Origin: Parapristionchus giblindavisi
Taxonomy: Eukaryota; Nematoda; Chromadorea; Rhabditida; Diplogasteridae
Length of the DNA stretch: 64,000 nt
Assembly (NCBI GenBank): GCA_943737045.1
Contig: CALSFV010000086.1
Span: 335,187 to 399,186 of the forward strand
Reading direction: 5' to 3'
The notes under the pieces are model-generated. The model searched no databases and was not told where the DNA came from. It saw only the letters and a program-made list of their open reading frames with translations. Shown piece by piece: positions 1 to 64,000 of the stretch (the first letter of the stretch is position 1; every line of letters starts with the position of its first letter). The translations under genes were made by a program, and so were the position numbers.

Positions 1-1042
1 AGAACAATGTATGTATAGGATACATGACAATGGGACAATGGCTAATATTTTGAACGACAGACAACGTTTTTTTCTGTTTTATTTCGTGCTGAAAGTCTGC
101 TTGACAACACAAAAAATACCTTCACCTGTGTGTGTATAATAAGAAGGGATTATGCTATCGTTCTAAACACCTAATGATTTAAATTGGTATAGAAATACTT
201 ATCAAATTACTCCACGGTTCATCAAGTAAAGTGACAAACTTGAAACACGGAACCATCGGGTCAGGAATGAGAGAATGACCATTAAAAGAGACAAACGTCA
301 TCCCTCTAGCTAGACAATGTTCGACTCATTACTCTACTATGAGTGGAATGAAAAGGAAACGAGATATAAATGGTTACTCATCCATGCATCTTATAGACGA
401 TTGATTTAGATATATAGATAGACTATTATTGGACTAGAGCAGAACACGGATGGATAATTGAAGAATTGATATACAGAAAAGAATAAGAATAAGACTAGAA
501 AATAGATAGATGGACGGAGCGATAAAGAGAATATCTAAGGGGTGAGAGGAATGAGAACAAAAATCAAATTAGAAATGATACTATGGATGAATGAATGTAG
601 ACGAAGAAGATGAAGGAGGAGGAGGAAGAATATGAAGATGAAGCTGAGAAGAGTATCACTTTCAATCAAATATGAAGAGGTCGACGGAGAAGATGAAGAC
701 ATGTCTATTTATGTCCCTTTATGAGACTGAGAAGAAGCAAAGAAACAGATACCGTAACCCCAAATCAACCTACTTCTTGGATTACAAAAAAAAGCAACAA
801 AATACAAGAATAAATATCCATTGCCAGTATTGAGATTCATGGAAAAGAATGATCATTCCAGTATTGGAAAGAGGATGATGTAACTAAATATACATCATAT
901 AAATATATCCCTAACCCCACTCCTCATCTCTCCAGTTCTCTTGCAACTATTTAATGAGAAAAAATAGTGAATATTATGAAGGCGTGCAAGGGAAGACATA
1001 GAAAACACTATCTGAGAGAATTCAACAACTGGAATATTTTCT
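1..1042. other. Gene-free purine-rich stretch
   Basis: I see no exon-like segment or convincing reading frame here. The sequence is AT-rich with runs of GAAGAAGA and GAGGAGGA around 600-700. The last 40 bases are weakly related, in inverted orientation, to sequence just outside the far end of the adjacent foldback (around 3110-3145), so the inverted homology once extended further than the near-identical arms. Confidence 0.5.
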
Positions 1043-3108
1043 GGTATCGACGAAAAATGAATTTTTCTGTTTTATGTGTGATAATTACAGGCTCCATGAG
1101 TGTAGTACACTGGTACTTGGAAATTGCTTCCAATTGAAAATTCGCTTCAGGGGGTGACCACACAACAATTTGGCGCCTTTTCCTAAAAGGTTGATTTCGA
1201 ACCCAATCGATTCGGGAGTGGGTGCAATCGACTCCTTGGCGAATTCTAAGAAACTATTGTCAAGGAGAGTTTTTTGATCAACGGTCAACGAAGGCTGGAA
1301 TTTGGGAATTTTCGGAAAAAATTTTACATTAAATTAATTCTCACTATTTTCCCATGGCCCAGGTAAATTTTTTATTTGCTCAATATCTTCTACATATTAT
1401 ATTACACCTTCAGTTTAAAATTCATAATTTTTAAAAAATACATAATTTGTGAACGAACCCGTTTTGTAACGACAATCTGAATTGTGGTGTGCTCCGACGA
1501 CGTTTCCTAATTTCTCAAATTGGTTTTTCGCTAGTTCTAAACATATTTTACCGCTGTTCTCGTCATGACTGAGCTATAGAACTACTCCTCGCCTTCGGAG
1601 TGCGCCTGCACGGTTTACGTGCTGATCACATTGTTGATCATACTTCTCATTTAAGTTTTATTCACTTATTCGTGTACGAGCTAGCTTACGAAGTAGTTAC
1701 CATACTCACGCCATTCCGTACTCTTTCTTGTCGGTTTTATAGACTGATCAGAGAAAGAGAGAGCATGCAAATTATTTTGTTTAAACGAGAAAATACGGAT
1801 ATTAGATGATATTTTCAATAATTTCTTTGCTGCCTTCTCCTTCTTTTCCTTATCATCTGCTGCTTCTGCAACATACATCTCATGAATGTCTACATCGAGG
1901 TACTCTACTGGGTTCTGGATGTATGAACAAAACGGGTTGTAGGGTAAAGCGAAACTCTATGTCTTGATAATTTTGCTACACATATTTATTCAATAAATGT
2001 TAATGATTAGAGAGTGAATCGCAACATAATGTTCCCTCGAAATCGGAAATACAAGGAACTGTTGATTGTTAACTTTTATTTTAACAAAACATTTAAAAAA
2101 ACACATAATAAATCGATAATCGATATCGACATATTAAAAATGAACAACGGAATCATTACCATTTATTGAATATAACAAAATTATCAAGACATAGAGTTTC
2201 GCTTTACCCTACAACCCGTTTTGTTCATACATCCAGAACCCAGTAGAGTACCTCGATGTAGACATTCATGAGATGTATGTTGCAGAAGCAGCAGATGATA
2301 AGGAAAAGAAGGAGAAGGCAGCAAAGAAATTATTGAAAATATCATCTAATATCCGTATTTTCTCGTTTAAACAAAATAATTTGCATGCTCTCTCTTTCTC
2401 TGATCAGTCTATAAAACCGACAAGAAAGAGTACGGAATGGCGTGAGTATGGTAACTACTTCGTAAGCTAGCTCGTACACGAATAAGTGAATAAAACTTAA
2501 ATGAGAAGTATGATCAACAATGTGATCAGCACGTAAACCGTGCAGGCGCACTCCGAAGGCGAGGAGTAGTTCTATAGCTCAGTCATGACGAGAACAGCGG
2601 TAAAATATGTTTAGAACTAGCGAAAAACCAATTTGAGAAATTAGGAAACGTCGTCGGAGCACACCACAATTCAGATTGTCGTTACAAAACGGGTTCGTTC
2701 ACAAATTATGTATTTTTTAAAAATTATGAATTTTAAACTGAAGGTGTAATATAATATGTAGAAGATATTGAGCAAATAAAAAATTTACCTGGGCCATGGG
2801 AAAATAGTGAGAATTAATTTAATGTAAAATTTTTTCCGAAAATTCCCAAATTCCAGCCTTCGTTGACCGTTGATCAAAAAACTCTCCTTGACAATAGTTT
2901 CTTAGAATTCGCCAAGGAGTCGATTGCACCCACTCCCGAATCGATTGGGTTCGAAATCAACCTTTTAGGAAAAGGCGCCAAATTGTTGTGTGGTCACCCC
3001 CTGAAGCGAATTTTCAATTGGAAGCAATTTCCAAGTACCAGTGTACTACACTCATGGAGCCTGTAATTATCACACATAAAACAGAAAAATTCATTTTTCA
3101 TCGATACC
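1043..3108. repeat. 2.07 kb foldback with near-identical 933-bp arms
   Basis: The left arm, 1043-1975, is the reverse complement of the right arm, 2176-3108. Base pairing is in constant register (paired positions sum to 4151) without an indel, and I noted one mismatch, at 1051. The loop is about 200 bp and holds a further 13-bp inverted match. Each arm carries exon-like blocks that follow a splice-acceptor-like CAG. In the right arm one starts near 2237 with residues NPVEYLDVDIHEMYVAEAAD. Another starts near 2859 and runs open to a TAA at about 3064-3066. I do not recognise these as a known protein. It may be a foldback transposon that captured host exons, or a recent inverted duplication. 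No target-site duplication was found. Confidence 0.85.
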
Positions 3109-4941
3109 GCACCTATGTCGATTTTCTCAGATAGCGTTTTATAGGGACATGAATGATGTAACCATATTCCAGTCTAGAGTTCTCATGTCATCCACCCAAA
3201 TAACCACAACAAAAGACATCATCTTCCAAGGATAGAAGGATAGACGATCTCTGAATGAATCTGACAATCTCACAACGACAGGTGGAGAATACTGAATAAG
3301 ATTGAAAGATGAGAGATCAAAAGGGGGATACAGATAGAAATAGTGAGAGAGATTCAACCATCCAACTATCTCTCATACACTAAATGTTTAATATACACGC
3401 AAACCGATGGAAGAGAATGCAAGAGAAAGAAAGAAGGAGGGAATAGATCAGAGATTGGACAAAGACAAAAGCACACTGACCAATATCAATTGAGTGATTG
3501 GCCAAATTAGAATGAGAATCGAAGAAGTCCTCCTCATATACATTTGATTAAGATAGAGTTTCCCATGGAACGCTTAGAAATGATAGAAATGAAGTGATTG
3601 ATAAACAAGTAACGAGACTTTCTTTAGAATACATATAGATAAATCAATATAAAATAATAAACACTGAAGCGAATAAAAAGATGAAATATCCAAAGTCTAC
3701 AAGAGAAGAAGAAGAAGCAGAAGAGGAAAATGTTGACACGTTCGCCATTTCTCTGTCTTCCCCTTCCTCTTCCTCCCTCTTCCTCCTCCCTCCCTCTCTC
3801 TCCCTCACAATCTCTCCAACTCTACAAACGACAGACAGAGAGTCAACCGGGGAATCTTTCCGAGTCTTGACAGAAGAGAAGACAAGTGACGAGTTGTAGT
3901 AGTAACGAATGAGGGAGAGAATGGGAGAGAGGGAGAAGGAGAGGGAGAGGGAGGGAGGAAGAGGGAGAGGGAGGGAGGGAGGAAGAGGGAGAGATAGATA
4001 GAGCTAGACAGAGAGGCGACAGAATCTAACAAAGTAGTTTATAATGATGTTGTGATGATCAAAAGATAGATTAGAACTCGAGACTGCAGACGCTAAAAAC
4101 ATGTAGGCCAACTGTTAGACACGAGACAGAGATAAAGAACGTCTCTCCCTCTACCTCTCCTTCCTCCTCAGTCTCCCTCTACCCCTCCTCTATCATTATC
4201 TGCCCACAATGAGTGATAACCTCATCCCCTCGGGGGAATATCCATCCCACTCCTTTGAACCAAACTAAAATAAAACTGCATTCCTTCTCATACACTCTTC
4301 TCACCACCCCCGAAAAAAAAAACAGATTTGCTCTTTTACAAATCCACAACAAAAAGTCTAATTTCAGGGGTGTCAGCACAAGTGCGAGACGGAGGATTGT
4401 CCACACATGATCCTCCATATTCATCAAACAACTTCCTCATCACCCTCAACGATGACATCGTCTGTCCTTCTCTCTACCCCCCATCTGTTTCTAATTGCCC
4501 TCTTACACTGAACAACTAGATGGAGAGTCCTTAGTCCCCGTTCTTTATATGCATGGTCGGTCATAAGTTTCTTGAATCCTAAGAATTTATAGATAAATGA
4601 GAAACTATGACAAAATGAGAAAGAGCAAGTAAAAGAAATGCATAATGGAAAGAGGCTTTGGAAGAACAAATGGAGAGATTCCCTCTACACGACAATGACA
4701 GGAAACCTGAAGAATGAAGAGGGATAGGGAGACAAAAGGAGAGGGAGAGGTAGAAGAGGAGAGGGAGAGGTAGAGGGACGTCCAACTTCAGAAGGACACA
4801 AACAACAATGGTATGGTAGACTGACGACGTAGATGGTGGGAGTAGAATGAGAAGAAGAGGAAAAGGGATTGAATAAACATTGTGTGTGGTAAAAGAGTGG
4901 AGATGATTTGAGAGAGAGGAGAGAGAGGTGGGGAGAAGAGG

Positions 4942-4983
<42 letters not shown>

Positions 4984-5084
4984 GGTAGGGGAGAAGAGAT
5001 GGAGAGGGAGAGAAGAAAAAAGCTGACTACAAATTCAGCCCCACCTCAACAATCATAGGTCGAATAGCTAGGTTATCAGTTTTC

Positions 5085-5224
5085 AAAATGCGGTCAGGCT
5101 TTTTGATTTTTGGCAAATTTGGCTCAAAATGCGGTCAGGTTTTTCGATTTTTGTGAAATTTTGGCTTAAAATGCGGTCAGGTTTTACGATTTTTCGGAAA
5201 TTTTGGCTCAAAATGCGGTCAGGC
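5085..5224. repeat. About 42-bp tandem repeat
   Basis: The motif AAAATGCGGTCAGG recurs at 5085, 5126, 5168 and 5210, spaced 41, 42 and 42 bp. The intervening units read roughly TTTTTCGATTTTTNGNAAATTTTGGCT. It is a short minisatellite with no coding potential that I can support. Confidence 0.8.
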
Positions 5225-5649
5225 TTGGTGCTTTGTAACATACTTTTCGAGCTATGTCAACAATGAACAATCACGGAACTTCCTTAACAAAACAACCTCC
5301 CATCACGTGAACTCGACAACGGAATGAAATTCATTTGTGTATGAATGGATGGAGGAGGACAACTGTTGATGAAAGATGGAATCGTATACATGAAGTACAG
5401 AGTGGAACAAAAGAAGAAGAGTAAGGATGAAAATATGAATGAATGAAGACACAGAAGGAATTCATCTGAATGAATTGAGAAGAACGGAAGTCAGAGAAGA
5501 AGAAGAGAGCGATGAAAAAAAGGAGATACAAGAAAATAAGAGAGACAAAGTTGAATAAGAAAAGAGAATAGAACAGAAGACATAGACATTGAGATCTATC
5601 GAGATACTCAATCGAAGAATCAACGATTGATGATGAGAGAGGTGGAGGA

Positions 5650-5835
5650 AAGGACAGAGGAAGAGAGAAAGGAGAAGAAGAGGTGGAGGAGAGGACAGAG
5701 GAAGAGAGAAAGGAGAAGAAGAGGTGGAGGAGAGGACAGAGGAAGAGAGAAAGGAGAAGAAGAGGTAGAGGAAGAGAGAAAGGAGAAGAAGAGGTAGAGG
5801 AAGAGAGAAAGGAGAAGAAGAGGTAGAGGAAGAGA
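5650..5835. repeat. Purine minisatellite, 41-bp then about 29-bp units
   Basis: A unit containing AGGACAGAGG recurs at 5651, 5692 and 5733 (period 41 bp). It then gives way to shorter units built on GGTAGAGGAAGAGAGAAAGG up to about 5835. One strand is almost pure purine. Confidence 0.7.
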
Positions 5836-6318
5836 AACAATGAAATATGGCATCAGTGATGTGAAGCATCGATGAAGAAAAAGAGTGTAGAATCATTCGA
5901 ATACAAAAGATAGAAATGAATTTATGATGAGATATACTATGATTCGTGAAAGAATGATAAAAAGAGATGAAGAATGAGAAGAATAAGAGGGGAATGAATG
6001 AATGAATACAACAAGTGAGAGATGAGAAAGGATAGATTAGATAGAGAGAGGGGGGGAGAGAGAGAGGGAGAGAGAGAGGGAGAGAGAGGTAGAGAGAGAG
6101 AGGGAAAGAGAGGGGAGAGGAATAAGCTGCCGATACTCTGTCCCCTCTTACTCGTTCGTTACTGCTTTCACGACGACAACAAGGAATGAGAGTGAGAGGG
6201 GATAGAGGGATAAAGAGAAAGAATAGAAAAGATGAATAAAAGTGTGTGATGTTGAAATCATTTGAGAATGAAGAAATAGTCCAGTCAAAAACATCCTACC
6301 GTAACCACTTTCAGTCCT

Positions 6319-9300
6319 TCAATCGATGTTGCTAATCGATAATGAACATAGATACCCAATTATTACAATTGTCCAATCACGATAAATCCTATTGAACGAT
6401 TGTTTTAAAAATATACGATTAGACACCTACAGTGAATTTTCAGCACGAAATCAGACTCCAAATCGAATCCGATGATGACTAACCTCGCGATTGTGTGTTT
6501 CACTGGCTCAACATCAGCTGTCTGCTTACTTGCTATGATTGATAATAAACACCTGCACTTGTTGGACTACTCATATACCGAAAACACAACACTTGAACAA
6601 AGAACCAAAGATCAAACAGGGGACACCACACCAGAAAATATAGGAAACGACAGAAAGTACAGTACACCACACCCACCAAACCAAGGAAAAAAATCAAACA
6701 ATTATACTTGCAAGCAAAGGATAGAAGTGAGAAGCGACAGACAGAAGAGAAGAAGTGAATGGGATTACGGTAAGTATTAGGCAAGAGAAAAATCGATAAA
6801 TGAATAAATGGATACCGTACCACTTGGACTGAGACAGACTTGATCAGTCTGACGAGCACGACGATTGGTCATATCAGAGAGAACGACTGGATCACATCTA
6901 GAGATCAGAAGAATATCATGATATATTGATTGATTAGAAAAGATATTATTGATTGAAGTACGAAGCTAACGAAATAAAAATATTTTTTGCTATTTCTAAA
7001 AAGTATAGGTCCTACGTATTGATCTGTGAGATTTATCAAAGGATATCTAATGCGCGCAAAACATTGATTCAACTGGTTCAAAGTACAAGAAAGGAGCATC
7101 AACGATCATTCGAAATATCAGCTACACTTCAGTAGTATATTACTAAAAATATTTATTTATTTAAAAAAATAAATTAAATAATACCTCTGCTCGTCCAATC
7201 TCTTACTCTGCATTCTCGTCAGTAGATCGAAGAAGTCCTCATCACACGGAACTTCCTTCAAATCCATAATTACTATATCAATAATTAATTTTATTATTAT
7301 TATTTCCATTGTATTTATAGCTCTCAGTACATTGTATGCATATCCAATCGGGAATAATCAAAAACACCAACATAACACATCAGTGTCGACCACATCTCTC
7401 ACACTCCACCACTCTTATTATCAGTTATCACTCTCACACACACAACATAATTCATTATATTTATATAATCTTTTCCCTCCTTTTACTCCCATTTACAGCT
7501 AATTGCTGTCTCTATTCCCTCTCAGGTGTATCAACCGTATTCTTTACCACACCCCGGGCATACTGAAAGACACACAAAAATCCATTTTCAATCAATAAAT
7601 CAATCAATACAAAATACAGTACCTTATCATCATGATCTCGTCCACTCGTCGCCAATTCTCCATCACTGGCTGATAGAAGACCCGATCGAGATAGACCACA
7701 GTCATCCATGTCAGAGTGAAGTGATCTGAATGAATAAATTATTGATTTAAAAAAATTATATTGCTTTATTGATTCGACAAACATATGAACAAGCAATTCA
7801 TCTACAATTGACCCAATAATGGTTTCTGAGGGCGCGTATCAAATATCAGATCGAAAACAATGTACATCTTGCGAGTATGAGACATGAAAGCCCCTGGTTC
7901 AACACTAATCTAGGTAGTCCATTACAGTGCACAAGTGAAAGCTACTTATTGAACAGCAATCTAGACAGATCTATCCATGTCATAACAATTTTGATGCAAC
8001 ATTAACGTGCCGTATTACTATTATTATTATTATTATTATTAATATCAGAATAGAATATATAATTTATCCTTTCATCGTCATTGCGTCATTATTAATATTA
8101 TTTTTTCTACAATATGATTCACCAGGTCAATTGAAGAGGAGAGATCAAAAGAGAATATACAGGGAGAACGAAACACGAATGCTGCTACTTGAACACTAAT
8201 CACAATATCCAGCTAACCTTCAGTTATATTAAAGTAATGAATTAATTAATTACTATTATCATCTTCATATTATTATCATCATTTCCTCTACAATACGAAA
8301 TACCATGATTACGAAGGGATAAGTGTAAAAAGTGAAATATACGGCAAGTTCGAACCACGAAAATTACTGGTTGAACATTGATCTCAACCGATCGCATCAG
8401 TGTCATATTAGAATAAAATTAGCCATTTTAAAATCTCCTATCATCACTTTATTTTTATCATTACTTTCTATGTAACATTTAGCTGTGCTAATAAATACTA
8501 GACAGAAAATGCTGGGAGTCTGAAACACAAAAGCTACTGGCTGAAAACACTAGTCTCGACCCATAGCAGTGAGCTCTCATTATAACAGAGTTGAACCTCA
8601 TTATAGTAATAGATAATTATTATTATTATTATAAATGAAATATCTGAATATTGGGTATTTTACCATATGATAGTTCCGGATTACCGAGAGCAGGTATAAA
8701 CAGCGCATATAATGAGAGTGAAACACGAAAGTGACAGGAATGAAATGCTTTGCAATTCCATATCCATTGAGAAATTAGTAAAAATAAGAAACTACTCAGA
8801 GAATAAAGTTAAAGATATAAAACGAATTTACTACAGTCTCATATTATTTCAAGTCACCAAATATGTTTCCAATGGAAACTTTCCATTGCCTCATGAATAA
8901 GGGATGGACAATTATTGTTTCATTGTCACAAGGATTCAGTAGCAAGTGTAGAAAGAGAAAGCATCTAGTTCGCATCAGACATGGCCTATGGTTATCCCAT
9001 GGGATAGACCCACCCGCAAAAATTGGCCTTTCATGGTTACCCACCCGCAAAATTGGACCATAAATTGATGATTTTCTTGAAATTTTCACGATTTTAGGGT
9101 TTTTATCTCTAAATCGGGTTACCCACACGCATTTTTGACCCAAAATCTAGGTACCCACACGCATTTGAAGAGCCTGGGATATTGATAGACCATCACTGGT
9201 TCGCATCGAATTTCTCCAAATAAAAATCAGTAATCACCGTACCTCAAGGATCTCGACAATCGAATGGGTGGTGAGTCAGCCTCGGGCAGCAATGAGTTGT

Positions 9301-12300
9301 CAATCACAATCTGAACTTATTCATTCAAGATCAAAGATCAAGAGGATCATACATTGCCATACCCTCGCTGTGCGAGGATTGACCCACTATATAAGCCCCA
9401 TTTTAGGCCACTTGATAAAAAAAGGAAGCTAAAAATTACGATTTTTAAGCGAAAATAACGAATTTTATGAATCAACCCATCCTATTTCGAGAATTGACCC
9501 ACTATATAAAAATAAAAGGCGAGGGTACCGAAAATGTATGAAGAGGATATACAGTAATAAAAAGAGTCAGTTATCGATAGATAGATAAATATGACTACCG
9601 TACCTCTCCATGTTCATCTATCATAGTCATATCTCCACCAGCCTCTCCAATCACTGTTCGTAGTTGTTCATTCGTCGTCTCCACCATACTGTCGTCGTGC
9701 ATCTACAATTAGATTCGTATTACTCCATCAATGGATAAAAAGCCAAAGTTTAGATAGTAGTCATAGTTTAGATAGTAGTGCATAAGGACCCATAGGTTAA
9801 CAAAATACATGAGTTTTCAATTTACAATGTGAATGACTGGTACCTAGTAGCCCCTAACTACAATCAAGACTCCGCCTCTTTCAGTCCTATCTCATTGTCA
9901 GTCTAATCACTCTTCTTCATCTCATTTCCTCATAGCTGTTCCTACTTCCATGATAACTTCTCGTTTCATTAACTATCTCTCTCTCTCTTATCTATCTATA
10001 GATGACTGACATCATCGTCTTCCCCCCAATACAGACAAATAGACATCCCTGACCATACAGATCAACATAATACACCGGAAGGCTGTTATAAGTGAGCAAT
10101 GACAGTAATGATATCACTTAATGTAACAGAATATGAAAACAATGTAGATATGTGGATAGAGACCAAGGTACACAGAAAGCATAGCATTCAGTCGAGAACA
10201 ACAAGATCTTCTGTATCTCTGCCGAGAATGACCAATTGAGTGCGAACATGACTTTTAGCACTGAATGAGTGAAATGAATTGACCCGACATAGAGAGAGAG
10301 TGAAAATGAAGAAGACTATTAAACCACCACCATCAATTTCCTTCTTTCACTCTCTCCTTTTGCTCCCTAGTAATTCCTCGAATGAGGAGGCAAAAGAATT
10401 CGTCATTAACTGTACCTAATACGAGACAAAGAAGGAGTAGAAGAAGGGTAAGGTTGAAGGTGGAGTAATGATTAAGTCAACCATCTCATTACTCCTCTTC
10501 CAAATGATCTATGCAATATGACAAACGACCACGGGTTTTAACTAAATCATAGACAGAGGAATACTCTAAAAATACATCTAGACCGATTTTCGTTCTTACT
10601 TCGAACGATAATGGCGTTATAGAAAGGGATACAGAGAATACAACAGGAATGAAAAAATGCAGCCAAATGAACCACTTCACGGGCAAACTGGACCTTGAAA
10701 TAAATGATCAAGAGCAAGTGAAACGTAGCTATGTAAACGGGGAAGACCACAAACGGAGGAGGAGGAGGATGGAATGAAATAACAGAGGCCCCGAAAGAGG
10801 AACGATTAAGCACACGGATGACATGTTTCTGTTTCCTCAGAAATAGGTCATTCTCCTTCCGCTATTGAAAGAGGGAAACGACGAAGAACAAGACATCAAG
10901 AGATAACAAAACGAAGACGTAACAAGTAAGAAAGTACTCTCTTTGTGAGTGGGGGGGGGGGGGGGGGGAGCGTTGAGAAGGGGATAATATCCCCCACATA
11001 CTCACTTAATTACATCCTTCAATTTCTATCTTTAAGCTCACAAGAGAGAGAGAGAGAGAGAAAAGAAATAAAGTGCAGATGGAACTCATCTAGTACATTC
11101 ATGCTACTAGATGGATGGCAAGAGTTCAGACACTCATTTCATTCAAGGGGAGTTACAAGAAGACTAAACGCCACTGCCACATGACCGATAAACTTTCTCA
11201 TTCTGCTTCTACCAACAGATCATCAACACTGAAGACTTCTCGACAACGATAGAGATAGGGAAGACCATAGAAGATACGACACAGTCAAAGATGTATTAGC
11301 TGCACACAATCACACGAATATTGAATGACACTACGGGGGAAGAGGCTCAAAGAGTTTCAAATTATTCATCATATGGTTGAAAAGAAACAACAATAAAGAC
11401 CGAATCACGAGCCATATTTAACAATTAGTCAAGGAACATTTTCATCTGCTAGCATAAACAACCACCTGCATGGTAGTAAGCACCTGTCTGATAAGTGTAA
11501 ATATCGAATCCAATTGGGGAAACTACTTGCAGCTATTGCCAATCACGATGCAAATGAGATTGAGAGACTGTCGGCCCAATGTGCGCGTATCCTACAGGGA
11601 TAAGGCTAATCACTGATAACAACGATGCCGTCATCAAGGTGTCGTCTTTCTCAGACGACGTCATCTATCGTCTGATTACTCTACTCATCATTCGTTATTC
11701 TTAGGCCGAACAGAGAATGGAGAGTTGATTAAAGTGCACGATAATGAGTCCCCTTTCATCACCAGGGTGCTCATTTCGAGTACAAGATACTAGTGATCTT
11801 TCGTTCTCTCATCTCATCGAGGATACTGATCATTGTGCTGACACAACCCTCGACACGCTTGAACTGATCGCGCCACCGTATCATCGTCATCACTCCAATT
11901 CAATTCACCCCAGTGTCACAATACAGAGTATCTATTCATAATATCACATTAGAGGTGATAAATAAAAATGTTAACACCACATAACATTGACTATTAAAAA
12001 TGAATGTGTCGCGATAAGGGAGATGAGGGGCAGGGGACAATTTATGCAACACTGTGCAGAAATCCTCCTTGCTTAATATCAACGGAAAATGATAGAATAA
12101 ATCGGATTCAATAAGTCCTGCACATCATTGAAGATGTAAGTACCAAGAATGACACAAAGAGAAAGTGTAGATCGGATTATGAAACACTTATGAGAACAAG
12201 AGTCTGTAGTAGAAGATGAACATGAAGATGAGAGAAAGAAGGCAATCAACTCACTTTATTCGACTTCACACGCATTCTGAGACAAGGAAAAAGAGGAGAG

Positions 12301-15300
12301 AGATGTGTGAGGGAACAAGGAGACGACGAAGAAGGAGAAGTAAGAGGTACATAACAAATTGAATAACATATACGGTAGACATTCTGACTTGCAATAACTC
12401 CCATTGCTACACACGTCATGCTTGTCTAGTCTTACCTTCGGATATACCATAAAACCAAAAAAATCGATAATCTATCAAGAAAAGAATTCCATTTATCAAA
12501 AGGTCGTATATTTGATCTATCAATCTCCCTTTACCATATTGTTTCAATGAGGATTTTTCTTAAATCATGTAAAATATCTTGAAAAAAAGTCACCTCAGCG
12601 CACAACGACGAACCCATGGAAGTACTATGAGAATAGTAATTACAACCCTTTCCCATCTACTACTACCAGTCAGTCTCTCTAATCAATTACTATGTCTTAC
12701 AAAGTACGACGCGTCAATTCGTGCCATAATACGAGCAAAGACCTAACACGGGAATGGTCGGAACTCACATATCCCGATTATCACGAAAGTTGCAGTGTTT
12801 ACTAAATCGACTACGCTGATTCCAAATCAGCCTTAAAAACCTGCGAAATGTTTTTCTGAAGCGAGTTATAGCCCTACGAAAGGCGATTTTTTGATTTTTC
12901 AAGCGATTGTTCAACTGATTTCCCCGCGCCATATGAATTTTATCTCGCTATTCTCTTCTCTTATCTTCTCTACACATTCCTAGCTGCAGCATCGTAAAGG
13001 GGTATGATGTTTTGTTGGCATTCCGGAGGCAGCTGGTTCGATTCCCCGGCTGTGAACTTATTTTACTGATTCTTATGTGATCATTTTTGTATAACTTGCA
13101 AAAGATCCCTCTGGAATACCAGCGAAACATCGTAAAACTTGACCACGCTGCAGCTGGGAGTGGAGAGAAAAGAGTATGCTCATGTTGCGTGGGGAAATCA
13201 GTTGAAAAATCGTTTGAAAAATCGAAAAATCGCTTTTTCGTCGTTCTATAACTCGCTTCAGAAAAACATTTCGCAGGTTTTTAAGGCTGATTTGGAATCA
13301 GCGTAGTCGATTTACTAAACCCTGTAAATTTTGTGAAAATTGGGATATGTGAGTTCCGACCATTCCCATGTAAGCAAAATAACACCTAAATTTTTGCATA
13401 CCAACAAAAATTGACAGAGTTCAAAGATCAAAGACCGAAGATCGATCTAATCAGACGGGACTGTATACTTGTACCGAGTAACATAGACAATAGCAAAACA
13501 GGAAATGAGACTCCGTGTAGAATGTACTAAACATGCTCTAATGTTATGACGTATGCTCATAAGCCAAAATTAGCTCACTAGCACCAAATTAATAGTAAGG
13601 ATATTAAATAATCATCATGACACGGCTAACAAGGGATCGGTCTCTTTGTAAATGCTCTCCAGTGCCCAAATATCACAAAACAGCACATAAATGATCGCGC
13701 TGAAAGGTTAATAAAGAGTGAGGGGGAAGATTAAATTATTAAAGTCCCTCTATATCAATGAGTGGTGGGGATGGACGAAATGCATATCAAGTAACAATAT
13801 AGGGCCATTGAAATAAAGAAGTGAACAAATCATCACACAAACGGCCAATTGACGAATGTGCAAAAAGTGAGAGAATGAGGGGAATTGGAGGAAGAAGAAA
13901 GAAACAACAAATGCTGAGATTATAATCCTGAGAAAATAGTGAAAGAATTGTTCACAGGGATTAATAATACTGAGAAAGAAATCTGCCGCCGTACCAATTC
14001 ATTTTTTTTGGACTTTTCTGAAGTCCATTTTTTATTAACTCTCTTCATTTGCCTTTGCTCTCTCGTTTTATTCCATTCTCATTTTCGATAGATTTGGTAC
14101 GGCGGCTGTATAGAGATTATAAAGGAGAAAGAGTAAAGAGTAAAGGAAAGAGACTATGGTCTGAGTGATAATAACAAATGAGATTATATCATGTGATAAA
14201 TAATCAGTTGATTTATTTGTCACCACACATTCTATAACTTCTGTCAATTCATTAGCACGAGAGTAAACAAAAGAGCTAACCACACTATTTATTTTGAAAT
14301 GTTGATTTATTGGGGGCACTCACAGCCCATCAACGATTTCCCCATTATTGGTATTATCCCGTTGAATTTACGTTGCTCCAAAATCAGAAGAAGTAACACC
14401 CAGAAATCTACATATTGTAACGTCGTCACACCAAAAAAAAAGAACTTGAATACATAATGTACATACATTATACATTATCACGAGAATAAACAACAGATTG
14501 CCTGTCAGTTTTTTTACATAATCAAATTCTCACTTATGACTCATTTGCAGCCACTATACTTTAAATATTAGATAATTCATTCCTATTATCGTGATTACTC
14601 TACATTGTTATTCAACATTAACTAACGTACATCAAACTGATGAATTATCGATGCAATAGCCAATGAAGAATACCGCAAAAATCGCCGTTACGCAATACAT
14701 AGACAGAACACAAAATCAAAAGCAGTCTATATTATCGTACCTCTTTAGCCATTCGTCGTCTGAGGGCGAGAAAGTACACCGCCTTCGGGTAATCCCCGAG
14801 GGCACGAAGATCACCAGAAAGAGAAGAATAGGCTCTAGCCTCACCTGATAACAAAAATTTCATTATTATTACAAAAATTATTTTTCTAAAAACAAAATAA
14901 TCAACGATAATTGAAATAACACCACTGCAACGAAAATCATCTTGTACATACATGGGCTCGATTCTACAGGGGCATTCGGACGAAAAATGGTTCATTTTAC
15001 AGGGGGACTTCACTTTTTTCTTTAAAAAAAAATTCATTTAAACGTCATTTTTACAGGGAGTATGCCACAAATTTTTGAAAAACCCTAATTTTACAGAGGG
15101 CACCACCATGTTGGCGCCCATGTATGATCTTGTAAAAGAAAAGGTCTAGAATAAGTTTTTTCTACTTTTAAAATTGAAAAGCTGAACAATATTTCTCTCT
15201 CTCTCTCGTGATCCCCTAGTATAGCGATCTATTACAAATAAAAAGAAACGCAAAACTTGTTCACTACATCTTGCAAATTAATATAAAATTAATTAAATGA

Positions 15301-18300
15301 AATAAATAATTCAAACCTGCTCTATCATCAAGTGCTCGTGCCAACAGCAAGTGTCTGTGATGGTGTTCGAGAGCTACAAAGATCAAAGATCAATCAATCG
15401 CAAAACTGAATTATGGTGTGGCTACCGTACCCATGGTGTGGTCAGCGACAATCGAAGCAGCATTGCCGAGTGAGAAGCACGCTTGAGCCTCACTCAGTGC
15501 ATCCTTCATCTCAATGGAGAGTGCGAGAGCCAGTCTGTAATTTGGGAAAAGTTGAAACCTATTATCTTTATTATTATAATTCTGCGAATCCATCTCACAC
15601 CACTTCAAACACGGACAATTCTTGTTTCAACTACGAAATATTCGGATTATCAAAATGAATTTATTGATATCTCAGATTTCTTGGATATAAAATTATAAAC
15701 GTTTCTATACCATGAAAATGTGTATCTCTCAACAACTAATCACAATCCAACCATCACAATCATACCCGGTGAATTCCCGTGACAATCCCATTTAATCTAC
15801 AAAGGAATCTCCACACCACCTTAATTGTTTCCAATCCCCTCCAAGAAATGGATAAAACATACTCTAGTTAGGAATACTACTCACTATCTTCATTCTACTT
15901 CCCAATCCGGTGAATTCCCGCCACAGCCTTCAAATCTACAACGAAACCAACGAAACCAACACTACTTGCTTGGCTCATCATGTACCGTACTCTTGGTGAA
16001 GTCATTCTCATATCAGTCCCTTGATCCCCTCTCATTCTACTGTTTCCCCTCATCTTCATAATCTTCTTCATCCCTCCCCTCTCATCATCCTTCCCATCAT
16101 ATGCAGTTGTGCTCTTTACGTGACTGATGATAGGAAGAAACAGAGAGAACAAGATTGAGAGATGAAGAAGGAGGGGAGGAGAAACAGGAGGTAAACACAA
16201 ATACATATATACATGTAAAGCACGGGGTAGACGAAGAGGACTACCGTGGAGAGAGTAATGGGAGAGGTAGAGATAAGGAAAAAAGGAGAGGTAGAGATAA
16301 GGAAAAAAGGAGAGGTAGAGATGGCAGAGGTAGAGCTCACAAGCAGTGCAATCACCCATTCCGAAAAAAAGCTATGAGGAAGATGTGAGTGAGAGTGAGA
16401 ATGGACAAAGATCCACGAGATGAGAATGCCAACATTCATGACATATTGTTGTACTAGAAAGACTATTCAGAATAACTCGACCTCTAAATCTCACCCATCC
16501 CCCCCCCCCCCCCCCCCAGGGAATTCACTGAATAATAGAGCGTCTACCATCAAACGTCTTGAAGTTTAGCTAAAAACAATTCATTCCAACTTGACACTAC
16601 TTGAGTTGTAAACTCAAATCGCACCCAGATACGAAAGTTGAAAAAAAAAAACATTTTCCAAAATCGAACTTGGTAAATTCTCGTCACAATTCAATTATAT
16701 AAAAACAAACAGAACACGAGTTCCAGTAGTAATGCGCTGTCCTCATATCCAATACATATTACTAATGGTATTAGTCTAATGCCCGCAAAAAAAAACTAAT
16801 TAGATCTATAAACCGCATGAATCAATAAAAATCAATAATGCTCATCTACCGTACCTGTAAAATTCGATGGCTTTTTCCATATCAGGAAGGAATACATGAG
16901 CATTTCCCAATGAAGTGTACGCTCTTCTCATTGCTCCCTTATCACCGAATTGACGAGCTGTTTCCAATCTCTGGAGAAAAAATATTTATTGAATGATAAT
17001 CGATCGAAAGAAAAATAAAGTTGTTCAGAATGTCACGTTGTCAATGATAAATATTTTTAGAAGAGAAAAATCATAACGAAATTTTTTCCATGACTATCTT
17101 TATCGATCGATATCAAACGAAATATCGATTTTTTTAGATTCGGCATGTGGATACCGTGGCCTACTATATACACATATTTTTTTGTAAAATGCTAATTTTT
17201 AGCTGCGCCTGGCATAACTCGAACCAGTCAGAAAGAAGATAGTGTCTCTTATAATCTTTAAAACGAAATGAAACCAACCTACTCAGCACTTACAAGGGAA
17301 GTCAGCGGAGTCAGTCCGGGCGTTTGGGATGAGACATACATCATTCGATAAGTCTCCAAAAAAGAAGAACTTTTTCTATTGACCATTTTTCCTGAGGACT
17401 CCTGGGCGCCGAGATATTTGCATATTCCCCTCTCGCTTTCTGTTGAACGAACAACCAGTCACTTGGCTCTTCGAAGAGAGGAAGTGGTGGTCGAGTGGTA
17501 CCAATGGCCTTGTCTCACAATATTTTGCTCGTATTCCACTAACGATGGTGGCATTGGAAAAAAAGTGATGGAAACATAGATTTTGAGACGAGGCTCTTAC
17601 TCACTCGGCCCACTTCCTCTCTTCGAAGAGCCAAGAGACTGGTTGTTCGTTCAACAGAAAGTGAGAGGGGAATATGCAAATATCTCGGCGCCAAGGAGTC
17701 CTCAGGAAAAATGGTCAATAGAAAAAGTTTTTCTTTTTTGGAGACCTATCGAATGGTATATGTCTCATCCCAAACGCCCGGACTGACTCCGCTGACTTCC
17801 CTTGTTAGCTATCAATAAGAAATAGGATTTTGTTACAACAAAACAACCTTAATCAATCCATATCCTCATATGACAATACCGTACCTTGAAATGGTAATCA
17901 ATAGCAGTTCGGAAGTCCCTGAGCATGTAGTAGGCATTACCAAGACATCCGTATGTTCTTCCACAAGCGAGTGTATCAGGTAACATCTCCGAGAGTTCCA
18001 ATGATGCTCTCAATACATTATTTTATTTCAAATTTCAAATTTAATTCAGATATGATACTCAATTTAGCGTAAAATTAAAAGAAATTAAATAGATCTTCCA
18101 TAACCAGATATGATCTCAAGACATGTTTAAACATCTCATAAACCAGTCACATCCACGTTTCACACTTTTACCAAAAGTGAGAAGCCATTGGCATACTGAT
18201 CGAAACCAGCCAACCATATGACTCACTTATAATTGAGAATAGCCTCATTGAGATCTTTGAGATAAGTCATTTGTTGTTCTTCATCTCCATTATTATTCCT

Positions 18301-21300
18301 TCCTTCTGCTATAGTTGTCTCATCTGATTCACTATTACTCGCCATGATGATACCTTCGATCGATGGAGGGGAAACACAAATCGATTTCTGCTCCGTTCTA
18401 CAATCATGACGTCATCAAGATTAAGATTAATTAATTATTTATAAAATTATATCTTAAATTACTTATGGAGGAAATTTTACATCAGGAAACGTCCCAATTG
18501 TTAAGACACTCATTCATTTTATGATAATTTATGTACAAGTTTTGCTCATTTTCATTATATCTTGTTCATTATCATGCATCTCAACTCCATTATAACAAAT
18601 TCAGTCTGGACATCAATAATCAATAATATAATATTACCGTACCTGCTCTTCACTTGATAGATCGTGGCGAGATTGTACAACGCTCGAGCCTCACACATCT
18701 TCAATATCGATTGATTAAATAGATCACTCATCCCCCATCGCTTCATAGTTTCAGTCCACTCATAATTCGAGTTCTTGATACGGAAATAACAGTTCTTCTT
18801 CAGAAAGATTGTGGAAATATAAATAAATAAGACAAACCATCTTCTCCCTTCCTTCTTCCAATTTTTGCGCCAGCTTCAGCTGATGCTTTGTGAAGAGAAT
18901 CGCCTCCTACAATGGAATTAATTGCATAAATATTGATTGACGAAAAAATACAGAATAGATGGACCAATAAAACTAAAGATCTATTGCTCTGTTGTTATAC
19001 CAGTGGTATACATGTTTCATTCATCATCTATCAACACAAGAACGAATAGCATTTAATTATTGAAGACAATTACTTTGATAAGAGAAAAAATATTGAGAGA
19101 ATAAGTCTACCGGAAGGTGTATTGAAATAGTAGAATCATAGAAATAACAATACACAAATGTTGTGGTCCTACCGTAGTCCTGCTCTCATCAATCTCACCT
19201 GGAATTCTCCAATCGCCTTGTACGTATGCCCAACGTTGGCTGACGCCTTCAGCTCACCCATATAATCGCCAATAAACCTGACAAATCAATCAATAATTAA
19301 CCCACACCAATCGATAATCACTTCATTATCTACATTTATGAAATTTTCCATGAGCAATCACACATCTTTGCGTTTTCATTCTAACTTTTGAATTCGCATA
19401 ATTAAGAGGCCTGCTCCCTAAGACTCGATCATATTCGACCACCCCCGGACACGTGCGCTAGCAATGAGAACTGGGAGTCCATACTTGGGTGTTAGGAGTG
19501 TCACCGGCCCTTATTACACAAAACAGCAGAAATTTCCTGTTTGTGCCCTCAGGCTATTTAAAAAAAATAATTTTAACAAAAAACGTTAAAAAATCATAAT
19601 TTTTCAAATTGTTGAGATGAAGTCTAAATAACATTTGCGATGCGTCTAGGGTGCACAGAGGTTGCTAATACACTATTAGCATCGAATGTGCGTTGATTCC
19701 TAAATCACTTTTTAGACTCAAAATTATGGTTTTTTCGGACAAATTATCGCTTGTTGTAGATTGCTGCAAAGATTTCCGACCAGGTATTGTAGCCTAAGCA
19801 ATTCTGCATTGATTTCACTTAAAACCGGATTCTTCCCGTTAGACCATCTTGCCGAAATTTTCGTTCGAATTTCCGTCATCGATGGTTTTCCCGAACAAAT
19901 GTATTTTTCAAACGTATTTTCCAAACGATTGGTGCGGAATTGTGCTCTACACAAAGTTTCGAGGTGAGACCAGTAAAATGACACAAAACGCCCATCACCT
20001 GGATCAATTTGAAAATTTCGATTTTCACGACCCGGGGGTCATGGTCCGAAAATTTCCAAATTTCTCAAGTTTGAAATGTTTTCATTTATGTGGCTTGTTG
20101 TGAAGTACTAATGCTGTGAATAATATTCAGCCAATGCTCAATGGCTGATCTCTCCTTTCAACCATTTTTTCGAAAATTTTCATTCTGATTGCGTGCGAAA
20201 AATCAGAATTGTGTTTGAATAAGTTTCCAACTTGCTTTCTGTAACATTCTGTCATAGTACTTTGCAATGTACATTATTAATATGAAAATCGTTTATTTTC
20301 GAAAATTCATAAAATTCAATTTGAGTGCCTACTTTCACGGCAAATTGCTAAAATATTGCAGTTTTTCGACTCGAATGCTGCGACAATGAGCAAATGACAA
20401 TGACAATGTGAAGTTTCATGATGAGTGAAACATAGTAGAACTGGAATCCCGTCATTCGGCTCACTTTTGAAAAATCGATTTCCATGACCCCGGGGTCATG
20501 GTAAAAAAATATGAATTTTCGAAATTGAACGATTTTCATATTGATTATGCACATTGTAAAGTACTATGATAGAATGTTACAGAAAGTAAGTTGGAAACTG
20601 ATTCAAGCACAATTCTGATTTTTCGCACGTAATCAGAATGAAAATTTTCGAAAAAATGGTTGAAAATATAGATCAGCCATTGAGCATTGGTTGAATATTA
20701 TTCACATCATTAGTACTTCACAATAAGCCACATAAATTAAAACATTTCAAACTTGAGAAATTTTGAAATTTTCAGACCATGACCCCCGGGTCATGAAAAT
20801 CGAAATTTTCAAATTGATCCAAGTGATGGGCTTCTTGTGCCATTTTACTGGTCTCACCTCGAAACTTTGTGTAGAGCACAATTCCGCACCAATCGTTTGG
20901 AAAATACGTTTGAAAAATACATTTGTTCGGGAAAACCATCGATGACGGAAATTCGAACGAAAATTTCGGCAAGATGGTCTAACGGGAAGAATCCGGTTTT
21001 AAGTGAAATCAATGCAGAATTGCTTAGGCTACAATACCTGGTCGGAAATCTTTGCAGCAATCTACAACAAGCGATAATTTGTCCGAAAAAACCATAATTT
21101 TGAGTCTAAAAAGTGGTTTAGGAATCAACGCACATTCGATGCTAATAGTGTATTAGCAACCTCTGTGCACCCTAGACGCATCGCAAATGATATTTAGACT
21201 TCATCTCAACAATTTGAAAAATTATGATTTTTTAACGTTTTTTTATTAAAATTATTTTTTTAAATAGCCTGAGGGCATAAACAGGAAATTTCTGCTGTTT

Positions 21301-23335
21301 TGTGTAATAAGGGCCGGTGACACTCCTAACACCCAAGTATGGACCCCCAGTTCCCATTGCTAGCGCACGTGTCCGGGGGGTGGTCGAGTATAAACGGCCA
21401 TCTCTCTTAATACTAATAATAATAATAATAATAAATTACACTTTTATTCCTCTCATCTTTCTATCAATTCTACTACACATCTCCTATTTATCATCATCTT
21501 TCTTCCCTCATCTTATATGCTCATCAAGTAGTATTTACAGTATCCATCTAAGGTGGTACGATGACGTCATCAACAACACCCAATATGAGTGAGTGTGTAT
21601 AAACATACTGCACAAGCTACATACAATCTGCAACCTTCTGACAATACTACATAGGTGGGCACGGTGGGGGAAAGGCTGTGCGCAACCCGGAGAATTGTAT
21701 GGCAAGGCTATGCGCATGTCCATTTTTTGCAGATTTGACTTGAAATTTGTCATTTTTTGTGAGGCAAAGCTATGCGCAAGGCCCCGCGTGGGAAGGAAAG
21801 GCTGTGTGCAAAAAGTATTCGTTTTCACCCGCCCACCTTTGCAATACTACAAACTACAACTACTCTTATTCAGTAACAAATCGATGGCCATCTACAATCC
21901 CCCAATTCAGAGAGTATTCGACGTAAATCCAATGTAACTAAAAGGATGAGTTGATACTCAGTCTCGATTAGACAAATGATACTATAAATAAGAGTACTCT
22001 GATGTGATTGACTATCCCATCTACTTCCTTCCATCAACATTATATATGATGAATAGAGTATCTATCTATCTATATCCAGTCCATTCTTTTCTTTCACTCA
22101 AATCTCATCTCTTGCGCAATGTCTTGTCGACAACGACAGAAAGACGAAAGAAGAAAGAAAGAATGGGGTTCGGTTACATCATTCTCTCTATCCTCCCTCT
22201 AAGGACTGAATTGGGAGACGAATTCAACTCTTTTTCTATTCTTCTATCCCTCTATCCTATTCTGCTTTCGTTCGTTCCATCTCTTCCACTAATTTTTGAT
22301 GAATCAAATGTATTCACTCACTAGAGACAAAAAGACATACAGACAGACAGACAGAGAAACATTAATGACAACTACACCTCTATATCTCGTTATCGATAAT
22401 AATAATAATACTGAAACTATAAGACTCTCAAGGGAGGGATTAAATATAAAACATTAAGATAATCTCTTTCAATCACTGACAACAGATTATGATGCTTCGT
22501 TGAGAACTAACTAATGATGAATGAGAGAGAACTACAGCACAGCCAACCCTCTACGTCACTCAATGATCATTTTAGAAACTCTCCGTCTTTTTGTTTGTAA
22601 AACAGAAACTACGTCCAGAGCGAATAGTTTCAAATGTTTTTTATATGAAGGTGACACAATAGTACTAGTGTTCAAACAAACAGTCCTTATAAATTAGACA
22701 TAGTGAAACCCATATGTGACAGGTTCTAAATCATGAAGAGCTACAATCATCCGCTACTCGCAATGCCAGTAAAATCGATAATGTTCTGAGACCCCGATCG
22801 ACAATATTTCCGCCAATTATTCTCCACATTAGATGTCCAACTACGATGGATGAATAACTGTACCTCGTAAGTAGTAGATCATTTTTATGATATTCCAATG
22901 CCTTCGCGTATGCCCGTATCGAGAAATATGCATTGCCTAGTTGAGAATAGATTGGCGATAACGTGTGCACATCCGTCGTTCCGACCTATAGATATAAATA
23001 TCGATTAATCTACCCCATATTGATTGGCACTATTGATTGATCTTTGACTGAATGCATCAACATTCAAAGGTGATTCAACATTGATGGCATGAGGCATAAA
23101 CAACTATAATATGATCAATAATAAATGGAAAACATTCCACTTACATCGATGGCCTTCTGTAGGTATTCGATACCTGCAAAGAAATATAAGACGTTGTAAA
23201 CAACATTTGAATGTCTAAATTGTAAATGGATCAGCCTTTCTCACCTTTGATAAAGTTATTGTCCCTACACAATCGTTCGCCTTCTTGGGCCAATTCGAGA
23301 CATGTTATCGGAGGTTTTGACGCCATCGGCGTCAT
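6319..23335 (-). CDS. Pins/LGN/AGS-3-like TPR-GoLoco protein
   Basis: The protein is about 533 aa from 19 exons, in transcription order 23335-23245, 23173-23145, 22985-22864, 19277-19199, 18906-18838, 18698-18643, 18397-18227, 18008-17885, 16970-16855, 15534-15431, about 15373-15318, 14844-14741, 9702-9604, 9310-9243, 7725-7623, 7255-7185, 6897-6821, 6532-6484 and 6331-6319. Phases agree throughout, provided exon 11 is 57 nt; my coordinates for it are uncertain by one base. It starts MTPMASKPPITCLELAQEGE, like LGN. Seven to eight TPRs follow (SPIYSQLGNAYFSIRAYAKA, ARALYNLATIYQ, AQACFSLGNA, EARAYSSLSGDLRALGDYPKA). Exon 7 carries an Asn/Glu-rich insert where LGN also has an insert. Exon 16 encodes a canonical GoLoco motif, FFDLLTRMQSKRLDEQR, with the terminal Gln-Arg. 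Known role of the family: a GDP-Galpha-i/o binding scaffold for spindle orientation and G-protein signalling at the cortex. The last three small exons are the least certain. Confidence 0.88.
7866..8760. repeat. Degenerate tandem repeat of about 175 bp
   Basis: In the intron between exons 14 and 15 of the Pins-like gene, a block resembling GAGTNTGAAACACGAAAGC followed by TACTGGTTGAACACTAATCT recurs near 7875, 8165, 8345, 8517 and 8712, with a partial copy near 7935. Units also share a TATTATTATTAT-rich segment. The copies are strongly diverged. Confidence 0.6.
9359..9529. mobile_element. Small inverted-repeat element (MITE-like)
   Basis: The ends read TACCCTCGC and GCGAGGGTA. Inside, GACCCACTATATAA occurs twice, around 9389 and 9493. 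It lies in the intron between exons 13 and 14 of the Pins-like gene and has no coding capacity. A related-looking element with repeated ACCCACMCGCA motifs occupies about 9000-9190. Confidence 0.5.
10951..10968. repeat. Poly-G tract (18 G)
   Basis: An uninterrupted G run in a large intron of the Pins-like gene, followed by a GA-rich stretch at 11041-11060. Homopolymer length is prone to sequencing error. Confidence 0.8.
12747..13370. mobile_element. Foldback MITE with TAA target-site duplication
   Basis: The terminal inverted repeats begin CACGGGAATGGTCGGAACTC on the left and, as reverse complement, CATGGGAATGGTCGGAACTC on the right. Imperfect pairing runs about 180 bp inward (12747-12925 against 13190-13370). 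The element is flanked by TAA at 12744-12746 and 13371-13373. A 3-bp TWA duplication is characteristic of PIF/Harbinger transposons. There is no transposase, so it would be non-autonomous. The centre contains GGTTCGATTCC, which matches a tRNA B-box, but no good tRNA fold. It sits in the intron between exons 12 and 13 of the Pins-like gene. Confidence 0.75.
13983..14106. mobile_element. Short inverted-repeat element with 13-bp ends
   Basis: The ends are GCCGCCGTACCAA (about 13983) and TTGGTACGGCGGC (ending about 14106), around a T-rich core. It lies in the intron between exons 12 and 13 of the Pins-like gene. The ends contain GTAC next to CGG, as do the donor sites of this gene. Confidence 0.5.
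14944..15128. mobile_element. Small inverted-repeat element with internal TTTTACAGGG repeats
   Basis: The ends are imperfectly inverted (ACATACATGGGC against GCCCATGTATGAT). The motif TTNTACAGGG or a close variant occurs four times inside, near 14964, 14996, 15049 and 15089. It is intronic, between exons 11 and 12 of the Pins-like gene. Not a recognised family. Confidence 0.4.
16261..16335. repeat. 24-bp tandem repeat, about 3 copies
   Basis: The unit GGAGAGGTAGAGATAAGG followed by a run of A starts at 16261, 16285 and 16309. It is an intronic purine minisatellite. A run of 19 C follows at 16499-16517. Confidence 0.8.
17293..17804. mobile_element. 512-bp inverted-repeat MITE with TTA target-site duplication
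   Basis: Arms of about 190-200 bp (17293-17485 against 17605-17804) begin CAAGGGAAGTCAGCGGAG and are close to identical as reverse complements. The flanks are TTA at 17290-17292 and TTA at 17805-17807. The TWA duplication and lack of coding sequence point to a non-autonomous PIF/Harbinger-type element. It lies in the intron between exons 8 and 9 of the Pins-like gene, and its high arm similarity suggests recent insertion. Confidence 0.75.
19433..21388. mobile_element. 1.95 kb foldback element in an intron
   Basis: Arms of roughly 880 bp (19433 to about 20310 and about 20510 to 21388) are reverse complements with few differences. The ends read TCGACCACCCCCGGACACG and its complement, with a TA beside each end. 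An 86-codon frame occurs in both arms simply because the arms match. The motif CATGACCCCCGGGTCATG or variants appears in both arms. No transposase is seen. It lies in intron 3 of the Pins-like gene. The family is unknown to me. Confidence 0.75.
21652..21838. mobile_element. Small inverted-repeat element with AGGTGGGC ends
   Basis: AGGTGGGC near 21652 is matched by GCCCACCT ending near 21838. Inside, AAGGCTRTGYGCAA-type motifs recur near 21671, 21703, 21765 and 21798. It resembles in layout the other small elements here, with short inverted ends around a repeated GC-richer motif. It lies in intron 3 of the Pins-like gene. Confidence 0.45.
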
Positions 23336-24410
23336 TTCTTTCTAGAAACAATACAATTACAACTGTGAGAACAAGCGGGAAGACTGTGAAACAAAGGAAA
23401 CATATGACAGGTCGATTAAGGACCATTAAACGTTCGTTAATCTTTCGAAATCGATAAGAGCACAGAATAGATAAATGGAGGAACGACAATTGAGAGGATA
23501 AAGAGAATAAATGGATGCATCAAAATTGGCAGTCTAAGAGAGAAGGAATGGAGGCGCGGCAGGGATCCTTGGATAGAGAGAGAAGATAGAGGAGGAGGGG
23601 TGAATATGGCCCTCTTCTTCCTCTACAACTATCATTTCTCTCTTTTCGTATGGAGAGAAGAGAGTGTACTCTCACTCAAGGAATACATTGATCGTGTGTC
23701 CCCCCTTACGTAGAAATGAGTAAATAGGAAGAAAATGGAAGGAATAAATGAAGGCCCAATCTAGACTTTCTCCTCACAACAAGAATTCTTTAAACTAAAG
23801 ACTTAAAGTCGACACTATTTCTCTCTCATTGCGAAGAGAGAAAAGATCAGAAATATTCACACATGATTAATGTTTGCAGTCGGCACAAGACTCAGAATTA
23901 TATTCCACTACTTTCACTCACGCGATCGTTCGTTAAATTGCGAAATTAAAATAGAAATAATACGGCTAAAAGCGAGGGTGAAAGATTCGAGGAAACGAGA
24001 GAAATCGAGAAGCTTAGTTGAAGAATCGGCATTCAACGTACGTATTAGCATCCATTCAAGCACTCTGCCTTCCCCTCTATTCCGTATAAAAAAAGAGAAA
24101 AGCGTGAACGATTCGTGAAATTGCACGCCCAAAAGCAGAAGGAGAAGCTAGACCGACGCAAGGAGGCAAGCCAACCACCCACATGTCATGAGTGCGCTCT
24201 ACCGAACCATGAGATTACGGTATACTTTGAATTGTTAAATTCGCGCCAAAGCGTCAAACATACTTATCGTTTTGGTGCTAATCTGTATGTGAGTGAATGT
24301 TTTCGCCTTGGAAGGTCACTCGAAAGAAGGAATGTTTAAACAATTTGAAAATAAGATGCGAACAAGAGTTACAATGGAAACGGTGAATCTTTTATTATCT
24401 CAATCTCAAT
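23336..24410. other. Upstream region of the Pins-like gene; no gene seen
   Basis: This separates two minus-strand genes: the 5' end of the Pins-like gene and the stop codon of the small membrane-protein gene. I found only short frames with no family resemblance. Promoter elements cannot be assigned by eye. Confidence 0.4.
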
Positions 24411-25141
24411 TCACTTCTTCTTCTTCTTCTTATCTCCATCTTCATCACTCTTCTTATCCTCAGTTTCAGTCTTCTTATCGTTTTCAGTCTTTGTATCCGC
24501 ATCTGTCTTCCCATCTTTATCACCGCCAGTCTGCGTCTCGATGGCTTTCTGAATGAATTATTGATTGATTAGAAAACAAAAATCAAAGAGTACATGAAGC
24601 ATGGTCTGGATTTTATGAGGCATAAGGTCGACGAGAACGTTGTCCATAACTTCAAAACATCTATCGAGTACTTGATCTGTCTCAACTAGCAACTGAACAA
24701 AACGATTAAAGTACTCAAAGTAAACAATAAACTACCGTAGTCAATGATTACTGTACCTTGCTCTTAATAAACTTCATCAGGAATATATTCGCAGCGAGAA
24801 GGAGGATATTAACGATTGGGCCGATGACGGCAAAAATGACCAGGCTTAATTATCGATTGATATTGATTTAGTCTATTCATTAGTGAAACTTACAACATGG
24901 GATAGCCTTCTTTATGAGCTTTCTTGATCTCATTGACACACGTCGCTGTATCTGAATCAATCGATATAATACACAATTTTCGATAGATACAGTAATCCGA
25001 TATCGAATCGATATACAACTACAGTATTCGAAGATTGTAATGTGAAACTACCGTACTTCCTACTGGTGTGATTATGTTAAATCCAGCTGAAGCGAGCGAG
25101 AGAGTAGTAGTTAGTAAGAATATCGTCACTCGACCGACCAT
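24411..25141 (-). CDS. Small single-pass membrane protein with charged tail
   Basis: The protein is 155 aa from five exons, 25141-25057, 24951-24894, 24844-24757, 24692-24594 and 24548-24411, with consistent phases. Residues 1-20 (MVGRVTIFLLTTTLSLASAG) look like a signal peptide. A hydrophobic segment around residues 48-70 (FLVIFAVIGPIVNILLLAAN) is a likely membrane span. The final 45 residues are almost all Lys, Asp, Glu and Thr, ending in six lysines. The first donor is GTACGGTA, as in the neighbouring Pins-like gene. I recognise no domain. It could be a small nematode secretory-pathway or membrane protein. The model is well supported; the function is unknown. Confidence 0.75.
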
Positions 25142-26399
25142 TATGATGGGAAACGATAAAAATGACCGAAGACTCACTATTTGAAATGTTACTAATTAAT
25201 TGCAATATAATTTACATCATTTTTGACCCTTCGAATAACCAACAAATTTTCGTAATCACATTCAAAGTACATTGTCCGATTGGAACAAAACAATGTTTAA
25301 TTTATTTGATCAATAATACTCAATTGAACAAAAGCGATTTTTCAAAAGCAAAGTTTGAAAATTTCTCATTTAAAAAAGATACATGCTATCTTTTTATAAA
25401 AACTAGTTCAAATATTGTATGAAGGCTTCGTTACATGTTTACTATGACCCGATTCATCAACAATAAATATTTTTGTGAATTGAAAAAGTCTTTTGAAAAT
25501 CTGCAAAAATCTTTAATAAGCTTTTTATCTTATGGTTCTCATGTAAAGATGAAAATACAATTGTACTTGACAGAAGTTGATCTATGATAATAAGCAAACT
25601 TCATTGTGTCTTTACTCTCGTTCTCTTTGCATTACAATCAATCGTTAGTCAAACTCAATCACTCCTCTTCTACTCTTCTTATCATTATATTGATTAGATA
25701 TCAGAGTCTTCTACCATAAGACGATTGATCACTGTTATCGTACAATCATATTTCATTATCTCTTTGCCTCTTTACTTATCCGTTCTGATAATTTATCAAT
25801 CAAATGTATTATAGTTGCTTATTCATTTATTTAAAGAAATGAAAGTGTGCAAATTTTTTGTTGACAATTTGTTGACGATTCAAATCGATTTTGAAGTTAG
25901 ACAATTAAATAAAAGGATTAATAACTCTTTAGTTTCTCCTCCATAGCATTCATGTAGATCTAATTAGTGAAATCGCAATGACCCCATCTGCTTATGTCTT
26001 TTCCCTCATTCACGGATATCTACCTCTTGTCTCTCCCTCTCCCTCTCCCTTTTTTTCACATTGATTGAATTTGGGCTATCTACTATACAGACAAGCGCGC
26101 CTACTTTCTCCCTCTCCCTTTCGTGTTGTTCTTGTCCTTCTCCCTCTCCATTATTTCTCTTCCGCTCAGCTGATCGATTGGTTGACGCACTTGTGGTGAG
26201 TAGACGCGTCCGTAGTGTTCCTTTATGCCCTGTGTACTCTTACACTGAGCGAGACAGAGAGATTGACCAGATTCTATCTAGTGGTCGGTCTCCTCTTTAG
26301 TCTGCTCTACCTTAAGTGACTTAGTGAGTAGGACATCGTTAAGGTCATCTAAGTCATCTTTAAGGTCATCTAAGGTCTTATCAGATGATCAGATAAGAT
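25142..26399. other. Intergenic between divergent genes
   Basis: This separates the start of the small minus-strand gene from the start of the plus-strand F-box gene, so it should contain both promoters. It includes CT-rich blocks (26030-26050, 26105-26150) and three copies of an AAGGTCATCTAAG-like repeat at 26338-26375, just upstream of the F-box start codon. I do not call the short frame at 25162-25422. Confidence 0.4.
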
Positions 26400-29300
26400 A
26401 TGTCTGATGAAGAAGGAAAAGCCCTGAAATGGGAACATCTTAGTCTTGCTAATGAAGAATTGAAGCAGTACTCCGATCATATTTATTCAACTAAAGAGGT
26501 GAATAACATTACTTTTATTAATTTCTAATCATTCTTTTTTTGCGTCATGTTTGGAAATTTTCAACATTAAACATCGAACTAGCTACAATTCGTTTTATCT
26601 TGCTGACTTTCTATGATTTTTAGAAATAATCCTTTTTTTATTTTCTGTTTAGAACAGTAAACTTTATGCTTTTAGTTATTTTCCTAATTTCAGAATGGAA
26701 TAACAATCCAGAAACCGGTGATTCTTCCTTCTGATAGATTATCCTCAGCTTCTCCTTCCACTTCTGATGATCCTTCATCTATTCCAATGGAAGGAGGACA
26801 CTCTTTCATTGTTGATCTACCTTCTGAAGTTCTTCTATTGATCGTAGAGTTTCTGGAGATCAAAGATCGAGCCAGACTTGCCATGGTTAGTGTGATCTTT
26901 GATCTTTCTATGTTAAAGCTTCAGGTTATCTCTGTTATGTTATCACCAGAGCTTTGTGCTTAATCAATTTTTATTTTAGACATAGATTAATTTCTTAACA
27001 CGATTTGTGATTGATCATTTTTAAATATGATCTGTGATCTTTTCAGACATGTCGACATTTCCAACGATATCTGACAGAGGCCAAGTTCACTCTTCAACGA
27101 ATTGCTGTTATGAATATCTTCCAGAAGAGGATATGGCAACGATCTGTTAGCAGTAATACCATTAGCAGGTTACTCTATACTCTTATTCCTATCACGATTC
27201 TAATGTTGGAGGACCATTTTCATAAACTGAAAGAAATTCCCTAGCTAAGGTACCCCAAGAGAATTATTCCCAGTCATATAAGGCAATATTTCCCTTATAT
27301 GTAAGGCGAGAAAAAATACAGCTAGGGAATTGTTTTTTGAGTGTAGAACAACTTGAATATTGTGTTTTAATCTTTATTTCATTAATCGTTTTTATTGCAA
27401 TGTTTGTAGGAGAGGGGGTATAACCATGGAGCGTAGCTTTTTAGTTACCATATCTAAACTGTATCGTAATATAACATTATCTCGTTCAGATTGGTTCTGT
27501 ATAAGATCCCAACTGCAAGAACACTCGCATCTCTTCTTCGTCACATTGGAACGATTGATTCATTGAAGATATGGTTCGAATCGGTTGAATTCGTCAAATC
27601 CGTTCTAGGTACGTGATCTTTGATCTTTCGAAATCTTCATTACAAAAAAGTTATCGATGGTCTCTTAATTTCACACAATATTTCTCTGTTCTCTAACTGC
27701 GATAGAGTTTTGAACGTTTTTTTATTCTGTCACGACTTTAAAAAAACACATATTTCGCTTGGAACTAATCAATAACCGTTTCAGAAGTCTTCACATCATC
27801 CGTTCGTATTCGTTGTGTGGATGTTTATCCATATTCAACTGAACTTCCTCTCGATCAAATTCATACGACATTTCCAAAATTAAATGCAATTACAATGAGA
27901 CCACACGGAACTGATCATTTTTATAAGGTTAGTAGACATTATTATTATTTTTGTTATTTATAAAAATTTTTTTGAGAATGAGCTTCCGCGAAAGATTTTT
28001 TAGAATCGAATTTTTTTTTGACTATCAGACATATTTGAAAATGAGGCTTTATTGTTAGCAGCAGTACATTTCATTGGGGGGGGGGCATTTCAGCACCTCA
28101 CAATGATTGATTCCTATGATTCCTATTACAGGGACTGGAGCTGTCATACATGCCTCTATTCTCCAATCTAACAACATTCTGTGTTGATTCATTTGAGCCC
28201 ATTCACCCATTTCAATTTCCTCCAATGTTGAAGACTCTCGAATTCGCCCATCGGAAACTCGACAACTTTGATTATTTTATTCAATCTTTGGCCAAGTAAG
28301 GGAATAGTTATATCGTCATTGATAATTTCATTTTTCAAATCATTCTAAATGTAATGATATCTAGGATATCAAAATTGTGACAGACTTCTGTTAGTTGTTT
28401 TAATTCTCTTAATGGATATCTTTACCAACAGTCTTTTTATTGCAGATTATCTCACCTCGAGTGTCTATCATTGACCCATCTCCAACTCTCGGGACCATTT
28501 CGATTCCAACAACTACTCCAAGCCATTTCTATGGACAGAATGAAGAGGCTCAGTGTTCTCGTTAGTTTTGTGCCGATCGTTTCGTTATGTTCTGTTTCTA
28601 TCGCTAAGATGGTTTCTTCGTCTACTTACATATTCTTTCTTAATTGTCTGCCAACGAGAGATCATTGACAGTGAAATGTGACGAGTCCACAGTTATTTAT
28701 AATAGATAATTTCTATGGATCCAGTGATTGACTCAATCATGTACTACTTTCTGAAATTCAACTCCCCCATTGCAGATCTTCCGATTCTGTCACATGTCTC
28801 CTATCACTCTCGACCTAGAGCAGAATGTGCGATTCAAGTGAGCACTTTACATAATCTTTGATCTTTGATCTTTGATAATTGATTTATGGTCTCTGGAATG
28901 AATCTTCTGAAATTGACTGTGGTTTTTCTCAGATTGAAAGTGATCAAATTCGATCTTGCGTATGGATTGAGTCCAGTGGGAGTATACGGTCTCATCAATT
29001 TTTGTTCTGAGAAATTGACTCATTTTACAATGAATATGATGTTGGAAGATGTGGGAGCACTTCAGGTATCCAACATTCACTTATTTTGTATTTATTGATT
29101 ATTGAGACACCGCCAAACGAAATAATTTTAAAAAAATCGTGTTTTGAGGTTTGATCGTTGATCTTTGATCTTTACAGACAGTTTTCGATCTGAGCCCTCT
29201 TCTAAAACAACGAGGTGTCAAACTACAGTTGTCGATAATGCAGAAGGATGAGAAAGGAAGAAAGGAGTGAGTCGTGAATGATCTTTAATCTTTGATCCCT

Positions 29301-30675
29301 GATGTCAATCAAAACGTTTTCAGAGTGGTTCCGAAAGTGAATTACATGGCTGATATGAGGATTCCGGATGAATTCTATGATGTTCTATGCAAATTTGAAG
29401 GATCTTTCGTTTGGTCGAAGGAAGTCTTCGCTACCATCTTCTCAAAGTGAGTACCACATAACTGAAAATATATATAGGAACTCATCTAATCACTTCCCAA
29501 AGAGAACTTTTAAGAAAAAAAAATTCCAAAAAAACTTCCCAAATCGCACTTTCGCAAAATCCATTATCCCGAAATCCTTCTCATTCCGAGTCATTTCTTC
29601 CCAGCCGAATCATTCCGAGTGGTTCATTTTCACTACAACCTCCCTCAAACTGTTTCTTTCCAGAATATAACTTTCAAAGTGAATTTTCCGAGAAAAAATT
29701 ACAACTCCGGGTAGTACTTTTATATGTATCTTGAATGCTCATCTGGTCTTGGTCTGTTAGTCTCCAGGGACACTTTCTAAGAACAACGAACACAATCAAG
29801 CGAATGACTGTTGTCTTTACAGAGAATGTCGTTCATTAATGGAGGCTAAGTTCATCAAGAGTGCTTCACTTGATAACTCCATCTTATACGCCCTCGCTGT
29901 TGTAAGTTTCATTCATTTTTGATGTTTACAGTTAAAAAAGAAGCATTGATGAGGAACGAATATGAATCTTAATGTTAGAGATCCTTCAAGACATTTGGAT
30001 TATTTTCAAAGAATGGAATATGTTTCATATCACTCATAATTGAATGAATGATGTCTTTTCGTTAATTTCTTTGTATTCTTAATGCAATCAAATATTTAGT
30101 CCGCCCGTCAACTTCGACGGATCACTATCATTAGTTGCGATGATTGTGATGATATGGGATTGATCCACTTCACAGAGAACATAATGCTACGAGCAGTTGA
30201 TGTTGACCTTACTGTAAGTGATCTTTGATCTTTGATCTTTCAATCTAATAATATCGTCTAGGTGTTCTACAAGAATAATGGTTCATTGACTACACTATTC
30301 GGAGAGTTGCTCCTTCGATCGACTCCATATCATATCATTCATAATCAAACAAAGACTTTCCACGATGGAATATCTCACCAGGGACAATATGTCTACTTCA
30401 AGGATACCAAACACAATAGAGTTATCGAATTCAAGGTAAATGATACCTCAATTTTGTTTCGAACCAATGGATCAATAAAAATCAAACATTTAAAGAACTA
30501 CAATCCGGAAGATTCGAATATACTTCTCGGTCTGGTGGTCGATACGGGTGATGGATGGAAAGATGAATCTGATATCGATATGAATACGGTTGAAATCGAA
30601 ACTAATGATGTCCCTTCAACCACTAATAGCCCTAGTAAAGATAATCTTAATCACTCTGAAACTTCTTCTGATTAG
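26400..30675 (+). CDS. F-box protein with LRR-like C-terminal region
   Basis: The protein is 655 aa from 14 exons: 26400-26498, 26694-26885, 27047-27168, 27490-27608, 27785-27927, 28132-28295, 28446-28560, 28776-28837, 28933-29065, 29178-29266, 29324-29446, 29823-29901, 30100-30213 and 30262-30675. All phases agree. Residues about 72-112 form an F-box (VDLPSEVLLLIVEFLEIKD, then ARLAM and CRHFQRYL). F-boxes bind Skp1 and recruit substrates to SCF ubiquitin ligases. The long remainder has irregular leucine-rich segments (LECLSLTHLQLSG, LRRITIISCDDC) like FBXL-type or nematode F-box proteins, and a Ser/Thr/Asn-rich tail. Nematodes have large, fast-evolving F-box families, so the substrate cannot be inferred. 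Introns contain GATCTTT repeats. Confidence 0.85.
27235..27331. mobile_element. About 97-bp hairpin MITE in an F-box gene intron
   Basis: AATTCCCTAGCT near 27235 and AGCTAGGGAATT near 27320-27331 form 12-bp inverted ends. A second internal inverted pair is TAAGGSAATATTTCCCTTA near 27279-27297. It has no coding content. Confidence 0.55.
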
Positions 30676-31450
30676 TCCTTTACTCAAATAATACTAAATT
30701 CGCATAGATTATTTCTTTACTGATTGTGCATTTACAATTTCTTGCCGGTGTCTTATAACATCCATGCTTTTTTTCCTTGCTCATTAGTTGTCTGTATAAT
30801 ACACGATGGACTGTCTCATATGTTTATATCCAGAGATTATATCAGAAGCCAAGAGATTTTATGTTGTTTACCTAGAAATTATGCCATTCATTCTGGTCTT
30901 TCATCCACTTAGTCTCATCCCAAACGAGAACCTAGTCCTTCTCTTATCGATCCCGTGTCTTTTCATCTTGCAATCCCATTTATTATGATCGTCCCTTGTC
31001 TTCTCTTACCCTAATTCAGTCCTCGTTTGTTGCCCAACAATACACTCAAGTTTGCCTTTGACTAGTCCCGTTCTATGGGACAATCGAATAAATAATTGTC
31101 AGTCGATGAATCGTTTCGATCATTACGATGATGATATTATATGAAAGAGACAGAGACAGGGGATTCCAATGTGGTCTTCAATACGATTATATGTCATAAT
31201 GAAGGATTGAAAGGGGATTGTAATCTGAACCGAGAACGAATGGGATTACCTCTAAAAACGATTGATGAAACGATATAGAGACACAAATGAGGAGGAGTTC
31301 GATACCGTTTTCAGCTACTGTTCGATTATATTGAGCTCTTTACAAGTGTTCGTTGTCAAACTTTATCGATGTCTTTAGCCAAAGACAAAGTTCTACTCCA
31401 TCCATTGTTATTAATTTCCCTGTCTCTTTATTTCTCTGATATTTCCATCA
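30676..31450. other. 3' flank of the F-box gene; no gene seen
   Basis: The 3' untranslated region presumably starts here. I found no further exons with family resemblance before the AT-rich repeats at about 31450. Confidence 0.4.
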
Positions 31451-31970
31451 GCGATTTCAAGTACTGGCGAAAAAAAACGAAAAAAAAATTATTCAATTAA
31501 GAATCACACGGTTCAATTCTTTCGTTTCCATTTTATGGATCGTAAAATTTAGAGATTGTAAAAATTTTCGATGGGGAAAACATTGTTAATTGTTTCTCGA
31601 TTTTTCTATTTAAAAAAAATAAATTCGAAAAGTATTCATTTTTCAAAAATTTTTTTTTTTTTTTTATTTTTCGAAATATTTTTTCGCACAGCTGGTGTGG
31701 ACAGGGATACTGAAAAAAAAAACATTTGAAAAAACACACATCAATGCTATAAATTTTAATATCGATACTATAAGAATTGCAACTGTGTGTTTTCAAATTT
31801 AAAATTTTCTTTCAATGTCATATTTGTTTTTAAATTTTTTGTTGAATTTTTCGAGAAAATAATCGAAAAATAAAGAAAAAAATCAAGTAATCTAAAAACG
31901 AAAAATGTACATTCCTGATTTCCTGTCACTGTAAGACGACTTTGAAAAAGGTTTCCGTGGTTCATAATTT
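31450..31970. repeat. AT-rich dispersed repeat, two segments
   Basis: This is poly-A/T sequence with CGAAAA motifs. One end at 31684-31692 reads CGCACAGCT. The segment near 31745-31785 (ATGCTATAAATTTTAATATC, then AATTGCAACTGTGTG) is clearly related to 45370-45430, and 31530-31560 is related to 33900-33935. So this is a dispersed repeat with copies also around 33750 and 45233. The TGTGCGAAAA-type end resembles hAT-like MITE ends, but target-site duplications were not found. Confidence 0.5.
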
Positions 31971-33552
31971 CAATTACTTCTCTCGTTCATTAAGAAAATT
32001 GCCGTACCAATAGCTGAACCACTAGAAATAATCTTTCGTCATTCTTTTGAAACAGGGGTAGTCCCCTCCCCCTGGCGTCACTCTATCGTTACCCCTGTCA
32101 AGAAATCACCACCATTTTCGGATCCGCTAAACTATAGACCGATTTCTATAACCTCTTTCTTCTGTAGAATATTCGAGCGTTTATTGTGTAAATCTATAAT
32201 AACTCATTGCGAATCGTTAGAAATATTCCCAGATGAACAATACGGTTTCAGACAGAAAAGATCGCGCGAGATGCAGATGTTAGAGGTACTAGAGCATTGG
32301 ACTTCTTCTATCAGTGAAGGAAAACCGGTTGATGTAATATATTTTGATTTTGCGAAAGCTTTTGATAGAGTATCTCATTCTAAACTACTAATGAAACTTG
32401 GTACTGTTGGATTGTCAGATAAGACAGTTAATTGGATATCCGCCTATTTAAGTAATCGATCCTTCCAGGTTAGAGTCCGTGAAAAGCTATCACAGTCACT
32501 TAGTGTTACAAGCGGTGTCCCACAGGGCTCCGTTTTGGGTCCGCTTCTTTTCCTCATATATACCTCGGAAATCCCTTCACTGGCCCAACAAAACGGAGTT
32601 GTAGCTAGAATGTACGCAGATGATATAAAAATTTATCGCTCTTTTGAAGCTGGTGATTCCCCGTTACATCTACAAACAGCAATCGATACCATTGTAAAAT
32701 GGTCAGATGAATGGCAACTTCCACTCGCTGCACATAAATGTAATTCGCTGCACCTAGGTAGATCTAACCCATTGCGAAAATACATTATCGGAACAGCATC
32801 CCTAGAGCAGAGGGATTTGGTTAAGGATCTTGGCTTCTTCATTCAGAAGACCCTAACTTTCTCTACCCACAGCAGGCAAACAGCTGCAAAAGCGAAAACT
32901 GCATGCCATATAATCCTAAGAGCTCTGCGCACCAAAAATGCAACCATCCTAGTAAAAACATATTCAATATATATAAGGCCCATACTTGAAAGTGCATCTA
33001 CAGTTTTTAATCCATACCAAAAAGGTGACAAAAAGATCTTAGAACGAGTACAGAATTATTTCACTAGACGAGTATTCAAGCGCTGTTTTAATGCAGCGTG
33101 GGATTCAATGCCGAAAGTTTCCCTTAGGAATAAACAACTAAATTTAGATACTCTTGAAAAGCGTAGAGAAGAAATAGATATCAAAGCTGCAATGAAATTT
33201 ATCAGAGGTAAATATAGGATCTCAAATATGAAACCTCACTATTTTCGCCCTTATATCACCCATAATGGCCTCAATTTCAACAACCCAGGCTCACGATTTC
33301 ATTACAGGCATAATAGCTTCTTTCCCAGAGCGGCAAGGCTCCTAGTGCAACCGAAAAACCGGATAACTTTCAGTTTCCCTGAGTAAAATTGACTAGAATA
33401 ATATTTGCCTTATCCCATCTGCACATTGCACTTTCTTCAATGTTCACGTTTCATAGTTTTGTCATATGTCCATCATCAATCATTCGATATAATTTAATTT
33501 ATTTTCCTGTGCCGTGTTTTCTTGTAAAACGCATAAATATTATTATTATTAT
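31971..33552 (+). mobile_element. 5'-truncated LINE encoding a reverse transcriptase
   Basis: An open frame from about 31971 to the TGA-less stop TAA at 33384-33386 encodes a reverse transcriptase. It enters mid-domain (SFETGVVPSPWRHSIVTPVK, then NYRPISITSFF). The motifs follow in order: DFAKAFDRVSH, SGVPQGSVLGPLLFLIYTSE and MYADDIKIY with the catalytic Asp pair, then a thumb region. The endonuclease and ORF1 are missing, as in a typical 5'-truncated insertion. About 150 bp of 3' UTR ends in a short ATT repeat (33537-33551). The motifs look like the Jockey/CR1 group of non-LTR elements; the exact clade is uncertain. The reading frame is intact where present. It ends 63 bp upstream of the start codon of the mucin-like gene. 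Confidence 0.85.
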
Positions 33553-33614
33553 ACTTCAGATCGCAATTCCAATCATCAGTGAGAAGATCTCGAGTGTACA
33601 CAAAAGAATCAGAG

Positions 33615-36600
33615 ATGCGATTGTTATTCGTTTCTCTTCTTCTCTTCATTCCATCAGTTCAATCATCCCAATATTGTAGTAAAACAACAACACCTGCAGA
33701 GACAAGTAAGTGGAGCGCGAATGATGCATGAAGAGGCCTGAAAAATGATGTATGTGAATGATTTTTCGTTTTTCGTTTTTTTTGAAAGAAAAAATCGAAA
33801 AATGCTTTGACACTTCATGCAAAAAAAAAATTATGAAAAAATCGTTTGAAAATATTTTAAAATGGGGAAACAAAAATTACACTTCTACTTGAACAAAATG
33901 TTTCTCCATTTTCTGGATAGTAAAATTTTGCGCATTGATTTGTTCAAAAGTGAAAACAATTTTTCGAAAAAAAATTCAAAAATTTTTCATTTTTTTCGAA
34001 ATTTCTTTGAGATTTTTTTTGCACAGCTCTGATAAGAATGATAGAGGCACACTTGAAATGTGGTTAACATTTAAGGGCTTGTTTAAAAAAAGAAGTGCTG
34101 CATGCAAACTGATTGATGAATATTTGTTCGAATGATAGCTTCGGGGTTATAGCGGCAACTGTCGAGTTACTCAATTCTAATATAAAATTCAGTTGTTACT
34201 AATTCAAAAATACAATTTCAAAATGGTCGCGCTACACGACAGAACAGAATAAAATCGATGCAAATTAAACAGAATCAAATTCGCTGAATTTCAAAGTATA
34301 TAATTGGGAGATTTTCGTGCATGGTGATGATTGGTTACGATATTATTGTAATTTTTATTGTTGAAGCATGTGAAAAAATATTGCCAGTGAATACTATTTC
34401 TGTGCCTGATACCTCATAGCCATATCGGCGATCTGAATGATGAATGAAGTTGCTCGATGTGATTATACGAATGTGAATGCTCACTGTTTACTCATCCACT
34501 GCATTCTCCACTTACTCTAATGGATGTCCATTACAGCCGTCGCCACTACTACTGAACCTCTCACTACTATCCTATTCTTCTGTAAGTGTTTAACACCTAA
34601 CTATGTGACCTTCATCAACGAATTACGGTAAATGATCATTCTGATCCTGTAGGGTCATCATCAGGAGCAACAACGGAGTCGAGTTCAACGACAGATGGTG
34701 GATCATCCTCAAGTCCATTCACATTCCAAACTACAGACGATACAACAATCATCTCATCAACCTATGGTAGATAGTAATCATTCATTCAATGATCAAAACA
34801 GTCCACTGATAGGATCAACAACATGGGAGACACTACCGCCTGATTCAACGACCGGAGCGTCATCATCCACCGAAACGGCTACCGTCTCCAATACTGATCA
34901 ATCATCGACCGTAGAAACTACATTGGGATCGACTGGTGGATCTTCTGAAGGTTGAGAAAAATGTATTTGCTCATATAATCAATTTATTACTGCAGCAACG
35001 ACCGGAGGATCTGCTGCAACGGCTGCTACAACTGCTGAATCGACTGGTGGATCTAGTGAAGGTAGAAAACAACTTTTATTTATTCGAATAATGAATTTAT
35101 TACTGCAGCAACGACCGGAGGATCTGCTGCAACGGACGCAACAACTGTTGAATCGACTGGTGGATCTAGTGAAGGTTGGCAAAACTTTTATTTATTCGAA
35201 TAATGAATTTATTACTGCAGCAACGACCGGAGGATCTGCTACAACGGACGCAACAACTGCTGAATCGACTGGTGGATCTAGTGAAGGTAGAAAACAACTT
35301 TTATTTATTCGAATAATGAATTTATTACTGCAGCAACGACCGGAGGATCTGCTGCAACGGACGCAACAACTGTTGAATCGACTGGTGGATCTAGTGAAGG
35401 TTGGCAAAACTTTTATTTATTCGAATAATGAATTTATTACTGCAGCAACGACCGGAGGATCTGCTACAACGGACGCAACAACTGCTGAATCGACTGGTGG
35501 ATCTAGTGAAGGTAGAAAACAACTTTTATTTATTCGAATAATGAATTTATAACTGCAGCAACGACCGGAGGATCTGCTGCAACGGACGCAACAACTGCTG
35601 AATCGACTGGTGGATCTAGTGAAGGTAGAAAACAACTTTTATTTATTCGAATAATGAATTTATTACTGCAGCAACGACCGGAGGATCTGCTACAACGGAC
35701 GCAACAACTGTTGAATCGACTGGTGGATCTAGTGAAGGTTGGCAAAACTTTTATTTATTCGAATAATGAATTTATTACTGCAGCAACGACCGGAGGATCT
35801 GCTACAACGGACGCAACAACTGCTGAATCGACTGGTGGATCTAGTGAAGGTAGAAAACAACTTTTATTTATTCGAATAATGAATTTATTACTGCAGCAAC
35901 GACCGGAGGATCTGCTGCAACGGACGCAACAACTGTTGAATCGACTGGTGGATCTAGTGAAGGTTGGCAAAACTTTTATTTATTCGAATAATGAATTTAT
36001 TACTGCAGCAACGACCGGAGGATCTGCTACAACGGACGCAACAACTGCTGAATCGACTGGTGGATCTAGTGAAGGTAGAAAACAACTTTTATTTATTCGA
36101 ATAATGAATTTATAACTGCAGCAACGACCGGAGGATCTGCTGCAACGGACGCAACAACTGCTGAATCGACTGGTGGATCTAGTGAAGGTAGAAAACAACT
36201 TTTATTTATTCGAATAATGAATTTATTACTGCAGCAACGACCGGAGGATCTGCTACAACGGACGCAACAACTGTTGAATCGACTGGTGGATCTAGTGAAG
36301 GTTGGCAAAACTTTTATTTATTCGAATAATGAATTTATTACTGCAGCAACGACCGGAGGATCTGCTACAACGGACGCAACAACTGTTGAATCGACTGGTG
36401 GATCTAGTGAAGGTTGGCAAAACTTTTATTTATTCGAATAATGAATTTATTACTGCAGCAACGACCGGAGGATCTGCTACAACGGACGCAACAACTGTTG
36501 AATCGACTGGTGGATCTAGTGAAGGTTGGCAAAACTTTTATTTATTCGAATAATGAATTTATTACTGCAGCAACGACCGGAGGATCTGCTACAACGGACG

Positions 36601-39600
36601 CAACAACTGCTGAATCGACTGGTGGATCTAGTGAAGGTAGAAAACAACTTTTATTCATTCGAATAATGAATTTATTACTGCAGCAACGACCGGAGGATCT
36701 GGTGCAACGGACGCAACAACTGCTGAATCGACTGGTGGATCTAGTGAAGGTTGACAAAAATTTAATTAGTTCGTATAATGAGCCAGTACTACGGTGTTAA
36801 GAGCTTGAAAAATTCTCGAAATGAGGAAAATGCTGTTCAGAAGTTCAAGTCGAAAATGCCCGATTTTGGCCGAAAAAGATGGGTCGACTTTATATGCGTC
36901 GAATCTCGTTTTTAATGAAAAAAAAACAACTAAATTAGGCACGACTGGAGGTTCTGATGGAACCGACGCAACCACACCTGAATCGACTGGTGGTACCAGT
37001 GGCGGTGAGATATTCAAGAAATTCATCTGACGTTGAATGAATGTATGCATGTAGGCACGGCTGGAGGTTCAGGTGGAACCGACGCAACCACACCTGAATC
37101 GACTGATGGTACCAGTGGCGGTGAGATATTCAAGAAATTCATCTGACGTTGAATTAATGTATGCATGTAGGCACGACTGGAGGTTCTGATGGAACCGACG
37201 CAACCACACCTGAATCGACTGGTGGTACCAGTGGCGGTGAGATAATCCAGAATGAAATATTGCTCCAATTTTGAATGACTTTATGCATGTAGGCACGACT
37301 GGAGGTTCTGATGGAACCGACGCAACCACACCTGAATCGACTGGTGGTACCAGTGGCGGTGAGATAATCCAGAATGAAATCTTACTCCAATTTTGAATGA
37401 CTTTATTCATGTAGGCACGACTGGAGGTTCTGATGGAACCGACGCAACCACACCTGAATCGACTGATGGTACCAGTGGCGGTGAGATATTCAAGAAATTC
37501 ATCTGACGTTGAATGAATGTATGCATGTAGGCACGACTGGAGGTTCTGGTGGAACCGACGCAACCACACCTGAATCGACTGATGGTACCAGTGGCGGTGA
37601 GATATTCAAGAAATTCATCTGACGTTGAATGAATGTATGCATGTAGGCACGACTGGAGGTTCTGGTGGAACCGACGCAACCACACCTGAATCGACTGATG
37701 GTACCAGTGGCGGTGAGATATTCAAGAAATTCGTCTGACGTTGAATGAATATATGCATGCAGGCACGACTGGAGGTTCTGGTGGAACCGACGCAACCACA
37801 CCTGAATCGACTGGTGGTACCAGTGGCGGTGAGATAATCCACAATGAAATCTTTCTCCAATTGTGAATGACTTTATGCATGTAGGCACGACTGGAGGTTC
37901 TGGTGGAACCGACGCTACCACACCTGAATCGACTGATGGTACCAGTGGCGGTGAGATATTCAAGAATTTCATCTGACGTTGAATGAATGTATGCATGTAG
38001 GCACGACTGGAGGTTCTGATGGAACCGATGCAACCACACCTGAATCGACTGTTGGTACCAGTGGCGGTGAGATAATCCACAATGAAATATTGCTCCAATT
38101 TTGAATGACTTTATGCATGTAGGCACGACTGGAGGTTCTGATGGAACCGACGCAACCACACCTGAATCGACTGGTGGTACCAGTGGCGGTGAGATATTCA
38201 AGAAATTCATCTGACGTTGAATGAATGTATGCATGTAGGCACGACTGGAGGTTCTGGTGGAACCGACGCAACCACACCTGAATCGACTGATGGTACCAGT
38301 GGCGGTGAGATATTCAAGAAATTCATCTGACGTTGAATGAATGTATGCATGTAGGCACGACTGGAGGTTCTGGTGGAACCGACGCAACCACACCTGAATC
38401 GACTGGTGGTACCAGTGGCGGTGAGATAATCCACAATGAAATCTTTCTCCAATTGTGAATGACTTTATGCCTGTAGGCACGACTGGAGGTTCAGGTGGAA
38501 CCGACGCAACCACACCTGAATCGACTGATGGTACCAGTGGCGGTGAGATATTCAAGAAATTCATCTGACGTTGAATGAATGTATGCATGTAGGCACGACT
38601 GGAGGTTCTGGTGGAACCGACGCAACCACACCTGAATCGACTGGTGGTACCAGTGGCGGTGAGATAATCCACAATGAAATCTTTCTCCAATTGTGAATGA
38701 CTTTATGCCTGTAGGCACGACTGGAGGTTCAGGTGGAACCGACGCAACCACACCTGAATCGACTGATGGTACCAGTGGCGGTGAGATAATCCACAATGAA
38801 ATATTGCTCCAATTTTGAATGACTTTATGCATGTAGGCACGACTGGAGGTTCTGGTGGAACCGACGCTACCACACCTGAATCGACTGGTGGTACCAGTGG
38901 CGGTGAGATATTCAAGAAATTCATCTGACGTTGAATGAATGTATGCATGTAGGCACGACTGGAGGTTCTGGTGGAACCGACGCAACCACACCTGAATCGA
39001 CTGGTGGTACCAGTGGCGGTGAGATAATCCACAATGAAATCTTTCTCCAATTGTGAATGACTTTATGCATGTAGGCACGACTGGAGGTGGTGGAACCGAC
39101 GCTACCACACCTGAATCGACTGGTTCTGGTGGAACCGACGCTACCACACCTGAATCGACTGGTGGTACCAGTGGCGGTGAGATATTCAAGAAATTCATCT
39201 GACGTTGAATGAATGTATGCATGTAGGCACGACTGGAGGTTCTGATGGAACCGACGCAACCACACCTGAATCGACTGGTGGTACCAGTGGCGGTGAGATA
39301 ATCCACAATGAAATATTGCTCCAATTTTGAATGACTTTATGCATGTAGGCACGACTGGAGGTTCTGGTGGAACCGACGCTACCACACCTGAGTCGACTGG
39401 TGGTACCAGTGGCGGTGAGATATTCAAGAAATTCATCTGACGTTGAATGAATGTATGCATGTAGGCACGACTGGAGGTTCTGATGGAACCGACGCAACCA
39501 CACCTGAATCGACTGATGGTACCAGTGGCGGTGAGATAATCCACAATGAAATATTGCTCCAATTTTGAATGACTTTATGCATGTAGGCACGACTGGAGGT

Positions 39601-42600
39601 TCTGGTGGAACCGACGCTACCACACCTGAATCGACTGGTGGTACCAGTGGCGGTGAGATATTCAAGAAATTCATCTGACGTTGAATGAATGTATGCATGT
39701 AGGCACGACTGGAGGTTCTGATGGAACCGACGCAACCACACCTGAATCGACTGGTGGTACCAGTGGCGGTGAGATATTCAAGAATTTCATCTGACGTTGA
39801 ATGAATGTATACATGTAGGCACGACTGGAGGTTCTGATGGAACCGACGCAACCACACCTGAATCGACTGATGGTACCAGTGGCGGTGAGATATTCAAGAA
39901 ATTCATCTGACGTTGAATGAATGTATGCATGTAGGCACGACTGGAGGTTCTGGTGGAACCGACGCAACCACACCTGAATCGACTGGTGGTACCAGTGGCG
40001 GTGAGATAATCCACAATGAAATCTTTCTCCAATTGTGAATGACTTTATGCATGTAGGCACGACTGGAGGTTCAGGTGGAACCGACGCAACCACACTTGAA
40101 TCGACTGATGGTACCAGTGGCGGTGAGATAATCCACAATGAAATATTGCTCCAATTTTAAATGACTTTATGCATGTAGGCACGACTGGAGGTTCTGATGG
40201 AACCGACGCAACCACACCTGAATCGACTGGTGGTACCAGTGGAGGTGAGATAATCCACAATGTAATCTTTCTCCAATTGTGAATGACTTTATGCATGTAG
40301 GCACGACTGGAGGTTCTGGTGGAACCGACGCTACCACACATGAATCGACTGATGGTACCAGTGGCGGTGAGATATTCAAGAATTTCATCTGACGTTGAAT
40401 GAATGTATACATATAGGCACGACTGGAAGTTCTGATGGAACCGACGCAACCACACCTGAATCGACTGATGGTACCAGTGGCGGTGAGATAATCCACAATG
40501 AAATATTGCTCCAATTTTGAATGACTTTATGCATGTAGGCACGACTGGAGGTTCTGATGGAACCGACGCAACCACACCTGAATCGACTGGTGGTACCAGT
40601 GGCGGTGAGATATTCAAGAAATTCATCTGACGTTGAATGAATGTATGCATGTAGGCACGACTGGAGGTTCTGGTGGAACCGACGCAACCACACCTGAATC
40701 GACTGGTGGTACCAGTGGCGGTGAGATAATCCACAATGAAATCTTTCTCCAATTGTGAATGACTTTATGCCTGTAGGCACGACTGGAGGTTCAGGTGGAA
40801 CCGACGCAACCACTCCTGAATCGACTGATGGTACCAGTGGCGGTGAGATAATCCACAATGAAATATTGCTCCAATTTTGAATGACTTTATGCATGTAGGC
40901 ACGACTGGAGGTTCTGATGGAACCGACGCAACCACACCTGAATCGACTGGTGGTACCAGTGGCGGTGAGATATTCAAGAAATTCATCTGACGTTGAATGA
41001 ATGTATGCATGTAGGCACGACTGGAGGTTCTGATGGAACCGACGCAACCACACCTGAATCGACTGGTGGTACCAGTGGAGGTGAGATAATCCACAATGAA
41101 ATCTTTCTCCAATTGTGAACGACTTTATGCATGTAGGCACGACTGGAGGTTCTGGTGGAACCGACGCTACCACACCTGAATCGACTGATGGTACCAGTGG
41201 CGGTGAGATATTCAAGAATTTCATCTGACGTTGAATGAATGTATGCATGTAGGCACGACTGGAGGTTCTGATGGAACCGACGCAACCACACCTGAATCGA
41301 CTGGTGGTACCAGTGGAGGTGAGATAATCCACAATGAAATCTTTCTCCAATTGTGAATGACTTTATGCATGTAGGCACGACTGGAGGTTCTGGTGGAACC
41401 GACGCAACCACACCTGAATCGACTGGTGGTACCAGTGGCGGTGAGATAATCCACAATGAAATCTTTCTCCAATTGTGAATGACTTTATGCATGTAGGCAC
41501 GACTGGAGGTTCAGGTGGAACCGACGCAACCACACCTGAATCGACTGATGGTACCAGTGGCGGTGAGATAATCCACAATGAAATATTGCTCCAATTTTGA
41601 ATGACTTTATGCATGTAGGCACGACTGGAGGTTCTGATGGAACCGACGCAACCACACCTGAATCGACTGGTGGTACCAGTGGAGGTGAGATAATCCACAA
41701 TGAAATCTTTCTCCAATTGTGAATGACTTTATGCATGTAGGCACGACTGGAGGTTCTGGTAGAACCGACGCTACCACACCTGAATCGACTGATGGTACCA
41801 GTGGCGGTGAGATATTCAAGAATTTCATCTGACGTTGAATGAATGTATACATGTAGGCACGACTGGAAGTTCTGATGGAACCGACGCAACCACACCTGAA
41901 TCGACTGGTGGTACCAGTGGCGGTGAGATAATCCACAATGAAATATTGCTCCAATTTTGAATGACTTTATGCATGTAGGCACGACTGGAGGTTCTGATGG
42001 AACCGACGCCAGGGTTGTGCGTAAAATGAAAATTTTACGGATACGTAAAAACAAACAATCTACGGATTCAAAATCCGTAAAATTCCGTAAAATCCGTAAA
42101 ATTCGTAAAATCTTTAAAACATGCTTGTCGTTTGACATTTCTGTATCATAACAGTATGTATTTACATATCAACGCAAAGATTGACAACAATGAAACAGCA
42201 CTTCAAACGAAGTGAAAAAGTGGATCTGCACAATTAATAATTAGTCGAAACCACATCACTGGATGTTCTTTTTGCACTTAGGAGAATTCAGAAATTTTTA
42301 TGGTTTGACTATGTTCAGTAAGAACGTAGTGACACTAGTTACTCATAGAACTGCTGTATAATTTTTTGCAAGCAAAAAATCATTTTTTGCTCAATTTTCT
42401 CTTATTGTTAAGGATTTCTTTCTTTAAATTATTTTTCGGATTGTACGGATTTTTATTTTACGGAATCCGTAAAATAAATATTTTACAGCCAATACCGTAA
42501 AATCTATAAAATCCGTAAACGTAAAATCCCATCCCTGTTTTGGAATCATTTTTAGCCTGGACTAAAAGTGCAAATTTATTCGAGACTAAAATCTAGTCCA

Positions 42601-45452
42601 TCTAACAACACTAGTATGCATGTAGGCACGACTGGAGGTTCTGGTCTTACCGACGCAACCACACCTGAATCGACTGGAGGTACCAGCGGAGGTGAGATAA
42701 TCCAGAATGAAATTTTGATGTAATGTTGAATGAATATGTTCATGTAGGCATGTACTCTTGAATCAACTGGAGGTAATGGAGCAAAATCATCATAACAAGA
42801 GTCATTATCTGTCCACTCAAATTCACATTTCGTATTACACGGCATACAATACAAATCCACCTCATAAACACATCCACAATAAAAAAATCAACACACTCTC
42901 TCAATGTACTCACCTTGATTCGGAACTGTTGTCGTTCTCTGGTTTTTTTCTCCCAGTAGGGCCCCAGCAAAAGTGGGCGTGGTTTTGCTCCCCCAGTGGT
43001 TTCCCAGGACAAGAGAGTGCTCTAAAGATGGCGAATCATGCAGATTTCTTCTCACTGGTCCCCCAGTAAATCTCCCACTGGTCCCCCAGAGAAAACTATG
43101 CGACCACGACCAGCACGACGTGTGATTAATATATTGCAGGTTGCACTAATGGCTATAATCAATTACCGGGAGAAGTGGCGGATGGTAATTCTGGAAAGTT
43201 CGTCGGCGTCTTTACGACCTCTGCTGCTTGTCAAGAAGCTTGCACGAATGTCGTAAACTATGGTCTTCTACAATGTCTCGGAGTTGTTTATTGGAGAAAA
43301 AACGGAACTTGTCATGTCATACAGTATGAACTACCAAAGATGGTGGAGGATGGAGTTGATGGTAGTGGAGGAGAGGCATATGTCAAGTGTGGAATTTGTA
43401 AGTTCCTTCATTAGCATCATATTGATTGTGTATGATGAGATGTTTTATGAATGAGCATTAAAAGATGCTCAAGGTTCGAACAATATTATAGCTACTCCAA
43501 CGCATGTTCCATCGATTGGAACAACAGTGACCACAACACAATTGCCCATCACTACCACCGTTGTTGTTCCTTCGACAACAACTACAGAATCGATACCAGT
43601 CACGACGACCACAATCCCGTCTGGAACAACAACAACTTCGGCGGCTCCAGGAAGCACTACCACTACTTCTGGTACGTTGCTTGTAACTACCACTACGATT
43701 GGTCATGGTGAGCATTTCATTGATATGGTTTTGAAAGACCTGGTGAAGCTTTCATGCATGTGTTGTTCGAAATAAAATTGATAAATGATTGCGTTTGGTA
43801 TGTGAATTTGTGAGTGATATATGCATATCTTTGTCACTACCAATAGTGTCTCAGAAACCATTGCATGATTCGATTGTTCTTACAGAGCAAACAACAACAA
43901 CAAATTTTGTTCCATTATCTACAACTTCATCCTTACCAACAACGACGATGCCTTATGTAACATCTACGACAACACCGTTTAATGTAACAGGAGGAGAAAC
44001 TACTCCCACTTCTGACCAAATATCTATCACTACAACTCTACCGACGCTGGGTGAGAGTTGATAGATATATAGATATCGATTTGTTTATTTTATGAAGTAT
44101 TCGTGCTTCAACTGCGAGATACAAAGATATGGTGTTTTTGATGTGTCTGCATGATTTGTGATTAATTTCAGCAGGATGCACGAATGGATACAGTAAATTG
44201 CATGGAGTGGTTGAGGACGGAAATTCCGGGAAGTTTGTTGGTATCTTCACAACATCAACGGCGTGTCAAGAAGCATGCACCAGATTTGTCGATTATGGTC
44301 TTCTACAATGTCTCGGAGTTGTCTATTGGAGAATAAATGGAACCTGTACTGTCATGCAATATGAGATACCCAAGATGGTCGAGAATGGAGTAGATGATAG
44401 TGGAGGAGATGCTTATGTCAAGTGCGGTGGTGGTAAGTTACTTCTCAACAAAAAAAAACAAAAAAAAAACTTTTATGAGACTGTGAAATAAGCAAACTTT
44501 GTTTGAACGCAAGAGCATGAAACAGACTCGATGAATAATCAGAACGATGATTTGTTTTAGCAACACCCACTGCTCTTCCATCAAATGGAACAACATCGAC
44601 AGTTACAGAAACATCAAGTACTATAGAGTTGACAACAACTACCGTCTCTGTGCCAATTACCACCACGAGTATAGAAATTCCTTCCACTTCAACCACATCT
44701 CCGATATATACTACTATTCCTCTAACAACGACTACTCAATCTCCAACACAGACGGTTCCAATAACAACTTCAATGCATTTGTGTATGTTTGTTGTGTCAT
44801 CTGAAGTATTGATGTGCATTGTTCTGAGAATGAATTGTGATTAGAGTTTTGAGTGTGTTTTCAGCCTCGACAACAACTGCACTTCCACTCACAACGTCCA
44901 CCAATCCTTTGCAAAGTATGGTTGTGAAGGATGATCAATATATGAAGACTTTGTAGTAACAGTCATTACTACTACAGATGGATGTACGAACGGATATCGA
45001 CAGAAGAAGGTCGAGAGATTAGAGGCAGGACAAGGAAAGTTCGCGGGATACTTCCATGATATATGGTCATGTGGAGAGACGTGTACTCGAGTATGTTTGA
45101 TCTTTTCAATTTTTATCTAATATAAGCTAACACAAGTAAAATATTTTATGTACATTCATTTTATTCTATGAATTTTATCATCAACACATTTTGAACTCTT
45201 CTCTTGTTATCATTATTTGTCTGGTTTCATGCCAGGGTTGTGCGAAAATTTTTTTAAATTTTTTAAAATTATTCTGAAAAAATTTTTTCGAAATTAAAAA
45301 TTCGGAAAATTCGAAAAAAAAAATTCAAAAAATTAGACACAATTAACATGTTTTCTCTTTCGAAAACAACAATGCTCTAAATTTTACTATTCATTAAATT
45401 TAAACGTATAAGCATTGCAACTGTGTGACTTTTAATTGAAAATGCTTTCATG

Positions 45453-45490
<38 letters not shown>

Positions 45491-47385
45491 ATGCTCACGC
45501 ATGAACGAGACTATTGAAATAATTGCGAAATAATAAGTGATAATTGTATATTTTACTCAAGTGTTTGTTTCCAAATGAAAATTTGTTAATATCATAAATT
45601 TTGGAAATTTTGCGCTTTTTATATCAAAGCATTTTTCGAATTTTTCGATTTTTCGAGAAAAAACCGAGAAAAACGATAAAACTCACGATCATAGATATAA
45701 GATGTACATGCATACAATGTACATACAAAAGAAAAAAAACCTACCACAGTTAATTGATCGAATTGATGTTTTTTATATAGATGTTAATATATAATTTCAC
45801 ACAATTATAGTACGAAGGATACGGCCTTCTCCCATGTCTCGGTTTTACATATCGATCGAGTGATGGCAATTGCATAGTTCTGCAATACAATTTACCAGCG
45901 GAAAGGTATCCATCATGAAGTAGAAAATGTTCGATCGATTTCTGTTCCAGTACCGATCCAAATTGTGCCCATTGTGATATTCTCTACGAGTCTTGTGATC
46001 CTCATCCAACACAGACAGTCCCTCAGATTACGACTACTTCGACTCCGATTACCAATCCTTCTGGATGTGGAAACATCTACAATGAACCCATAGAGAATGT
46101 TGTAGCTCCTGTTGGAGAGGTACGGTCTGGTCTACCCTGTGAGAGAAAAACCAAATATGTATAGAAGAAAATATTTGAAAAAAATGTGTTTCAATTGCTA
46201 ATTATCCTATTAAACGGTAAAGTATTTTTCAAAAAAAATTTTAAATTGAACTTTTTTGCGTCATTTTTCAATTTTTTTGGATGAAGTAGCGGCTTTTCTC
46301 AGTAAATGGTATTCTCGATAAAGACCTCTTCGTACTAAATATTAATTGTAAATGTTTAATTGAAGGGAACCAAGTTCGGTGGTTACTTCGAGACAGCCAC
46401 TGCGTGCTCTGATCTCTGTGGCAACTTCCTGTACTATGGAATCATACCGTGTTATGGGTAGTTATGCTTCCGACTCTGAAGTTCATTATAAAGGCAGACT
46501 TTCAGATACTTTTATGACAAATCGAAGAATGGATACTGCATGATCATTCAATATCCGATCAAAACGATTCAGAAGGATCCTTCGAGTCAAGCTGTTCTTG
46601 TTACAAAGTAAGGCAATGAATTATTATCTTGTCTCATAAAACGCCTCAAATTCTAGTATATTACCTTTTATTTCAGATGTAGTCGCCCCATAACCGGCCA
46701 TGATCCTACTCCATCAACATCGGAACCTGCTATAACGACAACTACCGTACCTTTTATTCCTACTACAACGGTGCCTGTTATTACCACGACAACTGCCCAA
46801 GTACCAATTACAACGACGACAACTCAAGCCCCTGTAGTAACTACAACTACTGTAACTGGAGGTACACACATTATTCATATCTTACGATGAAATCCATTTA
46901 TATATAATGTCTTAATAGTTCACTGATTTTCAAATATGATCACCATAATTGAAATCCTAAAATACTAAAACTGGAAGATATTTGTATGATTGCTGATGAG
47001 TTGAGATCCTTTCATCTTACAGCTTGTGATCAAGGTTTCATCGTAGTAGATGAACATGCAGATATGACTTCGTTTGGACAAGGTTCGTATCCAGGAATCA
47101 ATCTTATATTTGATAATCTTTCTTGATAATCTATCTCATTTCAGGAAAGTTCGGTGGTTACTTTTCGTTCGAATCCTCATGTCTCGAATTATGCGCCAGT
47201 AACTACGGTATTCGAACATGTATCGGATATGCGTATGAGCCTAGTAATAGAGGAAAATGTACACTATTTCAGTATGAAGTAAGGCTATCTTTGATATTTT
47301 GAATCAAACAGTGATGACGTAATTACAGATCACATCTCATCAATCAAATCCCAATAGCAACGCCAAATTTGTCTTGAAATGTTAA
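33615..47385 (+). CDS. Secreted mucin-like protein with exon-array stalk and cysteine modules
   Basis: My model has 78 exons and about 2165 aa with agreeing phases. Unique 5' exons are 33615-33705 (signal peptide MRLLFVSLLLFIPSVQS), 34537-34581, 34653-34766 and 34813-34950. Then come the two exon arrays (listed separately) and an outlying repeat exon, 42626-42691. Downstream exons are 43140-43397, 43492-43707, 43886-44050, 44172-44432, 44561-44782, 44865-44915, 44978-45090, 45811-45905, 45951-46119, 46366-46457, 46506-46607, 46677-46861, 47023-47082, 47145-47278 and 47329-47385. The stalk is Thr/Ser/Gly-rich, as in O-glycosylated mucins. Five modules follow with the pattern C..GY, GKFxGxF, CxxxC, YGLxxCxG, GxCxxxQY, KC (six Cys). 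They resemble apple/PAN-like folds, but that is tentative. Thr-rich linkers separate the modules. The protein is probably extracellular (cuticle, mucus or surface coat). A TACTTCAG acceptor at 33552-33559 could serve trans-splicing. Confidence 0.85.
33750..34032. repeat. AT-rich dispersed repeat copy in intron 1
   Basis: Poly-T and TCGAAAA sequence ending TTTGCACAGCTCTG at about 34020-34033, in the first intron of the mucin-like gene. The segment TCCATTTTCTGGATAGTAAA (33906-33925) matches 31528-31547 (TCCATTTTATGGATCGTAAA), which places it in the same family as the 31.5 kb repeat. Confidence 0.5.
34996..36749 (+). repeat. Exon-intron tandem array 1: 16 units of 112-113 bp
   Basis: Sixteen 66-nt exons start at 34996, 35109, 35221, 35334, 35446, 35559, 35672, 35784, 35897, 36009, 36122, 36235, 36347, 36459, 36571 and 36684. 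Each reads (from phase 1) ATTGGSATTDATTAESTGG plus SSE, with few changes. The 46-47-nt introns start GTAGAAAAC or GTTGGCAAAA and end TTATTACTGCAG or TTATAACTGCAG. Because each exon is 22 codons and starts and ends in phase 1, units can be added or skipped without a frameshift. The copies are nearly identical, so collapse or expansion in assembly is possible. Confidence 0.9.
36939..42009 (+). repeat. Exon-intron tandem array 2: 43 units of mostly 116 or 122 bp
   Basis: The first exon is 36939-37004 and the forty-third starts at 41979 but is broken at 42009. Complete exons are 66 nt and encode (phase 1) GTTGGSDGTDATTPESTGG plus TSG; one is 102 nt. Introns come in two forms. Form A is 50 nt (GTGAGATATTCAAGAAATTC start). 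Form B is 56 nt (GTGAGATAATCCACAATGAA start). Both end ATGCATGTAG. All inter-exon spacings are 116 or 122 bp except one of 152. The peptide unit is homologous to that of array 1 (TTGGS, DATT, ESTGG) with the same length and phase, so both arrays derive from one ancestral exon. Exons starting 39935-40417 recur in order at 41375-41857, a 1440-bp higher-order repeat. Confidence 0.92.
42010..42537. mobile_element. Insertion breaking the last array exon
   Basis: The array-2 exon starting at 41979 is interrupted after 31 nt by CAGGGTTGTGCGTAAAATG. The inserted sequence is packed with TCCGTAAAAT repeats and ends near 42537 with CCCATCCCTG, an imperfect inverted copy of its start. CAGGG-type ends suggest a hAT-like non-autonomous element, and a CAGGGTTGTGCG start occurs again at 45233. 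I see no 8-bp target duplication, so the right boundary or later rearrangement is uncertain. A further repeat-like stretch (42540-42600) follows before the outlying exon at 42626. Confidence 0.6.
42945..43108. repeat. Intronic element with repeated CCCAGTGG motifs
   Basis: TCCCAGTAGG, CCCCAGTGG, CCCCAGTAA, CCCACTGG and CCCCAGAG recur between 42948 and 43092. The outer ends (CTCTGG near 42938 and CCCAGAG near 43085) are roughly inverted. This resembles the small inverted-repeat elements in the Pins-like gene. It lies in the intron before the first cysteine-module exon of the mucin-like gene. Confidence 0.4.
45233..45690. repeat. AT-rich dispersed repeat copy with (TA)n
   Basis: It begins CAGGGTTGTGCGAAAATTT, like the insertion at 42010. 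It contains a block related to 31745-31785 (AATTGCAACTGTGTG-type) and a (TA)n microsatellite at about 45457-45488. It enlarges the intron 45091-45810 that splits the third cysteine module of the mucin-like gene. The right end is unclear. Confidence 0.5.
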
Positions 47386-47469
47386 TGTAATAATGGCCGA
47401 TAAATGAAGATTATTCAATGTTCTCATTAATGTGCCATCGTATCAATCAAATTTAGTAGTTGATTTCTG

Positions 47470-47815
47470 TGATAGCTAGTAGTGAATGCTTGTGAAGCAC
47501 GTTTTGTGACGTTTATCACAAAATCATCTCAAAATGACCAAATTAATAAAGAGAAGACAATTATCGTTACGTATGCGCGCTGGGCACTCAAAGTGAGGAG
47601 CATGGATATGGAGCAGTGGAGCCGCGCCACAACAGTATGGACGCCTTACAATCGGAATCGGCCGCCTGGAAAGCCTAGAGCACGATGGAGAGATGACCTG
47701 GACCGAGCAATTGGCAACTGGTGGAATACACCCTACGATGCTTTTCGTCCCATCCTCATCTAGCAATTATTGCTTGAAATGATAAATTGATTGATTGATT
47801 GATTGAATTATCGTT
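47470..47815 (+). mobile_element. LINE 3'-end relic (RTE-like)
   Basis: A frame at 47482-47763 encodes the extreme C-terminus typical of some non-LTR reverse transcriptases (WTPYNRNRPPGKPRARWRDD, then LDRAIGNWW). A short TTGA tandem tail follows (about 47789-47807). The rest of the reverse transcriptase is absent. It differs from the LINE at 31971-33552 in both coding end and tail, so it is a separate family. RTE assignment is from the RPRARWRDD-type motif and the tail. Confidence 0.65.
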
Positions 47816-48099
47816 AGTAAATTTGTTTGTTATGGAGTCTAAGAACAGTCAATTCTAGTTCAAAGCGATCTATTCTGTCTCTTTCAACATAAAAAAAAGT
47901 TTGAGAAATGAACAGAAGTATGGCTTTACATATAAAAATCTCTGTCAATTAGCAGAGAAATCATGGTAAGGGTGTAAATGTCTCTGAAGGTGATGTGAAT
48001 ACAAGAGAAAAGTCGTAAAATAGAAAGGAGTGTAGTCGGAGAGATAAGACTCATCTTCCTACATTGTTTCCTTCTCTCAGCCCCACTCCACAATCCATT
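47816..48099. other. Intergenic between the two secreted-protein genes
   Basis: About 280 bp with no exon resemblance. It should contain the promoter or a trans-splice acceptor for the gene starting at 48100; CTTCTCTCAG at 48071-48080 is a candidate acceptor 20 nt upstream of the start codon. Confidence 0.35.
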
Positions 48100-51000
48100 A
48101 TGATTCTTCTCTTTGTACTATTTGGTAGGTTATCAATGACACTATCTTTTTTTATAATTTACGTGGCCAAAATTGAAATACAAAGGTTCTGGGAACTATT
48201 GAAATTCATTTATAACAGTCGTTTTATGATAAAATACAAAATTCTCCACTCCGGTTGTGCTCTTCGACTTTTGGTGTTTAAATTCTGTTCAAGAAAGAAA
48301 AATTTCCATCTGGTATTATTATTACTGCAGACTTGAAACGTATTTCAGGATTGTGCGTTCCATCAGTTTTGTCTGACAATGCAGGAACAACTGGCACAGA
48401 GTTTAGGGTTGTTTTTCCTCGAAATTTCGAGGTTTGTCATATCAATCGATAATTCATTCCATGTACTCAATAGTGATCAACGAGTTGTCAAGCTAAACCA
48501 CTTTGCTCTAGTCTTTTGCCACTTATAATGACTTTATCGGAATGATTTTACGGTCATTTACGGGCTCCAATTATCAGGGTCAAAGTGCATTGCAATTTTC
48601 AGCTCAGTTCAACAAATTGTAATCTCTCTATAACCATTGTTAATGGAAACAAGGATCCGGTCCAAGTTCAAGTATCATATTATGCTGGACTGTATGACTA
48701 TAACAGTCTTACTCATAATCTATACACTGTACCCGCCGAAGGCCTTTTTGAGGTTATTCATCTTTTTAACGCTTTTTGATCAACAAAATTCAGGAAAAAT
48801 AAAGAAAAAATATACAAAAAAATGAATTGATTTATGATCTTTGATCTTTATTCTCGTTTCCTTCAGTTTGACGAAATAACTTAATCTTTGATCTCAGGCT
48901 TTCTTCCCTCATTTTGATGCATGGGAGTATATGAATGGAGGTCTTCAATCACAATTCGATACTCGTATTGTCGTCACTACGAGTATTCCCATTACACTCT
49001 ATGCTAATAACTATCAAAAAGATGGATATGGAGACACTTATCTAGGTTATAAAAATTATTATTATAAATAACAATATTTTGATGTATTGTTTGATGGAAT
49101 ATCCGAGGAGATTTTCAACGTTCTATGTACTGATAAGAAATTTTATTATTTTTTCCTTAAAAATTTCAAAATTTATGTTTATTGAGATATGTAGTTAATA
49201 GTTTCAATCTATAACTATTATCCTATATCGATTTCAGTACTTCCGTATACTATGGCGGGTACATCCTATTCTCTCACTCTTCCCTCAGCAGCTTCTCTAC
49301 AGAATGGAGTCATTCAATACTCGATCATCTATATCATTCCAACGAGAAAAGATGTCAATGTTGAAATAACGAATGGAGATTACACATACAAGAAATTGGT
49401 AAAATAACCTTATTAATCGATCTGATAGATAACTAAAAATATTACGTCATATCATAAGTCTTTTCCATTTTGAGTATGATGTATTTGTACTTTTGCCCCA
49501 CATGTTTCTTCCAACCATACGGTGGCTTTTCCAGTTGAGTTTCACGTTGAAAATATTTATATGAATAACAATGTAGAGTGTTGTTCTGATACCTCTTATT
49601 CTTATATAACTAAAGTATAATATTAATGAAAGTATTTGAAAGTTTAAACATACTATTTTCAGATACCTTTCGCAATCGGAACAAATCTGTACTACTATTC
49701 AGTTCCTTATAACATCAGACCATATGATCCCTCATTTTATATCACTGGTTGGTAAAGGAAATCGTTATTGTCTTTTCAAAATTCATTCAGTTGGATGATC
49801 GTCAAGTTTTATTAAAATCAAGTTATTAGTTGAAACAACTAAAGGATAAAAATCAATAATGCCCAGTATTAAATCAATATTGACAGGAGACAATGACTTC
49901 CTTGTCGTCGCAGCTGTTTCATGTCTTCCTACGACAACTCAAACTTGTGATTATGCTGCATTTATGCCTACTCCTATTGCTAATAAGGGTAAGAACATCT
50001 ACGGATAACTTTCTTTTTTTTTTATTCGAAAATGTATTGAAGCTGATTTTGGTCAGAATATTAATTTTTATCTGATGAATACATTTCTGCACAATTTCAG
50101 CTTGTGACTCACCTGATCCCCTTCAGGACTTCCATCCAACAGATCTTGTCAATGCACGAAGCTTCTCTCTCACTCCACCACTTAAGGTAGACTCACTTCA
50201 ATAATCATTCTAATCTATAACAATTAATCAATCATACATAGAATCAATAATCACACTTTTCGAAAATATCTAATTACAGGATTGTGGGGCTTCCTCAGTG
50301 ACACTCTTCAACGACAATTCCAATTCGAATACTACTCTATCTGCTTCTATCTATAGTGTACCTGGTATCATTGGAGACAGAGTCGTCTTCCTTTCAGAGT
50401 AATGTCGTTCAATATTTGTCATTATTAGCAAAAGAAAGAAAAGTACTTTGTTAGAAATGGTATATGAAATGAAGAGACTAGGGTTGCCTAGATGGGCTTT
50501 AAAAGATCCTGCGACCTTTGCACTTGAAATGCACAAAGCTGCTAGCCATAATCGTATCCAACATTAAAATTCGTTGATTCAGAACCACAAAGATCCAACC
50601 AATCAGAATTGGAGGATTACCCGGTAATGGAGGAGCATTCCTTACTAATGTACCCAGTACTACTCAATTTGTACCTGGTTTGTTTATTTTGAATCCTTTT
50701 CTTGCAAAAAATATGATGTAGAGTAACACATTCAACACTACACAAAAATATTTTGAGGCACAACTTATTTCCAAACTCGTTCTGAGGATGCAACACTATG
50801 GATTGTGACTGATGCATTAGCATCACTTACAATGAGGCTAGATGGGGTTTGTACATAATATTCTGCTCAAAAGTTGTAAAATTAACAGAAAAAGAAGTGA
50901 GAGAGTGTGTAAAACGAGGAGAGATTTCTCTTTCACTTTTATTTTTGCGACTTTTGAATAGTGCTTAATTTAACAATTTATTGTAAAACTTTCAAAACTT

Positions 51001-51929
51001 TCAAGCCTATTATATAGAGTGGGAGCTTACCTTTATTTTTTTCCTTAAAAGTTTCGTTTTTTTAAAGAAATTAATTTTTTCTAATATGCCTATTGCAGGG
51101 AGTTGTCGCATTTTCTCCAGAGATAATCAAGATTAACGGAAACCAATTCCACTTCACTTCTGTGCAGGTATAGACTCTTGAATAGGAGATAAGGTTTCAG
51201 TCTTGAACGATAATTCGAAAGAACTAGATTAATCGTAGCGACATTGCACTAGTGATTCAATATAGCTCTTCTCTGAAACCATCACACATGGGCCCTCCCT
51301 CACTTTTTCCTGAAAACTATTTGCATGTCACTGAGGCTATAGACAAATAATATTATTGAAAACTTTTTGCTGTTATGTATTTTGTAATGACGCGTGTTTA
51401 TTATCTCGGGACATCAAAGTATAATAGTAAACAAAAGTTTTCATTCATCCCTATATGTTCTTTGATGTAAACAATTTATCACATGACACGAATTTTCTAT
51501 TATTCACTAATATGTATATTTAGATATTAACTAAATCTTGTTTATTACATTTATCATCAAATCTCCTTATTTAATCATGTTTTTCAACTTGATTCATTTC
51601 CGATTCACAAAAGTTTGACATTCTCTATGAAAAGCTCATTATTCATTTGATACAATGGAAGTACTGTAAAAGTCTGACATATTCTCTCATTGATATAGTA
51701 CACTCCATTCTATTACTCTTCTAGACCTTTTCGGTTCGATGATTAACACTCATTCTTTCTTATAAAGATGACAATAAGTCTGTGATTACAGGTAAAATCT
51801 CAAACATCCCCAATGGTTCATACACTGATGGCTACGTCGGGAAAGTACATTTTCTACGTGACTGGATCTCTAAGACCAAATCATCTATACGGATTCTACC
51901 CTGCTTTTAATAGTAAGAGCTCTAACTGA
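48100..51929 (+). CDS. Secreted protein with IgGFc-binding-like N-terminal domain
   Basis: The protein is 449 aa from 13 exons: 48100-48124, 48349-48431, 48603-48752, 48898-49045, 49238-49398, 49663-49747, 49887-49988, 50101-50186, 50280-50398, 50583-50677, 50758-50846, 51099-51167 and 51792-51929. Phases agree. It starts with a signal peptide (MILLFVLFGLCVPSVLS). The pattern NAGTTGTEFRVVFPRNF, then VTTSIPITLYANNYQ, GDTYLVLPYTMAGTSY and NDFLVVAAVSCLPTTT matches what I know of IgGFc-binding-protein N-terminal domains of nematode and vertebrate secreted, mucus-associated proteins. There is no membrane anchor. Acceptors are mostly TTTCAG; one is TTTTGAG (50757). It lies on the same strand, downstream of the mucin-like gene. 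Gene model strong; family call moderate. Confidence 0.8.
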
Positions 51930-53034
51930 TATATAGGTCATGAGTCCTTTATGTGGAAGGTAATAAGATGACTATTCTTGTATAATATAGTAGTCGTTGT
52001 CTAGGGTTTCTAATGAGCACGAACCATATTACCTATAGCAAGTAGTAATCGGTACTTTTCAGGTGCTGCTTAATCGAAAACATTTCCCCAAATGATAATG
52101 ATTATAATATATTTGACCAATGATAAAGATGATTTGTTGAAAACATCACAGGTTTATTCATAGAAACAAAATACAAATGCAAAGGGAGATGAAGCTATAA
52201 TGGGATACAAATATACAACGAATCTCTAAAGATCAAAGATCAACAATATGAGAGAATTTTATGAGATTTGAAATAAATTTAATATGGTATATGTTTTCGT
52301 TGAGAACAAATATAATTATTCGAAATGTTTGATATGCTTCTATTTTAGAATCTTTGTGATGTGATTGGGAAATGAACTGAGAGAGAACAGAAAGAGATTA
52401 TCGATTGAATAATTGGTCTTGAGTGGAAATGCTTTCGATTGAAGAGGAACTCTGTGTACGATAATGAAGGATATGGAATCAATCAATAAATGGGCGGGAC
52501 CTTGTGACGAGATTTGGAAAGAGGGGGGTAAAGATGATGGATACCCGAATAAGGATTATTTATGGTGTGGTGAATGGGTGGATGGGATTACGGTAGGTAT
52601 TGATCGATGGAGAGGATGGAACGGAAATGTGAAAAGTGGAACGGAATAATATTGGGGTATCGGCGGGAACCCTGTCGTCTGTGGAGGAACATTCACAGAT
52701 AAACGAAGAAAAATAACTAACGAATCACAAAAAAAGGATGGGAGAGATATTACGGTAATGATTATTCAATCAATAAATCGATATAGTAACAATAATATAT
52801 GAATCAATCGATATATGCTTAGAGAAAAAAATACAGATATACACCGTCTCTATAGGAAAATGGTATTGCTAAGAATATACAAGATATAGGCTGAGAGACG
52901 GAATATAGATGGTTACATTGATTTGCACAAACAATAACACGCACACAAACACAAAAAAACACACACGCAGAAAGGACTATTATATATATAAGAGATCTAC
53001 CGTAATCGTATAATGGGTCAGATGTTGGGTCAGA
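51930..53034. other. Convergent intergenic region; no gene seen
   Basis: Between the stop codons of the plus-strand secreted gene and the minus-strand SOX gene. TACGGTA motifs occur at 52588 and 52753 and TACCGTA at about 53000, plus a CA-rich stretch near 52930-52970. The frame at 52464-52649 has no family resemblance and is not called. Confidence 0.4.
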
Positions 53035-55769
53035 TCACTGATTGGCAATGGCATATTGTGCCATGAGATGATTGAACATTAACGATGAAAGCATGAGATT
53101 ATTGAGATTCGTCGCTCCCAATGGAGATGGAGGTTGTTGTTGTTGCTGTAGGAGACCCAACAGTGGTAGCTGAAATTGTGAAGATTACGGTAGGATACGG
53201 TAGGTAAAACCATATTGGAATACGGTAGGTGATCATTACGGTATACGGTATTATGGTTACGGTACCTGTGAGGACATGAGGGCGGCTACGGTAGCGTCGG
53301 GTGATGCAGAGGCGGCTTTGAGAAGAGAGAAGGAGTCCATGGGGTCGGAAGTAGAGGGATGAGAAGATGAATGAAGGGGAGATGAAGAAGATGATGAGAG
53401 AGTTGATGTGGCCATTGGTAGCGATGCAGTCTGTAATGAGGTTACGGTAATACAATAATCAACAGGGTTACTGTAATCAAGAGATATCGTAATACAAACC
53501 GTCGCAGTAATGTGCTGGGCGGGTTTGGGACTGTAGGGGGCGGGGCGAGTCTTTCTCTTTCTTGGACGATATACGTAGTTGGGATGCTCACGGAACAACT
53601 CGTCGCGAAGTTCTTTCGCCTGGAAAGATCAAAGATCAATCAGGGATCAAACTACAAAGATTAAAGATCACAAACCTTTTGGACAAATGGCGCTTTTTGA
53701 TCATCGTTCATCTCTCTCCATTCAACACCGAGGGCTTTACTGATCAAAGAGTTGTGCACCTGAACAAATCAAAGATCAAAGATCAGAATAAAAATTTAAA
53801 GATCAAAGATCAAAGTTCAAGCTACACCATACCTTGCTGCTCGTGGCAGTGATCTCAGCGCGTCGCATCTGTGCCCAGACCTAGAACATTATCAATTTGA
53901 TTCTCATCGATTATTGATCGATTATTGATCATTGATCGATTAGTATTCGTCCCCGTATCGAGTCATTTGCCATCTGTTCTATTTGTTGTATGAGAATAAG
54001 AAAGACGGGGACGAGGAGGTTAAAGAGAGAGAAAGAATAGACCTTTTTCCCCATTCTCCTGTCATTTCTCTTGTCATCTTGAAAACCATTGTTAGTACAA
54101 TACTCGAATACAATGCAAGATACACTTACTCTCTTCTATACCTTCTCTTTTGCCACGAAACAGAACAAACATACCTACCTTCTTCTATTCAATATCTAAT
54201 CCACTAGTGTCACACACAATGAGACTACGGTAGTAGCGATTTACCAAATGGTTACGGTAGACTCACCATAAATGCGTTCATGGGTCGTTTAATCTTCTCG
54301 CCAGTCGGTGTACGATCAGGTCCGAAGGGGCAGATATCGATTGAGGATACGGTAGATGTGGGTTGAGATCCAGAGGATGTAGTAGATGAGGAATCAGAAG
54401 TGGGAGGAGGAGTGGGGAAGTCGGGCATGGTTACGTCTATCTGGAATGATGATGATGAGGATGAGGAATGAGAGAGGGAAGAGAGCAGAAGAGACGGCAG
54501 AGATAGAGATAGACAAGAGATCTAAGAATGGAGAAGAGACGGAAGAGACGAGAGAGTGAAGAGCTTAAGAGAGACGGATAGAGAAATAGACAGACTAGAA
54601 GACGCCGCAGTATGATATGAATCGGTACCGTATCCCTGGTCATAATACGGTACTCGATGTACCTAATATAATATGAGTAATTGAAGAAATGATAAAGTGT
54701 TTGTGACTGAGAGTATGGAGAAGGAGAAATAAAGAAGAAGAAGAAGAATGAAGGAACAAAACAGACGATGACTACTAACATTACAAGTAATAGTGCATTG
54801 TTCTCAACTTAAAAGATATGCGATCAGACTACGATAGGCTACGGTAGATAGGACTGAATACGGTAGTCTGGAATCCTAGACTGCAGATTGAATGATAGTA
54901 ATACTAGTTGAAGTAAAAGTAGGCGTATGATATAATGGAGACTCTTGGGTTATTGATAAAGATGATGAATAGAATAGAATAGAGAGAGAAGAGAAAAGAG
55001 TAGTACATGTACCCTTCTAGTCGTCTATTCATTCATTCTATCTCTACCTCTACCTCTCCCTATGCCTCTACCTCTTCCTCTACCTCTCCTTCTCTCTCTC
55101 CCTCTCCCTCTGCCTCTTCCTCCTTCTATCTATCTCCCTATCTCTCATCTACAACACAAGAATAACACCCATCTATATCTATCTCAATCTCTCCCTCTCC
55201 CTCTCTGCCTCTCCCTCTCTACCTCTTCCTCATCTCTTTTCATCATATGCTACTCCACCGTCATAAAGATTACATTATTATTACTATTAAGGATAAATAA
55301 TAAAAGAAGAAGTAATATGTAAATACGTGTATATCTATATCTCTCCCTTATAATCTCCTTCTTTTCCCCTTTTCTCACATGACATCGTAGTTTCCGAGGC
55401 TTAAGACATCCTTAATCCTAAGGACTGTCTTAATATCACCTTAGCTTTAAGGTCATGGCTTAAGTCGGACGATCCTAAGCATGATTCAGAAAGCGCTGAT
55501 GAATGAATGTAGAAGAAGGAACATGAATGATGACAATGAGATGAGAGAGGGAAGAGGGATAAAGAGATCGGAAGAGAAACAGACAGAATGAGAGATCACG
55601 CAAAAGTGAGAGAGCAACAATGACAAAAAGATGGTGTTCTACATGGAGTACTGCAAATCACTCATAGATGAGAGAGTATATGAAACTGAGAGAGAACAGA
55701 GAAAGAGAGATAGACGAGAGAGTATGGAAATAGTGGAGAGTATACCTTGAGATCAGTCGATGAAGACAT
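53035..55769 (-). CDS. SOX-family HMG-box transcription factor
   Basis: The model gives 249 aa from exons 55769-55746, 54440-54267, 53880-53833, 53759-53676, 53619-53500, 53430-53266 and 53169-53035, nearly all phase 0. The first exon is open further upstream to an acceptor at 55806, so the start may lie farther 5'. Residues about 57-127 form an HMG box: KIKRPMNAFMVWAQMRRAE, VHNSLISKALGVEWREM, KAPFVQKAKELRDELF, EHPNYVYRPRKRK. RPMNAFMVW and HPNYxYRPR are SOX hallmarks. SOX proteins bend DNA at ATTGT-like sites and control development. The usual conserved block between the two halves is altered (EITATSSK), so I cannot assign a SOX group. Flanks are Ser/Thr/Pro-rich; the C-terminus has a short poly-Gln run and a Leu-rich end. 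Confidence 0.88.
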
Positions 55770-57462
55770 CCTTGTAGATGATAAAGAAGACGACTGTCGA
55801 TTGATCTGGAGATAATCAATAATTAGAGAGGTACGGTAGTCTTAGGGTGGGTCAGATGTTGGGACAGATTGGCGACGAACAAACTATAAGCGAAGTAATA
55901 AACGATTGAAGTAGGAAGTACATAAATGGTTTGAATGAGAAAAAGAAGAAGAAGAAAAGATGAGATAATAGAATATGTTAGAGTAGTGTAGTGGTAGGTA
56001 CACATGAAGAGAGAGAGGGAGAGGGAGAGGGAGAAAGGGAGAGGGAGAGGGAGAGGGAGAGGGAGAGGGAGAAAGGGAGAGGGAGAGGGAGAGGGAGAGT
56101 ATAGTCACAAATGATGGTATCTAGTCAATTGAAAGAGAAAAGAGGTTGATCGGGAATCTCTAAAAGAAAGAAGAAAAGAAAGAGGAGGAAGGAACATGAA
56201 TCAACGTACAATCATATCCATTCTATTATATCCTATATCATTTCTTTTATACTATATTATATTCTAATCATAATATATTATATAAAAGAATACTATTATA
56301 AAGAAGTATAATCTAAATAAATATGAAAGAATACAATGGCATTTGCGCTTCGCTGCCCTGCACGTGCTTTGTCCCACACCGAAAAACAATTACCGTACTA
56401 TAATGGATTACGGTATTTCGTGGGATACTGTATAGTCGTCTGAGAAGACAGACGACGATGTCTACAGACGATCATGACGTCACTGTTGACAATGGGTACA
56501 AAGGAGGGAAGGAGATATGGATGAATAATTAGATGAGGTATAAACATTATGTCTGATATGAAGGAGATAATGGAAGAGTCTAGACGGATGATGAAAGATG
56601 AGATGATAAAGGGAATAAGGACTATGATGAATTGAGAGTTCAAAAGGATAAATGGGAAAATGAAGGTATAATGTCAAAAGAGTCCCGATTCAATATGGCA
56701 TTTGAATACTCGGTCAATTAGAAGTATTCAGATGATATGGACTATCAAAGTTGAGGTAAGACAGATGATATGTTCTGACAGAAGTGTTGGATTGACAAAG
56801 TAGACTTGTAACATATGATTTGGACTGACAAAAGTAGAGGAACTGAGTAACCACTGATATTGACAAAACAAGATCGACTATAACAATGAGAGTGGTTTCA
56901 TTCATAAAAGGGAACATAGACACGCCCCTCTAATCAGTCAATTATCAATAGATTAGAAGGAGAGAAGGGATTCCGACGGAAGATGAAGAAAGAAAGCTCT
57001 TGATTGCTTGAGAATACATCTAGAGGGATAGAACATGTGAGAGAGGGAGGGGGAGAGGGAGATAGGGAGAGGGAGAGGGAGAGAGGGAGGGAAAAGTAGA
57101 GGGAGAGGGAGAGAGGGAGAGGGAGAGATCCAAGAGGTAGAGATTCCGGTCAAGAAGGTGTAAATGGAGACAATTAGTCGGCCACTTCTACTGATGATAG
57201 AAAGGCAACACGACGAGAGATGAAAAGGAGAGGGAGGGAGAGTGAGACAGAAAAGGGAGAGGGAGAGATGAAAAGGAGAGGGAGGGATGGGAAGAGGGAG
57301 AGGGAGAGAGCATGCACAGTGATATACCAGTAGATGTACTGTATGAGAATGATAATCATTGAGATAATGAGAAAATAGAAATAGAAAAAAAGTATATGGG
57401 TGTAGAGACGTCTGTGAGAGACAATCATTATGGTAAAGTTCATTCAATATCGTTTGTCATAA

Positions 57463-57574
57463 GTCACACCCCCGAGATAACTTTACTCTCCACTCTGTCA
57501 ACGCTATCTCGAATACAAAGCAAGCGAGAGAGCATTACCAGAGCGGAGAGTTTCAAATTAGCTCGGGGTGTGTC
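57463..57574. mobile_element. 112-bp hairpin MITE
   Basis: The left half GTCACACCCCCGAGATAACT pairs with the right half ending GCTCGGGGTGTGTC. Imperfect pairing continues about 35 bp inward (ACTCTCCACTCTG against CAGAGCGGAGAGT). Non-coding. Confidence 0.6.
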
Positions 57575-57990
57575 TAATGAAAAATTAAGAGATAATGCTT
57601 AAAAGTTCACAACATTCATTTTCGAAACTATTTAGCTATACATGCAAGGAACAAATATCTCAACTATATCATTTATTGTTTTTTTTAACAAAAGAATAAC
57701 AATAAGGATTGTTATCATAAGCTCTATCACTTCCAGTACATTTGTGATAGAGAGAATTAATTGATAGAAAGTATGCCTTTACGGGAAAGAAATGAATCAA
57801 AGTTGAGGTATTTTTAAGATTTCAAAGGTCGAAGGAACGCAAATTTAGTGTGATTTACGAGCAAAACAATGGTGAGTCTCTAGTGCAAGATGAAGAGATA
57901 TGAAGAGATGAAGAAGAGATAGAAGGAAAGAAGGAAGAGGAAGAGAAGATGGTATACAATCTAGTGGAGGTATATCAAAGGAAGAGGACA

Positions 57991-58112
57991 CTTAAAGAGA
58001 GCGTAACCTCTCTGAATGGCCTCTTCATTGCGCACACTATTTTCTGTTCTCTAACAATGAGAGAGCATTGTGCGTCGAAGAGACCATTGAGTGAGGTTAC
58101 GCTCCCTTTAAG
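57991..58112. mobile_element. 122-bp hairpin MITE with CTTAAAG ends
   Basis: The left end CTTAAAGAGAGCGTAACCTC and the right end (read as reverse complement) CTTAAAGGGAGCGTAACCTC are nearly identical inverted repeats. Pairing extends about 45 bp to TTGCGCACA and TTGTGCGTC. Non-coding. Confidence 0.65.
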
Positions 58113-60014
58113 AACCGTTTGTGATATGAATAGAGAGAGAGAGAGGGAGAGGGAGAGACAATATAAAAAGGATACATACCGAGAACGGAAGACTGTCCAT
58201 AGACTCGATTGTTTCGACTAATCAAGATTATTCAAAGATGAACAAAGAGAAGAGTATAATGCAAAGTAGAGAAATATGATAAATACGCATTGATAGCACA
58301 AGGTACAGTATAGTTATATTCCTTTTCTTGAATGGACAGAGTTTATTCAGACACAACATGAGACTCCAAAAGCTCCCATTTTTTACTCTATTACCATCCA
58401 ATCTGGCGATGTATCACCTTACCAAATTTGAAAACACAAAGCCACGAGAATAAACTTCGAATCTCTATATAGGTATCCATGAATAGTGATAACTTTTTGA
58501 GGAAAGTCGTGGTCACAATGGGTGAATTCGGGAAAACAGTGGGCCTATGGTTATGACTTCATAGTTGACGGGTAGTTCATAGTTGATGATTCATTGTGTT
58601 TCATGGATCTCGATTGAATATGACAGAGGAAACTACGATCAAACCCTCACTCAAGGAATGAATTAGAATAACAGAGCCAATTACTGTTTAGAATACGTTT
58701 CTCCCCTTCTCCCTCTTCCTCCTCCTCTTCCTCTCCTCTCTCTCCTTCTCCCTCTTCCTCCACCTTTTCCTCTTCCCCTCCTCTCTCCCCCTCTACTATC
58801 TTTCCTTCTCCCTCTTCCTCTCTCCCTCTCCTTTCCCCCTCTCTCTCCTTCTCCCTCTCCTTCTCCCTCTCCCTCTTCCTCTCAAACAATGGTCATTCGG
58901 TTATCTTTTCATTCAAGGCCGATTCTCTTCGTATATCAGATGAAATGAATGAGACTAATTCAATGATAAAATGAATACTCAGATTACTTCGAACCTTGGA
59001 TTACTGCTCTACCTCTCCCTCTGCCTCTATTCCTCTCCTTCTCTCTCCTTCTCCCTCTACCTCCCCCTCTACCGCTCCCTGTCTACCTCTCCCTCTACCA
59101 CTCTCTCTCCCTCTCTCTCTCTCCACTCCCCCACCTCTTCATCTCTTCTCTGCCTATCTATGAATCTTCTTCATCTCTCTCGATTGAGAGTAAAAGGGGA
59201 ACGAAATCGGTTAAACTGAGACAAAATTGAATAATGTGAATGGGCACAAGAAAGAGGATAGAAGAATGGAAGGGGAACGGTAAGTAAGGAGAGAGGGAGA
59301 GGGAGGGGAGAAAAGGAAGGGGGAGAGGGAGGGGAGGGGAGAAAGGGAGAGGGAGAGAGGGAGGTGAGGGGAGAAAGGGAGAGGGAGAGAAGTGAAGGTA
59401 GAGAGAGAGATGGAGAGAGAGAGAGAGAGTACTTGTAGGGTTACTATCTAGTACCATCTCTTTTCTTTCTCAGTAAAATGACCATCAAGGAGACAATTCC
59501 ACAATGGGAAAATAGAGAATGAAAGGATGGAGGGAGAGGGAGAGGAGAAGGAAAAGGAGAGGAAAGGAAGAGGTGGACCAGGAGTGAGAGGGCGAGAAAG
59601 TCTTCAATACCATTGTTTTTATTGTGATATAAACTACAGTACTCCTCCACATTCATTTGGCGCTCTGTCAAATGAGAAAGACAAGAAGAATTTTGATTGA
59701 GATTAATGATTCAATGATGGGATTGAGGGGGAGAGGGAGAGGGAAGGAATAAGGAGAGGGAGAGGGAGGGAATAAGGAGAGGGAGAGGGAGAGGGAGAGA
59801 CCGAAAGGGGTGGGTTCATTGTTGTGAGTTCTTGACTGGACAATAGTTGCATCTGCTCATGAATAGTAATCGATTGAATGAGAAGAAAGAAGAAGAAATA
59901 CAGTAAGTAGAATATTTATTACTCAAAAGGGAATGGTCTGAGGACACATATCCCGATCTTCACGAAACATACTAATTGTTAATCCATATGCTATGTGGTG
60001 TTCAAGTCATGAAA

Positions 60015-60110
60015 ATAAAAGAAAAGTAGGCGAGAGAGTGTGTAAAACGAGGAAAGTTTTCTTCGATTTTCATTTCTTTTCATTTCTTTTGAACAGAGAC
60101 CATGATGAAC
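60015..60110. repeat. Dispersed repeat around GTGTAAAACGAGG
   Basis: The core GAGAGNGTGTAAAACGAGG followed by a T-rich tail (TTTTCATTTCTTTTGAAC) occurs here and near 50897-50960, 61765-61815 and 62755-62815, with an inverted copy near 60335-60395. The copies are diverged, which points to an old dispersed repeat family. Confidence 0.6.
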
Positions 60111-60721
60111 TGGGTGAATTGGAATATGTTTCATTGAATAACCTTATGGGAATATTCGGAAATGAATTCAATTCTGCTGAGATTCCGTAACAACCTTATT
60201 AATAATTATTATCGATTAAGTCATAAAACAACTTAAGTGTTGATTAAACTTTTAATGCGATCAATTAAAAGAAAAAAATGAAAAGATTTCAATTAGGTTG
60301 TGGTGTGTGTTGTTTAATAGTAACGAACCGAAAATACACTCTCTTCGTTTTGTACACTCTCTCGTCCTTTTTCATTTCTTTTCATAACTTTCGAACAATA
60401 CATAACAATGAAGGATTGTTGTAGTGTTCATACCGTAGTGTATAATAGTTGAGGACAAGAATGGAATACAATGTTGATGTACTTAAAGGGAAGAAGAAGA
60501 AGAAGAATACAAATAAGAATGAGAGAATAATGATTAGAAGGAGGAAGAAATGAAGAACAAAAAGGTCGGCTATTGATATCAGAGGAATTGTTAGAGATAT
60601 TAGGACAGAGGAGGGAGAGGGAAAGAGATTGGAGAGAGGAAAAGGGAGAGGGAGGGATGGAGAGAGAGAGGTGAAAGGGGGGGAGAAAGATGGAGGGAGG
60701 GATAAAGGGAGAGAGGGGCAG

Positions 60722-60763
<42 letters not shown>

Positions 60764-63700
60764 AAAGGTAAGAAAGAATAGAGAATGAATGTCTGTTCTC
60801 CTTTAAATCTACGACAACAGGAGAACAAGTGACCGCTCTATAGAAATTTGTATCTCTTTCATTCTTCCTCTCCCTCCCTAACACTACTTCTACCTCTCCC
60901 TCTACCTCTACCTCTCTCTCTCTATCCACTCTGACTTGTCTCTCTACCTCTCAAGTTCTTAGATCGCTCTAACAAATGGTACTATCATCCGACAAAGAGA
61001 GCGCTAAAAGGTGGAGGATGGGAGAGATCCTAGAGGGAGAGGGAGAGGGAGAGAGTGATTCAAGAGGGAGAAGCTGTTAGCTACCGATGCAACACGTATG
61101 AGGTCAGATGGTCGGAACACTTTGTGAGGACAGAGGGAGAGAGAATAGAGAAGGAGAGGTAGAGGGAGAGGGAGAGGTAGAGGGAGAGGTAGAGGGAGAG
61201 GGAGAGGGAGAAGTGATAAAGAGTCAACAGTATAAGATAAGAAGAGCAATCGTCTCTGATAGACACTTTGGCAACAATTATAAGAGGTTATGAAGGAGTT
61301 TTGTTTGAGGACTATGAATGATGACAGTACATTAGAAGTAATCAATAAAGGAATAATATTTAAGGATCTGCTCACAAATAAAAGAATAAAGGACAAGAGA
61401 GTGCATGAAATGAAAAGAGTTTTTCCTACTTTTTTTCTATCCGGATTTGAACATATCAACCAATATACTAGTCTAGTAGTAATTGTACATATATAGGACA
61501 ATAATCAGGGGGAAATAATTAATACCGTAATCTAGTAATCTACAAAGTAAATACAGTAATCATGACTAAAAATGCGGGACCGCCCATGAAAACAAGATGA
61601 TGATGGATGGAGACAAGAGGGACATGACAAAGGAGGTCTTGTAGATGAGACAGAGACATAATGGGGGAGGAGTCTAGACAATGTGATCTACTCATGAAGA
61701 TAATGAGACAATATTGAATGATCAAAAGAACAATCAAAGAGGTAGAGACGAAACGGAAAAGGACGAGAGACTGTGTAAAAAGAGGAGAGTTTCCCTTCTT
61801 TTCAATATATTTGATCAGAGGGTTCAGATTCATTTCACGATAGACTAGCGGAACAGCTTTGAAGTTTACAAGACATCGATCAGAAAGCTGCATCGTAGTT
61901 TTCCAGTGAGACAAATAGGTAAGACTGTATCGAGTGGGCGGAGTCTATATCATCATTCGACCCACAAACAAAGAATCCAAGAGTAGGGTCGGTACCATCC
62001 CTTTCATTTTGCCATCAGTACTGGGGATTGGGATGTGAATGAGAAAAAATCGCTACACTATGCACTCATTACTGTATAATTGACTTTTTCTCATTCATAT
62101 CCATAATTGACTACGTGTAAATGGAGGAAAATATTATATTTAGTAGGGATGAAATCATTTCATCTCCGGACATCAAAAGGAAAAATGGCTAAAATTGCAA
62201 TCGACGGAATTGCTCGATCCTGCAATTTTTGATTGGTAGATTGTTTCCACGAAAAAAAGTGAGTGCAGATCATATAAATGAATAGTTCTCGATAACGATA
62301 TAGACAACTGTGTAATAAGCTATTTATAATTAATACCACAGTGAAAAATTGGTGGATTCCCTTTGAGCATTGGCTGAAATGAAGAGGAGAGGAAAAGAGA
62401 GGGGAAAGATGGAATGGGTACCGTATTCGAAATATTTTGACGATGGAATGATAGACATGCGATTGTTTTGGAATTAATCGGAGCTATTATGAGGAAGATA
62501 TGAAACATATTCAGATTAGAATGACTTCACTAAAGGATTATTCATAAATTAATAAATAATTAATTAATTTGGATTATATAAATTTGACTACTCTATACGG
62601 TCCTCTCTTTTGTTATGGACCAGAACAACCGCTCATCAAATAAACTCTGTCAAAATAAATGCTCTCTCGTTTGTCTGGGTTTCAGAGAAAAATGCCTTAC
62701 TCTAGAATACTGTTCAATGTCAGGCCATGAAAAGAAACTAAAAAAAGATGAAGAGAGCGTGTAAACCGAGGAGAGTTTTACCGTCTTTCTTTCCTTTTTC
62801 CTAATTTCGAAAGGAACATAAGTGAGAGATTCAAGTAAATGATTGAATGAAGATATAGCTACAGTAACCCGTAATGATTACCGTATTGCGTGAGTGTCAA
62901 ATAGAGTAACTTCCGACGTTCGTACCTAGTGTACACCGGATGTTGCGAGGTCCTGAAACGAATCACCGGGTTACGTTAGGTTAGACTGACGGATACTGTA
63001 ATGTGGATGCGGTAGCTGTTTCGATACTGTAGCTAAAGGATGACGGTATCGAAGGTTACTGTAGTATTGATAATGGACCATCTGCGATGACAAAAAGTTG
63101 TGAATGAATACATCGAGATGGTCTTGAGACAATATGGATGACAGCTGTTGAGGGAGAGGGAGAATGAGAGAGAGGGAGAGGGAGAGGGAGAGAGCAGCCC
63201 TAGAGGGAGAGGTACAAAAGCGATAAACGGCTGCGAATAGCTTCAATCAGTCAGCATATGGATGGAGATATAATATTTAGACAGATATCCAATGGGGTAA
63301 TAGAGAAGGGAATGAAGAGAGTGGGGGGAGGGTGAGGGAGAGAGGGAGAGGGAGAGAGGTAGAGGGAGAGAGGTAGAGGGAGAGGAATGTACTTATTGAT
63401 AATTTTGATAAAGGCACTCAGTGAAGTATTAGGTTGAGTGGAAATAGTTGCGGATTTGGAATGTAAAGTGAAAGGATCGAACAAAACTCTAATGATATTC
63501 CATTCAACTCAATACAATACATCATGACATTCTCCTTATCTTGAAAGACTCTCACTATAAGAACTACGGATATTTTAGTTAGACAGTTACATAATATTAC
63601 TTACGGAGTACAGTGTCTCAATCCCTTTGTTATCTCTCAACAGGGTACACCACGGTGAGGGGAAGACTGTAGAGGGATTGGAAGGAAATAACGATGCGTA

Positions 63701-64000
63701 TTCCGTCTTGAGAAACCGTTGTGTTCGATGAGTCAAAGAGTATTTTTACAGAAGGTAATATAACATGGAACTCTCATCATCAAACATCCCAGAATGATGG
63801 TTGAATAAACCAATACTACACTTGATAAAGGAAATGAAAAGGGAGAGGTAGGATAGAGAGAAGTAGAAGAGAGATAGTGTACTTGTTCAAGAATGAGAGT
63901 AATATGTTTAAATGAGAATCAATGAGAGAGTGAAGGAGAATGATATAAACAAGAGGAGGAGAGAGAGGGAGAGGGAGAGGGAGAGGGAGAGGGAGAGGGA

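Follow-up and report, generated by a model that had tools for sequence, protein, structure and literature searches.

Several described genes carry tandem genomic units in which coding and intron sequence are repeated together. SmPoMuc of Schistosoma mansoni encodes a secreted mucin in which a signal peptide is followed by a variable stretch; its tandem genomic unit is a small exon with flanking intron sequence, and the units are homogenised (PMC2576457). As that source describes it, the exon is 27 bp and the unit ~1 kb, each member of the multigene family has up to 20 copies, transcripts carry up to 100, which its authors attributed to trans-splicing, and conversion is confined to the intronic part, the exons differing between clusters. 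The MaSp2 silk genes of Argiope and the flagelliform silk gene consist of repetitive exon-intron pairs with homogenised introns, some genes having two intron types; MaSp2 introns average 97.6% pairwise identity within a gene and alternate with paired exons (PMC9779670). Human LPA contains a coding VNTR of exons and introns, kringle IV-2, with 1 to ~40 units that make up as much as 70% of the protein (PMC11462820). Schistosome micro-exon genes encode secreted proteins by small symmetric exons that can be skipped in frame (PMC5825161, PMC10526429); the symmetric exons are given as 6-36 bp in one account (PMC5825161), and the exon range as 3-81 bp, with introns up to 5 kbp, in the other (PMC10526429). 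Two further proteins are relevant by their design: Drosophila dumpy, a huge extracellular protein whose PIGSFEAST region has ~40 near-identical repeats for which unequal crossing over was proposed (PMC2930355), and C. elegans LET-653, a secreted mucin-like glycoprotein of the apical matrix with PAN domains (PMC4970718).

Structure of the units and of the predicted gene

We analysed a 64-kb stretch of DNA, here called the window, from an animal genome with small introns. An earlier note on it had proposed that the repeating unit is a whole phase-1 exon together with a whole intron, and this was borne out by 58 complete array exons and one outlying copy. Between 34996 and 42626 there are 60 unit starts, of which 59 have a complete exon and the 60th is broken. 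Complete exon-plus-intron units within 34996-42691 number 16 in array 1 and 42 in array 2; the previously counted 43 units of array 2 include the broken copy, while the count of 16 and the outlier stand. The units are 112-122 bp long. Likewise, the reported exon length of 66 nt is right for 58 of the 59 exons, which lie in ~7.7 kb. In array 2, 41 exons have this length and one (39075-39176) measures 102 nt, the result of an in-frame internal duplication of 36 nt. The encoded peptide is ATTGGSxxTDATTxESTGGSSE in array 1 and GTTGGSxGTDATTPESTxGTSG in array 2, each with close variants. At the unit period, TRF scored 3216 for array 1 and 5467 for array 2, far above chance. When a 301-base array-1 query was searched against the 251-Mb genome (E<=0.001; match counts are lower bounds), all 28 matches listed, self included, fell on its own contig.

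The gene model derived from the genomic sequence has 78 exons in one open frame of 2174 aa, with GT-AG at 77 of 77 introns (Table 1). In it, the 59 array exons are joined to 4 upstream and 15 downstream exons and supply 1310 aa, close to the roughly 1300 of 2165 residues estimated before. Array exons are entered in phase 1 and are 66 or 102 nt long, and thus symmetric, so that the frame indeed survives the gain, loss or skipping of any unit, as had been claimed. The uninterrupted frame also enters the PAN exons in the right phase. A degenerate 25-nt unit near 42748 was left out of the model, since on hand reading it puts a stop in the running frame.

Table 1. Predicted gene and array features, with positions in the window
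Feature	Position	Strand	Basis
Exon 1 with start codon and likely signal peptide MRLLFVSLLLFIPSVQS	33615..33705	+	Frame/GT-AG model; signal peptide by inspection only
Exons 2-4 (34537-34581, 34653-34766, 34813-34950)	34537..34950	+	Phase-1 entry each, Ser/Thr-rich
Array 1, 16 exons of 66 nt, introns 46/47 nt	34996..36749	+	Unit search, TRF, frame model
Intron between arrays, 189 nt	36750..36938	+	
Array 2, 42 exons, introns 50 nt (A) or 56 nt (B)	36939..41922	+	Unit search, TRF, frame model
Array-2 unit 43, broken; 5' 31 nt of exon left, without the unit donor	41979..42009	+	
Interspersed repeat cutting unit 43	42010..42537	+	Genome matches; ends read in sequence
Outlying unit exon, 66 nt, own donor	42626..42691	+	Unit search, frame model
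PAN/apple-like domain 1, single exon, phase-1 entry	43140..43397	+	
Thr-rich linker exons (43465-43707, 43886-44050)	43465..44050	+	Frame model
PAN/apple-like domain 2, 80% identical to domain 1	44172..44432	+	
Linker exons and PAN/apple-like domains 3-5; stop codon 47383-47385	44561..47385	+	

The stalk encoded by the array exons (1310 aa) is 46% Ser+Thr and has no Cys, a composition from which O-glycosylation is probable. In the C-terminal 735 aa, PAN_1 was the only Pfam family matched, in three stretches (E 1.2e-8, 35.1 bits against a gathering score of 21.4), and the five Cys-rich PAN/apple-like domains have 18 invariant columns in common, six of them Cys. A structure model of the PAN domain was poor (pLDDT 56) with a strand-helix-strands order, and a profile search of the PDB turned up no clear relative, its single weak match (E 0.03) being to BCR4, a chain of 50 residues. 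No ZP domain was found in the parts scanned, the C-terminal 735 aa and the N-terminal 151 aa, and the latter had no Pfam match at all. Judged by its sequence, the predicted protein is long and mucin-like, and probably secreted.

Rfam gave no match in the window at the gathering score, Pfam gave none for the neighbouring downstream gene, and none of ten stretches from the 70 listed ORFs exceeded the Pfam gathering score. SL1 RNA, sought as a sign of nematode origin, gave no hit, but neither did the control genomes, so that this result carries no weight either way. A minus-strand gene over array 2, where ORFs reach 326 aa, was considered and rejected: neither unit length, 116 or 122, is a multiple of three (remainder 2 in both), which keeps any minus-strand frame from recurring in the next unit.

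Probable exchange between units, and the two intron lineages

Array 1 contains an exact 693-bp repeat at an offset of 563 bp, or five units, which shows that several units were recently amplified together. Only 8 of its 16 units are distinct, compared with 28 of 42 in array 2, where the longest exact repeat is 295 bp. All four combinations of variants were present in 10 of 34 pairs of variable sites; the other 24 pairs lacked the full set, and some were tightly linked. The 693-bp repeat, the small number of distinct units and the reshuffled pairs together point to exchange between units. Unit copy number rests on one assembly, and the 693-bp repeat is also what might be expected if blocks had been collapsed or duplicated during assembly, the contig moreover ending with the window ~21 kb beyond the last unit. 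We nevertheless regard it as very unlikely that copy number is in part such an artefact, given the diversity and short exact repeats of array 2 and the fact that a single contig holds both arrays together with unique flanking sequence and internal landmarks (the 189-nt spacer, the 102-nt exon and the repeat insert). An artefact of this kind would alter the number of units and leave their design untouched.

The earlier note had also called the micro-exons near-identical, a description that leaves out the divergence of their introns. Array introns are 46 nt (n=7) or 47 nt (n=8) in array 1 and 50 nt (n=20) or 56 nt (n=21) in array 2, and the introns at the array junctions are 189, 703 and 448 nt. 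The A and B introns of array 2 form two lineages that are only about 72-73% identical. Between the arrays, introns can barely be aligned (58% and 61% in two comparisons, against ~53% after shuffling), yet exon boundaries, length and phase are the same in both. Consensus sequences of the exons, by contrast, agree at 97% and 76%. The 45-nt intron after exon 4 is 77-79% identical to the array-1 intron consensus, and introns of 45-50 nt are present in the non-repetitive part of the gene as well.

Within array 2, exons preceding A introns and those preceding B introns have no fixed difference. A T at exon base 32 was found only before A introns (7/7), and variants at exon sites 19 and 52 show shuffling relative to intron type. 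Alternation of intron types, as in Argiope, was not significant in either array by run test (array 1, p 0.13; array 2, p 0.057). Uniform exons on diverged introns could also have arisen if intron B had arrived by replacement from elsewhere rather than by exon exchange between the lineages, and Argiope MaSp2 introns are reported to turn over fast with little disturbance of exon homology (PMC9779670). Such a replacement seems to us somewhat unlikely. The A, B and outlying introns align end to end at 72-82% with both ends in common, which suits divergence from one ancestor, and the shuffling of sites 19 and 52 likewise speaks for exon exchange.

Splice sites and the coding status of the arrays

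Splice sites were said to be copied with every unit, leaving each copy individually spliceable. The first part agrees with the intact dinucleotides; the second remains a prediction. Array-2 acceptors are weak (matrix mean 0.9, with examples of 0.45 and 3.14) relative to the 17 other acceptors of the gene, whose mean is ~6.1 with the same matrix (leave-one-out); one of these scores <0.9 and four <3.14. The model donor was the top-scoring one within its unit in 24 of 56 units and the model acceptor in 18 of 56. Retention of the 58 introns that follow array-1 and array-2 exons, one at a time, would introduce an in-intron stop in 52 cases and a frame shift in the remaining six, all of 47 nt.

We compared the consensus exons of the two arrays by plain counts and found synonymous differences at 8.5 of 19.7 sites (0.43) and nonsynonymous differences at 7.5 of 46.3 (0.16). 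Inside the arrays, 2 of 6 variants in array 1 and 6 of 14 in array 2 were synonymous, with random expectations of 0.31 and 0.32; within-array variants are thus no more synonymous than under random mutation.

These data bear on whether the arrays are exons at all. They might instead be intronic minisatellites; splicing would then run straight from exon 4 (or array 1) into the first PAN exon, and what look like unit frames would be remnants of one former exon. The weak array-2 acceptors, the missing purifying signal within arrays and the interspersed repeat tolerated in array 2 would all fit, and exon 4 could be spliced to the first PAN exon without loss of frame, both borders being phase 1. We consider this unlikely, since the 59 complete exon copies (the broken 43rd aside) contain no stop codon or frameshift, both arrays have kept exon length and phase while their introns barely align, differences between the arrays show a synonymous excess, and the sole length variant adds 36 nt in frame.

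The insert in unit 43 has the ends CAGGGTTG...CATCCCTG and resembles a short inverted-repeat element. It matches many genome contigs, most matches ending at query base 528-531 (40 of 365 candidates scored). The idea that it is a special source of in-phase donors was dropped: five of the 11 listed GT of its open stretch are in phase, not clearly above one third.

Taken together, a secreted mucin-like PAN protein, with a stalk of copied exon-plus-intron units grown by non-allelic exchange, appears to us a probable explanation of the locus. We infer that its transcript is spliced through the arrays and that the product is secreted, glycosylated, variable in length and functional. A likely signal peptide would lead into a long Ser/Thr/Gly stalk, followed by five PAN/apple-like domains on Thr-rich linkers. 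Each symmetric phase-1 exon would have been copied with its own 46-56-nt intron, in two arrays, and unequal crossing over plus short conversion-like tracts would add, remove and homogenise whole units, every gain or loss being in frame because exon and intron move jointly and the exons are symmetric. Stalk length would then depend on how many units the genome carries and perhaps on exon skipping too. A more detailed scheme, which we hold to be quite unlikely as a whole, has DNA exchange setting the number of mini-exons, weak symmetric splice sites letting tissues choose their inclusion, and array-2 exchange acting mainly at the exon level, giving homogeneous exons on two diverged intron lineages. 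The weak array-2 acceptors, the model splice sites that do not always score best in their units, the lack of a within-array selection signal, the incomplete shuffling, the poor PAN model and the weak PDB match count against the explanation that we prefer.

Comparison with known systems

Such a locus would offer a compact natural system for studying the growth of repeat proteins. With units of 112-122 bp, the whole 7.7-kb stretch fits within one long read, so that copy-number mutation, exon inclusion and homogenisation could be scored molecule by molecule; genes whose units are of kilobase size, LPA among them, make this harder. A further question is how the spliceosome keeps register over ~59 near-identical 66-nt exons and 46-56-nt introns, the majority belonging to array 2, where acceptors are weak.

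That few such genes are known, as the earlier note stated, is correct, although there are close precedents: the kind is already represented by SmPoMuc, SOWgp, spider silk genes and human LPA. Among the matches listed in the open-licence literature, there was no nematode gene of the same design. The present locus differs in size (units of 112-122 bp, 59 exons in 7.7 kb) and in the presence, in array 2, of two intron lineages on undifferentiated exons.

The dumpy repeats lie in one large exon, in units without introns (PMC2930355), whereas every unit here has an intron. LET-653 has a ZP domain, in contrast to the parts of the present protein that were scanned, and an exon array is not among the features described for it (PMC4970718). 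The 66-nt unit exon falls within the 3-81 bp range of micro-exons (PMC10526429); a gene of the schistosome type would be expected to have most of its coding sequence in symmetric exons of 6-36 bp, and the exons here are symmetric but longer. Long arrays of near-identical copies are not among the features described for those genes (PMC5825161, PMC10526429). LPA units are 5.6-kb two-exon kringle units (PMC11462820), as opposed to ~0.12-kb single-exon units of a Ser/Thr/Gly stalk.

SmPoMuc was compared by architecture, and the likeness lies in a likely signal peptide followed by homogenised exon-plus-intron units. The present locus differs in its 66-nt exons, in its 112-122-bp units with 59 in one gene, in its PAN domains and in array-2 exons that are more uniform than the introns. 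It differs from the silk genes in its mucin/PAN protein type and in A and B introns that are interspersed without significant alternation and accompany exons without a fixed difference. Array 2, with two intron lineages and undifferentiated exons, is thus the opposite of what the cited accounts of silk and SmPoMuc describe and, pending confirmation, a counter-example to intron-led homogenisation in exon-intron arrays.

Gene model and predicted protein

The mucin-like gene was assembled by hand on GT-AG borders and phase. The resulting model comprises 78 exons (33615-47385) in a single open frame of 2174 aa, with GT-AG at all 77 introns. Tandem Repeats Finder placed two adjoining arrays of exon-plus-intron units within it, at 34928-36781 (array 1) and 36936-42009 (array 2), and delimiting the units at splice borders gave 60 unit starts. 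All exons from the second up to the one that opens the third PAN domain (44978) are entered in phase 1. Consequently, the array exons are symmetric, and addition or skipping of any number of them keeps the frame. Single retention of an array intron introduces an intronic stop in 52 of 58 cases and a frameshift in the remaining 6. Tiny introns are ordinary within this gene model, which has non-array introns of 45-50 nt as well (46 nt at 34767, 45 nt at 45906, 48 nt at 46458 and 50 nt at 47279). Together with the PAN-mucin architecture, they would tentatively suggest a nematode source.

Features of the mucin-like gene and its surroundings
Feature	Position	Strand	Description
Reverse transcriptase ORF	31968-33386	+	472 aa; RVT_1, E 5.6e-32
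Array 1 exons			n=16, each 66 nt
Array 1 introns			47 nt (n=8), 46 nt (n=7)
Junction of array 1 to array 2			one intron, 189 nt
Array 2 complete exons			n=42: 41 of 66 nt, 1 of 102 nt
Array 2 introns			50 nt (n=20), 56 nt (n=21); last, 703 nt
Broken copy (unit 43)			43rd of array 2
Interspersed repeat	42010-42537		about 528 bp, inside broken unit 43; multiple genomic sites, 40 of 365 candidates scored
Outlying copy	42626-42691
476-bp tandem repeat	L020:5427-9715		same contig, upstream; 9 copies, 99% matches

The 59 array exons supply 1310 residues of the modelled protein. This stalk is 46% Ser+Thr, has 372 Gly and no Cys, and a scan of its predicted sequence found no N-glycosylation sequon. 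By inspection, a putative signal peptide is likely at the N-terminus. In the C-terminal 735 aa, Pfam matched PAN_1 over three stretches (E 1.2e-8, 35.1 bits). Six invariant cysteines are common to all five Cys-rich domains; domain 1 is 80% identical to domain 2 and 32-41% identical to the other three. A PAN/apple fold would show the order strand-helix-strands, and this order of elements appeared in a weak structure model (pLDDT 56) of the Cys-rich domain from two sequences.

The exon of unit 43, the broken last copy of array 2, is cut off after 31 nt. The interspersed repeat has inverted-looking ends (CAGGGTTG / CATCCCTG). About 77 bp of different sequence separate it from the tail of an array intron, after which the outlying unit begins. 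In the model, the 703-nt intron can skip unit 43 in frame. The intron at 45091-45810 of the same gene also holds a sequence beginning CAGGGTTGTGCG.

The reverse transcriptase ORF ends about 230 bases upstream of the start codon. The downstream neighbour (48101 onward, + strand), its exons joined by eye, has an apparent signal peptide at its start and no Pfam match. Tandem repeats of the GAGAGG (or CTCTCC) type are numerous and clustered towards the two window ends (54900-64000, 3900-6300); the window end coincides with that of the contig (base 399186). The 100 kb upstream, surveyed in ten stretches for repeats with a period of at least 45 and at least 3 copies, contained two, of 476 bp (9 copies) and 65 bp (4.1 copies).

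Amplification and the histories of exons and introns

The 16 units of array 1 fall into 8 distinct sequences, with an exact repeat of 693 bp at a 563-bp offset (five units), and the 42 units of array 2 fall into 28, with exact repeats up to 295 bp. Thus, the arrays were amplified recently and in blocks. Of the 34 listed pairs of variable sites (40 array-2 units), all four combinations occur in 10, among them the pair of exon sites 19 and 52 and the pairing of each of these with intron type. This points to exchange tracts sometimes shorter than one unit, while recurrent mutation may be an alternative source of such pairs. The remaining 24 pairs show fewer than four combinations and some are in tight linkage: T at exon base 32 only precedes intron A (50 nt; 7/7), and A at exon base 65 only precedes intron B (56 nt; 4/4). 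Alternation of the two types along array 2 was not significant (27 runs vs 21.5, p 0.057, run test).

The comparisons indicate separate histories for exons and introns. Introns A and B of array 2 are 72-73% identical; the consensus exons preceding them are 97% identical, with no fixed difference between the 19 and 21 exons compared. Per-column diversity over 40 of the 42 units was 0.165 in intron cores (six bases trimmed per end), 0.057 at four-fold sites (n=14) and 0.033 in exons. Since intron diversity exceeds that at four-fold sites (bootstrap interval of the difference, 0.018 to 0.193), the excess goes beyond protein constraint alone. It is absent from array 1 (intron 0.011, four-fold 0.007, exon 0.022; 15 of 16 units). 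Between arrays, consensus exons are 76% identical, differing by 0.43 per synonymous and 0.16 per nonsynonymous site, descriptive figures from few sites; two comparisons of the introns gave 58% and 61% identity, close to shuffled controls (53%). Because the synonymous share of within-array variants equals random expectation (2/6 in array 1, 6/14 in array 2), a hint of purifying selection is confined to the comparison between arrays.

Strength of the array splice sites

A splice-site matrix derived from 17 further introns of the gene gave these introns mean scores of 6.9 (donors) and 7.7 (acceptors), or about 5.1 and about 6.1 with leave-one-out. With the same matrix, array 1 averaged 4.0 and 7.3, and array 2 averaged 3.9 and 0.9. 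The array donor was the best-scoring GT of its unit in 24 of 56 units, and the array acceptor was the best-scoring AG in 18 of the 56. In the type-A unit at 38239, two intronic GT outscore the used donor, a higher-scoring AG lies 14 bases past the donor, too near to end the intron, and an exonic AG equals the used acceptor (0.47 vs 0.45). By hand reading, splicing at the later GT of intron A would lead to an in-frame stop. In the type-B unit at 38355, the used donor and acceptor have the top scores. These scores count against the gene model, and splicing of array 2 may be inefficient.

Comparison with known systems

Among the systems compared, SmPoMuc is the closest by design: in this mucin, secreted by schistosomes, exon 2 (27 bp) is tandemly repeated with its flanking introns in units of about 1 kb (PMC2576457). 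In Argiope, the MaSp2 silk genes carry repeated pairs of exon and intron, and in some of them two intron types alternate; the authors of that study were unaware of any other such gene in eukaryotes (PMC9779670). In LPA, the exon-plus-intron units number up to about 40 (PMC11462820), and the about 40 repeats of dumpy all lie inside one exon (PMC2930355). C. elegans LET-653 is described as a secreted protein that combines PAN, mucin-like and ZP regions (PMC4970718); Pfam found no ZP domain in the C-terminal 735 aa or N-terminal 151 aa of our protein. Against these cases, the design of the mucin-like gene is, by our comparison, of a known type, extreme in compactness and copy number. In the SmPoMuc paper, conversion is described as confined to the intron part, and silk introns are cited as more homogenised than silk exons (PMC2576457). 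Array 2 reverses this pattern, its exons being more uniform than its introns, an unusual feature of one array that would set the gene apart.
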